DNA of 64,000 nt from Rhodoblastus sp. 17X3. Lineage in GTDB: Bacteria; Pseudomonadota; Alphaproteobacteria; Rhizobiales; Beijerinckiaceae. Both the position numbers and the translations under genes were made by a program. The notes under the pieces are model-generated. The model had not been told where the DNA came from, made no database searches, and saw only the letters and a program-made list of their open reading frames with translations. Positions 1 through 64,000 of this stretch are shown one piece after another. The stretch covers positions 62,001 through 126,000 of the forward strand of contig NZ_JASHHX010000002.1 in assembly GCF_030056575.1 (NCBI RefSeq), read 5' to 3'. Each line of letters begins with the position of its first letter. Position 1 is the stretch's first letter.

Positions 1-655
1 GGCTCATTCCGGCCTTGAGCCGTCCACGCAGTTCCGCCAGCACCTGGCGCGTCACGTCCGGCAGGTCGAGCTTTTCGGCCTCGTCGAAGCGGACCCAGGC
101 CAGTTGCACCAGTTCCGCGTCGGCATGGGCGAAGCCCTCCAGCCTGGCGGTCACGGCGCGCGCGTCGAGAGCGAAAAAGCGGGTGTCGAAACGCTTTGGC
201 CGCGAGGGCGGGGTGATGGCGCGGGCGATGAAATGCAGATCCTGCAAATCGGGCAAACACTTATGCGCGGCGTAGGTTCGCCAGGCCGGGGGCGGGCGTT
301 CCGGGCCGCCAAATTCGCCCGAGCCGACGACATGGCCCGTTTCCTCAAAGGTCTCGCGGATTGCGGCCAGAGCCAGTGCGCGGGCGAAAGTCGGGCCGGC
401 GCCTGCGCGGCCTTTCAGCAGCCGCGTTTCGACCCGGGAGTCGAGCGGGCCGGCGATGTTCATGCGGCGGTCGCACGGCTCCAGTCTTCCACCGGGAAAG
501 ACAAACTTTCCGGGCATGAATTTCAGCGCCGCGTGGCGCTTGCCGAGCAGGATTCTGGGATTTTTCTTGCCGATCCCGTCGAGCAGGATCAGCGACGCCG
601 CGTCGCGCGGGTGGACGGGCCGAGGCTTGCTTTGGCGTGTTTCACCTTCGGTCAT
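1..655 (-). CDS. NUDIX hydrolase, partial (3' end outside window)
   Basis: Translating the minus strand from the ATG at 655 gives an open frame of about 218 residues that runs off the left edge. It has a NUDIX-type core: LLGKRHAALKFMPGKFVFPGG near residues 36-56, then AAIRETFEETG near residues 97-107, which holds the REx2EE metal-binding part of the Nudix box. About 40 residues separate the GG from the REx2EE motif, more than in the classic GX5EX7REUXEEXGU box, as happens in NUDT19-like and similar long NUDIX proteins. The substrate, some nucleoside diphosphate-X compound, cannot be told. The start ATG overlaps the DUF983 stop (ATGA), so it is probably translated with the rnr/DUF983 genes upstream. 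Confidence 0.8.
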   Translation of the reverse strand, partial: MTEGETRQSKPRPVHPRDAASLILLDGIGKKNPRILLGKRHAALKFMPGKFVFPGGRLEPCDRRMNIAGPLDSRVETRLLKGRAGAGPTFARALALAAIRETFEETGHVVGSGEFGGPERPPPAWRTYAAHKCLPDLQDLHFIARAITPPSRPKRFDTRFFALDARAVTARLEGFAHADAELVQLAWVRFDEAEKLDLPDVTRQVLAELRGRLKAGMS

Positions 656-1101
656 GGGCTGTCCCCGAAGAAGCGACGCTCGTCCGGCGTCTCCACCCCG
701 AAGCCATGCATGCGCAATGCCCATTGATAGGAGATCAGCGCGCCTTTCACGATGGGCAGCAGCCAGAGGCTCAGCAGCAACCCGATGACAGGCCAGACGA
801 CCATCTGCGGCCAATCCGGCAGGTTGGGGAAGAGTTCCTGTCCCGCGATGACGCCCGAAACGACGATATGCCCGACAATCACCATGGTGACATAGGGCGG
901 CATGTCGTCGGCGCGCTGATGGAACAATTCTTCGCCGCAGGCGGGGCAGCGATCATTGACCTTCAAATAGGCGTAAAACATCTTTCCCCGCCCGCAGGCG
1001 GGACAGAGGCCGCGCATGCCGCGTTTCATCGCCGGCCAGACGGGACGCGGCGTCAGGACAATATCGGCCATTTCGGGTTTGCTCGATTCGGCGATGGTCA
1101 T
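652..1101 (-). CDS. DUF983 family membrane protein
   Basis: A 149-residue protein of the DUF983 family. Residues 31-57 hold two CPAC motifs (CPACGRGKMF and CPACGEELF) that form a probable zinc ribbon. Two hydrophobic segments follow (about residues 70-90 and 98-120). The family is common in alphaproteobacteria and its function is not established. The ATG overlaps the rnr stop codon (ATGA at 1098-1101), and the stop overlaps the NUDIX start, so the three genes look like one translationally coupled unit. Confidence 0.85.
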   Translation of the reverse strand: MTIAESSKPEMADIVLTPRPVWPAMKRGMRGLCPACGRGKMFYAYLKVNDRCPACGEELFHQRADDMPPYVTMVIVGHIVVSGVIAGQELFPNLPDWPQMVVWPVIGLLLSLWLLPIVKGALISYQWALRMHGFGVETPDERRFFGDSP

Positions 1102-3431
1102 GCGCGGGTCCTCCGCCGGGACGTTCTTGCTGACGGGCGGGCGCGCGAGGCTTTGGCGCCCTTGGTCTTGAGCGCGCTGGCGCGGCCCGCGCGCGCCTTG
1201 CCCTCGCTCAGCATTTCAAAACGCAGTGCGCCGGCGAAGGGCGCGGCCTCGACCAGCTTCACCGTCACTTGATCCCCGAGCTGATAGGTCGCGCCGGTGC
1301 GCGCCCCGATCAGCGCATGATGCGCCTCGTCGAAACGGAAATAATCATCTCCGATGGAGGCGGCGGGAATGAAGCCGTCGGCGCCGGTGTCCGACAGCTT
1401 GACGAACAGCCCCGCATGCGTGGCGCCGGCGATGCGGCCCTCGAAGCTGGCTCCGATTTTTTCCGCCAGAAAGGTCGCGATCAGCCGGTCGGTCGTCTCG
1501 CGTTCGGCAGCCATGGCGCGTCGCTCGGCGGCGGAAATGCGCGCCGCGATCTCGGCGAGATGTTCGCGCCCCATCTCGGGCAGGCCGCCGGGGCCGAGAT
1601 CCAGCGCCCGAACCAGCGCCCGATGGACGATGAGATCGGCATAGCGGCGGATCGGCGAGGTGAAATGGGCGTAGCGGCGGAGATGCAGGCCGAAATGGCC
1701 GTAATTTTCCGCGACATATTCGGCCTGCGCCTGGGTGCGCAGCACGATTTCGTTGACGACATTCTCGTGCTCGGTGCCGCGCACCTTGGCGAGAATTTCG
1801 TTGAACTGCATCGGCTTCAACACTTGGCCCTTGGCCAGCTTGATGCCGATGGTCGCGAGGAATTCCGACAGCGCATTGAGCTTCTCGACGGAGGGCTCGT
1901 CATGGGCGCGGTAGATCAGATGCGACTTCTCCGCCTCCAAGGTCTCGGCGGCGGCGACATTGGCGAGGATCATGAATTCCTCGATCACCTTGTGCGCGTC
2001 GAGACGCGGCGGCGTCAGCACGCGGTCCACCGTGCCGTCTGCTTTCAGCAGGATCTTGCGCTCGGGCAGGTCGAGGTCCAGCGGCGACCGCTTGGTCCGC
2101 GCGATCTTCGTGGCCTCATAGGCGCGCCATAGCGGCTTCAGGGCTTCGTCCAGCAGGGGGCGGGCGGTGTCGTCCGGACGCCCGTCGATGGCGTCCTGAG
2201 CCTGTTGATAGGAGAGCTTGGCCGCCGAGCGCATCATCACGCGATGGAAGCTGTGGTCCAGCTTGTGGCCGTCCTTGCCGAGGCGCATGCGGCAGGCCAG
2301 TGCGGGCCGGTCCTCGCCCTGACGAAGCGAGCAGAGGTCGTTGGAAATGCGCTCGGGCAGCATCGGCACGACGCGGTCAGGGAAATAGACCGAATTGCCG
2401 CGATCCAGCGCTTCCTTGTCGAGCGCGCTTCCGGGCCGCACATAATAGCTGACGTCGGCGATGGCGACGGTGACAATGAAGCCTTCCGGATTGTCCGGCG
2501 CGTCATCGGGCGCGGCGTGGACGGCGTCGTCATGGTCCTTCGCGTCGGGCGGGTCGATGGTCAGCAAGGGCAGCGAGCGCCAGTCCTCGCGACGGAAGCC
2601 TTCCGCCTCCATCCGCGCGGGCTTGGCGGCTTCCGAAGCCTCGATGGTGTCGGGTCGGAACAGGTCCGGGATCGAATGAGTGTTGATGGCGATGAGGCTG
2701 ATGGCCTTTTCGCTGTTCATCGAGCCAAGCCGCTCGCGAACCTTGGCGATTGGCTGGCCGAGCCGCCCGCGAGACAGCGTTTCGACGCTGACGAGATCGC
2801 CGTCGCGGGCCTCGCCGCGATCGGCCTCCGCGATGCGGTATTCCTTGTCGCGCATCTTCTTGTCCACCGGGACGATGCGCCCGCCGCCATGGCGCAAGTC
2901 TTCGCGGAACACGCCGAGGATGCGCTTGACCGCGCGCGACAGCAGCTTGACGACGCGGCCCGAATAGGCCGGACCGCCGGTCTCGCGCAAAGGCGTGACG
3001 CGCACCAGCGCGCGGTCGCCGACGCCCGCCGCCGGCGGGCCGCCGACGCGCGCCTTTCTCGGCGCGAAGATTGCGATCCGAGGCAGGGGGCCGAGCGCTT
3101 CATCCCATTCCACCGGCACGGCGATCAGGTCGCCGTCGCGGTCGCGGGTGGTGATGTCGGCGAGCACGATCTGGGGCAGGGCGCCTTTTTCGTGGAGGCC
3201 CTTGCGCGAGCGCTGGATTTCGCCTTCAAGCTCCAGCTCTTTCAGGATCTTTTTCAGCAGGATCTTGTCGTCGCCGCGAATGCCGAAGGCGCGGGCGATC
3301 TCGCGTTTGCCGATCTTGTCAGGCAAAGCGGCGCCTGCCTGCGCCGCCGCCTCACGCTCGCGGGCGATGAAGGCGAGGATGTCCTCGCGGCTCGGCATGG
3401 GAGCTTTTTTGGGGGCGGGTTCTTTCGGCAC
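1098..3431 (-). CDS. rnr: Ribonuclease R, 3'-5' exoribonuclease
   Basis: A 777-residue RNase II/R family exoribonuclease that degrades structured RNA from the 3' end. It has an N-terminal winged-helix/cold-shock region, then an RNB catalytic domain with the Asp-rich metal site TIDPPDAKDHDDA (near residue 291). The RNB also carries the segment with LRRYAHFTSPIRRYADL. A C-terminal S1 domain follows (FEGRIAGATHAGLFVKL) and then a basic tail rich in Lys and Arg. Length and domain order fit RNase R. The longest frame begins at a GTG (3431). An ATG 11 codons inside (3398) is an alternative, and neither has a clear ribosome binding site. It lies 31 nt downstream of queF and overlaps DUF983 by ATGA. 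Confidence 0.95.
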   Translation of the reverse strand: MPKEPAPKKAPMPSREDILAFIAREREAAAQAGAALPDKIGKREIARAFGIRGDDKILLKKILKELELEGEIQRSRKGLHEKGALPQIVLADITTRDRDGDLIAVPVEWDEALGPLPRIAIFAPRKARVGGPPAAGVGDRALVRVTPLRETGGPAYSGRVVKLLSRAVKRILGVFREDLRHGGGRIVPVDKKMRDKEYRIAEADRGEARDGDLVSVETLSRGRLGQPIAKVRERLGSMNSEKAISLIAINTHSIPDLFRPDTIEASEAAKPARMEAEGFRREDWRSLPLLTIDPPDAKDHDDAVHAAPDDAPDNPEGFIVTVAIADVSYYVRPGSALDKEALDRGNSVYFPDRVVPMLPERISNDLCSLRQGEDRPALACRMRLGKDGHKLDHSFHRVMMRSAAKLSYQQAQDAIDGRPDDTARPLLDEALKPLWRAYEATKIARTKRSPLDLDLPERKILLKADGTVDRVLTPPRLDAHKVIEEFMILANVAAAETLEAEKSHLIYRAHDEPSVEKLNALSEFLATIGIKLAKGQVLKPMQFNEILAKVRGTEHENVVNEIVLRTQAQAEYVAENYGHFGLHLRRYAHFTSPIRRYADLIVHRALVRALDLGPGGLPEMGREHLAEIAARISAAERRAMAAERETTDRLIATFLAEKIGASFEGRIAGATHAGLFVKLSDTGADGFIPAASIGDDYFRFDEAHHALIGARTGATYQLGDQVTVKLVEAAPFAGALRFEMLSEGKARAGRASALKTKGAKASRARPSARTSRRRTRA

Positions 3432-3462
3432 AGCCGCAACATAGGGGGTGATTGGCCCGGCG

Positions 3463-3924
3463 TCACCCCCGCCCGCGATAAGCCGCCACGCCTTGATCCG
3501 GTAGCCAGAGGCCCTTGGGCGGCTCGCCAGTCTGCCAGAATACGTCTATGGGCATGCCGCCGCGCGGATACCAATAGCCGCCAATGCGCAGCCAGCGGGG
3601 CGCAAGCGCCGCGACAAGGTCCTTGGCGATGCGGATCGTGCAGGCTTCGTGAAAGGCGCCGTGGTTGCGGAACGAGGTGAGATAAAGCTTCAAAGCCTTT
3701 GATTCAACGAGCCATTGATCCGGCACATAGTCAATCACGAGATGAGCGAAATCCGGCTGGCCGGTGACCGGGCACAGCGAGGTGAACTCGGGCTGGGTGA
3801 AGCGCGCGACATAATCCACATCCGGATGCGGATTGGGCACGCGGTCGAGCACGGCCTCGTCGGGGCTCTGCGGGGTCTTGGCCTGCGCGCCGAGCAGGCC
3901 GGCGCCGTCGTGGGTCTGAACCAT
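3463..3924 (-). CDS. queF: NADPH-dependent 7-cyano-7-deazaguanine reductase (QueF)
   Basis: A 153-residue single-domain (type I) QueF. It reduces preQ0 to preQ1 in queuosine biosynthesis. The signature ESKALKLYL binds NADPH, the catalytic cysteine lies in [14 protein letters not shown], and FHEACTIRI and [10 protein letters not shown] match the tunnel-fold T-fold family. The start is supported by AGAGGA eight bases upstream of the ATG at 3924. Other queuosine genes are not in the window. It is followed by rnr on the same strand. Confidence 0.95.
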
Positions 3925-4039
3925 TTCTTGTCCTCTGCCCCGGATTTACGCGCGACCACGCCGCCCGGCAAGGCGGGCCGCCGGGAAAATCCACGCTGCG
4001 GCCTTTGGCCATCTTTTTTATTTCATTCATCCGGCGTAG

Positions 4040-5404
<1,365 letters not shown>

Positions 5405-5418
5405 ACGCTTCAGCAACA

Positions 5419-5450
5419 GGGGCGTTGAGGGTTTTTCCCGCAACGTCCCC
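5419..5450 (+). terminator. Hairpin after eno
   Basis: GGGGCGTTG (5419-5427) pairs with CAACGTCCCC (5441-5450), with one bulged base. The loop contains GGGTTTTTCCC, which can itself pair. It lies 15 nt past the eno stop and just before the next gene, so it may terminate or attenuate transcription. No long U-tract follows. Confidence 0.45.
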
Positions 5451-5464
5451 GAGGCGTCGGCGCC

Positions 5465-6691
5465 GTGAATAGTCAAAAACTTCTCGTCGCCCTGGTCTTT
5501 CTGGCGACCTATGGCGGCGTCGCGTTCGGGCGCTTGCCTTTCACCCGGCTGGACCGTGCCGGCATCGCCCTCGTCGGCGCGACCGCCATGGTCGTTTGCG
5601 GCGGCCTCACGCTCGACGAGGCGTTCAAATCCATCGATCTGGGCGCGCTGGCCCTGCTGCTTGGCATGATGGCCATCGTCGCGGAACTGGAGCTGGCGGG
5701 CTTTTTCCGCAGCGCCAGCCTGTTCGCGGCCCGCCGCGCCCATTCGCAATTTGCGCTGCTCGCCGGAATTGTCGCGGTCACGGGCCTGTTCTCGGCCTTT
5801 CTCGTCAATGACGCGGTTTGCCTTGTGATGGCGCCCCTCGTCTTGCGGGTCACGCGGGCGGTGAAGCTGAACGCCAGGCCCTATCTGCTGGCGACGGCGC
5901 TCGCCTCCAACGCTGGCGGCGCGGCGACGATCACCGGCAATCCGCAAAACATGATCATCGGCGCGGTGTCGCAGATTCCCTATGGCCGCTTCGCCGCCGC
6001 GCTGGCGCCGGTCGCCGCCGTCGCGCTGCTGCTGGTTTTCGTTTTCATCGCTTTCGTCTATCGGAGCGATCTTCGAGAGCGCCCTTCCGGCGAGCCGGAG
6101 ATCGGTCCGGCGCGGGCGCATAAGGGCCTGACCTTGCGCGCCGCGATCACGGCGCTTGGCGTCGTCGTCGCCTTTTTCCTCGGCGTTCCCGCCCCGGAGG
6201 CGGCGCTCGCGGGCGCGAGCCTGCTGCTGCTGACCCGGGCGATCAAGCCGCAGAAGGTCTATCGCCGCATCGACGGCGGCTTGCTGCTGATGTTCGCAGG
6301 GCTGTTCATCGTCGCAGCGGCGGGCGAAAGGGCCTTCCTGACGCCGGACGTCTTGCGGCGCGCGCAGGGCTGGGGGCTGGAAAACGCCTGGATTCTGACG
6401 GCGGTCACGGCGACCTTGTCCAATCTCGTCAGCAATGTCCCGGCTGTGCTCGCCCTGAAGCCGTTCATCGCTCAAATGCCCCGTGACAGCTGGCTGGTTG
6501 TGGCGATGGCTTCGACGCTCGCCGGCAATCTCACCCTGCTCGGCTCGGCGGCCAATCTGATTGTCGCCGAAATCGCACGGCGTTCGGGCGAACCCCTGAG
6601 CTTTTGGGATTTCCTGGTTGTCGGCTTCCCAGCGACCGTCCTGTCGCTTGCTTTCGGCGCAGCGCTGTTAAGCGCCTGGCCGCCCGGCTGA
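5465..6691 (+). CDS. SLC13 / ArsB-NhaD superfamily anion permease
   Basis: A 408-residue polytopic membrane protein, mostly hydrophobic, with about 10-11 predicted helices. FLVNDAVCLVMAPLVLRVTR and SNAGGAATITGNPQNMIIG (near residues 115-165), mirrored by LSNLVSNVPAVLALKPF and LAGNLTLLGSAANLIVAE in the second half, are the paired re-entrant motifs of the IT/SLC13-ArsB superfamily. The substrate is unknown; dicarboxylate, sulfate, arsenite and silicate are all possible. The frame opens at GTG 5465 with a weak Shine-Dalgarno. No arsenic or sulfate genes sit beside it. Confidence 0.85.
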   Translation: MNSQKLLVALVFLATYGGVAFGRLPFTRLDRAGIALVGATAMVVCGGLTLDEAFKSIDLGALALLLGMMAIVAELELAGFFRSASLFAARRAHSQFALLAGIVAVTGLFSAFLVNDAVCLVMAPLVLRVTRAVKLNARPYLLATALASNAGGAATITGNPQNMIIGAVSQIPYGRFAAALAPVAAVALLLVFVFIAFVYRSDLRERPSGEPEIGPARAHKGLTLRAAITALGVVVAFFLGVPAPEAALAGASLLLLTRAIKPQKVYRRIDGGLLLMFAGLFIVAAAGERAFLTPDVLRRAQGWGLENAWILTAVTATLSNLVSNVPAVLALKPFIAQMPRDSWLVVAMASTLAGNLTLLGSAANLIVAEIARRSGEPLSFWDFLVVGFPATVLSLAFGAALLSAWPPG

Positions 6692-6709
6692 TCCGGGGCG
6701 GCGTTTGCC

Positions 6710-6937
6710 TCAGCCGTTCAACGCGCGCAGCAGTTGCATGGCTTCATCGCGCAGGGCGTAAAGGGAAAAACCGATGATGCCGAGCACCGCGAGGCTGACG
6801 ACGGTCCGGACCGGCGAGCGCTTCTCTTGGCTGGCGACGAGAATATCAACATGTTCGATCTTGCCGCCGACGCCGCGACGGCGCGGAGCAGACTGCCTTT
6901 CAAAATTGGTTTCGATCGTGAATCCCAGGCTGGCCAT
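6710..6937 (-). CDS. Small single-pass membrane protein, unknown
   Basis: A 75-residue protein with a polar, basic N-terminal half (Arg-rich near residues 14-25) and one hydrophobic helix at about residues 46-62 (VVSLAVLGIIGFSLYAL). It is convergent with the SLC13-like gene and divergent from the ftsB-like gene. No family was recognised. The RBS is weak, so a real gene is likely but not certain. Confidence 0.5.
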   Translation of the reverse strand: MASLGFTIETNFERQSAPRRRGVGGKIEHVDILVASQEKRSPVRTVVSLAVLGIIGFSLYALRDEAMQLLRALNG

Positions 6938-7123
6938 GGTCGTCGTCCCGATTTGATTTCGAGAACCGCCATTTCGTTCCAGTTTGAAACAAGGCGGCGG
7001 TCTTGTTGAACAAGCTTCAAATCGGGCGCCAGAGAAGGGTCTTTTCGATTTTTTAACCGTGGCCTAACCTTTCCGGGCGAGAGTGACGCCAGGACTCAGA
7101 GGCGCCAGCCTGCGAGTCTTCGC

Positions 7124-7188
7124 TAGGCGCGACTGCGCCGCCGAGCTTATGCGAGGGAATTCTTGACCGCGACGAGTCGCGGTCAAGG
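7124..7188. repeat. 65-bp dispersed hairpin repeat, copy 1
   Basis: It matches 38775-38839 at 61 of 65 positions by eye. The 3' part is a near-perfect palindrome: TTGACCGCGAC, two spacer bases, GTCGCGGTCAA. It sits 17 nt upstream of the ftsB-like start at 7206. The following GGTAAGA..CATGG context is also shared with copy 2, so the similarity reaches the start codon. Confidence 0.85.
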
Positions 7189-7205
7189 CTCAAATGGTAA
7201 GAGTC

Positions 7206-7544
7206 ATGGTTGTCCGCACGCGCTTCGCCGCCATCGCCATTCCCTTGCTCTTCCACGTCTTCTCGGGCGCGGTCGGAGGCTTTTTCGTCTGGCACGCCTT
7301 CCACGGCGAGCGCGGCATCGCCGCCGATCTCGAAACCCGCCGCGAAATGGCGGAGATCGAATCCAAGCTGAAAGTCGTGCGCGCGGAAAAGGCCGAGTGG
7401 CAAAAGCGCGTCAATCTGCTGCGCGGACCGGTGGTGGACCGCGACCTGCTCGACGAGGAGGCGCGCAACCTGCTCAATCGCGTCAGCAAGACAGATCTCG
7501 TCGTGATCCTGCCGCAGGACAAGGGCCAGCCGCTCCAGCGCTGA
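7206..7544 (+). CDS. ftsB: Septum formation initiator, FtsB/DivIC family
   Basis: About 112 residues: a short N-terminus, one transmembrane helix (IPLLFHVFSGAVGGFFVWH) and then a periplasmic coiled coil (residues about 35-75, ETRREMAEIESKLKVVRAEK). The end carries the family segment RNLLNRVSKTDLVVI. FtsB/DivIC proteins bridge FtsL and FtsQ at the divisome. An upstream in-frame ATG at 7194 exists. I prefer 7206 because the repeat-derived leader aligns this ATG with the start of the ABC transporter at 38857. Its position between eno and pdhA matches the conserved order in Hyphomicrobiales. Confidence 0.85.
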   Translation: MVVRTRFAAIAIPLLFHVFSGAVGGFFVWHAFHGERGIAADLETRREMAEIESKLKVVRAEKAEWQKRVNLLRGPVVDRDLLDEEARNLLNRVSKTDLVVILPQDKGQPLQR

Positions 7545-7654
7545 GATCGACGTCCATCTCGCTTTTTCATCGGCTTCGGGCTAGCTTTCCGACAAGAAGG
7601 CCTGCGATTCCCGCGCGATCCACCGCACGGCGAAAAGCGGGCGCGGGAGGATCC

Positions 7655-8653
7655 ATGGCCGCCGCAAATCCTGCGCCGCCGGAAAGCGGCAACGTCCGTC
7701 TGGCCGCCTTTCTCGGCGATGGCGACGATGTTTCGATCTATCGCGCCATGCTCCTCATTCGGCGATTCGAGGAAAAAGCCGGCCAGTTGTTCGGAATGGG
7801 CCTCATCGGCGGCTTCTGCCATCTCTATATCGGGCAGGAGGCCATCGTGGTCGGCATGAGGCTCGCTGCGCGCGAGTCCGACCAGTTCATCGCCTCCTAT
7901 CGCCATCACGGCCAGTTGCTCGCCTGCGGCGCCGACCCGCGCGCGGTCATGGCGGAAATGACCGGGCGGCGCGGCGGGCTTTCGGCCGGCAAGGGCGGCT
8001 CGATGCATATGTTCGCGCCGGAATGCGATTATTACGGCGGCCATGGAATTGTTGGCGCCCAGGCCTCGATCGGGGCGGGGCTGGCCTTCGCAAACGCCTA
8101 TCGCGGCGACGGGCGCGTCTGTGTCTGCTTCTTCGGCGATGGCGCCGCGGACCAGGGCCAGATCGCGGAGACCTTCAACATGGCGGCGCGCTGGCGCCTG
8201 CCGATCGTCTTCGTCATCGAGAACAACCGCGCCCAGCCGAGCGGGGCTGGCCGCCCGGGGCATCTCGCCCGCCGCGGCGCCGCCTTCGACATTCCCGGCG
8301 AAACCATCGATGGCATGAGCGTGGAGGCGGTGCGCGAGGCGGGCGCGCGGGCGATCGAACGCGCGCGAAGCGGCGGCGGGCCGACCGTTCTGGAAATGCG
8401 CACCGAACGCTATCGCGGCCATTCGCTGGCCGATCCCGCCAAATACCGGCGCAAGGACGAGACCCGGGCTTCGCAGGCGCCGGACCCCATCGAGCGCCTG
8501 CGCGAAAAGATCCTGAGCAGCGGCCTTGCCGACGATGACCATTTGAAACGGCTGGACGCCCAGGTCCGCTCCATCGTGGCGGAGGCGGCGGAATATGCCG
8601 CGCACAGCCCCGAGCCCGATGCAGCGGATCTCGATACCGATGTGCTGATCTGA
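7655..8653 (+). CDS. pdhA: Pyruvate dehydrogenase-type E1 component, alpha subunit
   Basis: A 332-residue thiamine-diphosphate dehydrogenase alpha subunit. MLLIRRFEEKAGQLFGMGL, the GGHGIVGAQ segment, the ThDP/Mg motif GDGAADQGQ...ENN and the second loop YRGHSLADPAKYR are conserved. Two changes stand out. After ENNR the usual YxMGTS loop is replaced by AQPSGAGRPGH, and GDGAANQGQ has become GDGAADQGQ. The start ATG follows GGGAGG with 4 nt spacing. A much longer open frame upstream (from 7163) overlaps ftsB and is not needed. It pairs with the beta subunit 23 nt downstream. The substrate may be pyruvate or another 2-oxoacid. Confidence 0.88.
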   Translation: MAAANPAPPESGNVRLAAFLGDGDDVSIYRAMLLIRRFEEKAGQLFGMGLIGGFCHLYIGQEAIVVGMRLAARESDQFIASYRHHGQLLACGADPRAVMAEMTGRRGGLSAGKGGSMHMFAPECDYYGGHGIVGAQASIGAGLAFANAYRGDGRVCVCFFGDGAADQGQIAETFNMAARWRLPIVFVIENNRAQPSGAGRPGHLARRGAAFDIPGETIDGMSVEAVREAGARAIERARSGGGPTVLEMRTERYRGHSLADPAKYRRKDETRASQAPDPIERLREKILSSGLADDDHLKRLDAQVRSIVAEAAEYAAHSPEPDAADLDTDVLI

Positions 8654-8676
8654 CGTGGGACCCTTTGGAGACGTGA

Positions 8677-10050
8677 ATGGCGACCCGTGAGACTCACCAG
8701 GAGACGCCTCAAGAGACGCCTCAAGAAACGCGACATGAGATGACCGACGCGACGACTTTTGTGCTTATGCCCGCGCTTTCGCCCGAGATGAAATCCGGCA
8801 AGCTTGCGAAATGGCTGAAGCGTGAAGGCGACCGCGTCGATGCGGGCGACATTCTGGCGGAGGTCGAGACGGACAAGGCGACCATGGAAGTCGAGGCCGC
8901 CGAATCCGGCGTGCTGGAGCGCATCCTCGCGCCGGAGGGGGCGGAGAATATAGCCGTCAATTCGCCCATCGCGGTGATCGCGCCGGACGATTTACCTGCC
9001 TCGTCGCCGCTGGCGCTCTGCGCGCAGGCAGCAAACGACTTGCCCGAGGCCGAAGAGGAATTCGTGCTGCGCATCACGGTGCGCGAGGCTCTGCGCGAGG
9101 CTCTGGCCGAGGAAATGCGGCGCGACGCCAATGTGTTCGTGCTGGGCGAGGAGGTCGGCGATTCGCAGGGCGCATTCAGGATCACGCAGGGGCTTTTGCA
9201 GGAATTTGGCGCGCGGCGGGTGGTGGATTCGCCGATCTCGGAACACGCCTTCGCCGGGCTTGGCGTGGGCGCGGCCATGGCCGGGCTGCGTCCGGTGATC
9301 GAATTCATGAGCTTCAATTTCGCGCTGCAGGCGATGGACCATATCGTCAATTCCGCCGCCAAGACGCTCTATATGTCGGGCGGCGCGCTGAACATTCCGA
9401 TCGTGTTTCGCGGCCCGAACGGGTCGCGGGCGCGGGTCGGCGCGCAGCATGCGCAGGATTTCTCGGCCTGGTTCGCCCATATTCCCGGCCTCAAGGTCGT
9501 CGCGCCCTATACCGCCGCCGACGCCAAGGGCCTGCTCAAGGCCGCGATCCGCGATCCCAATCCGGTGATCTTCCTCGAGCACGAAAAGCTCTATGGCCAA
9601 AGCTTCCCGGCGCCGCGCGACAAGGATCACCTGGTCGAGATTGGCGCCGCCAATATATTTCGCGCGGGGCGGGACATCACGTTCATCGCTTTCTCTCATG
9701 CCGTCGGCCTCGCGTTGAAAGCCGCCGAACGGCTGAGCGAGGAGGGGATAGAAGCCGAAGTGATCGACCTGCGCACGCTGCGTCCGCTGGACATGAACAC
9801 GATCCTTGGCTCGGTCGCCAAGACCGGGCGCTGCGTCATCGTCGAGGAGGGCTGGCCGCGAGGCGGGATCGGCGCGGAGATTTCCGCGCGCCTGATGGAA
9901 GAGGCCTTCGACGATCTCGACGCGCCGGTGGCGCGGGTGACGGGCAGGGACGTTCCCATGCCCTATGCCGGCAATCTGGAAAAGCGCGCGCTGCCGACCG
10001 AGGCCGACATTGTTGCGGCGGCCAGGAAGGCGCTCTATCTGAAAGCTTGA
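8677..10050 (+). CDS. pdhB: Lipoyl-domain-bearing PDH E1 beta subunit
   Basis: A 457-residue protein. It has a short linker (residues 1-25) with a PQET repeat from 12-bp tandem repeats at 8689-8736, then a lipoyl domain at about 26-103 with the intact motif [10 protein letters not shown] (Lys67, codon 8875-8877). The transketolase-like E1 beta body follows from about residue 125. INSAAKTLY-like, [32 protein letters not shown] and [11 protein letters not shown] are conserved. Alphaproteobacterial E1 beta subunits often carry a lipoyl domain like this. An ATG at 8740 is an alternative start that would drop the repeat linker. In this operon it holds the only lipoyl domain with a lysine. Confidence 0.93.
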
Positions 10051-10083
10051 GCCGTCAGGCGACGTGCGGGAAAAGGGAGTTTC

Positions 10084-10371
10084 ATGAGCGAGTTGAAACG
10101 CGAATTGTCGGTTCCGCCCGACGTCGAGACCAATGGCGGCACGGAAATCCTGCGCCTGTTCATCAGTTCCGGGGCCATGTCCTTGTCCATGCAGCGCGCT
10201 TTCGCGGAGCCGGAGGCCTGGGGTCGCCTGCTCGCGGAACTGGCGCAGCAGGCGGCGGCGCTTTACGCCCGCGAAACGCCGCTCGACGCCGAGTCGGCGC
10301 TGGCGGACATCCGCATCGCGCTCGACGCCGCCCTGGACCAGATCGAATCCGGTCAGACGCCGCTCAATTGA
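10084..10371 (+). CDS. DUF5076-like small protein of the pdh operon
   Basis: A 95-residue acidic, largely helical protein with ISSGAMSLSMQRAFAEPEAW and a C-terminal LADIRIALDAALDQIE. I recognise it as the small DUF5076-type protein often found between pdhB and pdhC in Hyphomicrobiales; that recognition is from memory. A GGGAG ribosome binding site precedes the ATG. The function is unknown, and its fixed position suggests a role with the dehydrogenase complex. Confidence 0.75.
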   Translation: MSELKRELSVPPDVETNGGTEILRLFISSGAMSLSMQRAFAEPEAWGRLLAELAQQAAALYARETPLDAESALADIRIALDAALDQIESGQTPLN

Positions 10372-10397
10372 GCGCCGCAGTTCGGGACGGAGGGACC

Positions 10398-11504
10398 ATG
10401 GCGATTGCGATCCTGATGCCCTCCCTCGGAGCCGCCATGCGGAAGGGGCGGCTGACGCGCTGGCTGCGCCGCGAGGGCGATCTCGTCGAGGCGGGCGAGC
10501 CGGTCGCCGAGATCGTCACGCCTCACGCGACCATGGATGTCGAGGCGCCGCAGACCGGCGTGCTGGCGCGCATCATTTTCGCGGCGGGCGAAGCCGAAAT
10601 CGCGGCGGGCTTGGAAATCGGCCTGATCGAGCCGGGGCCAGCGCCGCATCAGTCTTCCGAGGCGCGATCAGGGCGCCGCGCCGCGCCGGCGGCTTCGCCG
10701 CGCGCGCGCCGCCTGGCGCGCGAGGCGGGCTTCGATCTTTCAGGCGTTGTCGGCGGCGCCCCCAATGGCCGCATCGTCGAGTCCGACGTCCGCGTCGCAA
10801 TCGAGGCGCATGGGCGGGATCCACGACCGCCGGGCGCAACTCCGCCTCTCCGCGCGCGGGACGGGCGGGCGCCGCCGTTGATCGAGGCGGCGCAATGGAC
10901 GCCGCAGGTCCATCTCGAAGCCGATTGCCGCATCGACGCGCTGGAAGCCCTGCGCGCGGAACGCAACAACGCCACGCGCGCCGCGCACAAAACCCGAATT
11001 TCGCTGCTCGATTGCGTGGTCAAGGCGCTCGCCGGGGCTTTGGTCCGGACGCCGCGCGCCAATGTCGCGCTCACGCCCAAGGGTTATGAACTGGCCCGCC
11101 ACGCCGACGTCGCTCTCGGAATGGTCTTCGACGGCGAGATCGTCGCGCCAGCGCTGGCCGCCGCCGAGGCGATGTCTCTGGAAGAAATCGCCGCCGCGCG
11201 CGCCGCATTTTTGGCCGGGCGCTTTTCGGCGAACTCCTTCGTCGGCGGGGCCAGCTTCATCGTCAATCTCGGCCATTTTGGCGTCAAGCGCGTGTTCCCG
11301 GTCGTCGTCGCGCCTTGGACCAGCGTGCTCGGAGTCGGCGCTTCGGAAAAACGCGTCGTCGTGGAGGACGGGGCCGCAACGATCGCCACCGTGCTTGCGG
11401 TGACGCTGGCTGTCGACCGCCGCGCCATGGACGAGCGTGCGGCCGGCGCCTTGCTCGCGGCCTTCAGGCAACTGATCGAACGTCCGGCGGGACTGCTCGA
11501 TTAA
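10398..11504 (+). CDS. Degenerate dihydrolipoamide acyltransferase (E2-like)
   Basis: A 368-residue protein with E2 architecture: lipoyl-like domain (residues 1-77), peripheral subunit-binding domain (about 95-135, ASPRARRLAREAGFD...GRIVESDV) and catalytic-type domain (about 160-368). Both signature residues are changed. The lipoyl motif TDKATM reads TPHATM, so the lysine is His43 (codon 10524-10526). The active-site DHRxxDG reads DRRAMDE, so the catalytic histidine is Arg341 (codon 11418-11420) and the Gly is Glu. The frame is otherwise open and full, so this is not a simple pseudogene. An AGGGACC site precedes the ATG. It may be a structural core or have a new role; the lipoylated acetyl-transfer function should be absent. 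Confidence 0.85.
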   Translation: MAIAILMPSLGAAMRKGRLTRWLRREGDLVEAGEPVAEIVTPHATMDVEAPQTGVLARIIFAAGEAEIAAGLEIGLIEPGPAPHQSSEARSGRRAAPAASPRARRLAREAGFDLSGVVGGAPNGRIVESDVRVAIEAHGRDPRPPGATPPLRARDGRAPPLIEAAQWTPQVHLEADCRIDALEALRAERNNATRAAHKTRISLLDCVVKALAGALVRTPRANVALTPKGYELARHADVALGMVFDGEIVAPALAAAEAMSLEEIAAARAAFLAGRFSANSFVGGASFIVNLGHFGVKRVFPVVVAPWTSVLGVGASEKRVVVEDGAATIATVLAVTLAVDRRAMDERAAGALLAAFRQLIERPAGLLD

Positions 11505-11569
11505 CGCTCCATTGCGGGCTGGCGGATTAGAGTTTATGTGATCCGAGATCGTATAGCCGGAACAAAACC

Positions 11570-12544
11570 ATGGCCGTCGTCATCGACACCCTGAAATCCG
11601 ATCCTCGCAAGCAGGACGAGGCTCGTCCGCGCCACCCCGAAAAGGCGCACAAGCCGGACCAGCCCATCGCGCGAAAGCCGGACTGGATCCGCGTCAAGGC
11701 GCCGGGATCGAAGGGCTGGGCCGAGACCAACGCCATCGTCAAGGCCAACAAGCTGGTGACCGTCTGCGAAGAGGCGGGCTGCCCCAACATGGGCGAGTGC
11801 TGGGAAAAGAAGCACGCCACCTTCATGATCATGGGCGACACCTGCACCCGAGCCTGCGCCTTCTGCAACGTCAAGACCGGCCTGCCCGCGCCGCTCGACG
11901 CGGCCGAGCCCGCCCATATCGGCGAGGCGACCGCCAAGCTGGGCCTGTCGCATGTGGTCGTGACCTCGGTCGACCGCGACGATCTGGACGACGGCGGCGC
12001 CGCTCATTTCGGGGCGGTCATTGCGGCGATCCGCGCCGCCAGCCCCGCCACCACCATCGAAATCCTGACGCCGGATTTTTTGCGCAAGCCCGGGGCGCTG
12101 GAGCGCGTGGTCGCGGCCAAGCCGGACGTTTTCAACCACAATCTTGAAACCGTGCCCTCGAACTATCTTACGGTGCGTCCGGGAGCGCGTTATTTCCACA
12201 GCCTGCGCCTGCTGCAGAAGGTGAAGGAGCTGGACCCGGATATTTTCACCAAGTCCGGCATCATGCTGGGGCTCGGCGAGGAGCGCAACGAAGTGTTGCA
12301 ACTGATGGACGACCTTCGCTCGGCGGAGGTCGATTTCCTCACCATCGGGCAATATTTGCAGCCGACCCGCAAGCATCATCCGGTCAAGGACTTCATCCCG
12401 CCCGAACAGTTCAAGGCCTATGAGTCCATCGCCTACGCCAAGGGCTTCCACCTGGTTTCGTCCTCGCCATTGACGCGCTCGTCGCATCATGCCGGCGAGG
12501 ATTTCGAACGGCTCCGCGCCCGCCGGCGCGCTTCGCGGGGGTGA
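11570..12544 (+). CDS. lipA: Lipoyl synthase
   Basis: A 324-residue radical-SAM enzyme that inserts two sulfurs into octanoyl groups on lipoyl domains. The auxiliary cluster motif [13 protein letters not shown] and the radical-SAM motif CTRACAFC are both intact. GLGEERNEV and the C-terminal [11 protein letters not shown] are typical. It is the last enzyme gene after the E2-like gene, and no dihydrolipoamide dehydrogenase (lpd) lies between them, although that gene often sits here in relatives. Confidence 0.97.
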
Positions 12545-12551
12545 GACGGCA

Positions 12552-13007
12552 ATGCCGAGCTTCCGCACCAGCCATGTGGTGAACCACACGCCGCAGCAGA
12601 TGTTTGATCTGGTGGCGGATGTGGAATCCTATCCGCAATTCGTGCCTCTGTGCCAGACCTTGCGCGTCCGCCGCCGTTTCGCGGGGGCGGATGCGGCCGA
12701 GGTGATCGTCGCGGAAATGGAAGTGGGCTACAAGGCGATCCGCGAAAGGTTCACCAGCCGGGTGACGCTGGACCGCGCCGCGCATCGCATCGATGTGGAA
12801 TATATCGACGGCCCGTTCAGCCATCTCGAAAACATGTGGCGGTTTGGCGAGGCTGATGGCGGAAAGTGCCGGGTCGAATTCTATATCGCCTATGAATTCC
12901 GCAGCCGCGCCCTGGCCACCCTCATGGGCTCGATGTTCGACGTCGCCTTCCGGAAGTTTTCTTCGGCTTTCGAGACCCGCGCGGACGAGGTTTTCCGCCC
13001 CGCCTGA
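12552..13007 (+). CDS. Coq10/RatA-like START-domain protein
   Basis: A 151-residue START/polyketide cyclase-fold protein of the ubiquinone-binding Coq10 / RatA family. VVNHTPQQMFDLVADVESYPQFVPLC at the start, MEVGYKAIRERFTSRV in the middle and FYIAYEFRSRALATLMGSMFD near the end are family features. The ATG lies 7 nt after the lipA stop, so the two are cotranscribed, as in many alphaproteobacteria. The likely role is binding or delivering ubiquinone in respiration; it should not be called a toxin on this evidence. Confidence 0.9.
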   Translation: MPSFRTSHVVNHTPQQMFDLVADVESYPQFVPLCQTLRVRRRFAGADAAEVIVAEMEVGYKAIRERFTSRVTLDRAAHRIDVEYIDGPFSHLENMWRFGEADGGKCRVEFYIAYEFRSRALATLMGSMFDVAFRKFSSAFETRADEVFRPA

Positions 13008-13160
13008 GGGCGCTTCGTCGTCGGAACGCGCGCGCAAAGCCAGTGAAGCAAAGCTCAAGCTTGCGTAAGAAAACTTCCTGCATACCAAAGCAACCGCGTG
13101 GCGCTAGTTAAGTAAAGCTTAACCTTGCGCTGCCGGATGTGGCCGGGCTAAAAAATGAAC

Positions 13161-13188
13161 GGCCCCGCCGCCTTGCGCGCGCGGGGCC
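13161..13188 (+). terminator. Hairpin terminator after the pdh-lipA operon
   Basis: GGCCCCGC (13161-13168) pairs with GCGGGGCC (13181-13188) around a 12-nt loop, followed by TTCTATT. It is 150 nt after the last gene and GC-rich, a plausible intrinsic terminator. Confidence 0.6.
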
Positions 13189-13848
13189 TTCTATTCGCCC
13201 ATGGCGAATTCTGATTGTGATCAGAAGCTAATGCGGTGTTTCCCGCTATGAAATCTGAACTGCTTCGATGATGGGCATCTCCCGTCAATGAGGCCGATTC
13301 CGTGCATTTCCGTCCTGTTTGGCGTCAAAACGCCGCGCCTGGACGGAGGCGGCCGGAAAAGGCGAGCTGAGGTGGAGTCATCGTTCCCGTTTTCCAAATC
13401 CTCATCGCTGGAGCGCCTGAAATCGAGGGCTAGCCCGATTCCGGCGACGATGTTCGATATGGGCTGGTCGATCAACACAAGTGCTAAGGCGTTTTAAGTC
13501 TCGGCCACTCGATAGATTTGATCGATCGGGTTACTGCTCGCCGCACAGGTTCGTAGCCCGTCGGCGTTGTCCTTGACTTGAAAGCGGCTCCGCACGTCTT
13601 TCAATCAAGGCTGCAACATATAGAAGTGTGACATCTTTTTTGCGCTCGTCAATAGGCGAATTCACATTTCCGTGCGCAGTCGTGTGTCCCTTGGTCGCAT
13701 CTTGCGCAGGACATGAACGGCGCCGCGAAACTATGCTAAACGGCTTTTAGCGCGTCGTTCCAGCGCCTTCGCCGTTTCGGCGGCGAGCCGGGCGCGGAAG
13801 GGCGCAAGCGCGGCCGGGGCCGCATTTTTGTGTCTTGTGGATGAGGCC
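13189..13848. other. 660-nt gap with no clear gene
   Basis: Two short frames (69 residues on plus at 13288, 85 residues on minus from 13478) overlap each other. Neither has a good ribosome binding site or a family I recognise. A-T-rich stretches near 13600-13660 may hold the promoter of the phosphoesterase. Nothing else is supported. Confidence 0.4.
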
Positions 13849-14832
13849 ATGAAGGGAATTTTTGCTCGCGCCGTCGTCACGGCGATTCTATTCGGGATCC
13901 TCGCCGGATCGGCGCGGGCGGCGGAACGATTCGACCATGTTTTCGTGATTGTCCTTGAAAATCACGGCTTCGACGACGCGGTCTCCAATGGCCCCTCGCC
14001 CTTTTTGCGCGAGTTGGCGGGTAGTCAGGGCCTGGCGACCAATTATTTCGGAATCGCTCATCCCAGCCTGCCGAATTATCTGGCCATGATCGGCGGCGAC
14101 GATTTCGGCGTCCGGGACGATCGGCCGAGCTGCTTTTCGTCAGACATTTCTTCCTCGACCGCCTGCAACAGGATTCCCGGCGATTCGCTGGTCGGACAGC
14201 TGCGCGGCGCCGGGTTGAGCTTTTCGGTCTATGCCGAAAGCCTGCCGGAAGCTGGCTCGCTGGTCAGCGTGGCGCCAGGCGGTCCAGCCGGCGCGCTTTA
14301 CGCGCAGAAGCACAATCCGGTTCCCTATTTCGAGGAACTGGCGCGCGATTCTGCCGTGCTGGCGCTGATGAAGCCATTTTCGGCTTTCGCGGCGGATCTC
14401 TCGGGGGCGACGCCGAATGTCGCCCTGATCGTGCCCAATCAATGCCACGACGGTCATGGCTTGCCGGTCTGCCGCGACCGGGACCAGCTCGTGGCCGATT
14501 ACGACGCCTTCGTGCGCGACACGGTGACGGCGATTCGCGCCTCCAAGGCCTGGACGCGGCGCTCGGCCATCGTCATCACCTTCGACGAGGGCGCCCGCAG
14601 CCTTTATCCCGAGGCGCCGGTTTCCGAAATCGCCCGTCGCGCGGGCGGGGCCGACAATCATATCGCGACGATCATCGTCACGCGTTGCGGCGCTGCCTTG
14701 CAGGACGCCACGCGATACGACCATTACAGCCTGCTCGCCACGATCCAGGACGGGTTCAATTTGCCAAGGCTGCGCAAGTCCGCGCAAGCGGAGCCGATGA
14801 GCCGACTTTTTGCGCATCGTTGCGAGCCTTGA
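13849..14832 (+). CDS. Secreted phosphoesterase (phospholipase C / acid phosphatase family)
   Basis: A 327-residue protein with a clear signal peptide (MKGIFARAVVTAILFGILAG, cleavage near SARA|AE). FDHVFVIVLENHGFDD carries the metal-binding Glu/Asn of the AcpA/PLC-type alkaline phosphatase superfamily. GIAHPSLPNYLAMIGG supplies the nucleophile (Ser/Thr), and VIVPNQCHDGH, ITFDEG and GADNHIATI supply the other metal ligands. It should be periplasmic or secreted and hydrolyse a phosphate ester; the substrate is not known. The longer frame starts at a TTG (13828); the ATG at 13849 begins the signal peptide and is preferred. Confidence 0.88.
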   Translation: MKGIFARAVVTAILFGILAGSARAAERFDHVFVIVLENHGFDDAVSNGPSPFLRELAGSQGLATNYFGIAHPSLPNYLAMIGGDDFGVRDDRPSCFSSDISSSTACNRIPGDSLVGQLRGAGLSFSVYAESLPEAGSLVSVAPGGPAGALYAQKHNPVPYFEELARDSAVLALMKPFSAFAADLSGATPNVALIVPNQCHDGHGLPVCRDRDQLVADYDAFVRDTVTAIRASKAWTRRSAIVITFDEGARSLYPEAPVSEIARRAGGADNHIATIIVTRCGAALQDATRYDHYSLLATIQDGFNLPRLRKSAQAEPMSRLFAHRCEP

Positions 14833-15086
14833 ACGGCGCTGTTCACTTCGCCTGGACTTGAACGGAGCCTTGCGGGCGCGGCAGTTTGATATGAATGGTC
14901 AGTCCGCGCAAAGGTGGCTAATGTCGCTGCTCCAGGGATGAAACTGGGGCGGCGGCCCCGGCGAGAGAGGGCAGATCGAGCCGGGGCCGCCGCGATCGCC
15001 GGTCTGGATCGCGCGGGAGATGGGAACCGCCGTCCGGGCCTGACGATGACTGCCTTTCGCGTCAAAAATTGCTGCGCTCAGGCGTG

Positions 15087-15103
15087 ATGTATTTAAATTA
15101 CAT
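15087..15103 (+). promoter_or_regulatory. Inverted repeat upstream of modE
   Basis: ATGTA (15087-15091) and TACAT (15099-15103) flank a 7-nt A/T-only spacer, about 80 nt upstream of the modE start. It resembles the A/T-rich palindromes bound by ModE-type regulators, but no exact ModE box is seen, so autoregulation is an inference. Confidence 0.35.
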
Positions 15104-15185
15104 ATTGTCGCGAGACTATCGCCAAAAAGGCTCTTGCGGCAAGCGAATTTTTCCGCGATTGGTGCGCGGAACTGGTGGAGCGGTC

Positions 15186-15977
15186 ATGACAGGCAATAAA
15201 ATCAACGCTCTTCTCGCGCTGCATAGCGGGGGGCGTTTTCTGGTCGGGCACGATCGGATCATGCTGCTCGAAAAGGTCGCGGAGCTTGGCAGCATCGCCA
15301 AGGCGGCGAAAACGACGGGCTTCAGCTACAAAACGGCTTGGGACTCGGTCAACGCCGTGAACAACCTTCTGCCGACGCCGGCTTTCATCACCCGTCCCGG
15401 CGGGCGGTCCGGCGGCGGCGCTGAAGTCACGGAAGAAGGCCGCCGGCTCCTCGCCACCTTCCATCGCCTGGAAGAAAAGCTTTCGCTGATCTCCAACATC
15501 ATCGCGGAAGAGGGGCTGGAAGGGCAGGAGGAGGCCTTCCTCTGGGCGCTGGGCGCGCGGATTTCGGCCCGCAACGTCTTCCAGACCGAGGTGGTGCAGG
15601 TCAAACGCTGGCCGGTGGATGTCGAAGTCACGCTGAAATTCGCCGACGACCGCAAAATTCTCGCCATCGTCACAAATGAATCCGCCGACGATCTCGATCT
15701 GACGCCGGGGCGCAAGGTTCTGGCTCTGGTCAAATCCTCCTTCATCCGTCTGTTCTCGCCGGAACACGCGCCAGAGGGCGGGCGCAACGCCTTTGTCGGC
15801 GAGGTGGCGGACCGCATCGACGCCGAGCGCAACAGCGAGATCCGCCTCGACATCGGCCTCGGCAAGACCGTGCATGCGGTGGTTCCGCGGCAGACGGCGG
15901 AAGACCTCGGGCTTCAGGTTGGCGCAAAGGCCACCGCGACCTTCGATCCCACCCAGGTCATTCTGGCGGTCAATTGA
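15186..15977 (+). CDS. modE: ModE-type molybdate-responsive transcriptional regulator
   Basis: A 263-residue protein. Residues about 1-110 form the LysR-like winged helix of ModE (ELGSIAKAAKTTGFSYKTAWDSVNAVNN, then RPGGRSGGGAEVTEEG). Residues about 125-190 and 195-262 are two TOBE/Mop domains, the first with LSARNVF-like SARNVFQTEV, the second with DIGLGKTVHAVVP, that bind molybdate. ATG 15186 has GGTGGAGCGG upstream and removes a 39-codon extension with no family match. Its stop overlaps the TTG start of an Nramp-like transporter, so the two are coupled. No modABC genes are in the window. Confidence 0.93.
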   Translation: MTGNKINALLALHSGGRFLVGHDRIMLLEKVAELGSIAKAAKTTGFSYKTAWDSVNAVNNLLPTPAFITRPGGRSGGGAEVTEEGRRLLATFHRLEEKLSLISNIIAEEGLEGQEEAFLWALGARISARNVFQTEVVQVKRWPVDVEVTLKFADDRKILAIVTNESADDLDLTPGRKVLALVKSSFIRLFSPEHAPEGGRNAFVGEVADRIDAERNSEIRLDIGLGKTVHAVVPRQTAEDLGLQVGAKATATFDPTQVILAVN

Positions 15978-17224
15978 CCGGCCCCGGCGATCCTTGCTTG
16001 ACCGGCCCGGCGGATCGCCCCCTGACGGTGCGCAATCCGCTGCGGCATGGGCTGGCGGCCTGGGGGCCGGGCCTGCTGGTCATGCTCGCGGACACCGATG
16101 CGGGCAATGTCGTCGCCGCGGCGCAGGCCGGCGCGCAATGGAATTTCCGTCTGCTGCCACTGGTCCTCGCGCTTATCCCCGCGCTTTATCTCGTGCAAGA
16201 GCTTGCCGCGCGGCTCGGCCTTTTCACGGGAGAGGGCTTTGGCGCATTGATCCGCGCGCGCTACGGGAAAGGCGTCGCGCTTCTGGCGTTCTCCGGGCTG
16301 GCGCTGGCGAGTTTTGGAACCTTGGTCACCGAATTTACCGGAGTTGCGGGAATCGGCGAGCTCTACGGGTTGTCCCGCGATGTCACGCTCCCCGCCGCCG
16401 GCCTCGCCTTGCTGGCGGTCGCGGCGACCGGCGCCTATCGCCGGGCGGAGCAGGCCGCCCTCGCTTTCGGCCTCTTCGAATGCGCCTTTCTTGTCGTCGC
16501 CTGGAAAGCGCGGCCGCATCCCGCCGATATGATGCGAGACTTTTTCCACGCGCCGCTCGGCGATAGCGGCTTTTTGTTCCTGGCCGCCGCTATCGTCGGC
16601 TCGACCTTCAATCCCTGGATGGTGTTCTATCAGCAGGCGGCGACCGCGCGCCGCTCCTTGCGGCCCGACGATTTGCCCGCCGTTCGCGCCGATACCGCGA
16701 TCGGGGCGGTTCTGACGCAGGTTCTGACCGGCGCCGTGCTGATCGCCGCCGCAGCCGCGCTTCATGCCGGGGATCGCGTCCGTGGACTCGCCAGCATTGG
16801 CGAAATCGGCGAGGCGCTCGCCGGGGCGCTGGGGCGCGATAACGCGCTGCTCGTGTTCAGCCTCGGTGTGCTGGGGGCGTCCTTCGCGGCGGCCATCGTC
16901 GCTTCGCTGGCCTTGTCCTGGGGCGTAGCCGAGGTCTTTCCCGCTTCGGGCGGCTCACGGCGCTTTTTAGGGCTTTACGCCGCCGGCCTCTGCGGGGCGG
17001 CGGCGCTCGTGTATTTCGCGCAGGATCTGGTCTGGCTGAACATCGCGGCGCAGGCCGCCAATGCGCTGCTGTTTCCCCTGGTCGTCGGGCTGCTGATCGC
17101 CCTGACGGCCAGGGTTCTGGCGCCGCCCCTACGGCTGCGCGGGGCGCGCCATGCGGTCATGACCGTTCTGGCGGCGAGCGTCGGCCTCATAGGCCTGATT
17201 GGCGCCGCCGCGGCATTTCGGTGA
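15974..17224 (+). CDS. Nramp (SLC11)-like transporter with altered metal site
   Basis: About 416 residues with roughly 11 transmembrane helices in the Nramp fold. In helix 1 the DPGN motif is replaced by DTDAGN. In helix 6 the MPH motif is replaced by NPW (IVGSTFNPWMVFYQQ). The same kind of change marks Nramp-related proteins that do not carry classic transition-metal specificity. The reading frame opens at TTG 15974, overlapping the modE stop; GTG 16028 is an alternative start. Coupling to modE and to a cupin downstream suggests molybdate-linked expression. The substrate is unknown; Mg, Mn or a compound related to molybdenum use are possible. Confidence 0.82.
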   Translation: MTGPGDPCLTGPADRPLTVRNPLRHGLAAWGPGLLVMLADTDAGNVVAAAQAGAQWNFRLLPLVLALIPALYLVQELAARLGLFTGEGFGALIRARYGKGVALLAFSGLALASFGTLVTEFTGVAGIGELYGLSRDVTLPAAGLALLAVAATGAYRRAEQAALAFGLFECAFLVVAWKARPHPADMMRDFFHAPLGDSGFLFLAAAIVGSTFNPWMVFYQQAATARRSLRPDDLPAVRADTAIGAVLTQVLTGAVLIAAAAALHAGDRVRGLASIGEIGEALAGALGRDNALLVFSLGVLGASFAAAIVASLALSWGVAEVFPASGGSRRFLGLYAAGLCGAAALVYFAQDLVWLNIAAQAANALLFPLVVGLLIALTARVLAPPLRLRGARHAVMTVLAASVGLIGLIGAAAAFR

Positions 17225-17231
17225 GGTTGCG

Positions 17232-17558
17232 ATGGTCAAATCCGGCAATCTTTTCACCAACCTGCCGACCGCCCGCGCGGAGGAGGAACTCACGACGCTG
17301 CTGAAATTGCCCGGCGCGCGCGTCGAGCGGATCGTTTCGACGGGGCAGGCCAGCCCGGAGGGGTTCTGGTACGATCAGGACTGGACGGAATGGGTCGTCG
17401 TCCTGTCCGGCTCAGCCGCGCTTCTCATGGAAGGCGAGGACAGCCCGCGCATCCTCCGGCCCGGCGATTATATCGAGATCCCGCCGCATGTCCGCCATCG
17501 CGTCGAATGGACGGAGGCAAGCGCGCCGACTGTATGGCTCGCCGTACATGGAGTTTAA
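17232..17558 (+). CDS. Small cupin-domain protein
   Basis: A 108-residue single-domain cupin (double-stranded beta-helix). The first motif region reads YDQDWTEWVVVLSGSAALLMEG, lacking the usual HxH but with Glu and Asp, and the second reads PGDYIEIPPHVRHRVEWT with HxxxH. It starts at ATG 17232 after GTGAGG, 7 nt past the Nramp-like stop, so it is in the modE operon. It could bind a metal or an anion; no enzyme activity can be assigned. Confidence 0.8.
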   Translation: MVKSGNLFTNLPTARAEEELTTLLKLPGARVERIVSTGQASPEGFWYDQDWTEWVVVLSGSAALLMEGEDSPRILRPGDYIEIPPHVRHRVEWTEASAPTVWLAVHGV

Positions 17559-17567
17559 GGACGTCGA

Positions 17568-20500
17568 TCACCCTTCTCGCGGTCGCGGCGCCGGCGTCAG
17601 CGCGCCCGCCGCGTCGCGCGCGAGTTTGCGCCGCCAGTTGGGGCGTTCGCGGTCGGTGCCGGGAAGATTGACGCCTGTCGTCTCGCCGAGAAGGTCGTCG
17701 ATCTGGAACAGGACCAAAGCGGCGTTCGCCTTGGCGATATAGGCGTGGATTGCCGCAACGAGCGCCGGATCGGAATCGTCCGGCTTGAGATCTTCCGCCG
17801 CAAGAGCCTTTCGCAGACCGGTCTCGTCGTCGCGGCGGCGCAGGCGTTCGGCCTTGGCGGTCTCGGATGAAATGAGGCCGAGCGCGGCTTTTTCCTCGAT
17901 GTCCGCGCCCAGCCGCCAGCCGGCCAGCGTCGGCAGGTCGTGGGTCGAGGCGCAGGCCAAAGCCTTATGGGGATAGGCCGAGGGCGGCGCGAAATCGTCG
18001 CCGTGGCGCTCGAAAAACAGCACGCGATAGCTCAGCACATTGGCCGCCGCCATTTTCTCGCGAAAGCCATTCGGCACCGTGCCGAGATCCTCGCCGATGA
18101 CGAGGCAGCGCGCGCGAAGACTTTCCAGCGCCAGTTCGCCGAGAAGATCGTCGAGCGGGTAGGACAGATAAGCACCATCCAGCGCGGGCGCGCCGTCAGG
18201 GACAATGAACAGCCGGTCCAGGGCCATGACGTGGTCGATCCGAAGCGCGCCGGCATGACGCATGTTCGCGCGCAACAGGCCGCTGAAGGCGTCATAGCCG
18301 GTGCGCGCCAGCGCCAGCGGATTGGGCGGCGGCAGGTTCCAGACCTGCCCGCATTCCGCGAAAGGATCGGGCGGCGCGCCGACCGAGACGCCTTGCATGA
18401 ACAGGTCGCCTTCCACCAGAACTTCGCACCCATCCGGCGCGGCGCCGACGGCGAGATCGCGAAACAGGCCGAGCGAAAGCCCGGCGGCCTCGCCGCGCGC
18501 GGCGGCGCGGGCCAGTTGACGGTCGCACAGCCATTGCTCGAAACAGATCGCGCGAAGTTCTTCGGCATGGTCGCGCGCAAATGCCTCAACATCGGTCGGC
18601 CCTTGCCGGGGGGCGCCACGCCGCGCCATGGCTTCGAAAGCCGCGAACAGCCGCAGTCGCGCGCCGCCCTCCGCGACAAAACCCTCGAAGTCGTGCGCCG
18701 GGGGGAAGTTAGGATCAGCCGACGCCTTTTGTTCAAAGGCCGAGAAATGTGCGGCGAGCGCGCGGGCTTTCAGCGCCCAGACAGCCGGATAGTCGACCGC
18801 GCCGGTCTGCGAGAGAGCCTTGGCCCGCGCGCGCGTTTCCGCATCGAGCGGGCAGGGCAGGCCGGATGTCTCCGCGAGCGCGCCGAGGTCAAGACTGATC
18901 GGGTCGAGGAAATTGCGGTCGCTGGGATGATAGGGGCTGGCGCGCTCGCGCTCCTGCGTGAAGAGGGCGTGGAGCGGATTGATCCCGAGCGTCGCATAGC
19001 CCGCGCGTCCGGCAGCCTCGACGAGTTCCCCCAGCGTGGTGAAATCGCCAATGCCCTGATCGCCGTCGCGGCGCAGGCTGTAAAGCTGGGCGCTGATTCC
19101 GGCCGCGCCGACGTCGAGCGCTTTCGGCCAGTAACAGGCGCGCGGCGCGACTGTCAGATGGCAAAGCATGGTGGGATCGCCGGCGAGAGAGAGCTTGTAA
19201 CGGCCGATGGGGAGCGGGGGGAGCGTCGCAAATTGCACAGTGAAAAAGCCGCCGTCGCAGGCGCGCTGCTCGGCGCGGCGAAAGGCTTCCGGCGCGATGA
19301 GCCGCCGCGCGCCGCTCTCGTCCACGATCTCCAGTTCCGTCCACGTTTCGTCGATGACCAGCGGCGCCTCGATCGTTTCGCCCTCGCGGACAACGAGGGC
19401 ACGGGGCAGCACACGGCGGTCGCGCTCGCTGGCGAGACGTTTAAGGCTGGCGCGGACCTCGCGCTGCGTCGCTGCATTGAGGCCCATGGCTTGGAGCAAG
19501 GCGCGCTTGGTCGAATCCGGCACGACATGGCGCGTCCCGCTGATGTCATGCCAATCGGGCGCCAACCCGGCCGCGCGCGCGAGCGCGTCGAGCGTCTCCG
19601 GCGCTGGCGTCTCGTCGAGCCGCGCGGCGTCCTCTTCAGGCGTCTCGATCAGGACCAGCGACGCGCGCGGCGCGACGACCAAGACCTCGCCGCAATCGAA
19701 ACAGGCGCCGTCCGCCGCGCCATCTTCAGCCCGCGTGTCGAGCGCGCGGCGCCAGAGAAAATTCTCGCGCGGCTGCGGCAGGCGGAAATGCGCCGCCTCC
19801 CGCGCCGCGTTGAATAAGATGCCCGCGCGCGAACCGTCGGCATGGAAAAAACTCGCGAGAAAACGGCGCCCGCTTTCCTGCCATTGTCCGTCGCGGAGGA
19901 TTTCGCCATGGGCGCCGCGCCATTCGACATCGGCGAGGCCGCCGTCCTGCGGCGCGCCGGTCAGGAATCGATCCTGCGTGAAGGCGGGCGTCGATTTGCG
20001 CAAGGCGATCAGGGCGCGCGCGCAGGCGACCAGTCGCGCATCGGCGTTTGCCCAGTCGAGCCAGGCGGTCGCATTGTCCTGCGCATAGGCGTTGTTGTTG
20101 CCATGCTGGGTCTGCCCGAGTTCGGCGCCCATCGACAGCATCGGCGTCCCGCGCGCGAGCAGGAGCAGGGTCAGCAGGTTGCGCTGGTCGCGCCGCCGCG
20201 CCGCGCGAATGTTCTCATCCGCCGTCTCGCCCTCGGCGCCATTGTTCCAGGAGTGATTGGCGTCGGTCCCGTCGCGATTGTCCTCGCCATTGGCCTCGTT
20301 GTGCTTGCGCTCGTAGGAGACGAGATCGGCGAGGGTGAAGCCGTCATGGGCGGTGACGAAATTGATTCCACGCGAGGGCGGCTTGCGGTTCTGGAACACA
20401 TCCGCCGACCCGGCAAGCCGCGTCGCCAGCGCGCCGATCATGCCCGCGTCGCCGCGCCAGAATTTTCGCGCCGCATCGCGGAAATTATCGTTCCATTCGC

Positions 20501-21659
20501 CCCAGCCTGCCGGGAAGCGCCCGATCTGATAACCGCCCGGGCCAATGTCCCATGGCTCGGCGATCAGCTTGAGGTCGCGCAACAGCGGGTCTTGCGCGAT
20601 GGCGGCGAGCAGGGGCGCATGGGGGTCGAACCCTTCCATGCGGCGCGCGAGAGTCGTGGCGAGGTCGAAGCGGAAGCCGTCAACGCCGCCGTAAAGCGCC
20701 CAGGCGCGCAGGGCGTCCATGGCGGTGCGCAGGGTCGCGGGATGATCGAGCCGCAGGATGTTGCCGCAGCCGGCGTCGTCGATGTAGCGGGCGCGGTCTG
20801 CCGGATCGAGGCGGTACGAGACGGCATTGTCCAGCCCGCGCAGGCAGAGCGTCGGACCGTCGCTGTCGCTTTCGCCGCTATGATTGAGCACCACGTCGAT
20901 CAGCACTTCGAGGCCAGCCGCCTGTAACGCGGCGACGCTCTCCCGCACTTCGCGCCAGCCGCCCGGCGCAAGGCGCGGTTCGGGCGCCATCAGCGCGACG
21001 GGGTTATAGCCCCAGTAATTGGTCAGGCCTGCGGCCTGCAAATGCCGCTCGTCGATCCATGCGGCGCAGGGCATGATTTCCAGCGTCGTCACGCCAAGCA
21101 GCTTGAGATGCGCGATTGCGACGGGATGGGCGAGGCCCGCGAAGGTTCCGCGCACGGCTTCGGGCAGGCTTTCGAGCGCGCGGGTGAAGCCGCGCACATG
21201 CAATTCATAAATGATGGTTTCGGACCACGGAATTTTCCGCCGCTTCGGCGTCGCCTCCTGCGGCGCCGTGGCGACGGCCTTGGGCGCGAAGGGCGCGCTG
21301 TCCAAAGGCGAGCAGGCGAAAAAACTCTCGTGCAGTTCGATCGGCCCGTCGAGCGCGAGCGCATGCGGGTCGAGCAGCAGCTTGTTCGGGTCGAAGCGCA
21401 GGCCCTCGCCCGGGCGCCATGGGCCATGGGCGCGAAAGCCGTAAAGCGCGCCTTCTTTCAGGCCGGGGACGAATCCATGAAAGACCGGGCCTGTTCGTCC
21501 AGGCAACGCGAGGCGCGCGATTTCCTGTGCGCCGCTTGCGCCGAACAGACAGAGTTCGATGCGTTCCGCCGTCTCGGAATAGACCGCGACATTGGCGCCG
21601 CCTTCAGTCAGCTTCAGGCCGAGAGGCTCGGGCGAGCCGGGCAGAATCCGCCCGATCAA
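17568..21659 (-). CDS. glgX-malQ: Fused glycogen debranching enzyme GlgX and 4-alpha-glucanotransferase MalQ
   Basis: A 1363-residue bifunctional protein. Residues about 1-675 are GlgX (GH13, CBM48 at the N-terminus) with nucleophile Asp332 in [10 protein letters not shown], acid Glu368 in [10 protein letters not shown] and HD at 438-439 in VTAHDGFTL. Residues about 685-1363 are MalQ (GH77) with nucleophile Asp1142 in [10 protein letters not shown], Glu1190 in [10 protein letters not shown] and HD at 1240-1241 in STHDLPTL. All key residues of both halves are present. GlgX cuts outer branches and MalQ redistributes the released maltodextrins, so one chain joins both debranching steps, as in the eukaryotic debranching enzyme. 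Its ATG overlaps the glgA stop. Confidence 0.95.
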
Positions 21660-23113
21660 GCGCGGGCGTCCTGCGCGATCTCACGATAGATATGCGCATA
21701 ATGACGGGCGGGCTGGGTCCAGCTCACATCGGTCTTCATGCCATTGGTCTGGAGCTTCTTCCACAGGGCCTTGTCGGCATGGAGCGCGTTGCACTTGCGC
21801 AACGCGCCCGCCAGGGCATCGGCGGAAACCGGCGAGAATTGCAGGCCGGTGGCGCAATTGGCCAGCACCGCCATTTCATTGGCGTCGATGATGGTGTCGG
21901 CGAGGCCGCCAACGCGCGCGACCACCGGCACGGCGCCATAGCGCATCGCGCAAAGCTGGGTGAGGCCGCAGGGCTCGAAGCGCGAGGGCACCAGAATGGC
22001 GTCGGCGCCGGCCTGGATGAGATGGGCGAGGCGCTCCTCATAGCCGAAATGGACGCCTACCCGCCCCGGATGGTTCTGCGCGGCGTCCTGAAAGGCGGCC
22101 TCCAGCGCGGGGTCGCCGGCCCCGAGCAGCGCGAGCTGGGCGTTGCATTCGGCCAGAACCGGCAGACAGTCGAGCAACAGGTCGAGGCCCTTCTGCCATG
22201 ACAGGCGGCTGACGACGCCGACTAGCAGACGGTTCGCCTCGTGGGCCAAACCGAGCCGCGTCTGCAGGGCTTTTTTGTTGTCTGCGCGAGCGGCGAGCTT
22301 TTTCGCCGAAAAAGGCGCAGCGATCATCGGGTCCGTTTCCGGGTTCCAGACCTCGGTGTCGATGCCGTTGAGGATGCCCGACAACTCGCCGTCGCGCACG
22401 CGCAACAGGCCGTCGAGGCCCATGCCGGACGGGCCTTGCTGGATTTCCTCCGCATAGGTCGGCGAGACCGTAGTGATGCGGTCCGCGAGTTGCAGCCCCG
22501 CCTTCAGGAAGCCGACCCCGCCGTAATATTCGACTCCTTCAATGGAAAAGGCCTGCGCCGGCAGGCCAAGCGCGGGGAAAATCTCGGCCGGGAACTGGCC
22601 CTGAAAGGCGAGATTATGCACAGTCATTACCGCGCCCGGACGCGGCAGTCCGCTGTAATGCAGATAAGCGGCGGTCAGCCCCGCCTGCCAGTCGTGGCAA
22701 TGGACGACCTGTGGCGCGAAGCCCGCGACGAGGCCCTGGCCGAGCGCGGCGCCAATCCTGGCGAGCGCGGCGAAACGAAAGGCGTTGTCGGTGAAATCGC
22801 GGCCATCCGGCCCGGAATAGGGGCCGCCGTCGCGGTCATAGAGATGCGGGGCGTCGAGCACGAACAGATCGAGCGCGCCGGCGCGTCCGGCGAGCAGGCG
22901 CGCGGGGCCGCCAAACAGGTCGTCGAAATCCTCGACCGGCTCCGCCTTGTCCAGCGCGGCGAGCACCGGGCGATAGCCGGGGCAGAGCGTGCGCAGCACG
23001 ACATGCTCGGCATGCAGCGCGCCGGGCAGGGCGCCGGCGACATCAGCGAGGCCGCCAGTCTTGACCAGCGGATAGATTTCGGAGGCGACCGAAAGCGCGG
23101 AAATGCTTTTCAT
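21656..23113 (-). CDS. glgA: Glycogen synthase (ADP-glucose type)
   Basis: A 485-residue GT5 enzyme that extends alpha-1,4-glucan from ADP-glucose. The KTGGLADV motif near residue 17 binds ADP-glucose, and [29 protein letters not shown] and [12 protein letters not shown] are family signatures. I chose the ATG at 23113, which starts [16 protein letters not shown], because it overlaps the glgC stop as ATGA; a longer frame reaches 23152 but adds no conserved sequence. Middle gene of the glg operon. Confidence 0.96.
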
Positions 23114-24402
23114 GATGGGAGCCGGTCGATCATGGGTTGGGTGACGAGGCACACGCCGGCCTCGGTGCGGCGGAAACGGGCGGCGTCGAGTTCCGGGTCC
23201 TCTCCGATCACGAGCCCCTCGGGGATGCGCACGCCGTGATCGACGACGACCTTGGTGAGCCGCGCCCCGCGTCCGATGTTTACGTCGGGCAGCACGACGG
23301 CGCTCTCGACCTGCGCGTAGGAATTGACGCGCACGCGGCTGAACAGCAGCGAATTGCGCAGGTTCGAGCCGGAGACGATGCAGCCGCCCGAGACCAGCGA
23401 CGAAACGGCCTGGCCGCGGCGTCCATCGATGTCATGGACGAATTTCGCCGGGGCGGTGAGTTCGGAATAGGTCCAGATCGGCCAGTCGCGGTCGAAGATG
23501 TCCAGCTCTGGCTCGATCTGGGTCAGGTCGATATTGGCCGCCCAATAGGCGTCCACGGTGCCGACGTCGCGCCAATAGGGGGCGACCTCCATGGTCGAGC
23601 GCACGCAGGACGAGGAGAAATGATGGGCGCACGCTTTGCCATGCTTGACGATATAGGGAATCAGGTCCTTGCCGAAATCATGGCTGGACAACCCGTTGGC
23701 GGCGTCTTCGCGCAGAAGGTCGAACAGGAATTTGGTCTCGAAGACATAGATGCCCATGCTGGCGAGGCAGCGGTCCGGCTTGCCCGGCATGGTCGGCGGG
23801 TCTTTCGGCTTTTCGAGGAACGAGATAATGCGGTTGGTGGCGTCGATCCCCATCACGCCGAAGCCGGTCGCCTCCTCGCGCGAGACTTCGAGACAGCCCA
23901 CGGTCACGTCGGCGCCCTGGTCGACATGCTGCTGGAGCATCAGCTCGTAGTCCATTTTATAGATGTGGTCGCCGGCGAGAATGACGATGAAGCGCGGCTC
24001 GTAGTCGAGAATGATGTCGGCGTTCTGATAGACGGCGTCGGCGGTGCCGACATACCACATGTTTTCCGAGATGCGCTGCGACGCCGGCAGCAGGTCGAAG
24101 CTCTCGTTGCGCTCCGGGCGCAGGAAGGTCCAGGCGCGCTGCAAATGGCGGATTAGGCTGTGGGCCTTGTACTGCGTCGCGACCGCGATGCGGCGGATGC
24201 CGGAATTCAGCGCATTGGACAGGGCGAAATCGACGATGCGCGCCTTGCCGCCGAAATAGACCGCGGGCTTGGCGCGGCGGTCGGTCAGCTCCATCAGGCG
24301 CGAGCCGCGTCCGCCCGCGAGCACGAAGGCCAAGGCGTGGCGGGCGAGAGGGGAGTTGGCGGATGGCGGTCTCGATAGCGGAACGGTGAAGGATTTCGTC
24401 AT
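23110..24402 (-). CDS. glgC: Glucose-1-phosphate adenylyltransferase
   Basis: A 430-residue ADP-glucose pyrophosphorylase, the committed step of bacterial glycogen synthesis. [29 protein letters not shown] is the pyrophosphorylase start, with [20 protein letters not shown] and [12 protein letters not shown] following. A left-handed beta-helix ends the chain. Alpha-type enzymes are usually activated by fructose 6-phosphate or pyruvate. The chosen ATG (24402) has GGAGG about 10 nt upstream and drops a short leader. Its stop overlaps the glgA start (ATGA). Confidence 0.96.
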
Positions 24403-24487
24403 CGGGCGTTTTCCTCCGGCGCCTTTTTCGCGGCAATTTTGCACTTGTAATCCAGCTTTGGCCCCGCGGCGTCAATCTGGATCAAGT

Positions 24488-26688
<2,201 letters not shown>

Positions 26689-26692
<4 letters not shown>

Positions 26693-29187
26693 GTGCGGCG
26701 CACCGGAACTTTCCAGATTTCTTCCGCATATTCGGCGATGGCGCGATCCGAGGAGAACCAGCCGGTGCGGGCGGTGTTGAGGATGGCCGAGCGCCACCAC
26801 GTCTTGCGGTCGCGCCAGCGCCGCCCGACCGCGGCCTGCGCGGCGCAATAGGCGTCGAAATCGGCGGTCACGAGGAAATAATCGTGATAGGTCAGCATGT
26901 CGACCAGCGCGGCGTAGCGGTTGCGGTCGTCCGGCGAAAACGCGCCGTCGGCGATGGATTCCAGCACCTCGCGCAGCACGGGCGAGGCGGCGATGGCCTC
27001 CTGCGCGTCATTGCCCTGGGCGCGCCGGGCGGCGACCTCCTCGGCGGTGAGGCCGAAGATGAAGATGTTGTCGTCGCCCACGCGCTCCTTGATCTCGACA
27101 TTGGCGCCGTCGAGCGTGCCGATGGTCAGGGCGCCGTTGAGCGCCATTTTCATGTTGCCGGTGCCGGACGCCTCCATGCCCGCCGTCGAAATCTGCTCCG
27201 ACACGTCGGCGGCCGGAATGATCACCTCGGCCAGGCTGACATTGTAATTGGGCAGGAACACCACCTTCAGCAGATCGCGCACCGTGGGGTCGTTATTGAC
27301 CACGCGCGCCACGTCATTGGCGAGCTTGATGATCAGCTTGGCCATATGATAGCTCGCGGCGGCCTTGCCGGCGAAAATTTTCACCCGCGGCACAAAGTCG
27401 CGCATCGGTTGCGCGCGGATCTCGTTATAGAGCGCGATGGTCTCCAGAATATTGAGCAATTGCCGCTTGTATTCATGGATGCGCTTGATCTGCACGTCGA
27501 ACAGGGCGTTGGGATCGACCTTGATCAGCATCCTGTCGGCGATGAGATTGGCCAGCGCCGCCTTGTTGGCCTGCCGCGCGGAGGAATAGCGCGCCTGGAA
27601 ATCGAGGTCCGAGGCGAGCGGCTCCAGCTTTTCCAGTTCCGAGGCGTCGTCATAGAAGCCCTTGCCGATTGTTTCTTCGAGCAGCCGCGTCAGATGCGGA
27701 TTGGCCTCGAACAGCCAGCGGCGGAAGGTGACGCCATTGGTCTTGTTGACGATGCGGTCCGTAAAAATCTCGTGCAGGTCGCGGAACACGGTCTCCTTGA
27801 CCAGTTCGGAATGCAGCGCCGAGACGCCATTGACCTTGTGCGAGCCGAGGAAGGCGAGATGGCCCATGCGGACATGGCGCCCGTTGTGCTCGTCGATCAC
27901 CGACAAGGCCGAAAGCTTGCCCGGATCGTTCACGCCATCGGCGCGCAGCTTGTCGAGATGCCGGGCGTTGATGAGATAGATGATCTGCATGTGGCGCGGC
28001 AGCAGCCGCTCCATCAGCGGCGCCGGCCAGGTTTCGAGCGCCTCCGGCAAGAGCGTATGGTTGGTGTAGGAGAAGGTCGCCTGCGTGATTTCCCAGGCGC
28101 GATCCCATTCCAGCCCGTAAACGTCCACCAGCAGGCGCATCAATTCGGCGACGCCGATGGCCGGATGGGTGTCGTTGAGCTGGATCGCGACCTTGTCGGC
28201 AAGCGTGTCGATGTCGCCGTTCTGCTTCAGGTGGCGGCGGATGAGATCCTGCAGCGAGGCCGAGGCGAAGAAATATTCCTGCCTCAGGCGCAGTTCATGG
28301 CCGGCGGGGGTCGAATCGCTCGGATAGAGGATCTTGGAAATGGATTCCGCGCGCACCTGATCGGCGAGCGCGCCGACATAATCGCCCTGGTTGAAGACGT
28401 CGAGGCGCAGCGGGTCCTGCGCGCGCGCCGACCACAGCCTTAACGTGTTGACCTGGACTCCGCGCCAGCCGACCACCGGCGTGTCATAGGCGACGGCGAC
28501 GACCGTTTCGGACGGGCGCCAGATCTGTGCGGGCGGTCCGTGGGGACGCGGGGCGCTGTCCACCACGCCGCCAAAGCCGATGTTGTAATTGACCTCGGGG
28601 CGCGGAAACTCCCACGGATTGCCGAAATCCAGCCAGTCCTCGGGAAATTCATGCTGCCAGCCGTCGCTGATGGTCTGACGGAACAGGCCGTGGTCGTAGC
28701 GGATGCCATAACCGTGGGCGGCGATGGACAAGGTCGCCATGCTCTCCATGAAACAGGCGGCGAGGCGCCCGAGGCCGCCATTGCCCAGTGCGGCGTCCGG
28801 TTCGACATTGCGCAATTTGTCGAGGTCAATGTCGAGCCCGGCGAGGGCCGCGCGCATCGGCTCGACGAGGCCGAGATTGGTGAGCGAATCCATCAGCAGG
28901 CGACCGATGAGGAATTCGAGCGACAAATAATAGACGCGGCGGCGATTCTCGCGATAGGCCTCGCGCACCGAGCGCATCCAGTCATTGACGATCTGGTCGC
29001 GCGTCGCCAGAGCCACGGCGATAAACCAGTCGCGCTCGCTGGCCGTGTTGCGGTCCTTGCCGACGGAATAATTCAGCTTCTCCAACACCGCGTCGCGCAA
29101 TTGCGTGATCCTTGCCGCGCGATCTTCGGCAGAGGCGTCGATTTCGGGGTCTTGTCCGTGCGCGGCGGGAGAGGCGAGTTCGTTCAT
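26689..29187 (-). CDS. glgP: Glycogen/alpha-glucan phosphorylase
   Basis: About 832 residues, a GT35 phosphorylase that releases glucose 1-phosphate. The pyridoxal-phosphate lysine lies in EASGTGNMKMALNG; KRIHEYKRQLLN, NGVTFRRWL and LGNGGLGRLAACF are family signatures. I prefer the ATG at 29187 (MNELASPAAH) over 29232; neither has a strong ribosome binding site. First gene of the operon glgP-glgB-glgC-glgA-glgX-malQ, so synthesis and breakdown enzymes are made together. Confidence 0.95.
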
Positions 29188-29269
29188 GGGCGAAAAATTC
29201 CAATTGGCGGCGCGGCGGAAGGAGCGCGCCATTCTGCTGGTCGAGGATTAGACGGCTTTCTTCCCGGAA

Positions 29270-29316
29270 GATCAAACAGAAGCCAGACTTGACGATCAAA
29301 CAGAGGCCAGACTTGC
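29270..29316. repeat. Two 24-bp tandem repeats upstream of glgP
   Basis: GATCAAACAGAAGCCAGACT at 29270 is repeated at 29294 with a single A to G change, and the next bases also match. The pair lies about 85-130 nt upstream of the chosen glgP start, in the promoter region. It may be a duplicated regulator site; no regulator was identified. Confidence 0.75.
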
Positions 29317-29350
29317 GCCGCCGTCAAGAACAGCCGGCGGGCAAAGAAAA

Positions 29351-29376
29351 GGCGGCTTCGCCTGAGCAAAGCCGCC
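29351..29376 (-). terminator. Intrinsic terminator after the small secreted protein
   Basis: GGCGGCTT (29351-29358) pairs perfectly with AAGCCGCC (29369-29376). Read on the minus strand it is followed by TTTTCTTTGC, and it lies 27 nt past the stop at 29403, which fits an intrinsic terminator separating that gene from the glg operon. Confidence 0.75.
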
Positions 29377-29402
29377 TGAATTCATTTTGAGTTTCCGCCG
29401 GT

Positions 29403-29642
29403 TCAGCGGCAGACGCGAACGCCGCCGCGATAATGGCAGCGCGGCGCCACGACGACCGGGCGGGGAGCGACCACGACAGGGCGGGGCGCCACGACGACAG
29501 GGCCGCGGGGGGCGACAACGGCGCCACGCGGACCGGCGCAGCCAGCGCGATAGACGCCACGGGCGCAGACGACGGCGTTGGCGGCGGAGACGTCAGCGAC
29601 GAGCATGCCCAGGGCGAAGAGGCCGAGAAGTACTTTTTTCAT
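29403..29642 (-). CDS. Small secreted protein with VVVAPRP repeats
   Basis: A 79-residue protein with a signal peptide (MKKVLLGLFALGMLVADVSA, cleavage near ANA|VV). The mature part has CARGVYRAGCAGPRGAVV, then near-exact PVVVAPR repeats, and ends CHYRGGVRVCR, with four cysteines in all. Such short exported Cys/Gly/Pro proteins are frequent in Hyphomicrobiales and have no known function. An AGGAAA ribosome binding site precedes the ATG at 29642. A longer frame from 29684 is not needed. Confidence 0.75.
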   Translation of the reverse strand: MKKVLLGLFALGMLVADVSAANAVVCARGVYRAGCAGPRGAVVAPRGPVVVAPRPVVVAPRPVVVAPRCHYRGGVRVCR

Positions 29643-29790
29643 GGTCGTTTCCTTTATCCTGACGCGCCGTCCTCGGTCGGACAAGCGGGAGCGCAGCGCG
29701 AATCTGGCGCGTCAGCTTGCACCATGGGCGCGCCGCGCGACACCAGAATTACGCAGGCGCAAGCATTTGTGAGGCGGACGAAAGGTCAAT

Positions 29791-31197
29791 CTACGGCGTA
29801 TTCGCCGGCGGGGCCTCTTCCCGCGCGGGCCGGGCGATTCCGGCCTGCTTTTCGATGAGCGCGGCGAATTTGTCGGTCCAGCCGACAGGCGGAAGGTGGC
29901 TCAGGGCCAGATCGCTCTTCGCGCGGAGAGCGGCGCCATCATATGAACGATTGTCGAAGCCTGGCGCGCGCGGATCGTCGCCGGACCAGAACAGGGTCTG
30001 GGCGAGATTGTTCAGCTCGAGAATGACAACCTTGCGGTCATCCGGCCCCCGCAGCTCCAGCACGAAGCCGCAATGGTCGCTCAGATAGGTTTTCAGCGCG
30101 CAGCACGGCGCGCCGAGCGCGGCGGCGGCGCCTTGCGCCTTCCGGGCGCCAACCAGCCGCGCCCGCGTGATGAAGGGCAGATGGGCGCGCCAGAATGCGC
30201 GGCGGGCCGCCAGAACGGAAGCGTCATCCGTGCGGAGGTCCTCCACGATGCGGAAGGAGGTATCGAGCGTCTCCTCGACCAGCCATTTTTCGGCCTGCGC
30301 GAGGTCGGCTTCGGGGACGTCGCGCCAGTCATCCAGACCCGCGCGCGGGTCGCCGGCAATGCGGAAACAGCGTTTGAGCGCCCGGGTTTTGGCTTCCGCG
30401 TCGCCGCGTGCGGCCGCCCAGCCGATCAGGCCGGAAATGAAGGCGATTTTCGCCCGCGTCCGCGCCGCAGCCGGACCGCTGGCGCCGAGCAGGCCGGCCG
30501 GCTCGAAGAAATCCAGCAGCAGATCGGCGGCGTCCCATCGCACCTGCCCCCGGCGCTCAGTTTCGCGCAGGGCATAGGCTTCCGCGACGGCGACGAGAAA
30601 GCCGGAGTTTTGCAGGATGGTCCGGGTCTGGGCGTTTTTCGCGGCCTCGTGCAGAAAGGCGAGATCGCCGGAGGCCAGCGCCTCGGCGGCGCGCGAAACA
30701 GCCTCCGCGCCGCGCCACAGGCTCCAGCCGCGCGCGAATTCGCCGAACCGGCCCCACAGCAGGTCTTGCCGGCCCGAAAGCCAGTCCTGCGTCAGTCCGG
30801 CGGCGGGGTTGTCCGGGTCGAAATGGCGCAGCAGCGCGATGCAGACGCGCGTTTCGGCGATGCGCGGCTTCCAGTCGGTTTCGGCCCAGCGCAGCCAGGC
30901 CTCGATGTCGGCGGGTTGGGCGGCCCAAGGCGCGCGCGGGCGCCAGAACAGTTCGAGCACCGCTTTCTTTTCCGCAAAATCCAGCGCGGCGAGATCGCCC
31001 CGGCTCGCCGCCAGCTTGCGTGCGGCGCGGTCGATCAGGGAGTCCGGCGCGCCCGGCGCGGCGCGTCCCGGGCCGTGGCGCTCTTCGAGCTCGCCGGCGA
31101 GGCGCGTCAGACGCGAGCGCCGCCTAAGTCCGCCGATATTTTGCGAAAGCAGCGGCGGAGAGCTCTGGCCCTGGCCCGGACTATTTTCCCCCGGCAT
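29791..31197 (-). CDS. zorC-like: EH_Signature-domain protein, ZorC-like
   Basis: A 468-residue soluble protein. I assign it to the EH_Signature (ZorC) group from AGDPRAGLDDW near residue 281, RRAFWRAHLPFI near 332, and a conserved Glu (E394 in VVILELNN) and His (H434 in LALSHLPPVGW) spaced 40 residues apart at the C-terminus. In Zorya anti-phage systems ZorC binds DNA and works with the ZorAB motor. The ATG overlaps the zorB stop by 17 nt. No zorD (helicase/nuclease) or zorE (HNH) lies next to it; the small secreted protein and glgP follow. The assignment is by motif only. Confidence 0.65.
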   Translation of the reverse strand: MPGENSPGQGQSSPPLLSQNIGGLRRRSRLTRLAGELEERHGPGRAAPGAPDSLIDRAARKLAASRGDLAALDFAEKKAVLELFWRPRAPWAAQPADIEAWLRWAETDWKPRIAETRVCIALLRHFDPDNPAAGLTQDWLSGRQDLLWGRFGEFARGWSLWRGAEAVSRAAEALASGDLAFLHEAAKNAQTRTILQNSGFLVAVAEAYALRETERRGQVRWDAADLLLDFFEPAGLLGASGPAAARTRAKIAFISGLIGWAAARGDAEAKTRALKRCFRIAGDPRAGLDDWRDVPEADLAQAEKWLVEETLDTSFRIVEDLRTDDASVLAARRAFWRAHLPFITRARLVGARKAQGAAAALGAPCCALKTYLSDHCGFVLELRGPDDRKVVILELNNLAQTLFWSGDDPRAPGFDNRSYDGAALRAKSDLALSHLPPVGWTDKFAALIEKQAGIARPAREEAPPANTP

Positions 31198-32119
31198 CGA
31201 GTCTGTCCAGCCGCTGGTTCAGGTCGCGCAGGGCTCTTTCGACCTGATCGCGGTTGACCGCCATGATCAGCCTGACTTCGATACGGCGGTCGGTCTCCAT
31301 CACCGCCTTGTCGTTGCGCTGCTTTTCGCTCAACCCGTCGGTGACGGGCCGCGTGTCGGCATAGCCGCTGACGCCCAGCAGGCTCTTGCCTTCGGCGTTT
31401 TTCAGATTGGGCACGCGCGGATCGGAGTCCCGCGCGATGCGATAGGCCTCGATGGCGCGGGCGGCGGAAAGGTCCCAGTTGTCGCGGAAACGATCGGCCC
31501 CGCCGCGCAAGGGGGCGGCGTCGGTATGGCCCTCGATATAGACGGCGTTGAGCAAGCTGCCCTGCGACAGAGGCGGGCAGGCGGCATTTGGTTGGAAACT
31601 GGCGGGCGCGCCCGGCAGAAAACAGGGAACCACATCGGCCAGCGCCACGCCCAACAGGCGGATGACGTCGCGCCCGTGCGGGGTCGGGTCGGCCTGGGCG
31701 GATTCGAACAGATTGCCGGTCGGCAGGCGCAGCACGCCGCTGCGGAAATCGGCCTCGACGTTCACGCCCTGCGCCGCCAGCCTATCCTTCAGCATCTGCA
31801 GGATTTTCGTGCGCGTGGCGTCGGCTTCCGCGAGGCGGTCGAGCAGCGGGACGACGCCTTCCGTCTTGACGAAGGAGACGAATTCAGAAAATTGCGCGGC
31901 GCGCTTTTTCAGGGCGTCGCGTTCGATCTTGACCTGCGCCAACTCCTGCGCGGTCTGGTCGTAAAGCGGGCGCGGCACGGCGTCTTCCATCATCACCAGC
32001 GACAAGGCCAGCACCATGATGATGAAGATGAAGACCACGCCGACCATGAGATCGGCGACGGGCGCGAAGACGTCCTTCTTTTCCTCTTCCTCGATCTTGT
32101 GAAGGCGGGAGGCGAACAT
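31181..32119 (-). CDS. zorB-like: ZorB-like MotB/OmpA stator protein
   Basis: A 312-residue inner-membrane protein. The N-terminus has one helix with the ion-carrying aspartate Asp23 (FAPVADLMVGVVFIFIIMVL), as in MotB/ZorB. A coiled linker follows (residues about 50-110), then an OmpA-like peptidoglycan-binding domain with VYIEGHTDAAPL, NWDLSAARAIEA, GYADTRPV and DRRIEVRL. Start and zorA stop overlap by 1 nt (TGATG). Together with the A subunit it should form a proton or sodium driven stator anchored to the cell wall. Confidence 0.85.
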   Translation of the reverse strand: MFASRLHKIEEEEKKDVFAPVADLMVGVVFIFIIMVLALSLVMMEDAVPRPLYDQTAQELAQVKIERDALKKRAAQFSEFVSFVKTEGVVPLLDRLAEADATRTKILQMLKDRLAAQGVNVEADFRSGVLRLPTGNLFESAQADPTPHGRDVIRLLGVALADVVPCFLPGAPASFQPNAACPPLSQGSLLNAVYIEGHTDAAPLRGGADRFRDNWDLSAARAIEAYRIARDSDPRVPNLKNAEGKSLLGVSGYADTRPVTDGLSEKQRNDKAVMETDRRIEVRLIMAVNRDQVERALRDLNQRLDRLDAGGK

Positions 32120-35100
32120 CAGCGAGTCTCCGCCGCCTTCTCCGCGGCCTTTTTGGCCGCGCGATTGTCGACGATGTCGCCAATGTCGATCAGCGCGGCT
32201 TCGAGGCTGCCGATGGAGCGCGCGATTTCATTGTCATAAGTTTCGATACATTGCGAGATTTCGCGGCCGAGCGACTGCACGCCGCCGGTCAGTTCGTTGA
32301 GCGTGCGGGCGACGGCCTGCTCCACGTTGCGGAAGTTTTCGGCCTGCGAGCCGAGGCTTTTATTGGCTTGCGTCGCCGCGCGGCGAAAGCTGTCGACGAC
32401 CGTGCGCCCCGCGTCGGACATGACCCGGATGTGCTCGGCGGCGCCGGAGAAATTATCCATTGCGCCATGCAGCGAGGCGGCGGCCGCCGACAGCGGAGTC
32501 GCGGCGCTGGCGACGGAGCCTGCCGCGTCGGCCAGCGATTCGGACGCCCCCGAAACGATGGCGCCGGCCTTTTCCAGCCGCGCATTCTGGGCGTCCATGC
32601 CCAGGGCGACTTCGGCCAGCTTGAGCGACAGGCCGCGCGCGGAATCGGCGAATCGCTCCACGGTCTTGGTCATCAGTTCCGCCGAGCTTTCCGCAGCGCC
32701 GGAAAGGATTTTTGCGCCCTGCGCCGCACCGGAGGCGAGCGCATCCTGGCTGTCGCGCAATTGCGCGCCGGAGGCTTCGCTCGCCTGCATCAGCCGCTCG
32801 GCGGCCACCGACAGCGATCGGGAAATCTCCTCCACCCGCGCGGAAAACAGATCGGCGCCGCCCCGGCTGGCCTGGGTCGCGGCGGCGGCGACGCTGTCCA
32901 GCGCGGTCTGGACCTTCTGGCCGATCTCGCGCGACGATTGCTCCGAGGCGTCGGCCAGAGCATGGGGCATGGCTAGGATTTTTGCCTCGAACGAGGCCAA
33001 GGTCGCGGCGAGCGAGGACTGGCCCTGTTCGAAACCGGCGCTCATCTTTCGCGCGGCGTCCGTCAGGGCCGCCGCCGAGCGGCCGATCTCGTCGCCGAAG
33101 CCGCCTTCCGTGGCCTTGATCTTTTCGGGCAGCGTGTCGAAGGCGGCGAGCGAATGGGTCATTTGCGAGCCGAAGGCTGCGATATGGCTGGCGATCTGGT
33201 CGCCTGAGGCCGAAATCTGCTCGATCCGTCCGGCGGCCTCGCCGAAACGCGCCATGGCGTCCCGGAAGGTCAAGGTGGCGGTGGTCAGCGGCGCGGCGGC
33301 GCCTTCCATCGCGCCCGCCGCGAGCGCCAGATTGTTGGAGGCGCCGGAGACGATTTCGCCCGCCTTGTCGAGCCGTTCGTTATGGGCGCCCAGCGCCTGT
33401 TCGGTCTGGTCGAGCCGCGCCGAGAGCTTGCCGACGGCTGCGGCGAAGGCCTCGACCATGCGGGTTAGCCGCGCGGCGGATTCCTCGCCGGAGGCGTTGA
33501 CGGCCTGCATGCCCTCGGTCATCTGCGCGCGGGATTCGACGCCCGCCTGGGCCAGCGACGAAGCGGCGGCGGCGAGCGCGGCGGCGACGCTTTCGACGCG
33601 CGCGGTAATCTGTTCGCTGTTGGTGCGGCTGGCCTCTTCGGTCACCTGCGCCGCGCTGTCGAGCGTGGCGAGCAGGGCGGAGCCGGCTTCGCGCGTGCTT
33701 TGCTCGGCGGCCGAGGCGATGGCGGGGGCGATGCCGGCGATCTTGCCTTCGAAAGCGGCGAGCGTCGCGGCGAGGCGATCCTGCGCCTGTTCCATCTGTT
33801 CGGCCATCCGGGACGCCGATTGCGACAGAACGCCGGCGCCGCGCCCGATCTCGTCGCCGAAGCCGGTCTGGGTCGCCTTGACAGCGTCGGAAAGCGATTC
33901 GAACGACGCCAGCGAATGCGACATATGCGCGCCATAGGCGGCGATATGGCTGGCGATCTGGTCGCCCGAGGCGGAGACGACCTCGATGCGGCGCGCCGCT
34001 TCGCCAAGGCCAATCATCGCCTCTCGGAATGTGTGGGTGGCCTCGGTCAGCGGCGCGGCGGCGCCTTCCATTGCGTCGGCGGCGTGGACCAGTTCGCTGG
34101 AAGCGCCGGCGACGATCTCGCCGGATTTGTCGAGCCGCTCGTTATGGACGCCGAGCGCCTGTTCGGTCTGGTCGAGGCGCGTGGCGAGACGGCTGACGGC
34201 GGAGGCGAAGGCCTCGACCATGCGGGTCAGCCGGGCGGCGGCTTCCTCGCCCGAGGCCGAAACGACCCGGGCGCCCTCGGCCATCTGGGTGCGGGAATCG
34301 GCGCCCGCCTGCGTCAAGGCCGAAGCCGCCGAGGCGAGGGCCGCGGCGACACTCTCAATACGCGCCGACATTTTCTCGGCATTGGCGCGGCTGGTGTCTT
34401 CCGCCGCCTGACTGGCGTTTTCGAGCGTCTGGCGCAGGGCGGCGCCCATGTCGCGGGCGCCCTGTTCGGAGGTCGCGGCGAAGGCGGCGGGCAGGCCGGC
34501 GATCTTCGTCTCGAAGGCCGCGAGCGTCGCCGCCATGCGGTCCTGGCTCTGCTCCATCAGCGCAGCCATGCGCCCCGCCGACTGGGTCAGCTGGTCGGCG
34601 CCGCGTCCGATCTCGCCGCCAAAGCCCGTTTCGACCTCGGCGAATTTGCGCGGCATCGAATCGAGCGCGGCGAGCAGCGCGCCCATCTGTGCGCCGAAGG
34701 AGTCGAGGTGGCGGCCGACGCCGTCCTGCCAGAGATTGCCGAAGGTCGCGCCCGCGCTTTCGGCCACCCCGGCATTCGCCTCGCCGACCCGCGCGCTCAT
34801 GGCCGCGATTTCATCCCGCAAGGGCGTGAAGGCCGAGGCGGCGCCATCCGCCAAGGTCTGGGACATTTTGGAAAATGCGGCGTCGAGCCGCGTCGAGAGG
34901 TCTTCGGCGAGCGCGCCGAACTGGGCGTTCTGCGCCTCGGCGAGGCGCAATTGCCGGCGCAGAATCATTTCCGGCGCGACATAGGTCGAAAGCGCGCGGA
35001 TTTCCTGCAGCAGGTCTTCCTCGGCCACCGTCTGGGCGGAGGCTTGCTGGCGCGCGACCACGCTCCAGAAAATATAGGCGAGGATGCCGGCGATCGAGGT

Positions 35101-35649
35101 GATGAATTTCACCGAGCTGACGGCGAGAATGCCTTCGACGGCGCGCTTGAGCTGCTCGGGGGAGAGGGAATCATGGCCCGCGCCGCCGCCGCCAAGCTGC
35201 AGCAGGGCCGCGGAGAGGCCGACGAAAGTGAAGAACAGGCCGACGGTCAGGAACACGCCGGCGAGCGTCGAGGACCATTTCGGATAGGAATGGCCGGGCA
35301 GATGGACGAGGGCGAAGAAATCCGCCGGGTCGGAATAGCTCACCGCATTGCCGTGTTCGAATTCGACGCTGGAGCGGTAGCGCCGCCAGGCGGGGGCGAG
35401 GTCGTCGCCTTCGAACAGCGAATCGGCTTGCGCGAAAAGATCCTCTGGCGAGCGGTCGTCGCCGCGCAGGGCGCGAAGCGCGCGCGACAGGCGGCGCAGG
35501 CGGCCGACGAAGCGGCGCTCGGCCGGAACCAGCGCCAGCAGCCAGATCAGCAGCGCCGCGCCGAGGATTCCCAGCGCGATGCCAACCGCCAGCGGGCGCC
35601 CCGAGAACAGGGCGATGGGCGTCAAGATGAAGTCGGCGAAACCATCCAT
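32119..35649 (-). CDS. zorA-like: ZorA-like MotA/ExbB-family motor protein with long repeat tail
   Basis: A 1176-residue protein. Helices lie at about 19-42, 129-150 and 175-197, with the MotA/TolQ/ExbB-like core between. The rest, from about 205 on, is an Ala/Glu-rich coiled-coil tail. Three tandem repeats of 254 residues start at 341, 595 and 849 (TGFGGEIGRG, TGFGDEIGRG, GGFGDEIGRS); the third is the most diverged. In characterised Zorya systems ZorA has a long intracellular tail that senses phage or transmits motor rotation. The tail here is longer than the transmembrane part by far. First gene of the zorABC-like cluster; 99 nt from the phasin. Confidence 0.8.
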   Translation of the reverse strand: MDGFADFILTPIALFSGRPLAVGIALGILGAALLIWLLALVPAERRFVGRLRRLSRALRALRGDDRSPEDLFAQADSLFEGDDLAPAWRRYRSSVEFEHGNAVSYSDPADFFALVHLPGHSYPKWSSTLAGVFLTVGLFFTFVGLSAALLQLGGGGAGHDSLSPEQLKRAVEGILAVSSVKFITSIAGILAYIFWSVVARQQASAQTVAEEDLLQEIRALSTYVAPEMILRRQLRLAEAQNAQFGALAEDLSTRLDAAFSKMSQTLADGAASAFTPLRDEIAAMSARVGEANAGVAESAGATFGNLWQDGVGRHLDSFGAQMGALLAALDSMPRKFAEVETGFGGEIGRGADQLTQSAGRMAALMEQSQDRMAATLAAFETKIAGLPAAFAATSEQGARDMGAALRQTLENASQAAEDTSRANAEKMSARIESVAAALASAASALTQAGADSRTQMAEGARVVSASGEEAAARLTRMVEAFASAVSRLATRLDQTEQALGVHNERLDKSGEIVAGASSELVHAADAMEGAAAPLTEATHTFREAMIGLGEAARRIEVVSASGDQIASHIAAYGAHMSHSLASFESLSDAVKATQTGFGDEIGRGAGVLSQSASRMAEQMEQAQDRLAATLAAFEGKIAGIAPAIASAAEQSTREAGSALLATLDSAAQVTEEASRTNSEQITARVESVAAALAAAASSLAQAGVESRAQMTEGMQAVNASGEESAARLTRMVEAFAAAVGKLSARLDQTEQALGAHNERLDKAGEIVSGASNNLALAAGAMEGAAAPLTTATLTFRDAMARFGEAAGRIEQISASGDQIASHIAAFGSQMTHSLAAFDTLPEKIKATEGGFGDEIGRSAAALTDAARKMSAGFEQGQSSLAATLASFEAKILAMPHALADASEQSSREIGQKVQTALDSVAAAATQASRGGADLFSARVEEISRSLSVAAERLMQASEASGAQLRDSQDALASGAAQGAKILSGAAESSAELMTKTVERFADSARGLSLKLAEVALGMDAQNARLEKAGAIVSGASESLADAAGSVASAATPLSAAAASLHGAMDNFSGAAEHIRVMSDAGRTVVDSFRRAATQANKSLGSQAENFRNVEQAVARTLNELTGGVQSLGREISQCIETYDNEIARSIGSLEAALIDIGDIVDNRAAKKAAEKAAETR
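32344..34629 (-). repeat. Three 762-bp tandem repeats inside the zorA-like gene
   Basis: Units begin at codons for residues 341, 595 and 849, at about 34629, 33867 and 33105. The same period of 254 codons recurs twice. Units 1 and 2 are clearly similar throughout, for example ARLTRMVEAFA, RLDQTEQALG and SASGDQIASHIAA; unit 3 keeps the pattern with more change. Confidence 0.85.
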
Positions 35650-35748
35650 TGACTTATCCCGGCCGTCCCAAGCGTCTCAAATCAGGCCCCGCGCGCAATA
35701 GCGGCGGGAATGGGCCGCCGGCGCGAAAGCCGGCGGCGCAAAGTCCAA

Positions 35749-36180
35749 TCAGCCGACGGACTTGATGGTCTTTTCGATCTGGCCCTTCAGAGGCTCGGCG
35801 GCTTCCTTGGAGATCTTCTGCGCCAGAGCGGTGAGGTCCTTGGCCTGCTCGGCCAGGGCCTTGAACTGCTTTTCGGCAAAGGCCGACTGCAGCGGAGCCA
35901 ATTCGCCCGGGCTCTTCACGGAGGTGAGCGAGGACAGGAAGTCGAGCGTCGAATAGGTGTTGGCCTGGAGGGCTTCGAAGGCCTTGGCGTTGAACTCGGA
36001 CAGGCCCTGGGCGACGACGGAGGCGCTGGCGTTGAGGGTGCCGGCGGCTTCCTTGGCGGAGGCGTTGAGCTTCTCGAAGGCTTCGCGGGTCTGGGCAACG
36101 CCCTTTTCGGCGATTTCGCGGACATTGGCGCCCGAAAGATTGAACAGCTCGGCGGGGTTCTTGATAGGGTCGTTCGACAT
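35749..36180 (-). CDS. phaP: Phasin family protein
   Basis: A 143-residue helical protein rich in Ala, Lys and Glu, without a signal peptide. EAFEKLNASAKEAAGTLNASAS and NTYSTLDFLSSLTSVKSPGEL are typical of Phasin_2-type granule proteins that coat polyhydroxyalkanoate granules. An AGGAG ribosome binding site precedes the ATG at 36180. It could also be a general stress-type phasin; no PHA synthase is in the window. Confidence 0.85.
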   Translation of the reverse strand: MSNDPIKNPAELFNLSGANVREIAEKGVAQTREAFEKLNASAKEAAGTLNASASVVAQGLSEFNAKAFEALQANTYSTLDFLSSLTSVKSPGELAPLQSAFAEKQFKALAEQAKDLTALAQKISKEAAEPLKGQIEKTIKSVG

Positions 36181-36284
36181 GTTTGGGCTCCTCATGGACG
36201 ATTTGGTCGAAAATGTCCTTAAGCGAGGGCGCGATTCATGACTTTCGGCCTCGCGGAGCGCATCCTATGGGAACGGCCGACGCG

Positions 36285-36311
36285 CTGCAACAAAATTGTG
36301 CAGTGCAGCAA
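36285..36311 (-). promoter_or_regulatory. TGC-rich motif upstream of phasin, PhaR-like
   Basis: CTGC (36285-36288) and GCAG (36300-36303) form an inverted repeat around an A/T-rich centre, followed by TGCAGCA. It lies about 105 nt upstream of the phasin start. PhaR/AniA repressors of phasin genes bind TGC/GCA-type motifs, so control by PhaR is a reasonable guess. Confidence 0.4.
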
Positions 36312-36356
36312 AACGGCCAAGCTGAAGTCCGGGCCGAATCCTTGGCCCGTCAGGGT

Positions 36357-36536
36357 TCAGCGAGCGAACCAGCGAATGGTTTCAATCACGGCGATCGCGA
36401 GCCCGACCACCAGCGCGCCGGCGGCTGCGCGCCAGAGCCAATTGCGCTGGCCGTCGCTCAGGCGCGGCCCAAGCGCGGCGGGGGCAAGATAAAGCAGCAG
36501 CGCCACGAGGGCGAGGGTTTGCATGGTGCGATCCAT
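36357..36536 (-). CDS. 59-residue two-helix membrane protein
   Basis: MDRTMQTLALVALLLYLAPA starts the chain, followed by RLSDGQRNWLWRAAAGALVV and a second helix, ending TIRWFAR. Two hydrophobic segments at about residues 6-24 and 36-52 flank a polar loop. It lies between the CoA-transferase and the phasin on the same strand, 30 nt after the CoA-transferase stop. No family was recognised, but the pattern looks like a real small membrane protein. Confidence 0.5.
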   Translation of the reverse strand: MDRTMQTLALVALLLYLAPAALGPRLSDGQRNWLWRAAAGALVVGLAIAVIETIRWFAR

Positions 36537-36566
36537 AGGACTCTCCGGCGCTGCTTTGCCGCAATT

Positions 36567-38576
36567 TTACGGCAGCCCGTTTTCGAGATGCCGCATATCC
36601 TGTTCCGCCTCTTCGGCGCTTTCGAAAATATGCGGCGCGACGCCGCGATTTTCCAGCGCCTCGCCCAGCTTCATGCGCAGGAAGCCGCTGGTGGTGTAGC
36701 GCGAAACGCCGGAATAAAACTGGTCCATCAGGCCCCGCACCATGGCGGAATAGGAATCCAGCAGCTCCGGCACGATGGAGAAATTGTCGTAATTGACGAT
36801 GGCGTAGACGCGGCGGCCGAGCGGCGCCAGCTTCTGCTCGACCATGAGGCGGATGTCGTCGATGTCCTTCTGGCTGCGCAAGGCGTAATGCTCCAGATCG
36901 ACGAAGAACAGGTCTTGCTCCTCGTCAAAAGTCAGGCGCTTGTCGAGCGGCACGTCGAGCAGGTACGAGCGAAGGTCCATCGGCGCTTCCTGAAAGATCC
37001 GCGCGTCCATCAGGATCGGATCGCGCGGAATCAGCGGCTTGAAATCCATATGGGCGAGAATGTCGCGATCGAGGTCGACGCCGGGAGCGATTTCGGTCAG
37101 CTCCAGCCCGTCGGGACGCAGGGCGAAGACGCAGCGCTCGGTGACATAGAGCACGCTGCGCCCCGATTTTGCCGCTTCCGGCCCGCTGAAGGTGACATGC
37201 TCCACGGCGTCGACGAATTTGCGCGCCCGCGCTTCGAGAATGATGGCGAGCTTGCCATCGCGCGCCTCGACCTGCTGCTTGCCGGCGCCAAAGGTGCCGA
37301 CGAAGACAACGCGCTTGGCGTTCTGGCTGATATTGATGAAGCCGCCGGCGCCGGCGAGTTTCGGCCCGAACTTGCTGACGTTCAGATTGCCGTGGCGGTC
37401 GACCTGGGCGAGGCCCAGAAACGCCGCGTCGAGCCCGCCGCCGTCGTAGAAATCGAACTGGTAGGGCTGGTCGATCACGGCCTGGGTGTTGGTGGCGCAG
37501 CCGAAATCGATGCCGCTGGCGGGGATGCCGCCGATCACGCCCGGCTCGGCTGTGAGGGTGATGAGATCGATGATCTTCTCCTCATTGGCCACGGCGGCAA
37601 TGCCCTCTGGCATGCCGATGCCGAGATTGACCACGCTGTTGGCCTTCAGCTCGAAGGCGGCGCGGCGCGCGATGATCTTGCGCTCGCTCATCGCCATCGG
37701 CGGCATGGAGCCGGCGCGCACGCGGATTTCGCTGGCGAAGGCCGGGCTGTATTGCGTGCCGAAGGTCTGCCAATGGTTCTCGGGCCTGGCGACCACGACG
37801 CAATCGACCAGCACGCCAGGAACCTTGACCTGGCGCGGATTGAGGCTGCCGCTTTCGGCCACGCGCTCGACCTGCGCGATGACAATGCCGCCCGAATTAT
37901 GCGCGGCCATGGCGATGGCCAGCGCCTCCAGAGTCAGCGCCTCCTTTTCCATGGTGAGGTTGCCATCCGCATCGCCGGTGGTGGCGCGGATGATGCCGAC
38001 ATGGATCGGAAAGGTCTTGTAGAGAAGGTAGTCCTCGCCATGGAGGGCGAGGCGTTCGACGATGTCCTCGGTGGTGCGGGCGTTGAGCTTGCCGCCGCCA
38101 TGGAGCGGATCGACGAAAGTGCCCATGCCGACGCGGGTGATATGGGCCGGGCGATGGGCGGCGATGTCGCGGAAGAGATGGGTGATGACCCCCTGCGGCA
38201 GGTTATAGGCCTCGATGCGGTTGCCGATGGCCAGCTCCTGCAATTTTGGCGCGAGCCCCCAATGGCCGCCGATGACCCGCTTCAACAGGCCCTCATGGGC
38301 GAAATGATTGAGGCCCCGGCTTTTGCCGTCGCCCTGACCCGCCGCATAGACCAGCGTCAGTTCGCCGATCCGGCCCTGCGAATAGGGCAACTCGCTCTCG
38401 CAGGCCAGGAAATGCTCCTCCAGCGCGAGGGCGATTTCCTCGGCGAAGCCAATGCCGACGAAGCCGCCGGTCGCGACGGTGTCGCCATGACGGATGAGTC
38501 GCACGGCTTCCTGCGCGCTGACGATCTTGCCCTTCTCCGCTGAGCGTAGATAGGGCAGGGCGGGATGAGTTGGCAT
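36567..38576 (-). CDS. Family I CoA-transferase with C-terminal extension
   Basis: A 669-residue acyl-CoA:acetate / 3-ketoacid CoA-transferase-like protein (both alpha and beta halves in one chain). GDTVATGGFVGIGF is the alpha-half start; NLGIGMPEGIAAVA and LTAEPGVIGGIP, with the catalytic Glu, mark the beta half. The usual single-chain propionate CoA-transferase is about 520 residues. Here about 130 residues follow (from LRSYLLDVPLDKRLTFDEEQ). The likely substrates are acetate, propionate or 3-hydroxybutyrate CoA esters, which would fit a phasin and storage metabolism nearby. The exact reaction is not fixed. Confidence 0.85.
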   Translation of the reverse strand: MPTHPALPYLRSAEKGKIVSAQEAVRLIRHGDTVATGGFVGIGFAEEIALALEEHFLACESELPYSQGRIGELTLVYAAGQGDGKSRGLNHFAHEGLLKRVIGGHWGLAPKLQELAIGNRIEAYNLPQGVITHLFRDIAAHRPAHITRVGMGTFVDPLHGGGKLNARTTEDIVERLALHGEDYLLYKTFPIHVGIIRATTGDADGNLTMEKEALTLEALAIAMAAHNSGGIVIAQVERVAESGSLNPRQVKVPGVLVDCVVVARPENHWQTFGTQYSPAFASEIRVRAGSMPPMAMSERKIIARRAAFELKANSVVNLGIGMPEGIAAVANEEKIIDLITLTAEPGVIGGIPASGIDFGCATNTQAVIDQPYQFDFYDGGGLDAAFLGLAQVDRHGNLNVSKFGPKLAGAGGFINISQNAKRVVFVGTFGAGKQQVEARDGKLAIILEARARKFVDAVEHVTFSGPEAAKSGRSVLYVTERCVFALRPDGLELTEIAPGVDLDRDILAHMDFKPLIPRDPILMDARIFQEAPMDLRSYLLDVPLDKRLTFDEEQDLFFVDLEHYALRSQKDIDDIRLMVEQKLAPLGRRVYAIVNYDNFSIVPELLDSYSAMVRGLMDQFYSGVSRYTTSGFLRMKLGEALENRGVAPHIFESAEEAEQDMRHLENGLP

Positions 38577-38774
38577 AGGACGTTCCCCCGAATTTTTGTT
38601 CTCGGCTCACGATGCGTTCGCCCTTCGGGCGCCGGGCCGGATTGACTTAGCCTAAACCATTTTTGCGCTTTCGCGTTCCGGGATTTCGCGATTTGAGAAC
38701 AAGGCTTTCGTCGCACCCGCGCTCTTTGCTAAGAGCTTTGCGTCGCGGCGCGCGCTGCGGCTCCAGCTGATGGT

Positions 38775-38839
38775 TAGGCGCGCCTGCGCCGCCGAGCTTA
38801 TGCGAGGGATTCCTTGACCGCGAAGAGTCGCGGTCAAGG
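38775..38839. repeat. 65-bp dispersed hairpin repeat, copy 2
   Basis: Second copy of 7124-7188, with four mismatches in 65. It carries the same palindromic arm (TTGACCGCGA..TCGCGGTCAA, one arm changed at one base) and ends 17 nt before the ABC transporter start, in the same relation to a plus-strand gene as copy 1. Confidence 0.85.
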
Positions 38840-38856
38840 AGAAGCGGTAAGAAGCC

Positions 38857-40704
38857 ATGGCATACGAAATCATATCCATCGAGGGCGCGCCGGACGGCCC
38901 GCCGCCCGCGCGGCTGTGGCCCTTCGTCTGGCACTTCGTGCGTCAGATCAAAGGCCTGCTCGCCCTGCTGCTCGTGCTGGAGGCCTGCGTCGCCGCCGGC
39001 GCCACCATGATCCCCGTGATGATCAGCTGGCTCGTCAATGACGTCAACGCCTCCGCCGAGACGCGCGACGTGCTGAGCCACCCGTGGCTGTGGCGCACGG
39101 CGGCCCCGATACTGATCGCCTGGGGCCTCTGCATGGCGCTGCTCTGGTACATCTATGACCATCATTATACGGCGCGGTTCAACAATCTCATCCGCTACCA
39201 GCTCGCCCGCTATACGCTTGGCCACAGCATGGCCTATTTCACCAATGATTTCGCCGGTCGCCTCGCCAACAAGGTGGTGGACGGCGGCGCGGCCCTGCGC
39301 GACCCGTTGCGCAGCACGATGAGCGCCATCTGGTATTGCGGCTTCTTTGTCTTCGCCTCGATCATCGCCATGATGCGCTTCGACGCCTGGCTGGCGGCGC
39401 CGACCCTGGTCTGGCTCGCGGCGTTCATCGGCTCTCTGGTCTATTTTCTGCCGCGCGTGCGTGCGTTGCAACTTGCCCATGCGCGCCATCACACCGAGCT
39501 GGTCGGCCATGTGAATGACGTGTTCGTCAATATCGGGCTGGTGAAGCTGTTTGGCCGCGAGCAGGAGGAAACCGCGGCCAATCTGGCCGAACTCGGGCGG
39601 CACAGCGACAGCTTCCGCGCCGCCCTGCACAAGATCTGGCAGATGGGCGCGACCCATACCGCGCTGAACGTCGCGCTGCTGATGGCGTCCCCGGCGCTGG
39701 CGCTGGCGCAATGGCAGGAAGGGCGCATCACTTCCGGCGTCGCGGTGATGATCGTCCCCATGGCGTGGCAGATGGTCAATATGTCGGGCTGGATCCGCAA
39801 CGAAGTCACTAATGTGTTCGAGACGCTGGCGCGCGTCGAGGAATGCATGGAGACGATCGCGCTGCCCTATTCGGTGGTCGACGCCCCCACCGCCCGGCCT
39901 CTCAATGTGGCGCGGGACGGCGGCAAGGTCGAGTTCCGCGAGATCGAATTCCATTACGGCCGCCTGCGCGAAGCGGGCGAGGGCGGCGTGATCGAAAAGC
40001 TCAGCCTGACCATTCCGGCCGGGCAGAAGGTCGGCCTGATCGGCCGCAGCGGCGCCGGCAAGAGCACTTTGGTCAATCTGCTGCTGCGCTTCTACGATCT
40101 CGAAGCGGGCCGGATCCTCATCGACGGGCAGGATATTTCCCGCGTCTCGCAGCAGAGCCTGCGCCGCCATATCGCGGTGGTGACTCAGGACAATACGCTG
40201 CTGCACCGGACCATCGCCGAGAACATCCGCTATGGACGGCCCGAGGCGAGCGACGATCTGATGTTCGGCGCCGCGCGGCGCGCCCATGCGGAGGACTTCA
40301 TCCTCGCCTTGCGCGACAAGGACGGCGGCGCGGGCTATGCCGCGCAGGTCGGCGAAAGGGGCGTCAAGCTGTCGGGCGGCCAGCGCCAGCGCATCGCCAT
40401 CGCGCGGGTGATTCTCGAAGACGCCCCGATTCTGGTGCTGGACGAGGCGACCAGCGCGCTCGACAGCGAGGTCGAGGCGGCGATCCAGCAGGAAATGACC
40501 CAGCTGATGGAAGGCCGCACCACGATCGCCATCGCCCATCGACTCTCGACCATCGCCCATATGGACCGGCTCATCGTGCTCGACCGGGGCAGGATCGTTG
40601 AGGACGGCGGCCACGACGAGCTTCTGGCGCGCAATGGCCTTTACGCCCAATTATGGCATAGGCAGAGCGGCGGCTTTCTGGGAACCGAGGCTTCTGATCC
40701 ATAA
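38857..40704 (+). CDS. ABC exporter, fused permease and ATPase (type IV fold)
   Basis: A 615-residue half-transporter. Residues about 25-330 hold six membrane helices of the ABC exporter (ABCB/MsbA) type. The ATPase follows with Walker A GRSGAGKST, signature LSGGQRQR, Walker B ILVLDEATSALDS and the switch histidine in AHRLST. It should work as a homodimer that exports a lipid or drug-like molecule. The ATG at 38857 directly follows a hairpin repeat with GGTAAGA. No partner gene is adjacent. Confidence 0.92.
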   Translation: MAYEIISIEGAPDGPPPARLWPFVWHFVRQIKGLLALLLVLEACVAAGATMIPVMISWLVNDVNASAETRDVLSHPWLWRTAAPILIAWGLCMALLWYIYDHHYTARFNNLIRYQLARYTLGHSMAYFTNDFAGRLANKVVDGGAALRDPLRSTMSAIWYCGFFVFASIIAMMRFDAWLAAPTLVWLAAFIGSLVYFLPRVRALQLAHARHHTELVGHVNDVFVNIGLVKLFGREQEETAANLAELGRHSDSFRAALHKIWQMGATHTALNVALLMASPALALAQWQEGRITSGVAVMIVPMAWQMVNMSGWIRNEVTNVFETLARVEECMETIALPYSVVDAPTARPLNVARDGGKVEFREIEFHYGRLREAGEGGVIEKLSLTIPAGQKVGLIGRSGAGKSTLVNLLLRFYDLEAGRILIDGQDISRVSQQSLRRHIAVVTQDNTLLHRTIAENIRYGRPEASDDLMFGAARRAHAEDFILALRDKDGGAGYAAQVGERGVKLSGGQRQRIAIARVILEDAPILVLDEATSALDSEVEAAIQQEMTQLMEGRTTIAIAHRLSTIAHMDRLIVLDRGRIVEDGGHDELLARNGLYAQLWHRQSGGFLGTEASDP

Positions 40705-40895
40705 AATCGCTTTTAATCAGTATATTGCGCCGCGAATTTCGTGAAACAAATGAGTGTTGAAAACCTCGTCGCCATGACGGCGGGAGGGGCTGGGAACGGT
40801 TTGTAAAGGCTATTATTTTTCAGCGCCGACGCCCGGCGAGCCTTTTCCTGACGACTCTTGCCAAGCGCCGCGCCTCTTGGCATAAGGGGCCGCGC

Positions 40896-40969
40896 GCGGG
40901 TGTAGCTCAATGGTAGAGCAGCAGCCTTCCAAGCTGAATACGAGGGTTCGATTCCCTCCACCCGCTCCA
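40896..40969 (+). tRNA. tRNA-Gly(UCC)
   Basis: A 74-nt cloverleaf: acceptor GCGGGTG pairs with CACCCGC. D arm AGCTCAATGGTAGAGC, anticodon loop CTTCCAA (anticodon TCC), TpsiC arm GAGGGTTCGATTCCCTC, encoded CCA end. A tyrosine recombinase starts 108 nt downstream, so the 3' end is a probable integration site. Confidence 0.97.
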
Positions 40970-41077
40970 TTTTGCCATAGGTCGTTGATTTTGCTATAAC
41001 GCACGGAGCTACAAGGGTTTCGTGTGCATTCTGGTCATGAAATTGGTTGTAGTATTGGTTAGAATCCAAGCTGCTCC

Positions 41078-43114
41078 ATGACCCGTCCAACCACCTCCGG
41101 CCTGCCATTTCTCATTCTTCGTTCCGATAGCGGAAAATACGCCTATTGGCGGAATCTCCCGAAAGAACATGCGGCAATCGCAAAAGGAACGATCGATCTC
41201 TCCTGGGCCTTGAAGTCTCACCTCCTCGACGGGAAGCAAGTCATCAAGATTTCGCTGAAGACGGGCGATTTGACTCTCGCCCAACGCCGCTGGAGTGACG
41301 TCCATGCCCAGATCGAGGGGCTCATCGAGAGGGGCATCGTAGGCGCCAAGAACGAAGTTGTGTCGGTGGGCGGTCCAATCGACTCGCTGACCTCGGGCGA
41401 TCGGTCCGCGATTGCCGCCCAGGCGCGGCATGATGTTTTGTCCGACCATGACGCCGATTGGACTGATCCCGAAACATTAAGTCCGTTGGCGCGAGGTTTG
41501 GAACAAGCGCTAAGACGGCGCGACGCAGGCAGATTGATCTCCAATGGAGAACAGGCCAGCGGCTTCAATATTGCCGGCATGTTGAACTTCCTGGAACGCT
41601 TCCCGCCTGGAATGACACTGAATCAAATTCGTGAGGCCGCCCGTGCAATGGAAGCGGACAATGTGGCGCGAATGCTTGCTTCCGGGCGAACTTGGCCCCT
41701 TGATGGTTCCGCCGCATGGACGGAGGAGTTTGTACAGGATCCCGACAACCCGTCCGGAGAACGCGTCGTCGACAGTTATTCGTCGCCCAGCGAACTGACG
41801 ACAAGACTTGCCGAAAATGGTTACGATCTTTCAGACGAAATCGAACGTCGAAAAGTCGCTCACGCCGTGCTGATGGCCAAGGCCGCCGCTTACCAGGATA
41901 TTGGAAAGCGCAGGAATGGCGTCGCAATTGAAACGCCGCCCCGTCCCGCGCCTTTGATCGCAGACGAGAAAGGCGAGGTCTTTCCGACAATCCTCGAGAT
42001 GCATGACAACTGGTCGGACCGGGTTAAGCCCGATCGAAAGACGAAGGACGACAATCGGCTATATGTCGAACGCTTCATTTCGATGCAGGGGAACCTGAAG
42101 GTCGAGGAAATCACGCGCAAGCACATCAGGGACTTCCGCGACAAGCTGAAGAAATTTCCGGCGGCTATGCCGGCTCATGTTTCAAAGAAACCGTTTCTCG
42201 AAATTGTCGAATGGGCGGAAAAGAACGATCCGCCTAGGCTCAGTCCAGTCACGGTCAATCAAAAAGGTCTAGGCGCGCTATCGACGCTGATGCAGCTTGC
42301 CGTGAACGAATACGATTTGCCCGGCGACCCAAGCATCGGACTTCGGTTGCCCGTAACCGAGGATGACGTCCTTGAGCGCCACCCATTCACGCCGGTCTTG
42401 TTGGCCAAGTTTCCGGCGTCGCCCGTCTTCCAGAATCCGCCCAAAGTGTCGAAAGGCGGCTGCAGCGCCGCAGCTTTCTGGATTCCGCTGATCAGCCTTT
42501 ATGGCGGCGCACGGCTTGAAGAGATCGGTCAACTCCCCCTTTCCGACATTCTGTGTGAGAGTGGGATACCTTATTTCTGGTTCCGGGACGATAACGACGA
42601 AGACGGTGAAGAAAAGCCCAGGAAAAAGGGTCGCCGCCGCGGCGCGGAAAAAAGCGAAGAAGACAAGAGCATCAAGTCGAAAGCTGGCCGCCGGCGGGTG
42701 CCGTTTCATCCCGTTTTGATTGAGCTTGGGCTGCCGGAATATATTGCGGCTCGCCGGGCCGCGGGCGACAAAATGCTGTTTCCGCAACTGAACGCTTATC
42801 GAGGGCGCTGGACAAAGAACTGGTCAAGGTGGTTCGGGCGGTATTTGAACAAACACGTGACCGACGACCCAGCATTTGTTTTCCACTCGTTCCGCCATTC
42901 CTTCATTGGCGCCATGCGACGCAAAGGGATCCGCCTGGACTTCATGAAAGCCCTAGTTGGTCATGCGCGCGAACTGGAGCTTGATTTGAAAGACTTCAAA
43001 GACGTTACAGAGGAATATGGCGACGCCGTGCCGATCGCCATCCTGAATGACGTGGTGAAGCAAGTCGCCTATGCGGGCTTGAAGTTCGAACGAATCGAAG
43101 CGTTTCTGCGGTAG
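41078..43114 (+). CDS. Tyrosine-type site-specific integrase
   Basis: A 678-residue phage-type integrase. The catalytic region reads SLYGGARLEEIGQL (first Arg), FHSFRHSFIGA (HxxR), LVGHA and a Tyr in TEEYGD near the C-terminus. A core-binding-like SAM domain precedes it (about residues 305-400, VERFISMQGNLKVEEITRK). It is longer than typical 400-residue integrases because of a long N-terminal region of unknown role. It follows the tRNA-Gly in the same direction, the usual layout of an island inserted in a tRNA 3' end. Right-hand copy of the attachment site not found here. Confidence 0.9.
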   Translation: MTRPTTSGLPFLILRSDSGKYAYWRNLPKEHAAIAKGTIDLSWALKSHLLDGKQVIKISLKTGDLTLAQRRWSDVHAQIEGLIERGIVGAKNEVVSVGGPIDSLTSGDRSAIAAQARHDVLSDHDADWTDPETLSPLARGLEQALRRRDAGRLISNGEQASGFNIAGMLNFLERFPPGMTLNQIREAARAMEADNVARMLASGRTWPLDGSAAWTEEFVQDPDNPSGERVVDSYSSPSELTTRLAENGYDLSDEIERRKVAHAVLMAKAAAYQDIGKRRNGVAIETPPRPAPLIADEKGEVFPTILEMHDNWSDRVKPDRKTKDDNRLYVERFISMQGNLKVEEITRKHIRDFRDKLKKFPAAMPAHVSKKPFLEIVEWAEKNDPPRLSPVTVNQKGLGALSTLMQLAVNEYDLPGDPSIGLRLPVTEDDVLERHPFTPVLLAKFPASPVFQNPPKVSKGGCSAAAFWIPLISLYGGARLEEIGQLPLSDILCESGIPYFWFRDDNDEDGEEKPRKKGRRRGAEKSEEDKSIKSKAGRRRVPFHPVLIELGLPEYIAARRAAGDKMLFPQLNAYRGRWTKNWSRWFGRYLNKHVTDDPAFVFHSFRHSFIGAMRRKGIRLDFMKALVGHARELELDLKDFKDVTEEYGDAVPIAILNDVVKQVAYAGLKFERIEAFLR

Positions 43115-43600
43115 ACTGCGACCATTAACCAATCAGTGTCGACGAATTCGGTCGGCGCCAAATCGTTTCAAATGGATGCCGATTGAGGCTGAAAGGGCGC
43201 CGGTACGAGTTCATGATCGGGCGTTCGCGCAAACCTTGCATTGATCGCTTTGCTTTGGCGCCAAATTCGGTGCCGTCATTGACGTTTCCGGGGTTTGATC
43301 CGATCAGTTTTTTTGGCTCGTCGCATTGGCGGTAATTCAGATGGTCATGGCTTTGCGTGGTTGGGGAGACATTAGGCGGTCGTCGACCCGTGCGTCGTCA
43401 ACTTATAGCAATTTTGGTCGAAAACGCCGCGCACCCTTGTGCAGGGGGGCGAAGCTGCTTGGGACTAAACCCAGCGCTCGAAACCATCTCGAGCGCACAA
43501 ACACGTCCTCCGAAGCCGCCGGTCTCCGCGTCCGTGGCCCAACTCGAGCGAACTATAGTGTCAGTCGAGCCCTGTGATCGCTGCCGCCGGGCAACACGGA
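43115..43600. other. 486-nt gap after the integrase
   Basis: Lower in GC than its surroundings near 43130-43330. Short frames here are antisense shadows of the following gene or have no ribosome binding site. I see no gene or repeat. Confidence 0.4.
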
Positions 43601-43933
43601 TCAGCGTCTGTAGCGACGTCCGCCTTTTCTTTGGTCGCTCAGACCTCGAAAAAAATGACGCGACGGGGAGGCCGCGAAATGAGGGTAGGGATAGTCGCCA
43701 AACTGCTCGAGCCGGTAATCCGCGAGCGCGCTGTGTTCCTGATTGCGGGCGATTTGAAAAAGTTCCGGCGGATGGTCCTGGGGAAAGCACAAAATATCAA
43801 ACCAGTGCTTTTCGTCGGGTTCGCGCCATTGCCAACGCGAGCGGTAACCGGTTGGCGGAGACCCATCGATAACCAGGCGCCACAGGTGAGGTCCAATTTC
43901 GTATGGTCGCGAATAATAAACGCCTGACGACAT
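43601..43933 (-). CDS. Conserved-looking small protein beside the exonuclease VII-like genes
   Basis: A 110-residue basic and aromatic-rich protein (MSSGVYYSRPYEIGPHLWRL, YRSRWQWREPDEKHWFDI, LEQFGDYPYPHF). GAGGA precedes the ATG. It follows the xseB-like gene by 96 nt on the same strand, so it may be the third gene of that unit. No family was recognised. Confidence 0.55.
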   Translation of the reverse strand: MSSGVYYSRPYEIGPHLWRLVIDGSPPTGYRSRWQWREPDEKHWFDILCFPQDHPPELFQIARNQEHSALADYRLEQFGDYPYPHFAASPSRHFFRGLSDQRKGGRRYRR

Positions 43934-44029
43934 CGACCGATTCCTCTTTTGGCCGCTTCAGGGCCTTTTTTCGGTAAATCCCCGCGACGTCATCGCGAGG
44001 ATTCTGGACATGATGTGTGCTTGAAACTG

Positions 44030-44305
44030 TCAAGCGAAGTCGGCCGCAGCGGCAGGAGCGAGCCGCGCGATTTCGCTGTCGATTTCCACCCGGACTGCGT
44101 CGAGGCGGTGACGGCAGGCCTCATAGGCGGCGACGCCGGCGCGGAAGTTCCCGACCAGGCCGTCGATATCGCCAGGACCGCCGCGCTTGAGCCGTTCGAC
44201 GATTTCCTGAAGTTTCTTGTAATTAGCGGCGTAGTCGACCACGGGGGCAGGCGAGGCGTTCAGCGGGAACGGATCGGCTGCTGCCGTATTGGAGTTGGGG
44301 TTCAT
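44030..44305 (-). CDS. xseB: Exonuclease VII small subunit-like protein
   Basis: A 91-residue protein with the XseB pattern NYKKLQEIVERLKRGGPGDIDGLV, one helical hairpin that binds the large subunit. It begins 11 nt after the xseA-like stop. An Ala/Pro-rich N-terminal tail of about 25 residues is unusual. As it sits with xseA on an integrase-bearing segment, it is probably a mobile copy and not the housekeeping one. Confidence 0.7.
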   Translation of the reverse strand: MNPNSNTAAADPFPLNASPAPVVDYAANYKKLQEIVERLKRGGPGDIDGLVGNFRAGVAAYEACRHRLDAVRVEIDSEIARLAPAAAADFA

Positions 44306-44316
44306 TTTTACTTCTT

Positions 44317-45912
44317 TCAGTGTGGCGGGGAGGAGGGGATTTCGGGACGGACCGCCACCATTCCATCCGCGAAACGCAAGAAAATGCGAGGTTGGCAGCG
44401 TGCCTCGGCGGCTGTCCTGACCAGCGCGCCGTCGCGAGTCGACAACGCCAACGCGAAACCACGCCCGAGTGTGTCGCTTACGCTGAGCGAGCGTAGCGTT
44501 CGTTCCAGATCAACGATCGCTGCCGCTTCTGCGTCGAGGGCCCGCGTGATATGAGCGAAGAAGGTTTCTCCCAACGTGGCGAGTGCATTCGATTGCACCT
44601 CAAGCAAATTCGCCGTCGCGCCGCTGACCTCCGCGTGACGGTGGAGGCCTATGAAGAGAGACTCCAAACTGGTGTGAGCCGATCGCGCTCCCTCGCCAAA
44701 GGCCAGTTCGGTCTCTGCGGACTGAATGTCCAAACCTCTTGGCGCTTCGACAATGAGGTCTGCGCGAAGCCGTTCGAGCTCTTTCGCCTGATGGCCGAGA
44801 TTTGCGCTTGTCGTTGCAAGGCGAATTCGAAGACTGGAGAGCGCCTGATCGAGCAGTGCGCCTGAATCCGAAATGCGTCTGAAGTTGCTTGCGGCTGCTG
44901 CACTCAACAGGCTGCCGATGCTTTGGCGCTGAACGCCAATTGCGTCATGGCAAAATTTGGTGATTCCGGACCAGTTCTTTCGCGCCGTCTCCGCCGGCTG
45001 GGTGATGAGATCCACAACCAACTTGAGGGCTTTGCTTGGCGTGTCTGCGGCCCGCCAGGCGACTTCATCAAGCAAGCCGCGATCCGACGCATGGCCGATG
45101 CCGGTGATTGCCGGAAACGGCAGGGAGCAAATAGCCCTCGCCAGATCTTCGTTGGCTAACACCGCCAGCCCGCTGCTTGCGCCGCCTCCGCGTACGAGCA
45201 TCAAGGCGTCGAGTGATGGCAGGTCTCGGGCTTTTTGCAGCGCCGCCAGCAGACTGGAGACAGCGGTCGTCCCTTCAAACGCTGCTGGTAAATCAAAGAC
45301 CTCGAGGACGCCGGCTGTTTGGAGGCGACCGAGCTCTTTGGCGACATCGGCCCACCCCGCCGCGCCGTAGGGATGGACGACCGCGAGCCGACGAATGTCG
45401 GGCGGCGTCGGCAAACGAGACTGTGCTGTGAGAAGTCCGTCCGCGCGCAATCGGGCGCGAATCCTGTCGAGGCTCTTGGCCAGAAGTGACGCGCCGATCG
45501 CAGGATTCAAATCCTGGACTGTTCCCTGAAGGTGGAAACGCGGATGAAAATTCAGCGACAGCCGAGCGACGACGCTGGATTTTTCGAGGTCGGCAGGATC
45601 GAAATCAGCGATGGCGAGCTTTTGCCTTATCGCAATGAGATTTCGCTCCGGCAGATAAACTTCCAGTCTGGCGCCGGCCGCGGAGTGACTGCCGTCGTTT
45701 TCTCCCAGTTCGAGCGCGTAACCGCCGCTGCGGCGACGGACGCTGACGACGGCGGCGTCGACCCATGCCTCACGTGGCGCGCCGGCTCGTACCGCGCTGG
45801 CCACCCCATCGACGAGTGCGCGCAGCGTGAGCGTCGGGGGGGCCGGAGCCATCGGGACGCACGCTGGCGTCCCATCCCCCGTTGGGGATGGCGATCGAAT
45901 ATCGAATGTCAT
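44317..45912 (-). CDS. xseA: Exonuclease VII large subunit-like protein
   Basis: A 531-residue protein. It has an OB-fold-like N-terminal part (WVDAAVVSVRRRSGGYALEL), then the catalytic core with RRLAVVHPYGAAGWAD, VRGGGASSGLAVLANEDLARAI and TGIGHASDRGLLDEVA. A coiled-coil region and a final LGRGFALALS...LRFADGMVAV follow. These are XseA features, though the match is looser than in housekeeping XseA. XseA degrades single-stranded DNA to short oligonucleotides. AGGA precedes the ATG at 45912. Confidence 0.78.
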   Translation of the reverse strand: MTFDIRSPSPTGDGTPACVPMAPAPPTLTLRALVDGVASAVRAGAPREAWVDAAVVSVRRRSGGYALELGENDGSHSAAGARLEVYLPERNLIAIRQKLAIADFDPADLEKSSVVARLSLNFHPRFHLQGTVQDLNPAIGASLLAKSLDRIRARLRADGLLTAQSRLPTPPDIRRLAVVHPYGAAGWADVAKELGRLQTAGVLEVFDLPAAFEGTTAVSSLLAALQKARDLPSLDALMLVRGGGASSGLAVLANEDLARAICSLPFPAITGIGHASDRGLLDEVAWRAADTPSKALKLVVDLITQPAETARKNWSGITKFCHDAIGVQRQSIGSLLSAAAASNFRRISDSGALLDQALSSLRIRLATTSANLGHQAKELERLRADLIVEAPRGLDIQSAETELAFGEGARSAHTSLESLFIGLHRHAEVSGATANLLEVQSNALATLGETFFAHITRALDAEAAAIVDLERTLRSLSVSDTLGRGFALALSTRDGALVRTAAEARCQPRIFLRFADGMVAVRPEIPSSPPH

Positions 45913-46636
45913 TGTCGGTGGGTCCTGGAGGGCTTTGTCGGGCGCTGGAGCGCCATCCTTTGTCGCTTAAGTGTTTTTGGGGTTTTCTCTCTGAACGCCC
46001 CTGCCCATCGAAATTCTTAACTAACCTCGGAGAACTCAAAATGTAGGTTCAAACTGATCTGCTCCGCGGACGCGTTTACAGTCCGCGGCATTCGTCCTTA
46101 TGCGTCCGTCATGTGGCGCACTTAGGGACACATCTGCGACCACCGCGCATCGCCGCTTCGCCGGCCTATGTGGTCGGCCCGGGTCCGCCGCGCACGTCCG
46201 ACGATCTCGCGCAGCACGATTGCATCTAATTTCTACGAGCCTTCGGAATGGCGTTTCAATGACGCGAAAGGTGGGGCTGTCGTGCGGACGATCATTGGCG
46301 GTTGGTCAGATGACCGGCGCACTTCGTTCTGTGCGCCTGGCGCATTGAACTCGCGCCAATCGGGTGCCACGAAAGCCGCGCCCTGGTCCGCAAACTCTCG
46401 AGTTTCGGATGGCAACGATCAGCTCAAACGCGGTTTCAAGCTGTTTTCGCAATGGCCGGAGCGACGTCGTCAGCAGACCTTCCCGGCTGCGGTCGAACGC
46501 GTATTCGTGACCCTGAGCGGCCTGTCGCAAACCTTGCCTGCCATGCAAAAGAATGACTGAAACCGGAAATTCGCAAGAACGTGGTTGCCGTCCTGACAAG
46601 TCCAGAGGCTGGCCGAATGAGCGATAAGTCGTCGGC
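45913..46636. other. 724-nt gap with no convincing gene
   Basis: Two frames overlap on opposite strands (46168-46560 plus, 46306-46599 minus). Neither has a ribosome binding site or a recognisable motif, so both may be decay. No terminator or repeat seen. Confidence 0.4.
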
Positions 46637-47353
46637 TTAATCGTCGGTCGTCGATGACCAGCTGGCGTGCGACACCAGCGGCGAGGCTTTCAGTGCGGTA
46701 GCGACGGCGTCGAGTTCGTCTGGTTCGATAGAGGTGCTGACCAAGGTGGCTGCAAGTTCGGTTACATCGTCGGATCGTTCGCTGACCTCAACCTCGCGAA
46801 TGGGGTAGCTGGCGTTCTCAAGCGCCGTGATTAACTGATCGCGGACCTCACCGACATGCGCCGCCTCGGTGAGCACGTGAACCTCGTAGGTCGCTTCCGA
46901 GGTCCGTTCATTGACGGGAGCGCGATTGATCGCGTCGACCAGCGGGCGCAGCAGCGTATTGCCGGCCAGCACCGCCATTGTCACGACGACCGCTTCGGGC
47001 AAAAGGCCGATGCCGGCCAAGGTTCCCACCGCCGCCGAACACCAAAGCGTAGCGGCGGTGTTCAAGCCCCAGACCTTGCTGCCATCCTTCATGATCACGC
47101 CGGCGCCGAGGAAGCCGATGCCGGAGACGATGTAGGCCGCGAGCTGCGCCGCCCCGGCATTGGCGTTGAGACGCGAGCCGATCGAGACGAAGGTCGCCGC
47201 GCCAACGGCGACCAGAACATTGGTTCGGAGCCCGGCGCTGCGCTGACGATATTGACGTTCCGCGCCAATCAGCGTCGCCAGCACGAACGCGACCGCGACG
47301 TCGATAGAAAGATCGATCAGTTGGGACAATTCGAAGCGCTGCATCAACGTCAT
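46637..47353 (-). CDS. MgtC/SapB family membrane protein
   Basis: A 238-residue protein from ATG 47353. Helices span residues about 5-125 with the family segments ATLIGAERQYRQRSAGLRTN, GIGFLGAGVIMKDG and GLNTAATLWCSAAVGTLAG. A C-terminal ACT-like soluble domain follows (YEVHVLTEA...). MgtC proteins are tied to growth in low magnesium and to control of the F1F0-ATPase. An Nramp-like gene lies upstream on the same strand. The true start may be a few codons either way. Confidence 0.88.
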   Translation of the reverse strand: MTLMQRFELSQLIDLSIDVAVAFVLATLIGAERQYRQRSAGLRTNVLVAVGAATFVSIGSRLNANAGAAQLAAYIVSGIGFLGAGVIMKDGSKVWGLNTAATLWCSAAVGTLAGIGLLPEAVVVTMAVLAGNTLLRPLVDAINRAPVNERTSEATYEVHVLTEAAHVGEVRDQLITALENASYPIREVEVSERSDDVTELAATLVSTSIEPDELDAVATALKASPLVSHASWSSTTDD

Positions 47354-47489
47354 CCAAGGTACTGAGCCATTACAGGATTGTCCTAGATCCGGAGACACCG
47401 GGATGATCAGCGTTGGCCGACGGGCACACCCCGGCGCTTCGCTTTGTCATCCGGTTCGACGTCCTTGACGATCCCCGATCAAGCGTCAA

Positions 47490-47515
47490 GGCCGCGCGCC
47501 CGAAGACGCGCGGCC
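47490..47515. terminator. GC-rich hairpin after the Nramp-like gene
   Basis: GGCCGCGCG pairs with CGCGCGGCC around an 8-nt loop at 47490-47515, 12 nt past the Nramp-like stop. There is no U-tract on the minus strand, so it may be a processing or pausing hairpin and not a full terminator. Confidence 0.4.
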
Positions 47516-47527
47516 TCCCTGCTAAAT

Positions 47528-49180
47528 TCATCCGTGGCTGAGCGCCAGCGCGACGATACGCACCAGAACAAGTCCGCCGGCCACGACGAGATAGCCCCGC
47601 AGGACGAACATCCAGGTCTTGGCAGCCAGCGACAGCTGCGCCGGAGGAAGCAGCGCCAGCGGCGGCATGCGCCATTCCTCGCGCGGCGTGGCCTCAACGG
47701 TCATGGCGGCCGGAGCCCGCTCGTCCTTGGCGCCCTTCTTGACCAGCATCGTCGCCAAGACGATCACGAGGCCGAGCGCTCCGCCGCCGGCGAGAATGCC
47801 GAGGATCACCGTCTCATTGGTCGCGTCCGGGAACAGGACTGAGGCCGTGAGAATGATCGACAGCATCACGAGCAGCGCGATCACGCCGCCGGTGAAGATG
47901 TTCAGCCAGCGCGAATTGGCCCAGGGGCCGAGCACCGCCTTATCGTTGCACAACAGCAGCAGGAACACGGTCGCGCTGGGCAGCAGGACGCCGGCGAGCG
48001 TCTGCACGGCGTTCGTCAGGAGCCCGAGCGGCGCGCCGGGCGTGAGAACAAGTCCGGCGGAGACTATAATCAAGCCGCAATAGACCGCATAAAAACCCTT
48101 GGCGTCGGAGGGCTTGCGATGCAGCGAATGCCGGATCGACAGGACATCGCCGAGCGCATAGGCTGTCGAGAGCGACACTGCGGAGGCGCCGATGATGCAC
48201 GCATCGATCAGGGCGAGCGCGAACATTACGCCCGCCGCTCGCCCGGCGTATTTGCCGATGCCGCTCGCCACCGCCCCGGCGTCAACAAAAGCGCCGAACT
48301 CGGGCTTGCCGGCGAAAGCCGCCGCCGTGAAGGCCATCATCGCCGCCGCGCCGACGATCACCATGACGATGCCAATCCAGAGGTCGGCCTTCTCGTAGCT
48401 CATGAAGCGCGGGGTGATGCGCTTGTCGATGACGTAGCTTTGTTGGAAGAACAGCTGCCAGGGGGCGATCGTCGTGCCGACGATGGCGATGATCAGCAGC
48501 ATGACGTCGCTCAGCTTGGCTCCCGCCGGCATTTGCGGCGTCACGAAGTCGCGCGCGATCTGGGCGATCGGGGGATGGACGAGCAGGAACACTGGCACGA
48601 GCAGCAGGCTGCCCGCGACAAGGGTCATCGAGAAGCGCTCGAAACGGCGGAAATCGCCGGTGCTCGCCGCCGCCATGATCAGAACGGCCGCCAATGCGAC
48701 GCCGAGTTCCTTGGAGACGCCGAGATAATCGAGCGCCAGTGCGATGCCAATGAATTCGGTGACGATGGTCAAGGCGTTGAGCAGGAACAGGTCGATGACG
48801 CTGAAGGCGCCCCAGAACTTACCGAATCGCTCGAAGATGAGGCGAGCGTGGCCCACGCCGGTCACAGCGCCGAGGCGCAGAACCATTTCCTGATTGACGT
48901 AAAGCACGGGCACAAGGAGCAGCAGCGTCCAGAGCAGGGTCGTGCCGTAGTTCTGGCCAGCCTGGGTGTAGGTCCCGAACGCGCCGGCGTCATTGTCGCC
49001 GACCATTACGATGAGGCCCGGACCAAGGATGGCCAGGAACGTCTGGAGCTTGTGCCTCCAGTTGGCGCGGGGGCCGTGGTCGCCGTGCAGAATGGTGCCG
49101 AAGGCGCCGCGGATGTTGCCGACATGGGCCTCGTCGAGGACGGCCGAACGGGCCGCAGTCGCTTCTGAAATCATCGTCAT
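47528..49180 (-). CDS. Nramp-related (NRMT-like) divalent metal transporter
   Basis: A 550-residue transporter with about 11 helices. Helix 1 has DNDAGA in place of DPGN and helix 6 has APW in place of MPH (IVGTTIAPWQLFFQQ). Nramp-related proteins with changed metal ligands include magnesium transporters. The MgtC-family gene downstream makes a magnesium role attractive but unproven. AGGA precedes the ATG at 49180. A cytosolic C-terminal stretch of about 50 residues is present. Confidence 0.85.
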   Translation of the reverse strand: MTMISEATAARSAVLDEAHVGNIRGAFGTILHGDHGPRANWRHKLQTFLAILGPGLIVMVGDNDAGAFGTYTQAGQNYGTTLLWTLLLLVPVLYVNQEMVLRLGAVTGVGHARLIFERFGKFWGAFSVIDLFLLNALTIVTEFIGIALALDYLGVSKELGVALAAVLIMAAASTGDFRRFERFSMTLVAGSLLLVPVFLLVHPPIAQIARDFVTPQMPAGAKLSDVMLLIIAIVGTTIAPWQLFFQQSYVIDKRITPRFMSYEKADLWIGIVMVIVGAAAMMAFTAAAFAGKPEFGAFVDAGAVASGIGKYAGRAAGVMFALALIDACIIGASAVSLSTAYALGDVLSIRHSLHRKPSDAKGFYAVYCGLIIVSAGLVLTPGAPLGLLTNAVQTLAGVLLPSATVFLLLLCNDKAVLGPWANSRWLNIFTGGVIALLVMLSIILTASVLFPDATNETVILGILAGGGALGLVIVLATMLVKKGAKDERAPAAMTVEATPREEWRMPPLALLPPAQLSLAAKTWMFVLRGYLVVAGGLVLVRIVALALSHG

Positions 49181-49366
49181 GTTCGCTTCCTGACCCGCGA
49201 TCGAACGCGGGGCGAGCCATAACGTCCGTCAGACGGACTGGGCCTCCGCATCCGCGTCGATCGCGGCGTTTGCTGGGGTATTGGTTTGGTTCGGGAAACC
49301 CGCGATCGCGTCAAAAACGTTGATGGCGGGGCTACTAGGGCCGTCGTTCAACGGAGTCTCCTTGGT

Positions 49367-49612
49367 TCAGGCGGCGAGACACAATCGGTCGGGATCTTCG
49401 ATCCCGCCTGCGGCCGTCGCTTCAGTTTCGGGATAGTGCCAGACGGCATGGAGAGCGCCATTGGCAGAGTCCGCAACCCAGCGGCAGACAAGCCGCGACG
49501 GACGGCGCGCGGGTTTGCGCTCCGTCACTGCGGTGACGAATGTTACTGGCGGCGCACTCCGGGCGACCAGATCGACGCGCACGGCGCCGGGAAGGAAAAA
49601 GTTGATGATCAT
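49367..49612 (-). CDS. Small protein upstream of the Nramp-like gene
   Basis: An 81-residue protein starting MIINFFLPGAVRVDLV with an excellent GGAGGTGAGAC ribosome binding site. It has CRWVADSANGALHAVWHYPE near the middle, and nothing hydrophobic enough for a membrane helix. It lies 186 nt upstream of the Nramp-like start on the same strand. No family was recognised. Confidence 0.55.
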   Translation of the reverse strand: MIINFFLPGAVRVDLVARSAPPVTFVTAVTERKPARRPSRLVCRWVADSANGALHAVWHYPETEATAAGGIEDPDRLCLAA

Positions 49613-50113
49613 GTCTCACCTCCGGCTCGCGTGCCGAACGGTGAGCGACAAGGCCGCCGTCAGGCGGGCCCAATATCCCTCACGCGGGCGGAGCCGCGAG
49701 TCTCTTCAGTTTTTGGCGGCGCCACTCGCCCAGACTTCGCCGGGATTATGTCGCCAGAGGGAATACTGCCCATTTGTCCTTGACTTTGGGTTGTGAAGCG
49801 CAGCGCGGATCGCCAAGGCGTCTCCGAGCCGCGTTTTTGGAAATGAGCCGGAGTTCGCCGTTTGTCAACCCCAACTCGTCTCCGGCCCGACGTCTTTGTC
49901 GGAGTCAAAGGCCGAACTTATGTAAGCCAGAAAGCAGCGTCTTTATCCGGAGGGATCAAACTAAATTAACACTCAAAAAACAGTACGATTGGGCCGTTTA
50001 CAACTTCTCAACCGGGATCACTTTTTCGGCCCTGCCGTTGCTCGTTCCCTGTTCGGTTGGTCGTCGGCCTCAGTAGGCCGCGCCCGCCGCGATCATTCCA
50101 ACTTTGTCGGCTT
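49613..50113. other. Gap of about 500 nt before dmeR
   Basis: Frames here are short and without ribosome binding sites. It contains divergent promoter sequence for the small protein and for dmeR. No other feature was seen. Confidence 0.4.
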
Positions 50114-50133
50114 GTATAGGGTAGGGGGGTATG
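50114..50133 (+). promoter_or_regulatory. G-tract operator of the dmeR repressor
   Basis: TATAGGGTAGGGGGGTATGT at 50114-50133 has G-tracts in T/A flanks. This is the operator type of RcnR/FrmR/CsoR-family repressors, and it ends 12 nt before the dmeR start, so it overlaps the expected promoter. Confidence 0.65.
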
Positions 50134-50145
50134 TAATAAGGCGAC

Positions 50146-50424
50146 ATGACACACACCGTCCGCGAAAAACAAAAGCTGCTGGCGCGCGTGCGCCGCATCC
50201 GTGGCCAAGTCGAAGCCATCGAGCGGGCGCTCGACGGCGAGGCTGGCTGCGAACAAGTCATGCACCTCATCGCCGGAGCGCGGGGAGCCATGGCCGGTCT
50301 AATGGCTGAGGTTGTCGAAGATCATGTGCGAACGCACCTCGTCAACGCCGAGAAATACCCGAACGCACTGAATGCTGAAGCGGCGGAGCAATTGCTGGAT
50401 GTCGTCCGCACTTACCTGAAGTGA
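50146..50424 (+). CDS. dmeR: DmeR, RcnR/FrmR-type metal-responsive repressor
   Basis: A 92-residue four-helix protein of the CsoR/RcnR/FrmR family (MTHTVREKQKLLARVRRIRGQ). It has His at 3, Cys at 35 and HLI (His39) as in the family's metal-binding site. RcnR-like repressors leave DNA when they bind nickel or cobalt. It is the first gene of the pair with the CDF transporter, as in the dmeRF operon of rhizobia. Confidence 0.88.
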   Translation: MTHTVREKQKLLARVRRIRGQVEAIERALDGEAGCEQVMHLIAGARGAMAGLMAEVVEDHVRTHLVNAEKYPNALNAEAAEQLLDVVRTYLK

Positions 50425-50432
50425 GAGCCGTC

Positions 50433-51668
50433 ATGAACGATAGCTATGCCTCGTCGGCTTTTCATAGCCACGTCTTCCTGGGCGAGGGACACGAGAAAAG
50501 CGAACGCAAGACCTGGGCGGTGATCTGGCTCTGCGGGATCATGATGATCGCCGAAATCGTCGGCGGCCTGCTGTTCGGCTCCATCGCCCTCGTCGCCGAC
50601 GGCCTGCATATGAGCACCCATGCGGGCGCTTTGCTGCTCGCGGCGTTGGCCTATACCTACGCCCGGAAACACGCGGATAATCCCAGTTTCTCCTTCGGCA
50701 CCGGCAAATTCGGCGATCTTGCAGGCTTTACCAGCGCAATCATCCTCACGATGATTTCCTTGCTGATCGGCTATGAATCGATCAGTCGCATCTTCGATCC
50801 TGTTCCGATCCACTTTTCGGAGGCGATTCCGGTCGCAATTCTGGGTCTCACAGTGAACGTCGCCAGCGCGTGGCTTCTGAGCGGCGGCGATCATCATCAC
50901 GGCCATGGACACGGACATGCGCACGAAGGGCATGACCATGACGAGTCGCGCGAAATAACTACAGACGACGGGGTCGTTTTGCTCGAAGTGTTCGAGGAGG
51001 GCGTGCCGCCGCGCTTCCGGCTCCGCGCGCGAACAGGCCCCGCTCTTACCGCGCAAACAGCCTCAGTCGAAACCGTCCGCCCTGACGGATCGCGGCAGTT
51101 CTTCACCTTCAATGAGCAGGGCGCTTTTCTGGAGTCGGTCGAGGAAATTCCTGAGCCGCACGAATTTATCGCGCTTGTCAATCTCGGCCAGCAAACCTAC
51201 ACCGTCGCCTACGAGGAACACGAACATGCGCAAGGCTCGGCGCATCGTGACAACAACATGCGCGCCGCCATGGTTCACGTCATCGCCGACGCCGCCGTGT
51301 CCGTTCTCGTGATTGTCGGTTTGCTGCTTGCCCGCAGCTTCGGTTGGCTCTGGATGGACCCGCTGGCAGGCATCGTCGGTGCTATCGTCATAGCCAATTG
51401 GGCTTTCAGCCTGATCCGTGACACCGCCTCTATACTACTCGACATGAACCCGGATACACTCATGGCGGAAAAACTGCGCCAAACCATTGAGTGCGACGGC
51501 GACAAGCTTGCCGATCTCCACCTGTGGCGTTTGGGGCCTGGGCATCTGGGGGCGGTCGTCTCCATCCTGACGGCGGAGGCGACGCGGAGGCAGGACTATT
51601 ATCGCGCGCGGCTTGCCCGCTTCCAGTCGCTCTCCCATTTGACCATCGAGGTTCTGCACAAAAGGTGA
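50433..51668 (+). CDS. dmeF: DmeF, CDF-family Ni/Co efflux transporter
   Basis: A 411-residue cation diffusion facilitator with six helices. Helix 2 has VADGLHMSTH and helix 5 has HVIADAAVSVL, the metal-binding pairs of the zinc/cobalt-type family. A His-rich loop HHHGHGHGHAHEGHDH sits between helices 4 and 5, then a long insert of about 100 residues. ATG 50433 is preferred to the upstream in-frame GTG (50421). Expected substrates are nickel and cobalt, expelled using the proton gradient. Confidence 0.92.
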   Translation: MNDSYASSAFHSHVFLGEGHEKSERKTWAVIWLCGIMMIAEIVGGLLFGSIALVADGLHMSTHAGALLLAALAYTYARKHADNPSFSFGTGKFGDLAGFTSAIILTMISLLIGYESISRIFDPVPIHFSEAIPVAILGLTVNVASAWLLSGGDHHHGHGHGHAHEGHDHDESREITTDDGVVLLEVFEEGVPPRFRLRARTGPALTAQTASVETVRPDGSRQFFTFNEQGAFLESVEEIPEPHEFIALVNLGQQTYTVAYEEHEHAQGSAHRDNNMRAAMVHVIADAAVSVLVIVGLLLARSFGWLWMDPLAGIVGAIVIANWAFSLIRDTASILLDMNPDTLMAEKLRQTIECDGDKLADLHLWRLGPGHLGAVVSILTAEATRRQDYYRARLARFQSLSHLTIEVLHKR

Positions 51669-51672
51669 TCGC

Positions 51673-52431
51673 ATGACCGACAAGGGTTGTGAACCCGGCG
51701 ACAGCTGTTGCACTCCGGCGCCGCTGCGATTGCCCGAACCGCAGACTGTAAATGGCGTCACGGCCATGGGCTGCAACGCGGATGCAGCTTGCGGCTGTCA
51801 CGGCGGCGTGCCGGTCTTCGACGGGCTCGAACCATGCTATAAGCGCGTGCTCTGCACCGTGATAGCCATCAACGGGGCCATGTTCGTCACTGAGATCGTC
51901 GCCGGGCAATTGGCGGGCTCACAGGCCCTGAAGGCCGACGCGCTCGACTTTCTCGCCGATACCGTCACCTACGGCCTCAGCCTTGCGGTCATCGGGGCCA
52001 GCCTGAAGACGCGGGCCACGGCGGCGCTGTTCAAGGGCCTGTCCCTGGGACTCATGGCGCTATGGGTGTTTGGCTCCACCCTCTACCACACCTTCGTCCT
52101 CGGCCTGCCGAGCGCCGAATTGATGGGCGGCATCGCCGGCCTGGCGCTCGCCGCCAATCTGACCTCGGTGCTGCTCTTGATGTTCTACAAGGACGGCGAC
52201 GCCAACGTGCGTTCGGTCTGGCTCTGCTCTCGCAACGACGCTATCGGCAACATCGTCGTGATGTTCGCCGCGCTGGGCGTATGGAGCACGAGGACGGCAT
52301 GGCCCGACCTCGCGGTGGCGGGGCTGATGGCCGGGATATTCCTCACCTCGTCGGCGCAAATCCTGCGGCAGGCTTGGAGGGAATATCGGGATGAGGGCAA
52401 CCTTGACCTCGCCGCGGCGCGCGAATTATAG
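51673..52431 (+). CDS. CDF-like cation transporter with Cys-rich N-terminus
   Basis: A 252-residue protein starting 5 nt after dmeF. The N-terminal 45 residues hold CEPGDSCCTP and CNADAACGCHGG, a metal-binding look. Six helices follow with KADALDFLADTVTYGL (helix 2) and SRNDAIGNIVVMFAAL (helix 5), the CDF metal site. There is no C-terminal cytoplasmic domain, so it is shorter than typical CDF proteins. Third gene of the dme operon; it may move the same metal or another thiophilic one. Confidence 0.85.
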   Translation: MTDKGCEPGDSCCTPAPLRLPEPQTVNGVTAMGCNADAACGCHGGVPVFDGLEPCYKRVLCTVIAINGAMFVTEIVAGQLAGSQALKADALDFLADTVTYGLSLAVIGASLKTRATAALFKGLSLGLMALWVFGSTLYHTFVLGLPSAELMGGIAGLALAANLTSVLLLMFYKDGDANVRSVWLCSRNDAIGNIVVMFAALGVWSTRTAWPDLAVAGLMAGIFLTSSAQILRQAWREYRDEGNLDLAAAREL

Positions 52432-52541
52432 GCCGCGAAAAAAATCGCCAGGAGCCTAATGGTTCCAGATGATTTGAACGCTGTCGGCGGTTGATGGGAA
52501 ATTCTGAAGTTAGAACAGCGAAGGTGCGGCCCCGTATGCGC

Positions 52542-53366
52542 TCAGGGGGGCGTCTGGTCGCGCCAACGCTGCGCCACCGTCAAGATTACGTTCAGAGATT
52601 CTTCCGCGCCGTCCAAGGCGCCTTTTTCAAAATCGCCTTCGATGCGCCCCATCTGGTTGGTGACATGCGCGAAGCAAAGCACCGGCTGCTTCCGCGCGGC
52701 GGCAAAGGCATAGAGCGCCGCGGCTTCCATTTCGACGGCCAATATGCCTGCCGCCTGCGCGGCGCCGATCGCCTCGGCTGTCTCGCGAAACGGCGCATCC
52801 GTCGTCCAGGCGGCGCCGACCTGCGCCGGCGCTCCCGCAGCGTCAAGGGCCTCCTCGGCCAGCCGAGTGAGGCGCGCGTCGGCGATGCTGTAGTCTGCGG
52901 GCGGCAGATAATGGTAGCTCGTGCCCTCGTCGCGCAGCGCACGGTCAATGATGATAAAATATGGTGGCGTCTGAGCTGGCGCAATCTGGCCCGCCGACGT
53001 CATGCTGATGAGAAGCTTGCAGCCGGAGGCGAAGAGTTCCTCGGCGACCAGGACAGCGAAAGCCGCGCCGACGGCGCAGCCGACGACGCCGCAACTCAGC
53101 CCCTTATGCTCAAAAGCGTTCAGGTCGGTGTGATAGCAGGCCCAATGCGGGTGACGGCGAGAACGGCCGGTGGCGATGAGATGGCGCACAATATCGCCAT
53201 CGGGATCGAGGATGCAGATTTCGGGCACGGCGCCGGCGCCGATCCCCTTCTGACGACGAGCCTCCCGGAGCAGGGCGTCCGGCGTGAACACCGAGGGAGC
53301 CTGATGGTTCTTGCCGCGCAGAATTGGCGGCAATCGATTTATTTTATCATCCATCGGCGCCGTCAT
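52542..53366 (-). CDS. Nucleoside phosphorylase
   Basis: A 274-residue protein of the PNP/uridine phosphorylase superfamily. ISMTSAGQIAP and VEMEAAALYAFAAARKQPVLCF (with the Glu that contacts the ribose) are characteristic. The enzyme splits a nucleoside with phosphate to base and ribose 1-phosphate; the base is not known. ATG overlaps the MFS stop (ATGA), so it is the last gene of the six-gene sulfur operon. Confidence 0.88.
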   Translation of the reverse strand: MTAPMDDKINRLPPILRGKNHQAPSVFTPDALLREARRQKGIGAGAVPEICILDPDGDIVRHLIATGRSRRHPHWACYHTDLNAFEHKGLSCGVVGCAVGAAFAVLVAEELFASGCKLLISMTSAGQIAPAQTPPYFIIIDRALRDEGTSYHYLPPADYSIADARLTRLAEEALDAAGAPAQVGAAWTTDAPFRETAEAIGAAQAAGILAVEMEAAALYAFAAARKQPVLCFAHVTNQMGRIEGDFEKGALDGAEESLNVILTVAQRWRDQTPP

Positions 53367-54640
53367 CGTGCTCTTTCCAATTCACGCACCGGTCTATGTT
53401 CGTTCATGACGACGGCGACGAGCGCGCCGGAGGCGAAAGTGAGGACGCCAATCGCGCTGATCGCCCAGGCGGCGCCGAACAAGTCTGTCATGATTCCGGC
53501 CGACAGCGCGCCGATGGCGTAGCCCAGGTCGCGCCAGAATCGATAGACGCTGAGCGAGCGCGCCCGCCATGACGGATGAGAGGCGTCGGAGACCGAGGCG
53601 ATGAGGGTTGGATAGACCATCGCCGTGCCGAGTCCGAGCAAGAGGCTGGCGACGAACCACCAGCCGAAACTGCGGGTCGCCGCCGTCAGGAACAGCCCGC
53701 CCGCCTGCACCCACATGCCCGCCACGATCAGGCCTTTGCGGCCCCACCGGTCGCTCAACGGGCCGGTGACGGTCTGAAGCACGCCCCACACCGCGGGATA
53801 GACGGCCTTGAGGACGCCGATCTGTTCGACGCCCAGGCCGAAAGCCGTAAAGAAAAGCGGAAAGATCCCCCAGCTCATGCCGTCGTTCAGATTGTTGACG
53901 AGTCCGGCCTGGGACGCGGCGAACAGGTTGCGGTCGCCGAACGATGCGCGGCGAAAAATCGCCCAGAACCCCACCTTTTCCGCCGGCGCTGCGTGATTCG
54001 CCAGTTCGAGGCCGACGTGATGGCGGGTGTCCCGTACGAGCAGAATCGAAAGAGCCAGCCCGAGAACGGCATAGGCGATGCCAAGATAGAACGGCTGCGG
54101 CCGGAGCCCGTAGCGCTGGGCAATGTATCCGGTGAGAAACGCCGTGACGCCGACGGAGAGATAGCCTGCGAATTCATTCAGGCCGACGGCGAGCCCGCGC
54201 GACTTGGGGCCGACGAGGTCCACCTTCATGATGACTGTCATCGACCAGGCGAAGCCCTGATTGATCCCGAGCAGCGCATTCGCCGCAATGATCCAGCCCC
54301 AGCTCGGTCCCCAGCCGATCATGAAGGGGACCGGCAGTCCGAACAGCCAGCCGAGGACGAGCATGTGCTTGCGTCCGTAAACATCCGCGAAATGCCCCGA
54401 GACCAGATTGGCGATCGCCTTGACGATTCCGAAACTGACGATGAAGGAAACAACGATTGTCGTCGAGGCGATCTTGAACTCTTCGGAACCGATCAGCGGG
54501 ACGACTGTGCGCTCCAGTCCCACCATGCCGCCGACAAAGGCGTTGATGAGCACCAGCAGCGAAAACTGCGGCCAGTTCTCGCGCAGGCCAAGCCGGATGC
54601 CGGAAGGCGCGGAAACGTTCAAGTGTGGCGGCATGGTCAT
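53363..54640 (-). CDS. MFS transporter
   Basis: A 425-residue major facilitator with 12 helices. The loop 2-3 motif is GHFADVYGRKHML and the second-half counterpart is GPLSDRWGRKGLI. The substrate is unknown. I use ATG 54640, which overlaps the methyltransferase stop (ATGA), and not the TTG nine nt upstream. Its place between a methyltransferase and a nucleoside phosphorylase suggests export of a modified small product. Confidence 0.9.
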   Translation of the reverse strand: MTMPPHLNVSAPSGIRLGLRENWPQFSLLVLINAFVGGMVGLERTVVPLIGSEEFKIASTTIVVSFIVSFGIVKAIANLVSGHFADVYGRKHMLVLGWLFGLPVPFMIGWGPSWGWIIAANALLGINQGFAWSMTVIMKVDLVGPKSRGLAVGLNEFAGYLSVGVTAFLTGYIAQRYGLRPQPFYLGIAYAVLGLALSILLVRDTRHHVGLELANHAAPAEKVGFWAIFRRASFGDRNLFAASQAGLVNNLNDGMSWGIFPLFFTAFGLGVEQIGVLKAVYPAVWGVLQTVTGPLSDRWGRKGLIVAGMWVQAGGLFLTAATRSFGWWFVASLLLGLGTAMVYPTLIASVSDASHPSWRARSLSVYRFWRDLGYAIGALSAGIMTDLFGAAWAISAIGVLTFASGALVAVVMNEHRPVRELERAR

Positions 54641-55353
54641 TGTTTCCAAGGCTGATCGACGGAAACCGCGCCAAGCGCGATGAACGCGGCGCCAAATGTC
54701 GTCAGGCGGCCAAGGCGGGAATCAATCGGCGCCAGCGCGCGGGCAAAAGCGCCCACTGGCGGATAGTAAACGGCGCCGCGGATGGCTGTGACGGACAGTC
54801 CCGCCTGTTCCGCGAGCGAGCGCAACTCGGACGCGCCGCGGAATCGCGCCGCCTTCCAGGTCTCCGCGCCGAGCCAGCCGCGCACACGGCGCAAAGCGGC
54901 CCACAGGCTCCAGCGCCCGAGTTCTCCGAGCACGAGCCGCCCGCCCGGACGAAGCACGCGCGCCAGCTCGCGAACGCTGCTTGCCGCATCCCGCGTGAAA
55001 CAAAGAACGGTAACGGAGAAGACCACGTCGAATGAGGCGTCGGGGAACGGCAAACGCTCGACGCGCCCTTCAACGAACGCCGCGCGGACTCCTTCGCTGG
55101 CCGCGCGCGACCGCGCGGCGGCGAGCATGGCCGGGTCAGGATCGACGCCGGTCGCCTCCGCGCCCCGAGAGGCCATGACGCAGACCAGCGCGCCGTCGCC
55201 GCAACCCACGTCGAGGACGCGGGCGCCCGCAATCTTGCCGATCATGTCGAGGATCAGTCCCTGCTCGATGGCCTCCGTGATCGCCCCAAGCGAGGTCGCC
55301 CGCCAGGCGGCGTAGGGCGCTGGGCCAATTGTTGTGGGGTCCTTCCTGCTCAT
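54637..55353 (-). CDS. Class I SAM-dependent methyltransferase
   Basis: A 238-residue UbiE/arsM-like methyltransferase fold. Motif I is VLDVGCGDGALV, motif II follows at GVDPDPAML, and DVVFSVTVLCFTRD and LRPGGRLVLGELG complete the Rossmann core. The substrate is not evident. ATG 55353 overlaps the cysteine desulfurase stop (ATGA). Confidence 0.87.
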   Translation of the reverse strand: MSRKDPTTIGPAPYAAWRATSLGAITEAIEQGLILDMIGKIAGARVLDVGCGDGALVCVMASRGAEATGVDPDPAMLAAARSRAASEGVRAAFVEGRVERLPFPDASFDVVFSVTVLCFTRDAASSVRELARVLRPGGRLVLGELGRWSLWAALRRVRGWLGAETWKAARFRGASELRSLAEQAGLSVTAIRGAVYYPPVGAFARALAPIDSRLGRLTTFGAAFIALGAVSVDQPWKQ

Positions 55354-56468
55354 GCGAGCGCCCACTTGAGCCGGTCGACGGTTCCGTCGATTTCTTCCGG
55401 CGTCGTGCCGCGCCCAAGGCTGAAGCGAATAGCTCCCATCCCAATCTCGGGGGCGACGCCCATCGCCTTCAGCACAGGGGACAGCGCGATCTCGCCGGAA
55501 TGACAGGCGGACCCGGTCGAAGCGGCGACATCGGGCATCGCCGCGAGAATGTCGGCGCCGACCCGCCCGACGAATGAAACGTTGAGCGTGTTGGGAAGCC
55601 GCAGGACCGGATGGCCGTTGAGCACGACCCGATCGCCAAAGGCCGCGCGCAGGTTTTCCCAGAACACATCCCGCAGTTGCCGTATGCCCGTCGCGTCAAT
55701 CCAGGGCGGCGCAATCTCGCACGCCGTGCCGAGCGCCGCGGTCAGCAGCGCGCTCTCCGTGCCGGCGCGCCGGCCGCTTTCGTGTCCGGCTCCATGGACC
55801 AGCGGCTCGATGTCGATCCCCCGGCGAATATAGAGCGCGCCAATACCCTTGGGCGCATAGGCTTTGTGGCCCGCGATGGAGAGAAGGTCGACGCCAAGAT
55901 CGTCAACCCGGGTCGGGATCTTGCCGGCCGATTGCGCGGCGTCGCTATGTAGGGGAACGCCATGCTCGCGGGCGACCTTCGCGATTTCCGCAATTGGCTG
56001 GATGGTCCCAACCTCGTTGTTGGCGTGCATCACGCTGATCAGAAAGGTGTCCTTGGTGATCGCCTTGCGAATGTCATCGGGATCGACGAGGCCGGCGCCG
56101 TCCACCCGCACATAGGTGACCCTGGCGCCCAGTCGCTCCAGGAAACGGCACGGCTCCAGCGTCGCCGGATGCTCGATTACGGAGACGATCACATGCGACG
56201 GGCGATCATTGCGCCGGAAAAACAGGCCCTTCAGGGCGAGATTATTGGCCTCGCTGCCGCCGCTGGTGAACACGACTTCATCGGTATGGCAACTGAGGAG
56301 CGCAGCGACCTTGCCGCGGGCATTCTCCACCGCGACCTTTGCCGGTGCGCCGGCCCAATGGCCGCTTGAGGGGTTGCCGAATGCATCCTCCAGCAAAGGC
56401 CGCATCGCCGCCCCGACTTCGGGGGCGATCGGCGTGCTGGCGTTATAGTCGAGATAGATTGTCGCCAT
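55350..56468 (-). CDS. Cysteine desulfurase (NifS/IscS family)
   Basis: A 372-residue PLP enzyme that takes sulfur from cysteine as persulfide. YLDYNASTPI at the start, SGGSEANNLALKG, the PLP lysine in SIAGHKAYAPKGIG, and the active-site cysteine in STGSACHSGEI are all there. Full length for the family. ATG 56468 is 2 nt after the DsrE-like stop. In this operon it probably feeds sulfur to, or draws it from, the DsrE and MBL proteins, not to Fe-S assembly. Confidence 0.93.
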   Translation of the reverse strand: MATIYLDYNASTPIAPEVGAAMRPLLEDAFGNPSSGHWAGAPAKVAVENARGKVAALLSCHTDEVVFTSGGSEANNLALKGLFFRRNDRPSHVIVSVIEHPATLEPCRFLERLGARVTYVRVDGAGLVDPDDIRKAITKDTFLISVMHANNEVGTIQPIAEIAKVAREHGVPLHSDAAQSAGKIPTRVDDLGVDLLSIAGHKAYAPKGIGALYIRRGIDIEPLVHGAGHESGRRAGTESALLTAALGTACEIAPPWIDATGIRQLRDVFWENLRAAFGDRVVLNGHPVLRLPNTLNVSFVGRVGADILAAMPDVAASTGSACHSGEIALSPVLKAMGVAPEIGMGAIRFSLGRGTTPEEIDGTVDRLKWALA

Positions 56469-56470
56469 CG

Positions 56471-56824
56471 TCAGAACACCAGAACCTTGTCGGCGGCCAA
56501 GGTCTCGGCCGCAAGCGCGTCCATGGTGCTGCGATGCGCGCCTTCGATCAGTTCGGAATCCGTGATGCCGCGCGCGTCCAGGCATGTCCCGCACAGCAGA
56601 ACCTGTCCCTTGCCGGCAACCACGCGTTTCAGCATCCGCTCGATGCTGTAAAATCCCTCCGGCGTCTTCTGGCCGGCCTTGGCGGATAAGACAGCGTCGG
56701 CCATGAGAAAGACGGCGACTTGCGCGTCCGCGTCTTTCTTCACCAACGCATGCGCAAGCCGCAGAGCGTTGTAGCAGCGCTCCGTTCCATAGGGCGGGTC
56801 GTTCACAATGAATAAGGCCTTCAT
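56471..56824 (-). CDS. DsrE/DsrF-family sulfur carrier-like protein
   Basis: A 117-residue protein (MKALFIVNDPPYGTERCYNAL...) with the conserved CGTCLDARGI cysteines and a DsrE-like alpha/beta fold. DsrE-type proteins carry persulfide sulfur between enzymes. GGAGGAGC precedes the ATG at 56824. It lies between the MBL hydrolase and the cysteine desulfurase on the same strand. Confidence 0.85.
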   Translation of the reverse strand: MKALFIVNDPPYGTERCYNALRLAHALVKKDADAQVAVFLMADAVLSAKAGQKTPEGFYSIERMLKRVVAGKGQVLLCGTCLDARGITDSELIEGAHRSTMDALAAETLAADKVLVF

Positions 56825-56931
56825 CGTAGCTCCTCCGGAATTGCGAAACGTCCCGGTTCGATTGCCTGCCGCACGCCGCCGTCTTCGTCGACACGCGACG
56901 TCGTTGCGACAATTGGAACGGCGCCCGCGGC

Positions 56932-57666
56932 TCAAGTCATGGCAAGTCCGGCATTGGTGGCGCGAAGTTCCGCCGCGCCGGGCGGCGGAGGTGGAATGTC
57001 CCTTGACATCAAGCGGACGAATTCTTCCTCGTCCTCAATGCGGAACGCGGCGTTATGGCGTCTTTCGAAACCGATCGTGGACATCGGCCTGCCGCTCAGG
57101 CTGCGGCCGCAAACCGAACCGGAAAATGCGCCCGGCAGCACCTCGACATAGTCTGGCAGAGTTTTCAGGCGCTGCAGGCTGTGGAACAGGACGCGCGCGC
57201 CGGCTTCGACGGTCGTGGCGAGTTCCGTCCGGCCGACGTCGCCCACCATCAGCGTATGGCCCGTCAGAACAAACCACGGTTCGGCGGCTCGGGTCCGGTC
57301 GGTGACGAGCAGCGAAATATGCTCGGGCGTGTGTCCCGGCGTATGGAGGATTTCCGCCACGACATTGCCGAGGTCGAGGACATCGCGGTCGCTGACGCCC
57401 CGGAACGGCGGAGCCGCCTCCGCCTCGGCGAACAGCACGTATTCAGCCCCGGCGGCCTCGGCCAGGCGCCTGCCCGACGAGGCGTGGTCGGCATGGATAT
57501 GCGTGTCGACGACATAGAGAATGCGCATTCCCGTGTCCTTCGCCGCCTGGAGATAGGGGGCAATATCGCCGACGGGATCGACGACGGCGGCCATGGACTT
57601 GCCGCCGCAGCCGAAGAGATAGGAGATCGCGACCGGATCGGTGTGAAGGAATTGCCGCAGGATCAT
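56932..57666 (-). CDS. MBL-fold hydrolase, persulfide dioxygenase (ETHE1)-like
   Basis: A 244-residue metallo-beta-lactamase-fold protein with the metal motif THIHADHASS, HTPGHTPEHIS and GDVGRTEL. These resemble ETHE1/Blh enzymes that oxidise glutathione persulfide, though a glyoxalase-like role is possible. ATG 57666 is preceded by GGAG. First gene of the minus-strand operon; an ArsR-rhodanese gene starts divergently 124 nt away, as in bigR-blh pairs of other proteobacteria. Confidence 0.87.
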   Translation of the reverse strand: MILRQFLHTDPVAISYLFGCGGKSMAAVVDPVGDIAPYLQAAKDTGMRILYVVDTHIHADHASSGRRLAEAAGAEYVLFAEAEAAPPFRGVSDRDVLDLGNVVAEILHTPGHTPEHISLLVTDRTRAAEPWFVLTGHTLMVGDVGRTELATTVEAGARVLFHSLQRLKTLPDYVEVLPGAFSGSVCGRSLSGRPMSTIGFERRHNAAFRIEDEEEFVRLMSRDIPPPPPGAAELRATNAGLAMT

Positions 57667-57750
57667 GAAAGTCTCCGGTTTCCGCTTGTTCCGACCGATG
57701 TGCGGCCCGCACTCGAACGGCTCGGACCTTGACAATATCGGTCGAAAGAT

Positions 57751-57770
57751 ATTCAATTAATCAGTTGAAT
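57751..57770. promoter_or_regulatory. Inverted-repeat operator between divergent genes
   Basis: ATTCAA (57751-57756) and TTGAAT (57765-57770) flank an 8-nt centre. The site sits between the MBL gene and the ArsR-rhodanese gene, 21 nt upstream of the latter's start. ArsR-family regulators such as BigR and SqrR bind sites of this ATTC...GAAT type. Confidence 0.6.
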
Positions 57771-57790
57771 GATTGTTCTGAGCGGAGCGC

Positions 57791-58447
57791 ATGTCAAGCC
57801 CAAATCCCAAGAACGCAATTTTCGCCCAGTTCGCAGAAGTCGCGAAGGCATTGGGCCATGCGCATCGACTGGTCATTTTGGAGTTGCTCGCCCAGCGGGA
57901 GCGCAGCGTCGAAGCGGTGGCGGAAAGCGCCAAACTGTCGATCGCCAACGCTTCCCAGCACCTTCGGCTGATGCGCCGGGCCGGCCTGCTCGCCTCGCGC
58001 CGGGACGGCAAGCAAATCCTCTATCGCCTGAGCGATCCGGGTGTGCTCGATCTGGTGGCGGCGCTGCACCGCGTCGGAGAGCGCAACGTGGCGGAGATCC
58101 GGGAAATCGTCGGCGGCTACTTTCATGAGCGCGACGCCCTGGAGCCGGTGTCGCGCGAGGAAATGGCCCGCCGGCTTGAGGATGGTCTGGTGACCGTTCT
58201 CGACGTTCGCCCCGAAGATGAATTCGCCGCCGGCCACTTGCCCCAGGCCGTCAATGTTCCGCTCCGCGAATTGGCGCGGCGGCTGCGGGAATTTCCGAAG
58301 AACCGTGAAGTCGTCGCCTATTGCCGCGGTCCCTATTGCGTTTTCGCCTTCGAGGCCGTCGCGCTGCTGCGCGAGCATGGGTTCAAAGTGCGCCGCCTTG
58401 AAGACGGATATCCCGAATGGAAGGCGGCTGGGTTGCCCATCGCATAG
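57791..58447 (+). CDS. ArsR-family regulator fused to a rhodanese domain
   Basis: A 218-residue protein. Residues 1-95 are an ArsR winged helix (ALGHAHRLVILELLAQRERS, SIANASQHLRLMRRAGLL). Residues about 115-218 are a rhodanese domain with TVLDVRPEDEFAAGHLPQAVNV and the active-site loop YCRGPYCVFA. The fusion suggests control by persulfide or sulfane sulfur. It is divergent from the MBL operon and probably represses it. Confidence 0.93.
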   Translation: MSSPNPKNAIFAQFAEVAKALGHAHRLVILELLAQRERSVEAVAESAKLSIANASQHLRLMRRAGLLASRRDGKQILYRLSDPGVLDLVAALHRVGERNVAEIREIVGGYFHERDALEPVSREEMARRLEDGLVTVLDVRPEDEFAAGHLPQAVNVPLRELARRLREFPKNREVVAYCRGPYCVFAFEAVALLREHGFKVRRLEDGYPEWKAAGLPIA

Positions 58448-58492
58448 GCTGAAAGGAGGCGAAACGGCCGCGCTTCGGAAGGAGGAACGCCA

Positions 58493-58741
58493 ATGATGGA
58501 TTACCATTGGGGAATGCCGTGGTACGGCATGGCCTTCGGGCCGATCATCATGATTGCGGTTCTCGCCGCGATCGTCGCTGTTGTCGTGTTGCTGGTGCGG
58601 TGGCTGGGCGCCGAAGCAACCCTCCTGCCGTCCAATCGCGCACGGGAGAAAACGCCGCTCGATATTCTGAAGGAGCGGTATGCGCGCGGCGAGATCGAGA
58701 AACAGGAGTTCGAGGAGAAGAAGCGGACCCTCACCGAGTAA
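58493..58741 (+). CDS. SHOCT-domain small membrane protein
   Basis: An 82-residue protein. One helix lies at about 17-38 (GPIIMIAVLAAIVAVVVLLV), and the C-terminal SHOCT motif reads TPLDILKERYARGEIEKQEF. An excellent GGAGGAACGCCA ribosome binding site precedes the ATG at 58493. It lies 45 nt after the ArsR-rhodanese gene and may share its transcript. Confidence 0.85.
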   Translation: MMDYHWGMPWYGMAFGPIIMIAVLAAIVAVVVLLVRWLGAEATLLPSNRAREKTPLDILKERYARGEIEKQEFEEKKRTLTE

Positions 58742-59329
58742 CGGGATATCTGGGAACGCGGCGTCGAGCCGTCAGCCCGGCGATCTGTGAACGGTGCGAT
58801 TCAGCGTCTGCCCGGGGCGTGCGAAGCTAGCGGAAACCGGTGTCTTTCACGGTCCCGAAGGCCTGAGATGCAACCCCTTCGGCACCCAAAACCGTACCAG
58901 ATGGCCGCTTTTCAATCAAGGGACGGGAGCGTCAGGATAAAAACGAACTCCCGCTTGTGGCGCCGAGCCGGCTTTTCGCGAATGACGGGAGACATGCAAG
59001 CAACGGACTTCCGGCGCTTCGAACGAACAGGCAATATTGACCTCTTGTCGACAGCTGCCTGTTTGGAGACCACCTAAAAGCGTATATTCAATTGAGCCGA
59101 TCAATCTCCCGATATCGTCCCAGCCGAGCTGCGCCGGTCCAGTGGACGACAGGAACCGGGCGTGCGTTGATGCGGTGTGCAATCAGGGCATTGAGCGTCG
59201 ATCTGGCATAAGCGTTTCGTAAAGACCCCTCATCCGAAAAGCTGACTGTCAAACCGAGCCCGAACCGCTAGCTTCGAGCCGAGATCGTCGCGTTAAATTT
59301 CGTGCCAGTTGCGGAATTTCGGAGGCGTC
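58742..59329. other. 588-nt gap between SHOCT and kup
   Basis: No frame here has a ribosome binding site or a recognised family. A short TCAATTGA palindrome lies near 59090. The promoter of kup is expected in the last 150 nt. I see no riboswitch structure. Confidence 0.4.
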
Positions 59330-61213
59330 ATGACTGCCGAAGCTGCGAAGGACGGACATCATGTCCGCCGCGAGGGGATTGGCGCGCTGGCGCTTGGCGC
59401 GCTCGGCGTCGTTTACGGCGATATAGGCACGAGCCCGCTCTACACGATCAAGACTGCGGTCGCATGGACCGGACGGGTTTTCACGCCCGAAGAAGCGCTG
59501 GGCATGCTGTCGCTGATCGTCTGGACGCTGGTGATCATCACCTCGATCAAATATGTCGCCGTGATCATGCGCGCGGACAATGACGGCGAGGGTGGCATTC
59601 TGGCGCTGATGTCCCTGCTCGGCGTCAAGCATGGCCGCCGCCCTTACATCATCACAATGGGTATGCTAGGCGCGGCGCTGTTGTTCGGCGACGGCGCCAT
59701 CACCCCCGCGATTTCCGTGCTCAGCGCGCTGGAAGGCTTGAAAGGCGCAGCGCCGCCCATCGCGCCCTATGTCGTGCCGCTGTCGATCGTCGTCCTGATC
59801 GCCTTGTTCTGCCTACAACCACAAGGGACCGGACGAATTTCCAAACTTTTCGGCCCGATCATGGTGACCTGGTTCGTCGTGATCGCCGTGCTGGGAATTT
59901 CGTCCGTCATCCGGCATCCGCAGGTGCTGGCTGCCCTCAACCCCCTCGTCGGGCTCCATTATCTGTTCGGGCACGGATTGGCCGGCTTTCTGGTGCTCGG
60001 CGCGGTCTTCCTTTGCGCGACCGGCGCCGAAGCGCTTTATGCGGACATGGGCCATTTCGGCGCCCAGCCCATTCGCCTGGCGTGGTACTGCCTGGTCTTC
60101 CCGGCCCTGATCTTTTGTTATGCCGGCCAAACGGGGCTGCTGCTCGACGCGCCGTCCGACAAGGATTTCGATCCGTTTTACGCTCTCTGCCCCGGCGCCT
60201 TACAGCTGCCACTCATCGGACTGGCGACGGCGGCGACCGTTATCGCCAGCCAGTCGATCATCACCGGCGCCTTTTCGATGACGCGCCAGGCGATCCAACT
60301 CGGGCTGCTGCCGCGCGTCCGCATTTCGCAGACCTCGGCGCAGAGCTACGGACAGATCTATGTCGGGATGGTCAACTGGTCGCTGATGGCGCTCACCCTT
60401 GTCCTCACGACGACGTTCCAATCTTCGGACAATCTGGCGGCGGCCTTCGGCGTCGCCGTTTCGCTCACGATGCTGCTGACCAGTTGCCTAATGTTCATTG
60501 CCATGCGTGAAGTCTGGCGTTGGAGCCTGGCCTTGAGCATCGCCGTCGCCGGCCTCTTCGTTGTGGTCGACAGCTCCTTCGTCGCCGCCAATTTCGTCAA
60601 ATTCTTTGAGGGCGGCTGGATCCCGATCCTCGTCGCAAGCTTCATCTATTTCCTGATGACGAGTTGGGACCAGGGCTACGCCGCCCTGCGCGCGGCGCTG
60701 GAGCGCGACACCATGCCGCTTTCGGATTTCATCCGAAGATTCCATGAGAAGGCGCGTGTGTCCGGCACGGCGGTCTATCTCACCAGCCGCAATGATGTCG
60801 TTCCCGTCGCCCTGTTTCACAATCTGAAGCACAACAAGGTCGTCCACGATCGCATTGTTCTGCTCAATGTCGTGACTGATCAGATCCCTCGCGTCGAGCC
60901 GGAAGATCGGGTGCGCAGCGCCGACCTGCCTGACGACTTCCATTCCTTATGCGTCCGTTATGGTTTCATGGAGCAGCCGGACATCCCGGTCGCCCTAAGT
61001 GACGAAAAGGGCGATTGCCCCTTGCATTTCAATATGATGGACACATCGTTCTACGTCGGCCGCCTGAGTGTTACGCCGCGCGGCCATTCGCGATGGTGGC
61101 GGATCAAAATGCAGGTGTTCAAATTCCTGCATCGAAACGCGCTACCCGTGACGGAGTTCTTTCGCATTCCGCCCGGTCGGGTGGTCGAACTTGGCGGCCA
61201 GATCGAATTGTAA
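59330..61213 (+). CDS. kup: KUP-type potassium uptake protein
   Basis: A 627-residue low-affinity K+:H+ symporter of the KUP/HAK/KT family with 12 helices. GVVYGDIGTSPLYTIK at the start, NDGEGGILALMSLL, LLFGDGAITPAISVLSALEG and the GAEALYADMGHFG segment are family signatures; a C-terminal soluble domain of about 170 residues follows. ATG 59330 is preceded by GGAGG with 4-nt spacing. The longer frame from TTG 59309 is not needed. Confidence 0.95.
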   Translation: MTAEAAKDGHHVRREGIGALALGALGVVYGDIGTSPLYTIKTAVAWTGRVFTPEEALGMLSLIVWTLVIITSIKYVAVIMRADNDGEGGILALMSLLGVKHGRRPYIITMGMLGAALLFGDGAITPAISVLSALEGLKGAAPPIAPYVVPLSIVVLIALFCLQPQGTGRISKLFGPIMVTWFVVIAVLGISSVIRHPQVLAALNPLVGLHYLFGHGLAGFLVLGAVFLCATGAEALYADMGHFGAQPIRLAWYCLVFPALIFCYAGQTGLLLDAPSDKDFDPFYALCPGALQLPLIGLATAATVIASQSIITGAFSMTRQAIQLGLLPRVRISQTSAQSYGQIYVGMVNWSLMALTLVLTTTFQSSDNLAAAFGVAVSLTMLLTSCLMFIAMREVWRWSLALSIAVAGLFVVVDSSFVAANFVKFFEGGWIPILVASFIYFLMTSWDQGYAALRAALERDTMPLSDFIRRFHEKARVSGTAVYLTSRNDVVPVALFHNLKHNKVVHDRIVLLNVVTDQIPRVEPEDRVRSADLPDDFHSLCVRYGFMEQPDIPVALSDEKGDCPLHFNMMDTSFYVGRLSVTPRGHSRWWRIKMQVFKFLHRNALPVTEFFRIPPGRVVELGGQIEL

Positions 61214-61404
61214 CGAAAGCCAAGCCAAACCGCGCGGCGTCGCGGATTTTTACGATTTCTTCACATTCGGCGCCCTGGTTCTGAATAGAAACCTTGCGGC
61301 GTAATGCGTTATCCCCGCCAAATCGGCTCAAGCTGAATTGGCGGACTCAAGTGCTTCTGTTTCATTCGGGCGGACAGGCGGGAACAAAACTCGATCGGAT
61401 CGGG

Positions 61405-61692
61405 ATGGGCCCGGATTCTCGCCACCTGTCGCATCATCACACCGCGCGCCTGGCATTGGACGTGGCGATCGTTGTCGGCGCCATCCTGCTTTGGGCGCTC
61501 CTGTCCCATGTGAACTGGTCCGGCCTTGGAAAGTCGACCGTCGCCGGGGATTGTGTCTACTACGGTCGCGCCGGCGCTCGTTGCACCGAACATGTCGAGA
61601 GCACGCAGGGCGACAAATCCGCCCAAGATCGGGGCTGTGATGTGCTTGGCAGGGCCGGCCGGATCTGCTGGCCGGAACCTTCTTCAAAATAG
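61405..61692 (+). CDS. Small single-helix protein with CX9C motif, 1
   Basis: About 95 residues starting MGPDSRHLSHHHTARLAL. One transmembrane helix (residues about 18-35, DVAIVVGAILLWALL) is followed by a motif with CVYYGRAGARC and two further cysteines (RGCDVLGRAGRICW). It resembles the protein at 62476-62739 in having a helix and then CX9C. The start is a choice, since an in-frame ATG lies further upstream (61294). Confidence 0.5.
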   Translation: MGPDSRHLSHHHTARLALDVAIVVGAILLWALLSHVNWSGLGKSTVAGDCVYYGRAGARCTEHVESTQGDKSAQDRGCDVLGRAGRICWPEPSSK

Positions 61693-62240
61693 GTGTGGCG
61701 CCCAGTCGCTTCGCCTGCTTTCACGCGGGACTCTGGCGGCAGATCCGTAGCGGCTGAATCCGATCCTTCAAGGCTGCGTCATTGAACCTGGCCGGCGTCT
61801 GATCGAAGGCAGCGAGCGGAAACTTCAAAGCGATGATCTTTGCCAGGCTCCGGCGCCGTTTCGTCACGCTGGAATCGAGGCGGCTCATTCCTGGCGGAGA
61901 ACGCCAGAGCGGTGACGATTCATAGCTCGGCTAAAGCAACAACCCACCATGCGCCGTGGCTTAGCGGCGCGTCGAATGAGTGGTGCAACTCGTTTGGTCC
62001 CAGCGATTGCAATGAAGGAACGTCGGATTGCAGAGGAGGAGAATGGCGATCCAGGTCAGGAGCCCGATGACGTAAATTGACATGTTTTTTACCGCCGAAA
62101 GGCGTCGGGCGCGGATTGTTTGATACGCGCGCGCCCGTCGCCGGGGCGTGGAAGGGGGTGACGGCATTCCAGTGGAAAGATACGCCAAAAGCATTTGGAC
62201 CTCGTGGAGCCAATGGTCGCGAAATGCTTAATGCTGGTGA
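61693..62240. other. Gap with no clear gene
   Basis: No supported gene or RNA. A frame at 62077-62442 has no ribosome binding site and overlaps the inverted repeat at 62241-62418. Confidence 0.35.
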
Positions 62241-62418
62241 GCGCAAAAATTCCATTCCGATTTTTGGTCGTCCGCATAAGGAAAAGATTTTGGCGTCGGA
62301 GTTGACATTTTGGGCGCCGGTGACTTTCGCCGGTCGAACTGGTCTCTCCAACTCTAACAGAACCGTCTTGATGCGTCCTTTATCGCCCAACGCCCAAATC
62401 GGAATGGAATTCTTGCGC
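62241..62418. repeat. About 24-bp inverted repeat, arms 130 nt apart
   Basis: GCGCAAAAATTCCATTCCGA at 62241 is mirrored by TCGGAATGGAATTCTTGCGC at 62399-62418, with a single mismatch. The arms bracket about 130 nt and could be ends of a small mobile element or a long hairpin. Confidence 0.65.
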
Positions 62419-62475
62419 GGGCCGGCGTTATCAAGAATTTGAATTTACCCGAAACAGGTTGTGGAGCATTCCGAA

Positions 62476-62739
62476 ATGCTGTTCGCACATGCGCAAGGAA
62501 GCGGCGCGACGCGCCGGGTGGCGACGAGATTCCATCTTGAACAACTTTCCCGCCGCATCGATTTGCGTGTCGCCTATGATGTTGCCGTCGTTTTTGCCAC
62601 GCTGCTCATCGGGGCTCTGCTTTGGCTTGCGTTGGCTCGCCCCATCCCACCGGGAATGAACCGGGCCTTCGAGCCAACGAGCTGCAGTTTCGTGGAGCGC
62701 GAAGGGAGGCCGTGCGCGCCGACGCTCCTTTCACGTTGA
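62476..62739 (+). CDS. Small single-helix protein with CX9C motif, 2
   Basis: An 87-residue protein from ATG 62476 (MLFAHAQGSGATRRVATRF) with GGAG nine nt upstream. A helix at about residues 35-55 (YDVAVVFATLLIGALLWLAL) is followed by TSCSFVEREGRPC, a CX9C that aligns with CVYYGRAGARC of the protein at 61405-61692. Function unknown. Confidence 0.5.
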   Translation: MLFAHAQGSGATRRVATRFHLEQLSRRIDLRVAYDVAVVFATLLIGALLWLALARPIPPGMNRAFEPTSCSFVEREGRPCAPTLLSR

Positions 62740-62924
62740 TCAGGGCAAATCACGGCGCGCACTTAGCGTATAAGGCTCCAGACAGAAAGGGGCGGAATGT
62801 CGCCCTTGCGGCTTCGACTGCTCTATCGCCGGGACTGGCCACTCGATTAAGGACCGGTTATGGCGCAATCTCGTCATAGCGTCACTGTCCGGTTTCCCGC
62901 CGTATCTTGCCGTTCGGCCTTCGG

Positions 62925-64000
62925 ATGGTGCGGTTCGACGCCGCCTATCACGGCCTGTCAAATGCAATCTGCGTATTCAGTCGGTTCCGTGCGACCCCGC
63001 CCAGCGTCGCCGGGCTTCTCAGCTTCGGCGTCGAGGCCCACTGCCTTCCAGAGGAACATGTCGGCTATAAGAAGTTGTTCAGGACGCGGCGCTTCAAGCT
63101 GGCCCCCGGCACAGGCCCCGTGATGGCGGCCTTCCATCCCTCGCCATGGCTGATCCGCCACACCGATCCTCTCGCGAAAGCCGGAACGACACTCGGCGCG
63201 GTTCGCAAGAAAGTTCGTCAGCAGATCATCGATGCCTTGCCGAAAGGCATCGCCGTCGAACGGGACACGGCGGCCTCTCGCAGGCGGCACAGGTCGATCG
63301 CAAAAACGCTGGCGTCCATTGAACGGATGCACGGCGCCGCAAAACTGACCGCGAAGGGATGGGAAAGCGTCGTCGGAAACGATCGCGCGGCGAAATCCGC
63401 TGTTCAAAAATGGCATCAGTCACCGAAGATCGACAGGCTTTCGCCGAGCGAGGTTTCCGACCTCGTAGATTATGCCATCGGAGCGCCAAGCGTCGCGCTC
63501 GGCCGGGCAATGTGGCGCCATGATCCGACGATTCTTGACGATTCGCGATACCCCGAGCTGGTCCAACTGAGTTGGCAAGGACTTCGCGCCTATCTCGACA
63601 ACCCGGTCATTCTGTCGTCGTTGCCTGGGAAGAACGCGGTCGAACAGGTCATGGGCGCGGTGGTCGATGGCGGCTTTGAAAGCGTGCTCGACGAACACTT
63701 TTGGCTTCGCGCCAAGAACCTCCAAGACGGTGTGGCCGGCCTTGCCAAGGACCTGATGTCCTCTCTCGGTCTTCGCGCTGGCGGGTTCAGCTTTCGTGGA
63801 ACCGGAGACAAGTCCGTCAAGATCCCGGTACGTTGCCACGTCGCCGTGCCCTTCGGCAACGCCGAATCCGAGCCGGTCGTCAAGGGCAAGGGAGGCGAGG
63901 CGCAAGCCGCCCCGGCTCGTCCCGACGAGGTGCGCCGAAGCTTCAACACGCCTTTCTGGCCGCATGTCTTGGCAACGACGTCCGTCGGGCAGGAAGGCTT
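62925..64000 (+). pseudogene. Superfamily 2 helicase-like fragment, 5'-truncated, runs off window
   Basis: The frame opens after a stop at 62877-62879 and runs to the right edge, at least 358 residues. FRATPPSVAGLLSFGVEAH, FHPSPWLI and TPFWPHVLATTSVGQEG match the C-terminal half (motif V region) of large SF2 helicases found beside phage-defence genes. No N-terminal Walker A domain is present: the sequence upstream of 62925 belongs to other frames. So this is either a truncated relic or an unusual short protein. The start at ATG 62925 is only a guess. Confidence 0.55.

Follow-up and report, generated by a model that had tools for sequence, protein, structure and literature searches.

A pyruvate dehydrogenase locus with a probably inactive E2 homologue and a conserved E1 that carries its own lipoyl arm

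The textbook view of 2-oxoacid dehydrogenase complexes is that E1, E2, and E3 are all needed together. The stretch of DNA analyzed here (the window, 64,000 nucleotides) holds a pyruvate dehydrogenase (PDH) operon whose E2-like subunit was flagged in a first-pass annotation as lacking both the lipoyl lysine and the catalytic histidine, which raises the question of what such an operon can still do and what keeps its other genes in place. We refer to the protein at the pdhC position as the pseudo-E2. The features of the locus are as follows.

7655..8653, + strand: pdhA, E1 alpha, 332 aa from the ATG at 7655; the loop after ENN (human loop B) is replaced or deleted.
8677..10050, + strand: pdhB, E1 beta with an N-terminal lipoyl domain; ETDKATM intact; start at 8677 or 8740.
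10084..10371, + strand: DUF5076 protein, 95 aa, from family search and locus comparison.
10398..11504, + strand: pseudo-E2, 368 aa, from translation, Pfam, NCBIfam score, alignment, and residue table.
10410..10610, + strand: lipoyl-type domain of the pseudo-E2, residues 5-71 (Pfam Biotin_lipoyl); Lys replaced by His43 (codon 10524-10526).
10689..10793, + strand: peripheral subunit-binding domain of the pseudo-E2, residues 98-132 (Pfam E3_binding and alignment).
10863..11495, + strand: 2-oxoacid_dh core of the pseudo-E2, residues 156-366; Ser to Val289, His to Arg341, Gly to Glu346, without MRKTIARRL.
11570..12544, + strand: lipA, lipoyl synthase, named by reading the sequence alone; lpd, found ahead of lipA in relatives, was not detected at this place.

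The pseudo-E2 has the architecture of an E2, in that Biotin_lipoyl (5-71), E3_binding (98-132), and 2-oxoacid_dh (156-366) each score over their Pfam cut-offs. Its lipoyl motif reads TPHATM (His43) in place of TDKATM, and its acyltransferase motif DRRAMDE (Arg341) in place of DHRxxDG; the alignment further places Glu346 at the glycine of DHRxxDG and Val289 at the serine of the SNLG core, and the MRKTIARRL segment in the N-terminal part of the core is absent. Against the PDH-E2 equivalog TIGR01349, the protein reaches 196.9 bits where the cut-off is 445. The 10 reference E2 rows share 164 invariant columns, and all six rows of the window's genus have changed 56 of these and kept 41 (a further row, from G010, was read as two halves and left out). 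The predicted model (mean pLDDT 81.2) includes the lipoyl domain, the binding domain, and the core; the last matches the bovine E2 core 7uom with an rmsd of 2.0 and a TM-score by target of 0.84, and 6h60, an E3BP model, is also among the fold matches. The model thus predicts that the E2 core fold is retained. With no lysine to lipoylate and without the transacetylase residues, the protein is, judging from its sequence, very probably dead as an enzyme. The histidine is not equally demanding at every substitution: according to the available part of a study of E. coli E2o (PMC5986005), Ala, Cys, and Asn at His375 cost 54, 107, and 178 fold, respectively, Trp and Gly only two and five fold, the latter two being the variants that site saturation is said to have yielded as active; we found no mention of Arg at this position in that part of the paper.

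A protein search of 60 related genomes found close kin of the pseudo-E2 (52-82% identity) only in the window's own genus, in seven of its 11 genomes. All seven have Arg at the catalytic histidine, Glu at the DHRxxDG glycine, and V, A, or I at the core serine, and the subunit-binding domain is legible in every aligned row. The lipoyl lysine is His in five and Gln in one (G010, read from two contig ends, unjoined), and in one the domain is missing. The protein without a lipoyl domain is that of G009 (L053 2778-3713). The alignment with related genomes that the first-pass annotation had proposed therefore bore it out: the His43 and Arg341 changes are real and clade-wide, the frame is open over 368 aa with the binding domain over its cut-off, and, with the lysine, the histidine, and the core serine lost in 7/7, the protein cannot be an ordinary E2. 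A sequencing error or a single-strain pseudogene was ruled out because the losses are common to seven genomes.

As a control, we read 80 named alphaproteobacterial pdhB loci, which are the best matches to pdhB and not a random draw; seven were dropped for want of a long E2 match in the piece. D-H-R stands in all 73 scorable E2 sequences, one of which has DHRVIGG; EIETDKA is present in 71, the pattern having failed in two. No locus in the named scan exceeds 63% identity, against 72-94% for genus members, and the scan seems to be without the window's genus. Within the genus, the other E2 types read D-H-R at 28 of 28 scored loci, several of which are fragments, including one filed under aceF that reads like sucB (L197, in G002). 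Two reference rows of the residue table (G062 and G146) have a gap at the E2 lipoyl lysine because the chosen start lies downstream of it.

The usual gene order in the family is eno, ftsB, pdhA, pdhB, pdhC, lpd, lipA, coq10. At 10 reference loci with a normal pdhC, whose outer genes do not lie inside every stretch, lpd comes next in nine and was not found in the stretch of G019; the DUF5076 gene, for which a literature search found no paper, sits between pdhB and pdhC in two (G062 and G103). In the window's genus, pdhA, pdhB, and the DUF5076 gene are kept in all 11 genomes, and no lpd match was found in the stretches read of any of them. Directly next comes lipA in seven; it lies 4 kb off in G007 and past the contig end in G010, and was not found in the stretches read of G006 and G002. 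Four genomes (G001, G004, G005, and G008) have lost pdhC: their PF00198 matches comprise sucB and the aceF type only, and lipA comes straight after DUF5076 at the locus. It had been suggested that the pseudo-E2 might be a structural core fed by the lipoyl domain of PdhB. Such a role is possible, but it is not essential, since these four species keep the E1 genes without any pdhC.

Elsewhere in the window, a frame at 32119-35649 (-) encodes a 1176-aa protein that is ZorA-like (anti-phage) in its N-terminal part, at 117.5 bits where the cut-off is 190, and similar to an SMC coiled coil in its C-terminal part; a further frame (31181-32119) adjoins it. At 17568-21659 (-), near glgA, glgC, and glycogen phosphorylase, GlgX and MalQ domains are joined in one 1363-aa protein. 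A 678-aa frame at 41078-43114 (+) has low third-position GC (0.64) and no NCBIfam match, and a NifS/IscS-like cysteine desulfurase frame at 55350-56912 (-) has about 150 residues ahead of the matched part, maybe a start-site artefact.

What, then, is the state of the E1 that the genus keeps? Numbered by human E1 on the 1ni4 alignment, the residue table has E1beta Glu59 and His128, the lipoyl lysine of PdhB, and E1alpha Phe61, His63, Tyr89, Arg90, Asp167, Asn196, Arg259, and His263 kept in all 11 genomes; Gly168 is kept in 10 and is Ala in G004. Glu59, His128, Arg90, and Arg259 are, as we take it, active-site residues. The retention of these residues together with the PdhB lysine counts in favor of an E1 that would load acyl groups. 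The window's E1 also exceeds the equivalog cut-offs of TIGR03182 (410.1 against 393.85 bits) and NF008854 (688 against 454 bits), the E1alpha query for the profile searches and the 1ni4 alignment having begun 10 codons before the ATG at 7655. Outgroup-invariant columns, counted with G011 and G077 excluded as references, are kept in every genus row at 96 of 193 positions in E1alpha and 150 of 240 in E1beta, and changed in every genus row at 25 and 20, respectively.

The E1alpha loop after ENN, which reads YAMGT[SA]V in 10/10 references and NNxYx[MLI]GT in 80/80 named loci, is replaced or deleted in all 11 genus genomes; Tyr198 and Met200 are lost, and Asp stands in place of Asn171. The available text on human E1 describes loop B (residues 195-205) as coordinating Mg and binding ThDP directly, with Met200 in the catalytic site (PMC6168537), and in the Geobacillus enzyme an inner loop likewise touches ThDP and Mg (PMC2663715, from the part of the paper at hand). 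By its sequence, E1 may accordingly be inactive through loss of the ThDP/Mg loop. The predicted model of E1alpha matches human E1alpha, with low confidence in both active-site loops (204-209 and 265-282); all models are of single chains and so are uninformative on the cofactor site.

Selection within the genus was estimated from pairwise dN/dS (Nei-Gojobori with bootstrap, codon bias ignored) in seven pairs for E1 and DUF5076 and five for the pseudo-E2. The ratios are 0.03-0.16 for the catalytic part of E1beta, 0.02-0.32 for the PdhB lipoyl arm, 0.10-0.29 for E1alpha, and 0.04-0.35 for DUF5076, compared with 0.04-0.16 in five pairs for enolase as a yardstick; E1 and DUF5076 are under purifying selection. 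Two of the seven pairs are without any pdhC, and there the catalytic part of E1beta gives 0.07 (G001-G005) and 0.13 (G004-G008), so that selection acts on E1 in species without an E2 partner of its own. The pseudo-E2 is constrained, more loosely than E1: its dN/dS is 0.25-0.32 in four pairs, with upper 95% limits all below 0.45, and 0.52 for G000-G009, and in the closest pair its dN is 0.108 against 0.031 for E1beta, about 3.5 times as high. The first-pass view that this is not plain random decay thus holds for the pseudo-E2, with the reservation of the G000-G009 pair. Its companion claim, that the neighboring genes look functional, stands in part, in that the E1 genes are open and selected, but the ThDP/Mg loop of E1alpha is lost in 11/11 and no adjoining lpd was found.

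We placed these changes on trees built from Eno, FtsB, LipA, and Coq10 only, in which many rows are incomplete and the place of genus g26 is unsure. In the first tree, the four E2-less species form one clade (100/100) nested among species with a dead E2; G002 and G100 entered this tree with 11% and 10% of columns and were omitted from the second. G009 branches first at 82/76 in the first tree and is unresolved in the second, which has more genera. The simplest reading is that the dead E2 was already present in the ancestor of the genus and was then lost once. The stem of the genus measures 0.6 changes per column in an E1 tree and 0.195 in the first tree; as these two trees differ in their genes and rows, the contrast does no more than suggest fast E1 change at the base of the genus. 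Reaction-centre genes (PF00124) are present in five of the 11 genomes, exactly the four E2-less species and G009, and absent from the other six, including the window's genome. PF02461, looked for as a sign that the genus is methanotrophic, matched in 0/11 genus genomes, an absence that carries no weight since its control gave no match in any of 14 genomes.

The window's genome (4.18 Mb in 68 contigs) has four E2 genes: sucB on contig C44, an aceF type on C17, a third type on C2 beside E1 genes, and the pseudo-E2. The genes aceE, aceF, and lpd form a single run on C17, which gives pyruvate dehydrogenation a possible basis other than the window's complex, and the candidate view of that complex as the sole PDH of the cell was ruled out. 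The search for a second E2 and an E3 that had been recommended at the outset thus turned up aceF and lpd, so that the second complete E2 which the first-pass annotation had named as a refutation does exist in the genome; a pairing of AceF with the window's E1 is conjecture. A second full-length aceE of this genome lies at G000:C44:87914-90559.

Across the genus, the aceF-type E2 is present in 11/11 genomes and aceE in 10/11; aceE was not found in G007, an assembly in 280 pieces. Among the 60 relatives, aceE is over its cut-off in 15, namely 10 of the genus plus G011, G033, G035, G037, and G059. It is present in 13 of the 16 genomes without a pdhC-type match and in two of the 44 others (by genus, 4/6 against 2/44), the 44 being judged by match and not by motif, with weak or fragmentary matches in G038 and G044. 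In a second set, aceE occurs in eight of 12 genomes in which pdhB has no full match or E1 stands alone, and in none of 10 with a canonical pdhB, four of which had the operon read. The aceE-less members of the 12 are G016 and G083 (both 78% complete), G089, and G144, the last maybe misplaced there since its contig ends inside an lpd adjoining lipA. Our best reading is that AceEF took over pyruvate dehydrogenation and that the old complex was dismantled to a unit of E1 plus lipoyl arm, with the pseudo-E2 as an optional hub.

Other genera offer parallels. In genus g2, pdhA and pdhB stand alone elsewhere in the genome (G011 and G077), adjoining in G011 putative purine-gene frames read from sequence, and neither an E2 core nor lpd was found in the stretch around them. 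Both genomes keep the E1alpha loop and the tabulated E1 residues except Phe61 (Tyr), and both have Ala at the lipoyl lysine. G112, another g2 genome, has eno, ftsB, lipA, and coq10 side by side, the operon being gone from between ftsB and lipA. The locus of G035 (genus g26) reads ftsB, E1alpha-like, E1beta-like, DUF5076, lipA, with open frames. Its E1 pair (L231 3812-5877) has lost GDG, NN, Glu59, and His128, with the lipoyl lysine intact. G097 (one contig, 86% complete) has broken frames, which may be due to draft errors, but a legible lipoyl motif and DUF5076. These graded stages cut both ways: they resemble decay, yet g2 has kept the E1 residues and g26 the lipoyl arm, a difference between lineages that plain decay would not predict.

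A mechanism that would account for these observations starts from a PDH complex dismantled in lineages holding an AceE-AceF-Lpd complex. E1 (PdhAB) would still bind ThDP and load the acyl group onto its own lipoyl arm, and the PdhB arm would then work in trans with the E2 core of another complex (AceF) and E3, or with a different acceptor. Where present, the pseudo-E2 would be an optional hub holding E1 via its binding domain, as E3BP holds E3. There is precedent for the separate steps in the accessible parts of two papers, one in which lipoyl domains are able to work unlinked from the E2 core in E. coli E2o (PMC5986005) and one in which AceF is common to two E1 in C. glutamicum (PMC7568260). 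That E1 and its arm have a selected role independent of E2 is likely. The whole chain, from acyl loading of the PdhB arm to hand-over in trans with AceF as the obvious acceptor, is our leading candidate for that role, one that we would stop short of calling probable. The loss of Met200 and the E1alpha loop and the eroded E1 of G035 are the strongest points against such a hand-over, and the weak constraint on the pseudo-E2 (0.52 for G000-G009, no lipoyl domain in G009, a dN some 3.5 times that of E1beta) also speaks against this explanation. In its most specific form, an alpha2beta2 ThDP E1 with a remodelled cofactor loop and its own lipoyl arm would live without its own E2 and E3 and pass acyl groups to a foreign complex or a non-CoA acceptor, a lipoyl-less, transacetylase-dead E2 serving as an optional hub; we regard this as rather doubtful.

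The same observations can be read in other ways. The retention of E1 without pdhC in 4/11 genus genomes would also be expected if PdhAB were a ThDP decarboxylase or carboligase, maybe acting on another 2-oxoacid, that frees its product without an E2 and carries the lipoyl arm incidentally. In E1alpha, the changes common to all 11 genus rows at 25 of 193 outgroup-invariant columns would agree with this, as would g2, where pdhA-pdhB are alone and lipoyl Lys has become Ala while the E1 residues other than Phe61 are kept; but a decarboxylase would have no need of the PdhB lysine that is kept in 11/11, and the loop loss may cost ThDP binding, so that we consider such an activity unlikely. The loop loss itself, found throughout the genus, would suit a non-catalytic lipoylated scaffold or regulator, in which a particle built of E1, arm, DUF5076, and pseudo-E2 would have a sensing or modulating task, acting for instance on AceEF activity, or would be a lipoyl acceptor of LipA. 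G035, where open E1-like frames without catalytic motifs keep the lipoyl lysine and DUF5076 beside lipA, fits a non-catalytic role or decay, and in G097 the lipoyl motif and DUF5076 remain legible though other frames are broken. The other E1 active-site residues examined, which would be superfluous in a scaffold, are kept in 11/11 (Gly168 in 10/11), and we judge this role to be unlikely as well. Least probable in our estimation is that the complex became redundant once AceEF arrived and is being lost piecewise in a slow decay, the remainder having no selected role. Its stages can be lined up from the full operon through the loss of lpd, a dead E2, and the loss of E2 to an eroded E1 (G035 and G097) and a missing operon (G112), and the presence of aceE goes with loss; against it, the E1 frames are open in 11/11, dN/dS is far below 1 in every pair, two clades stand about 28% apart in E1beta, and the His to Arg and Gly to Glu changes of the pseudo-E2 are held in 7/7.

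The dismantled complex of our best reading can be set beside several known systems. Inactive E2 homologues are already known: mammalian E3BP (PDHX), in the available text of PMC7494870, is homologous to E2 and acts as a hub, its core being catalytically inactive. The pseudo-E2 resembles it in its core and in having 6h60 among its fold matches, and the binding-domain sequence that E3BP-like recruitment of a partner would use is kept; the hub role here is a proposal. E3BP, however, has viable carrier domains and sits among active E2, whereas the pseudo-E2 lacks the lipoyl lysine and has no active E2 in its operon, so that the E3BP-type combination of an inactive core with a working lipoyl domain is not found. 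The locus, gene order, and homologous E1 are those of the alphaproteobacterial PDH operon (pdhA, pdhB with arm, pdhC, lpd; 10 reference loci), from which the window's genus differs in having no lpd that was found, a dead or missing pdhC, and no E1alpha loop. In the C. glutamicum hybrid PDH-ODH, a second E1 uses the AceF-Lpd subcomplex (PMC7568260, in the portion available), a likeness that is conjectural for the window's E1; OdhA carries its own succinyltransferase (PMC10415282, likewise in part), whereas the window's E1 has only a lipoyl arm and a conjectural partner. The stand-alone pdhA-pdhB of g2 (G011 and G077, with G138 by match) is likewise an E1 away from E2 and E3 in aceE genomes, yet it is opposite to the window's genus in lying at another locus, keeping the E1alpha loop, and losing the lipoyl lysine. 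Our literature search, which gives weak support to an absence, found no description of a bacterial PDH locus in which several species share a lipoyl-less, transacetylase-dead E2, or of an E1-plus-arm module kept without E2 and E3.

The loci compared here form a natural series of a machine taken apart stepwise, with E1 plus arm as the common remainder in 11 genomes of one genus. The series opens to test what an E1 and its tethered lipoyl domain are capable of when E2 is absent, and how much of the E1 active site is dispensable. It also carries a warning for annotation, as the names pdhA, pdhB, and pdhC would wrongly credit the cell with a second standard PDH.
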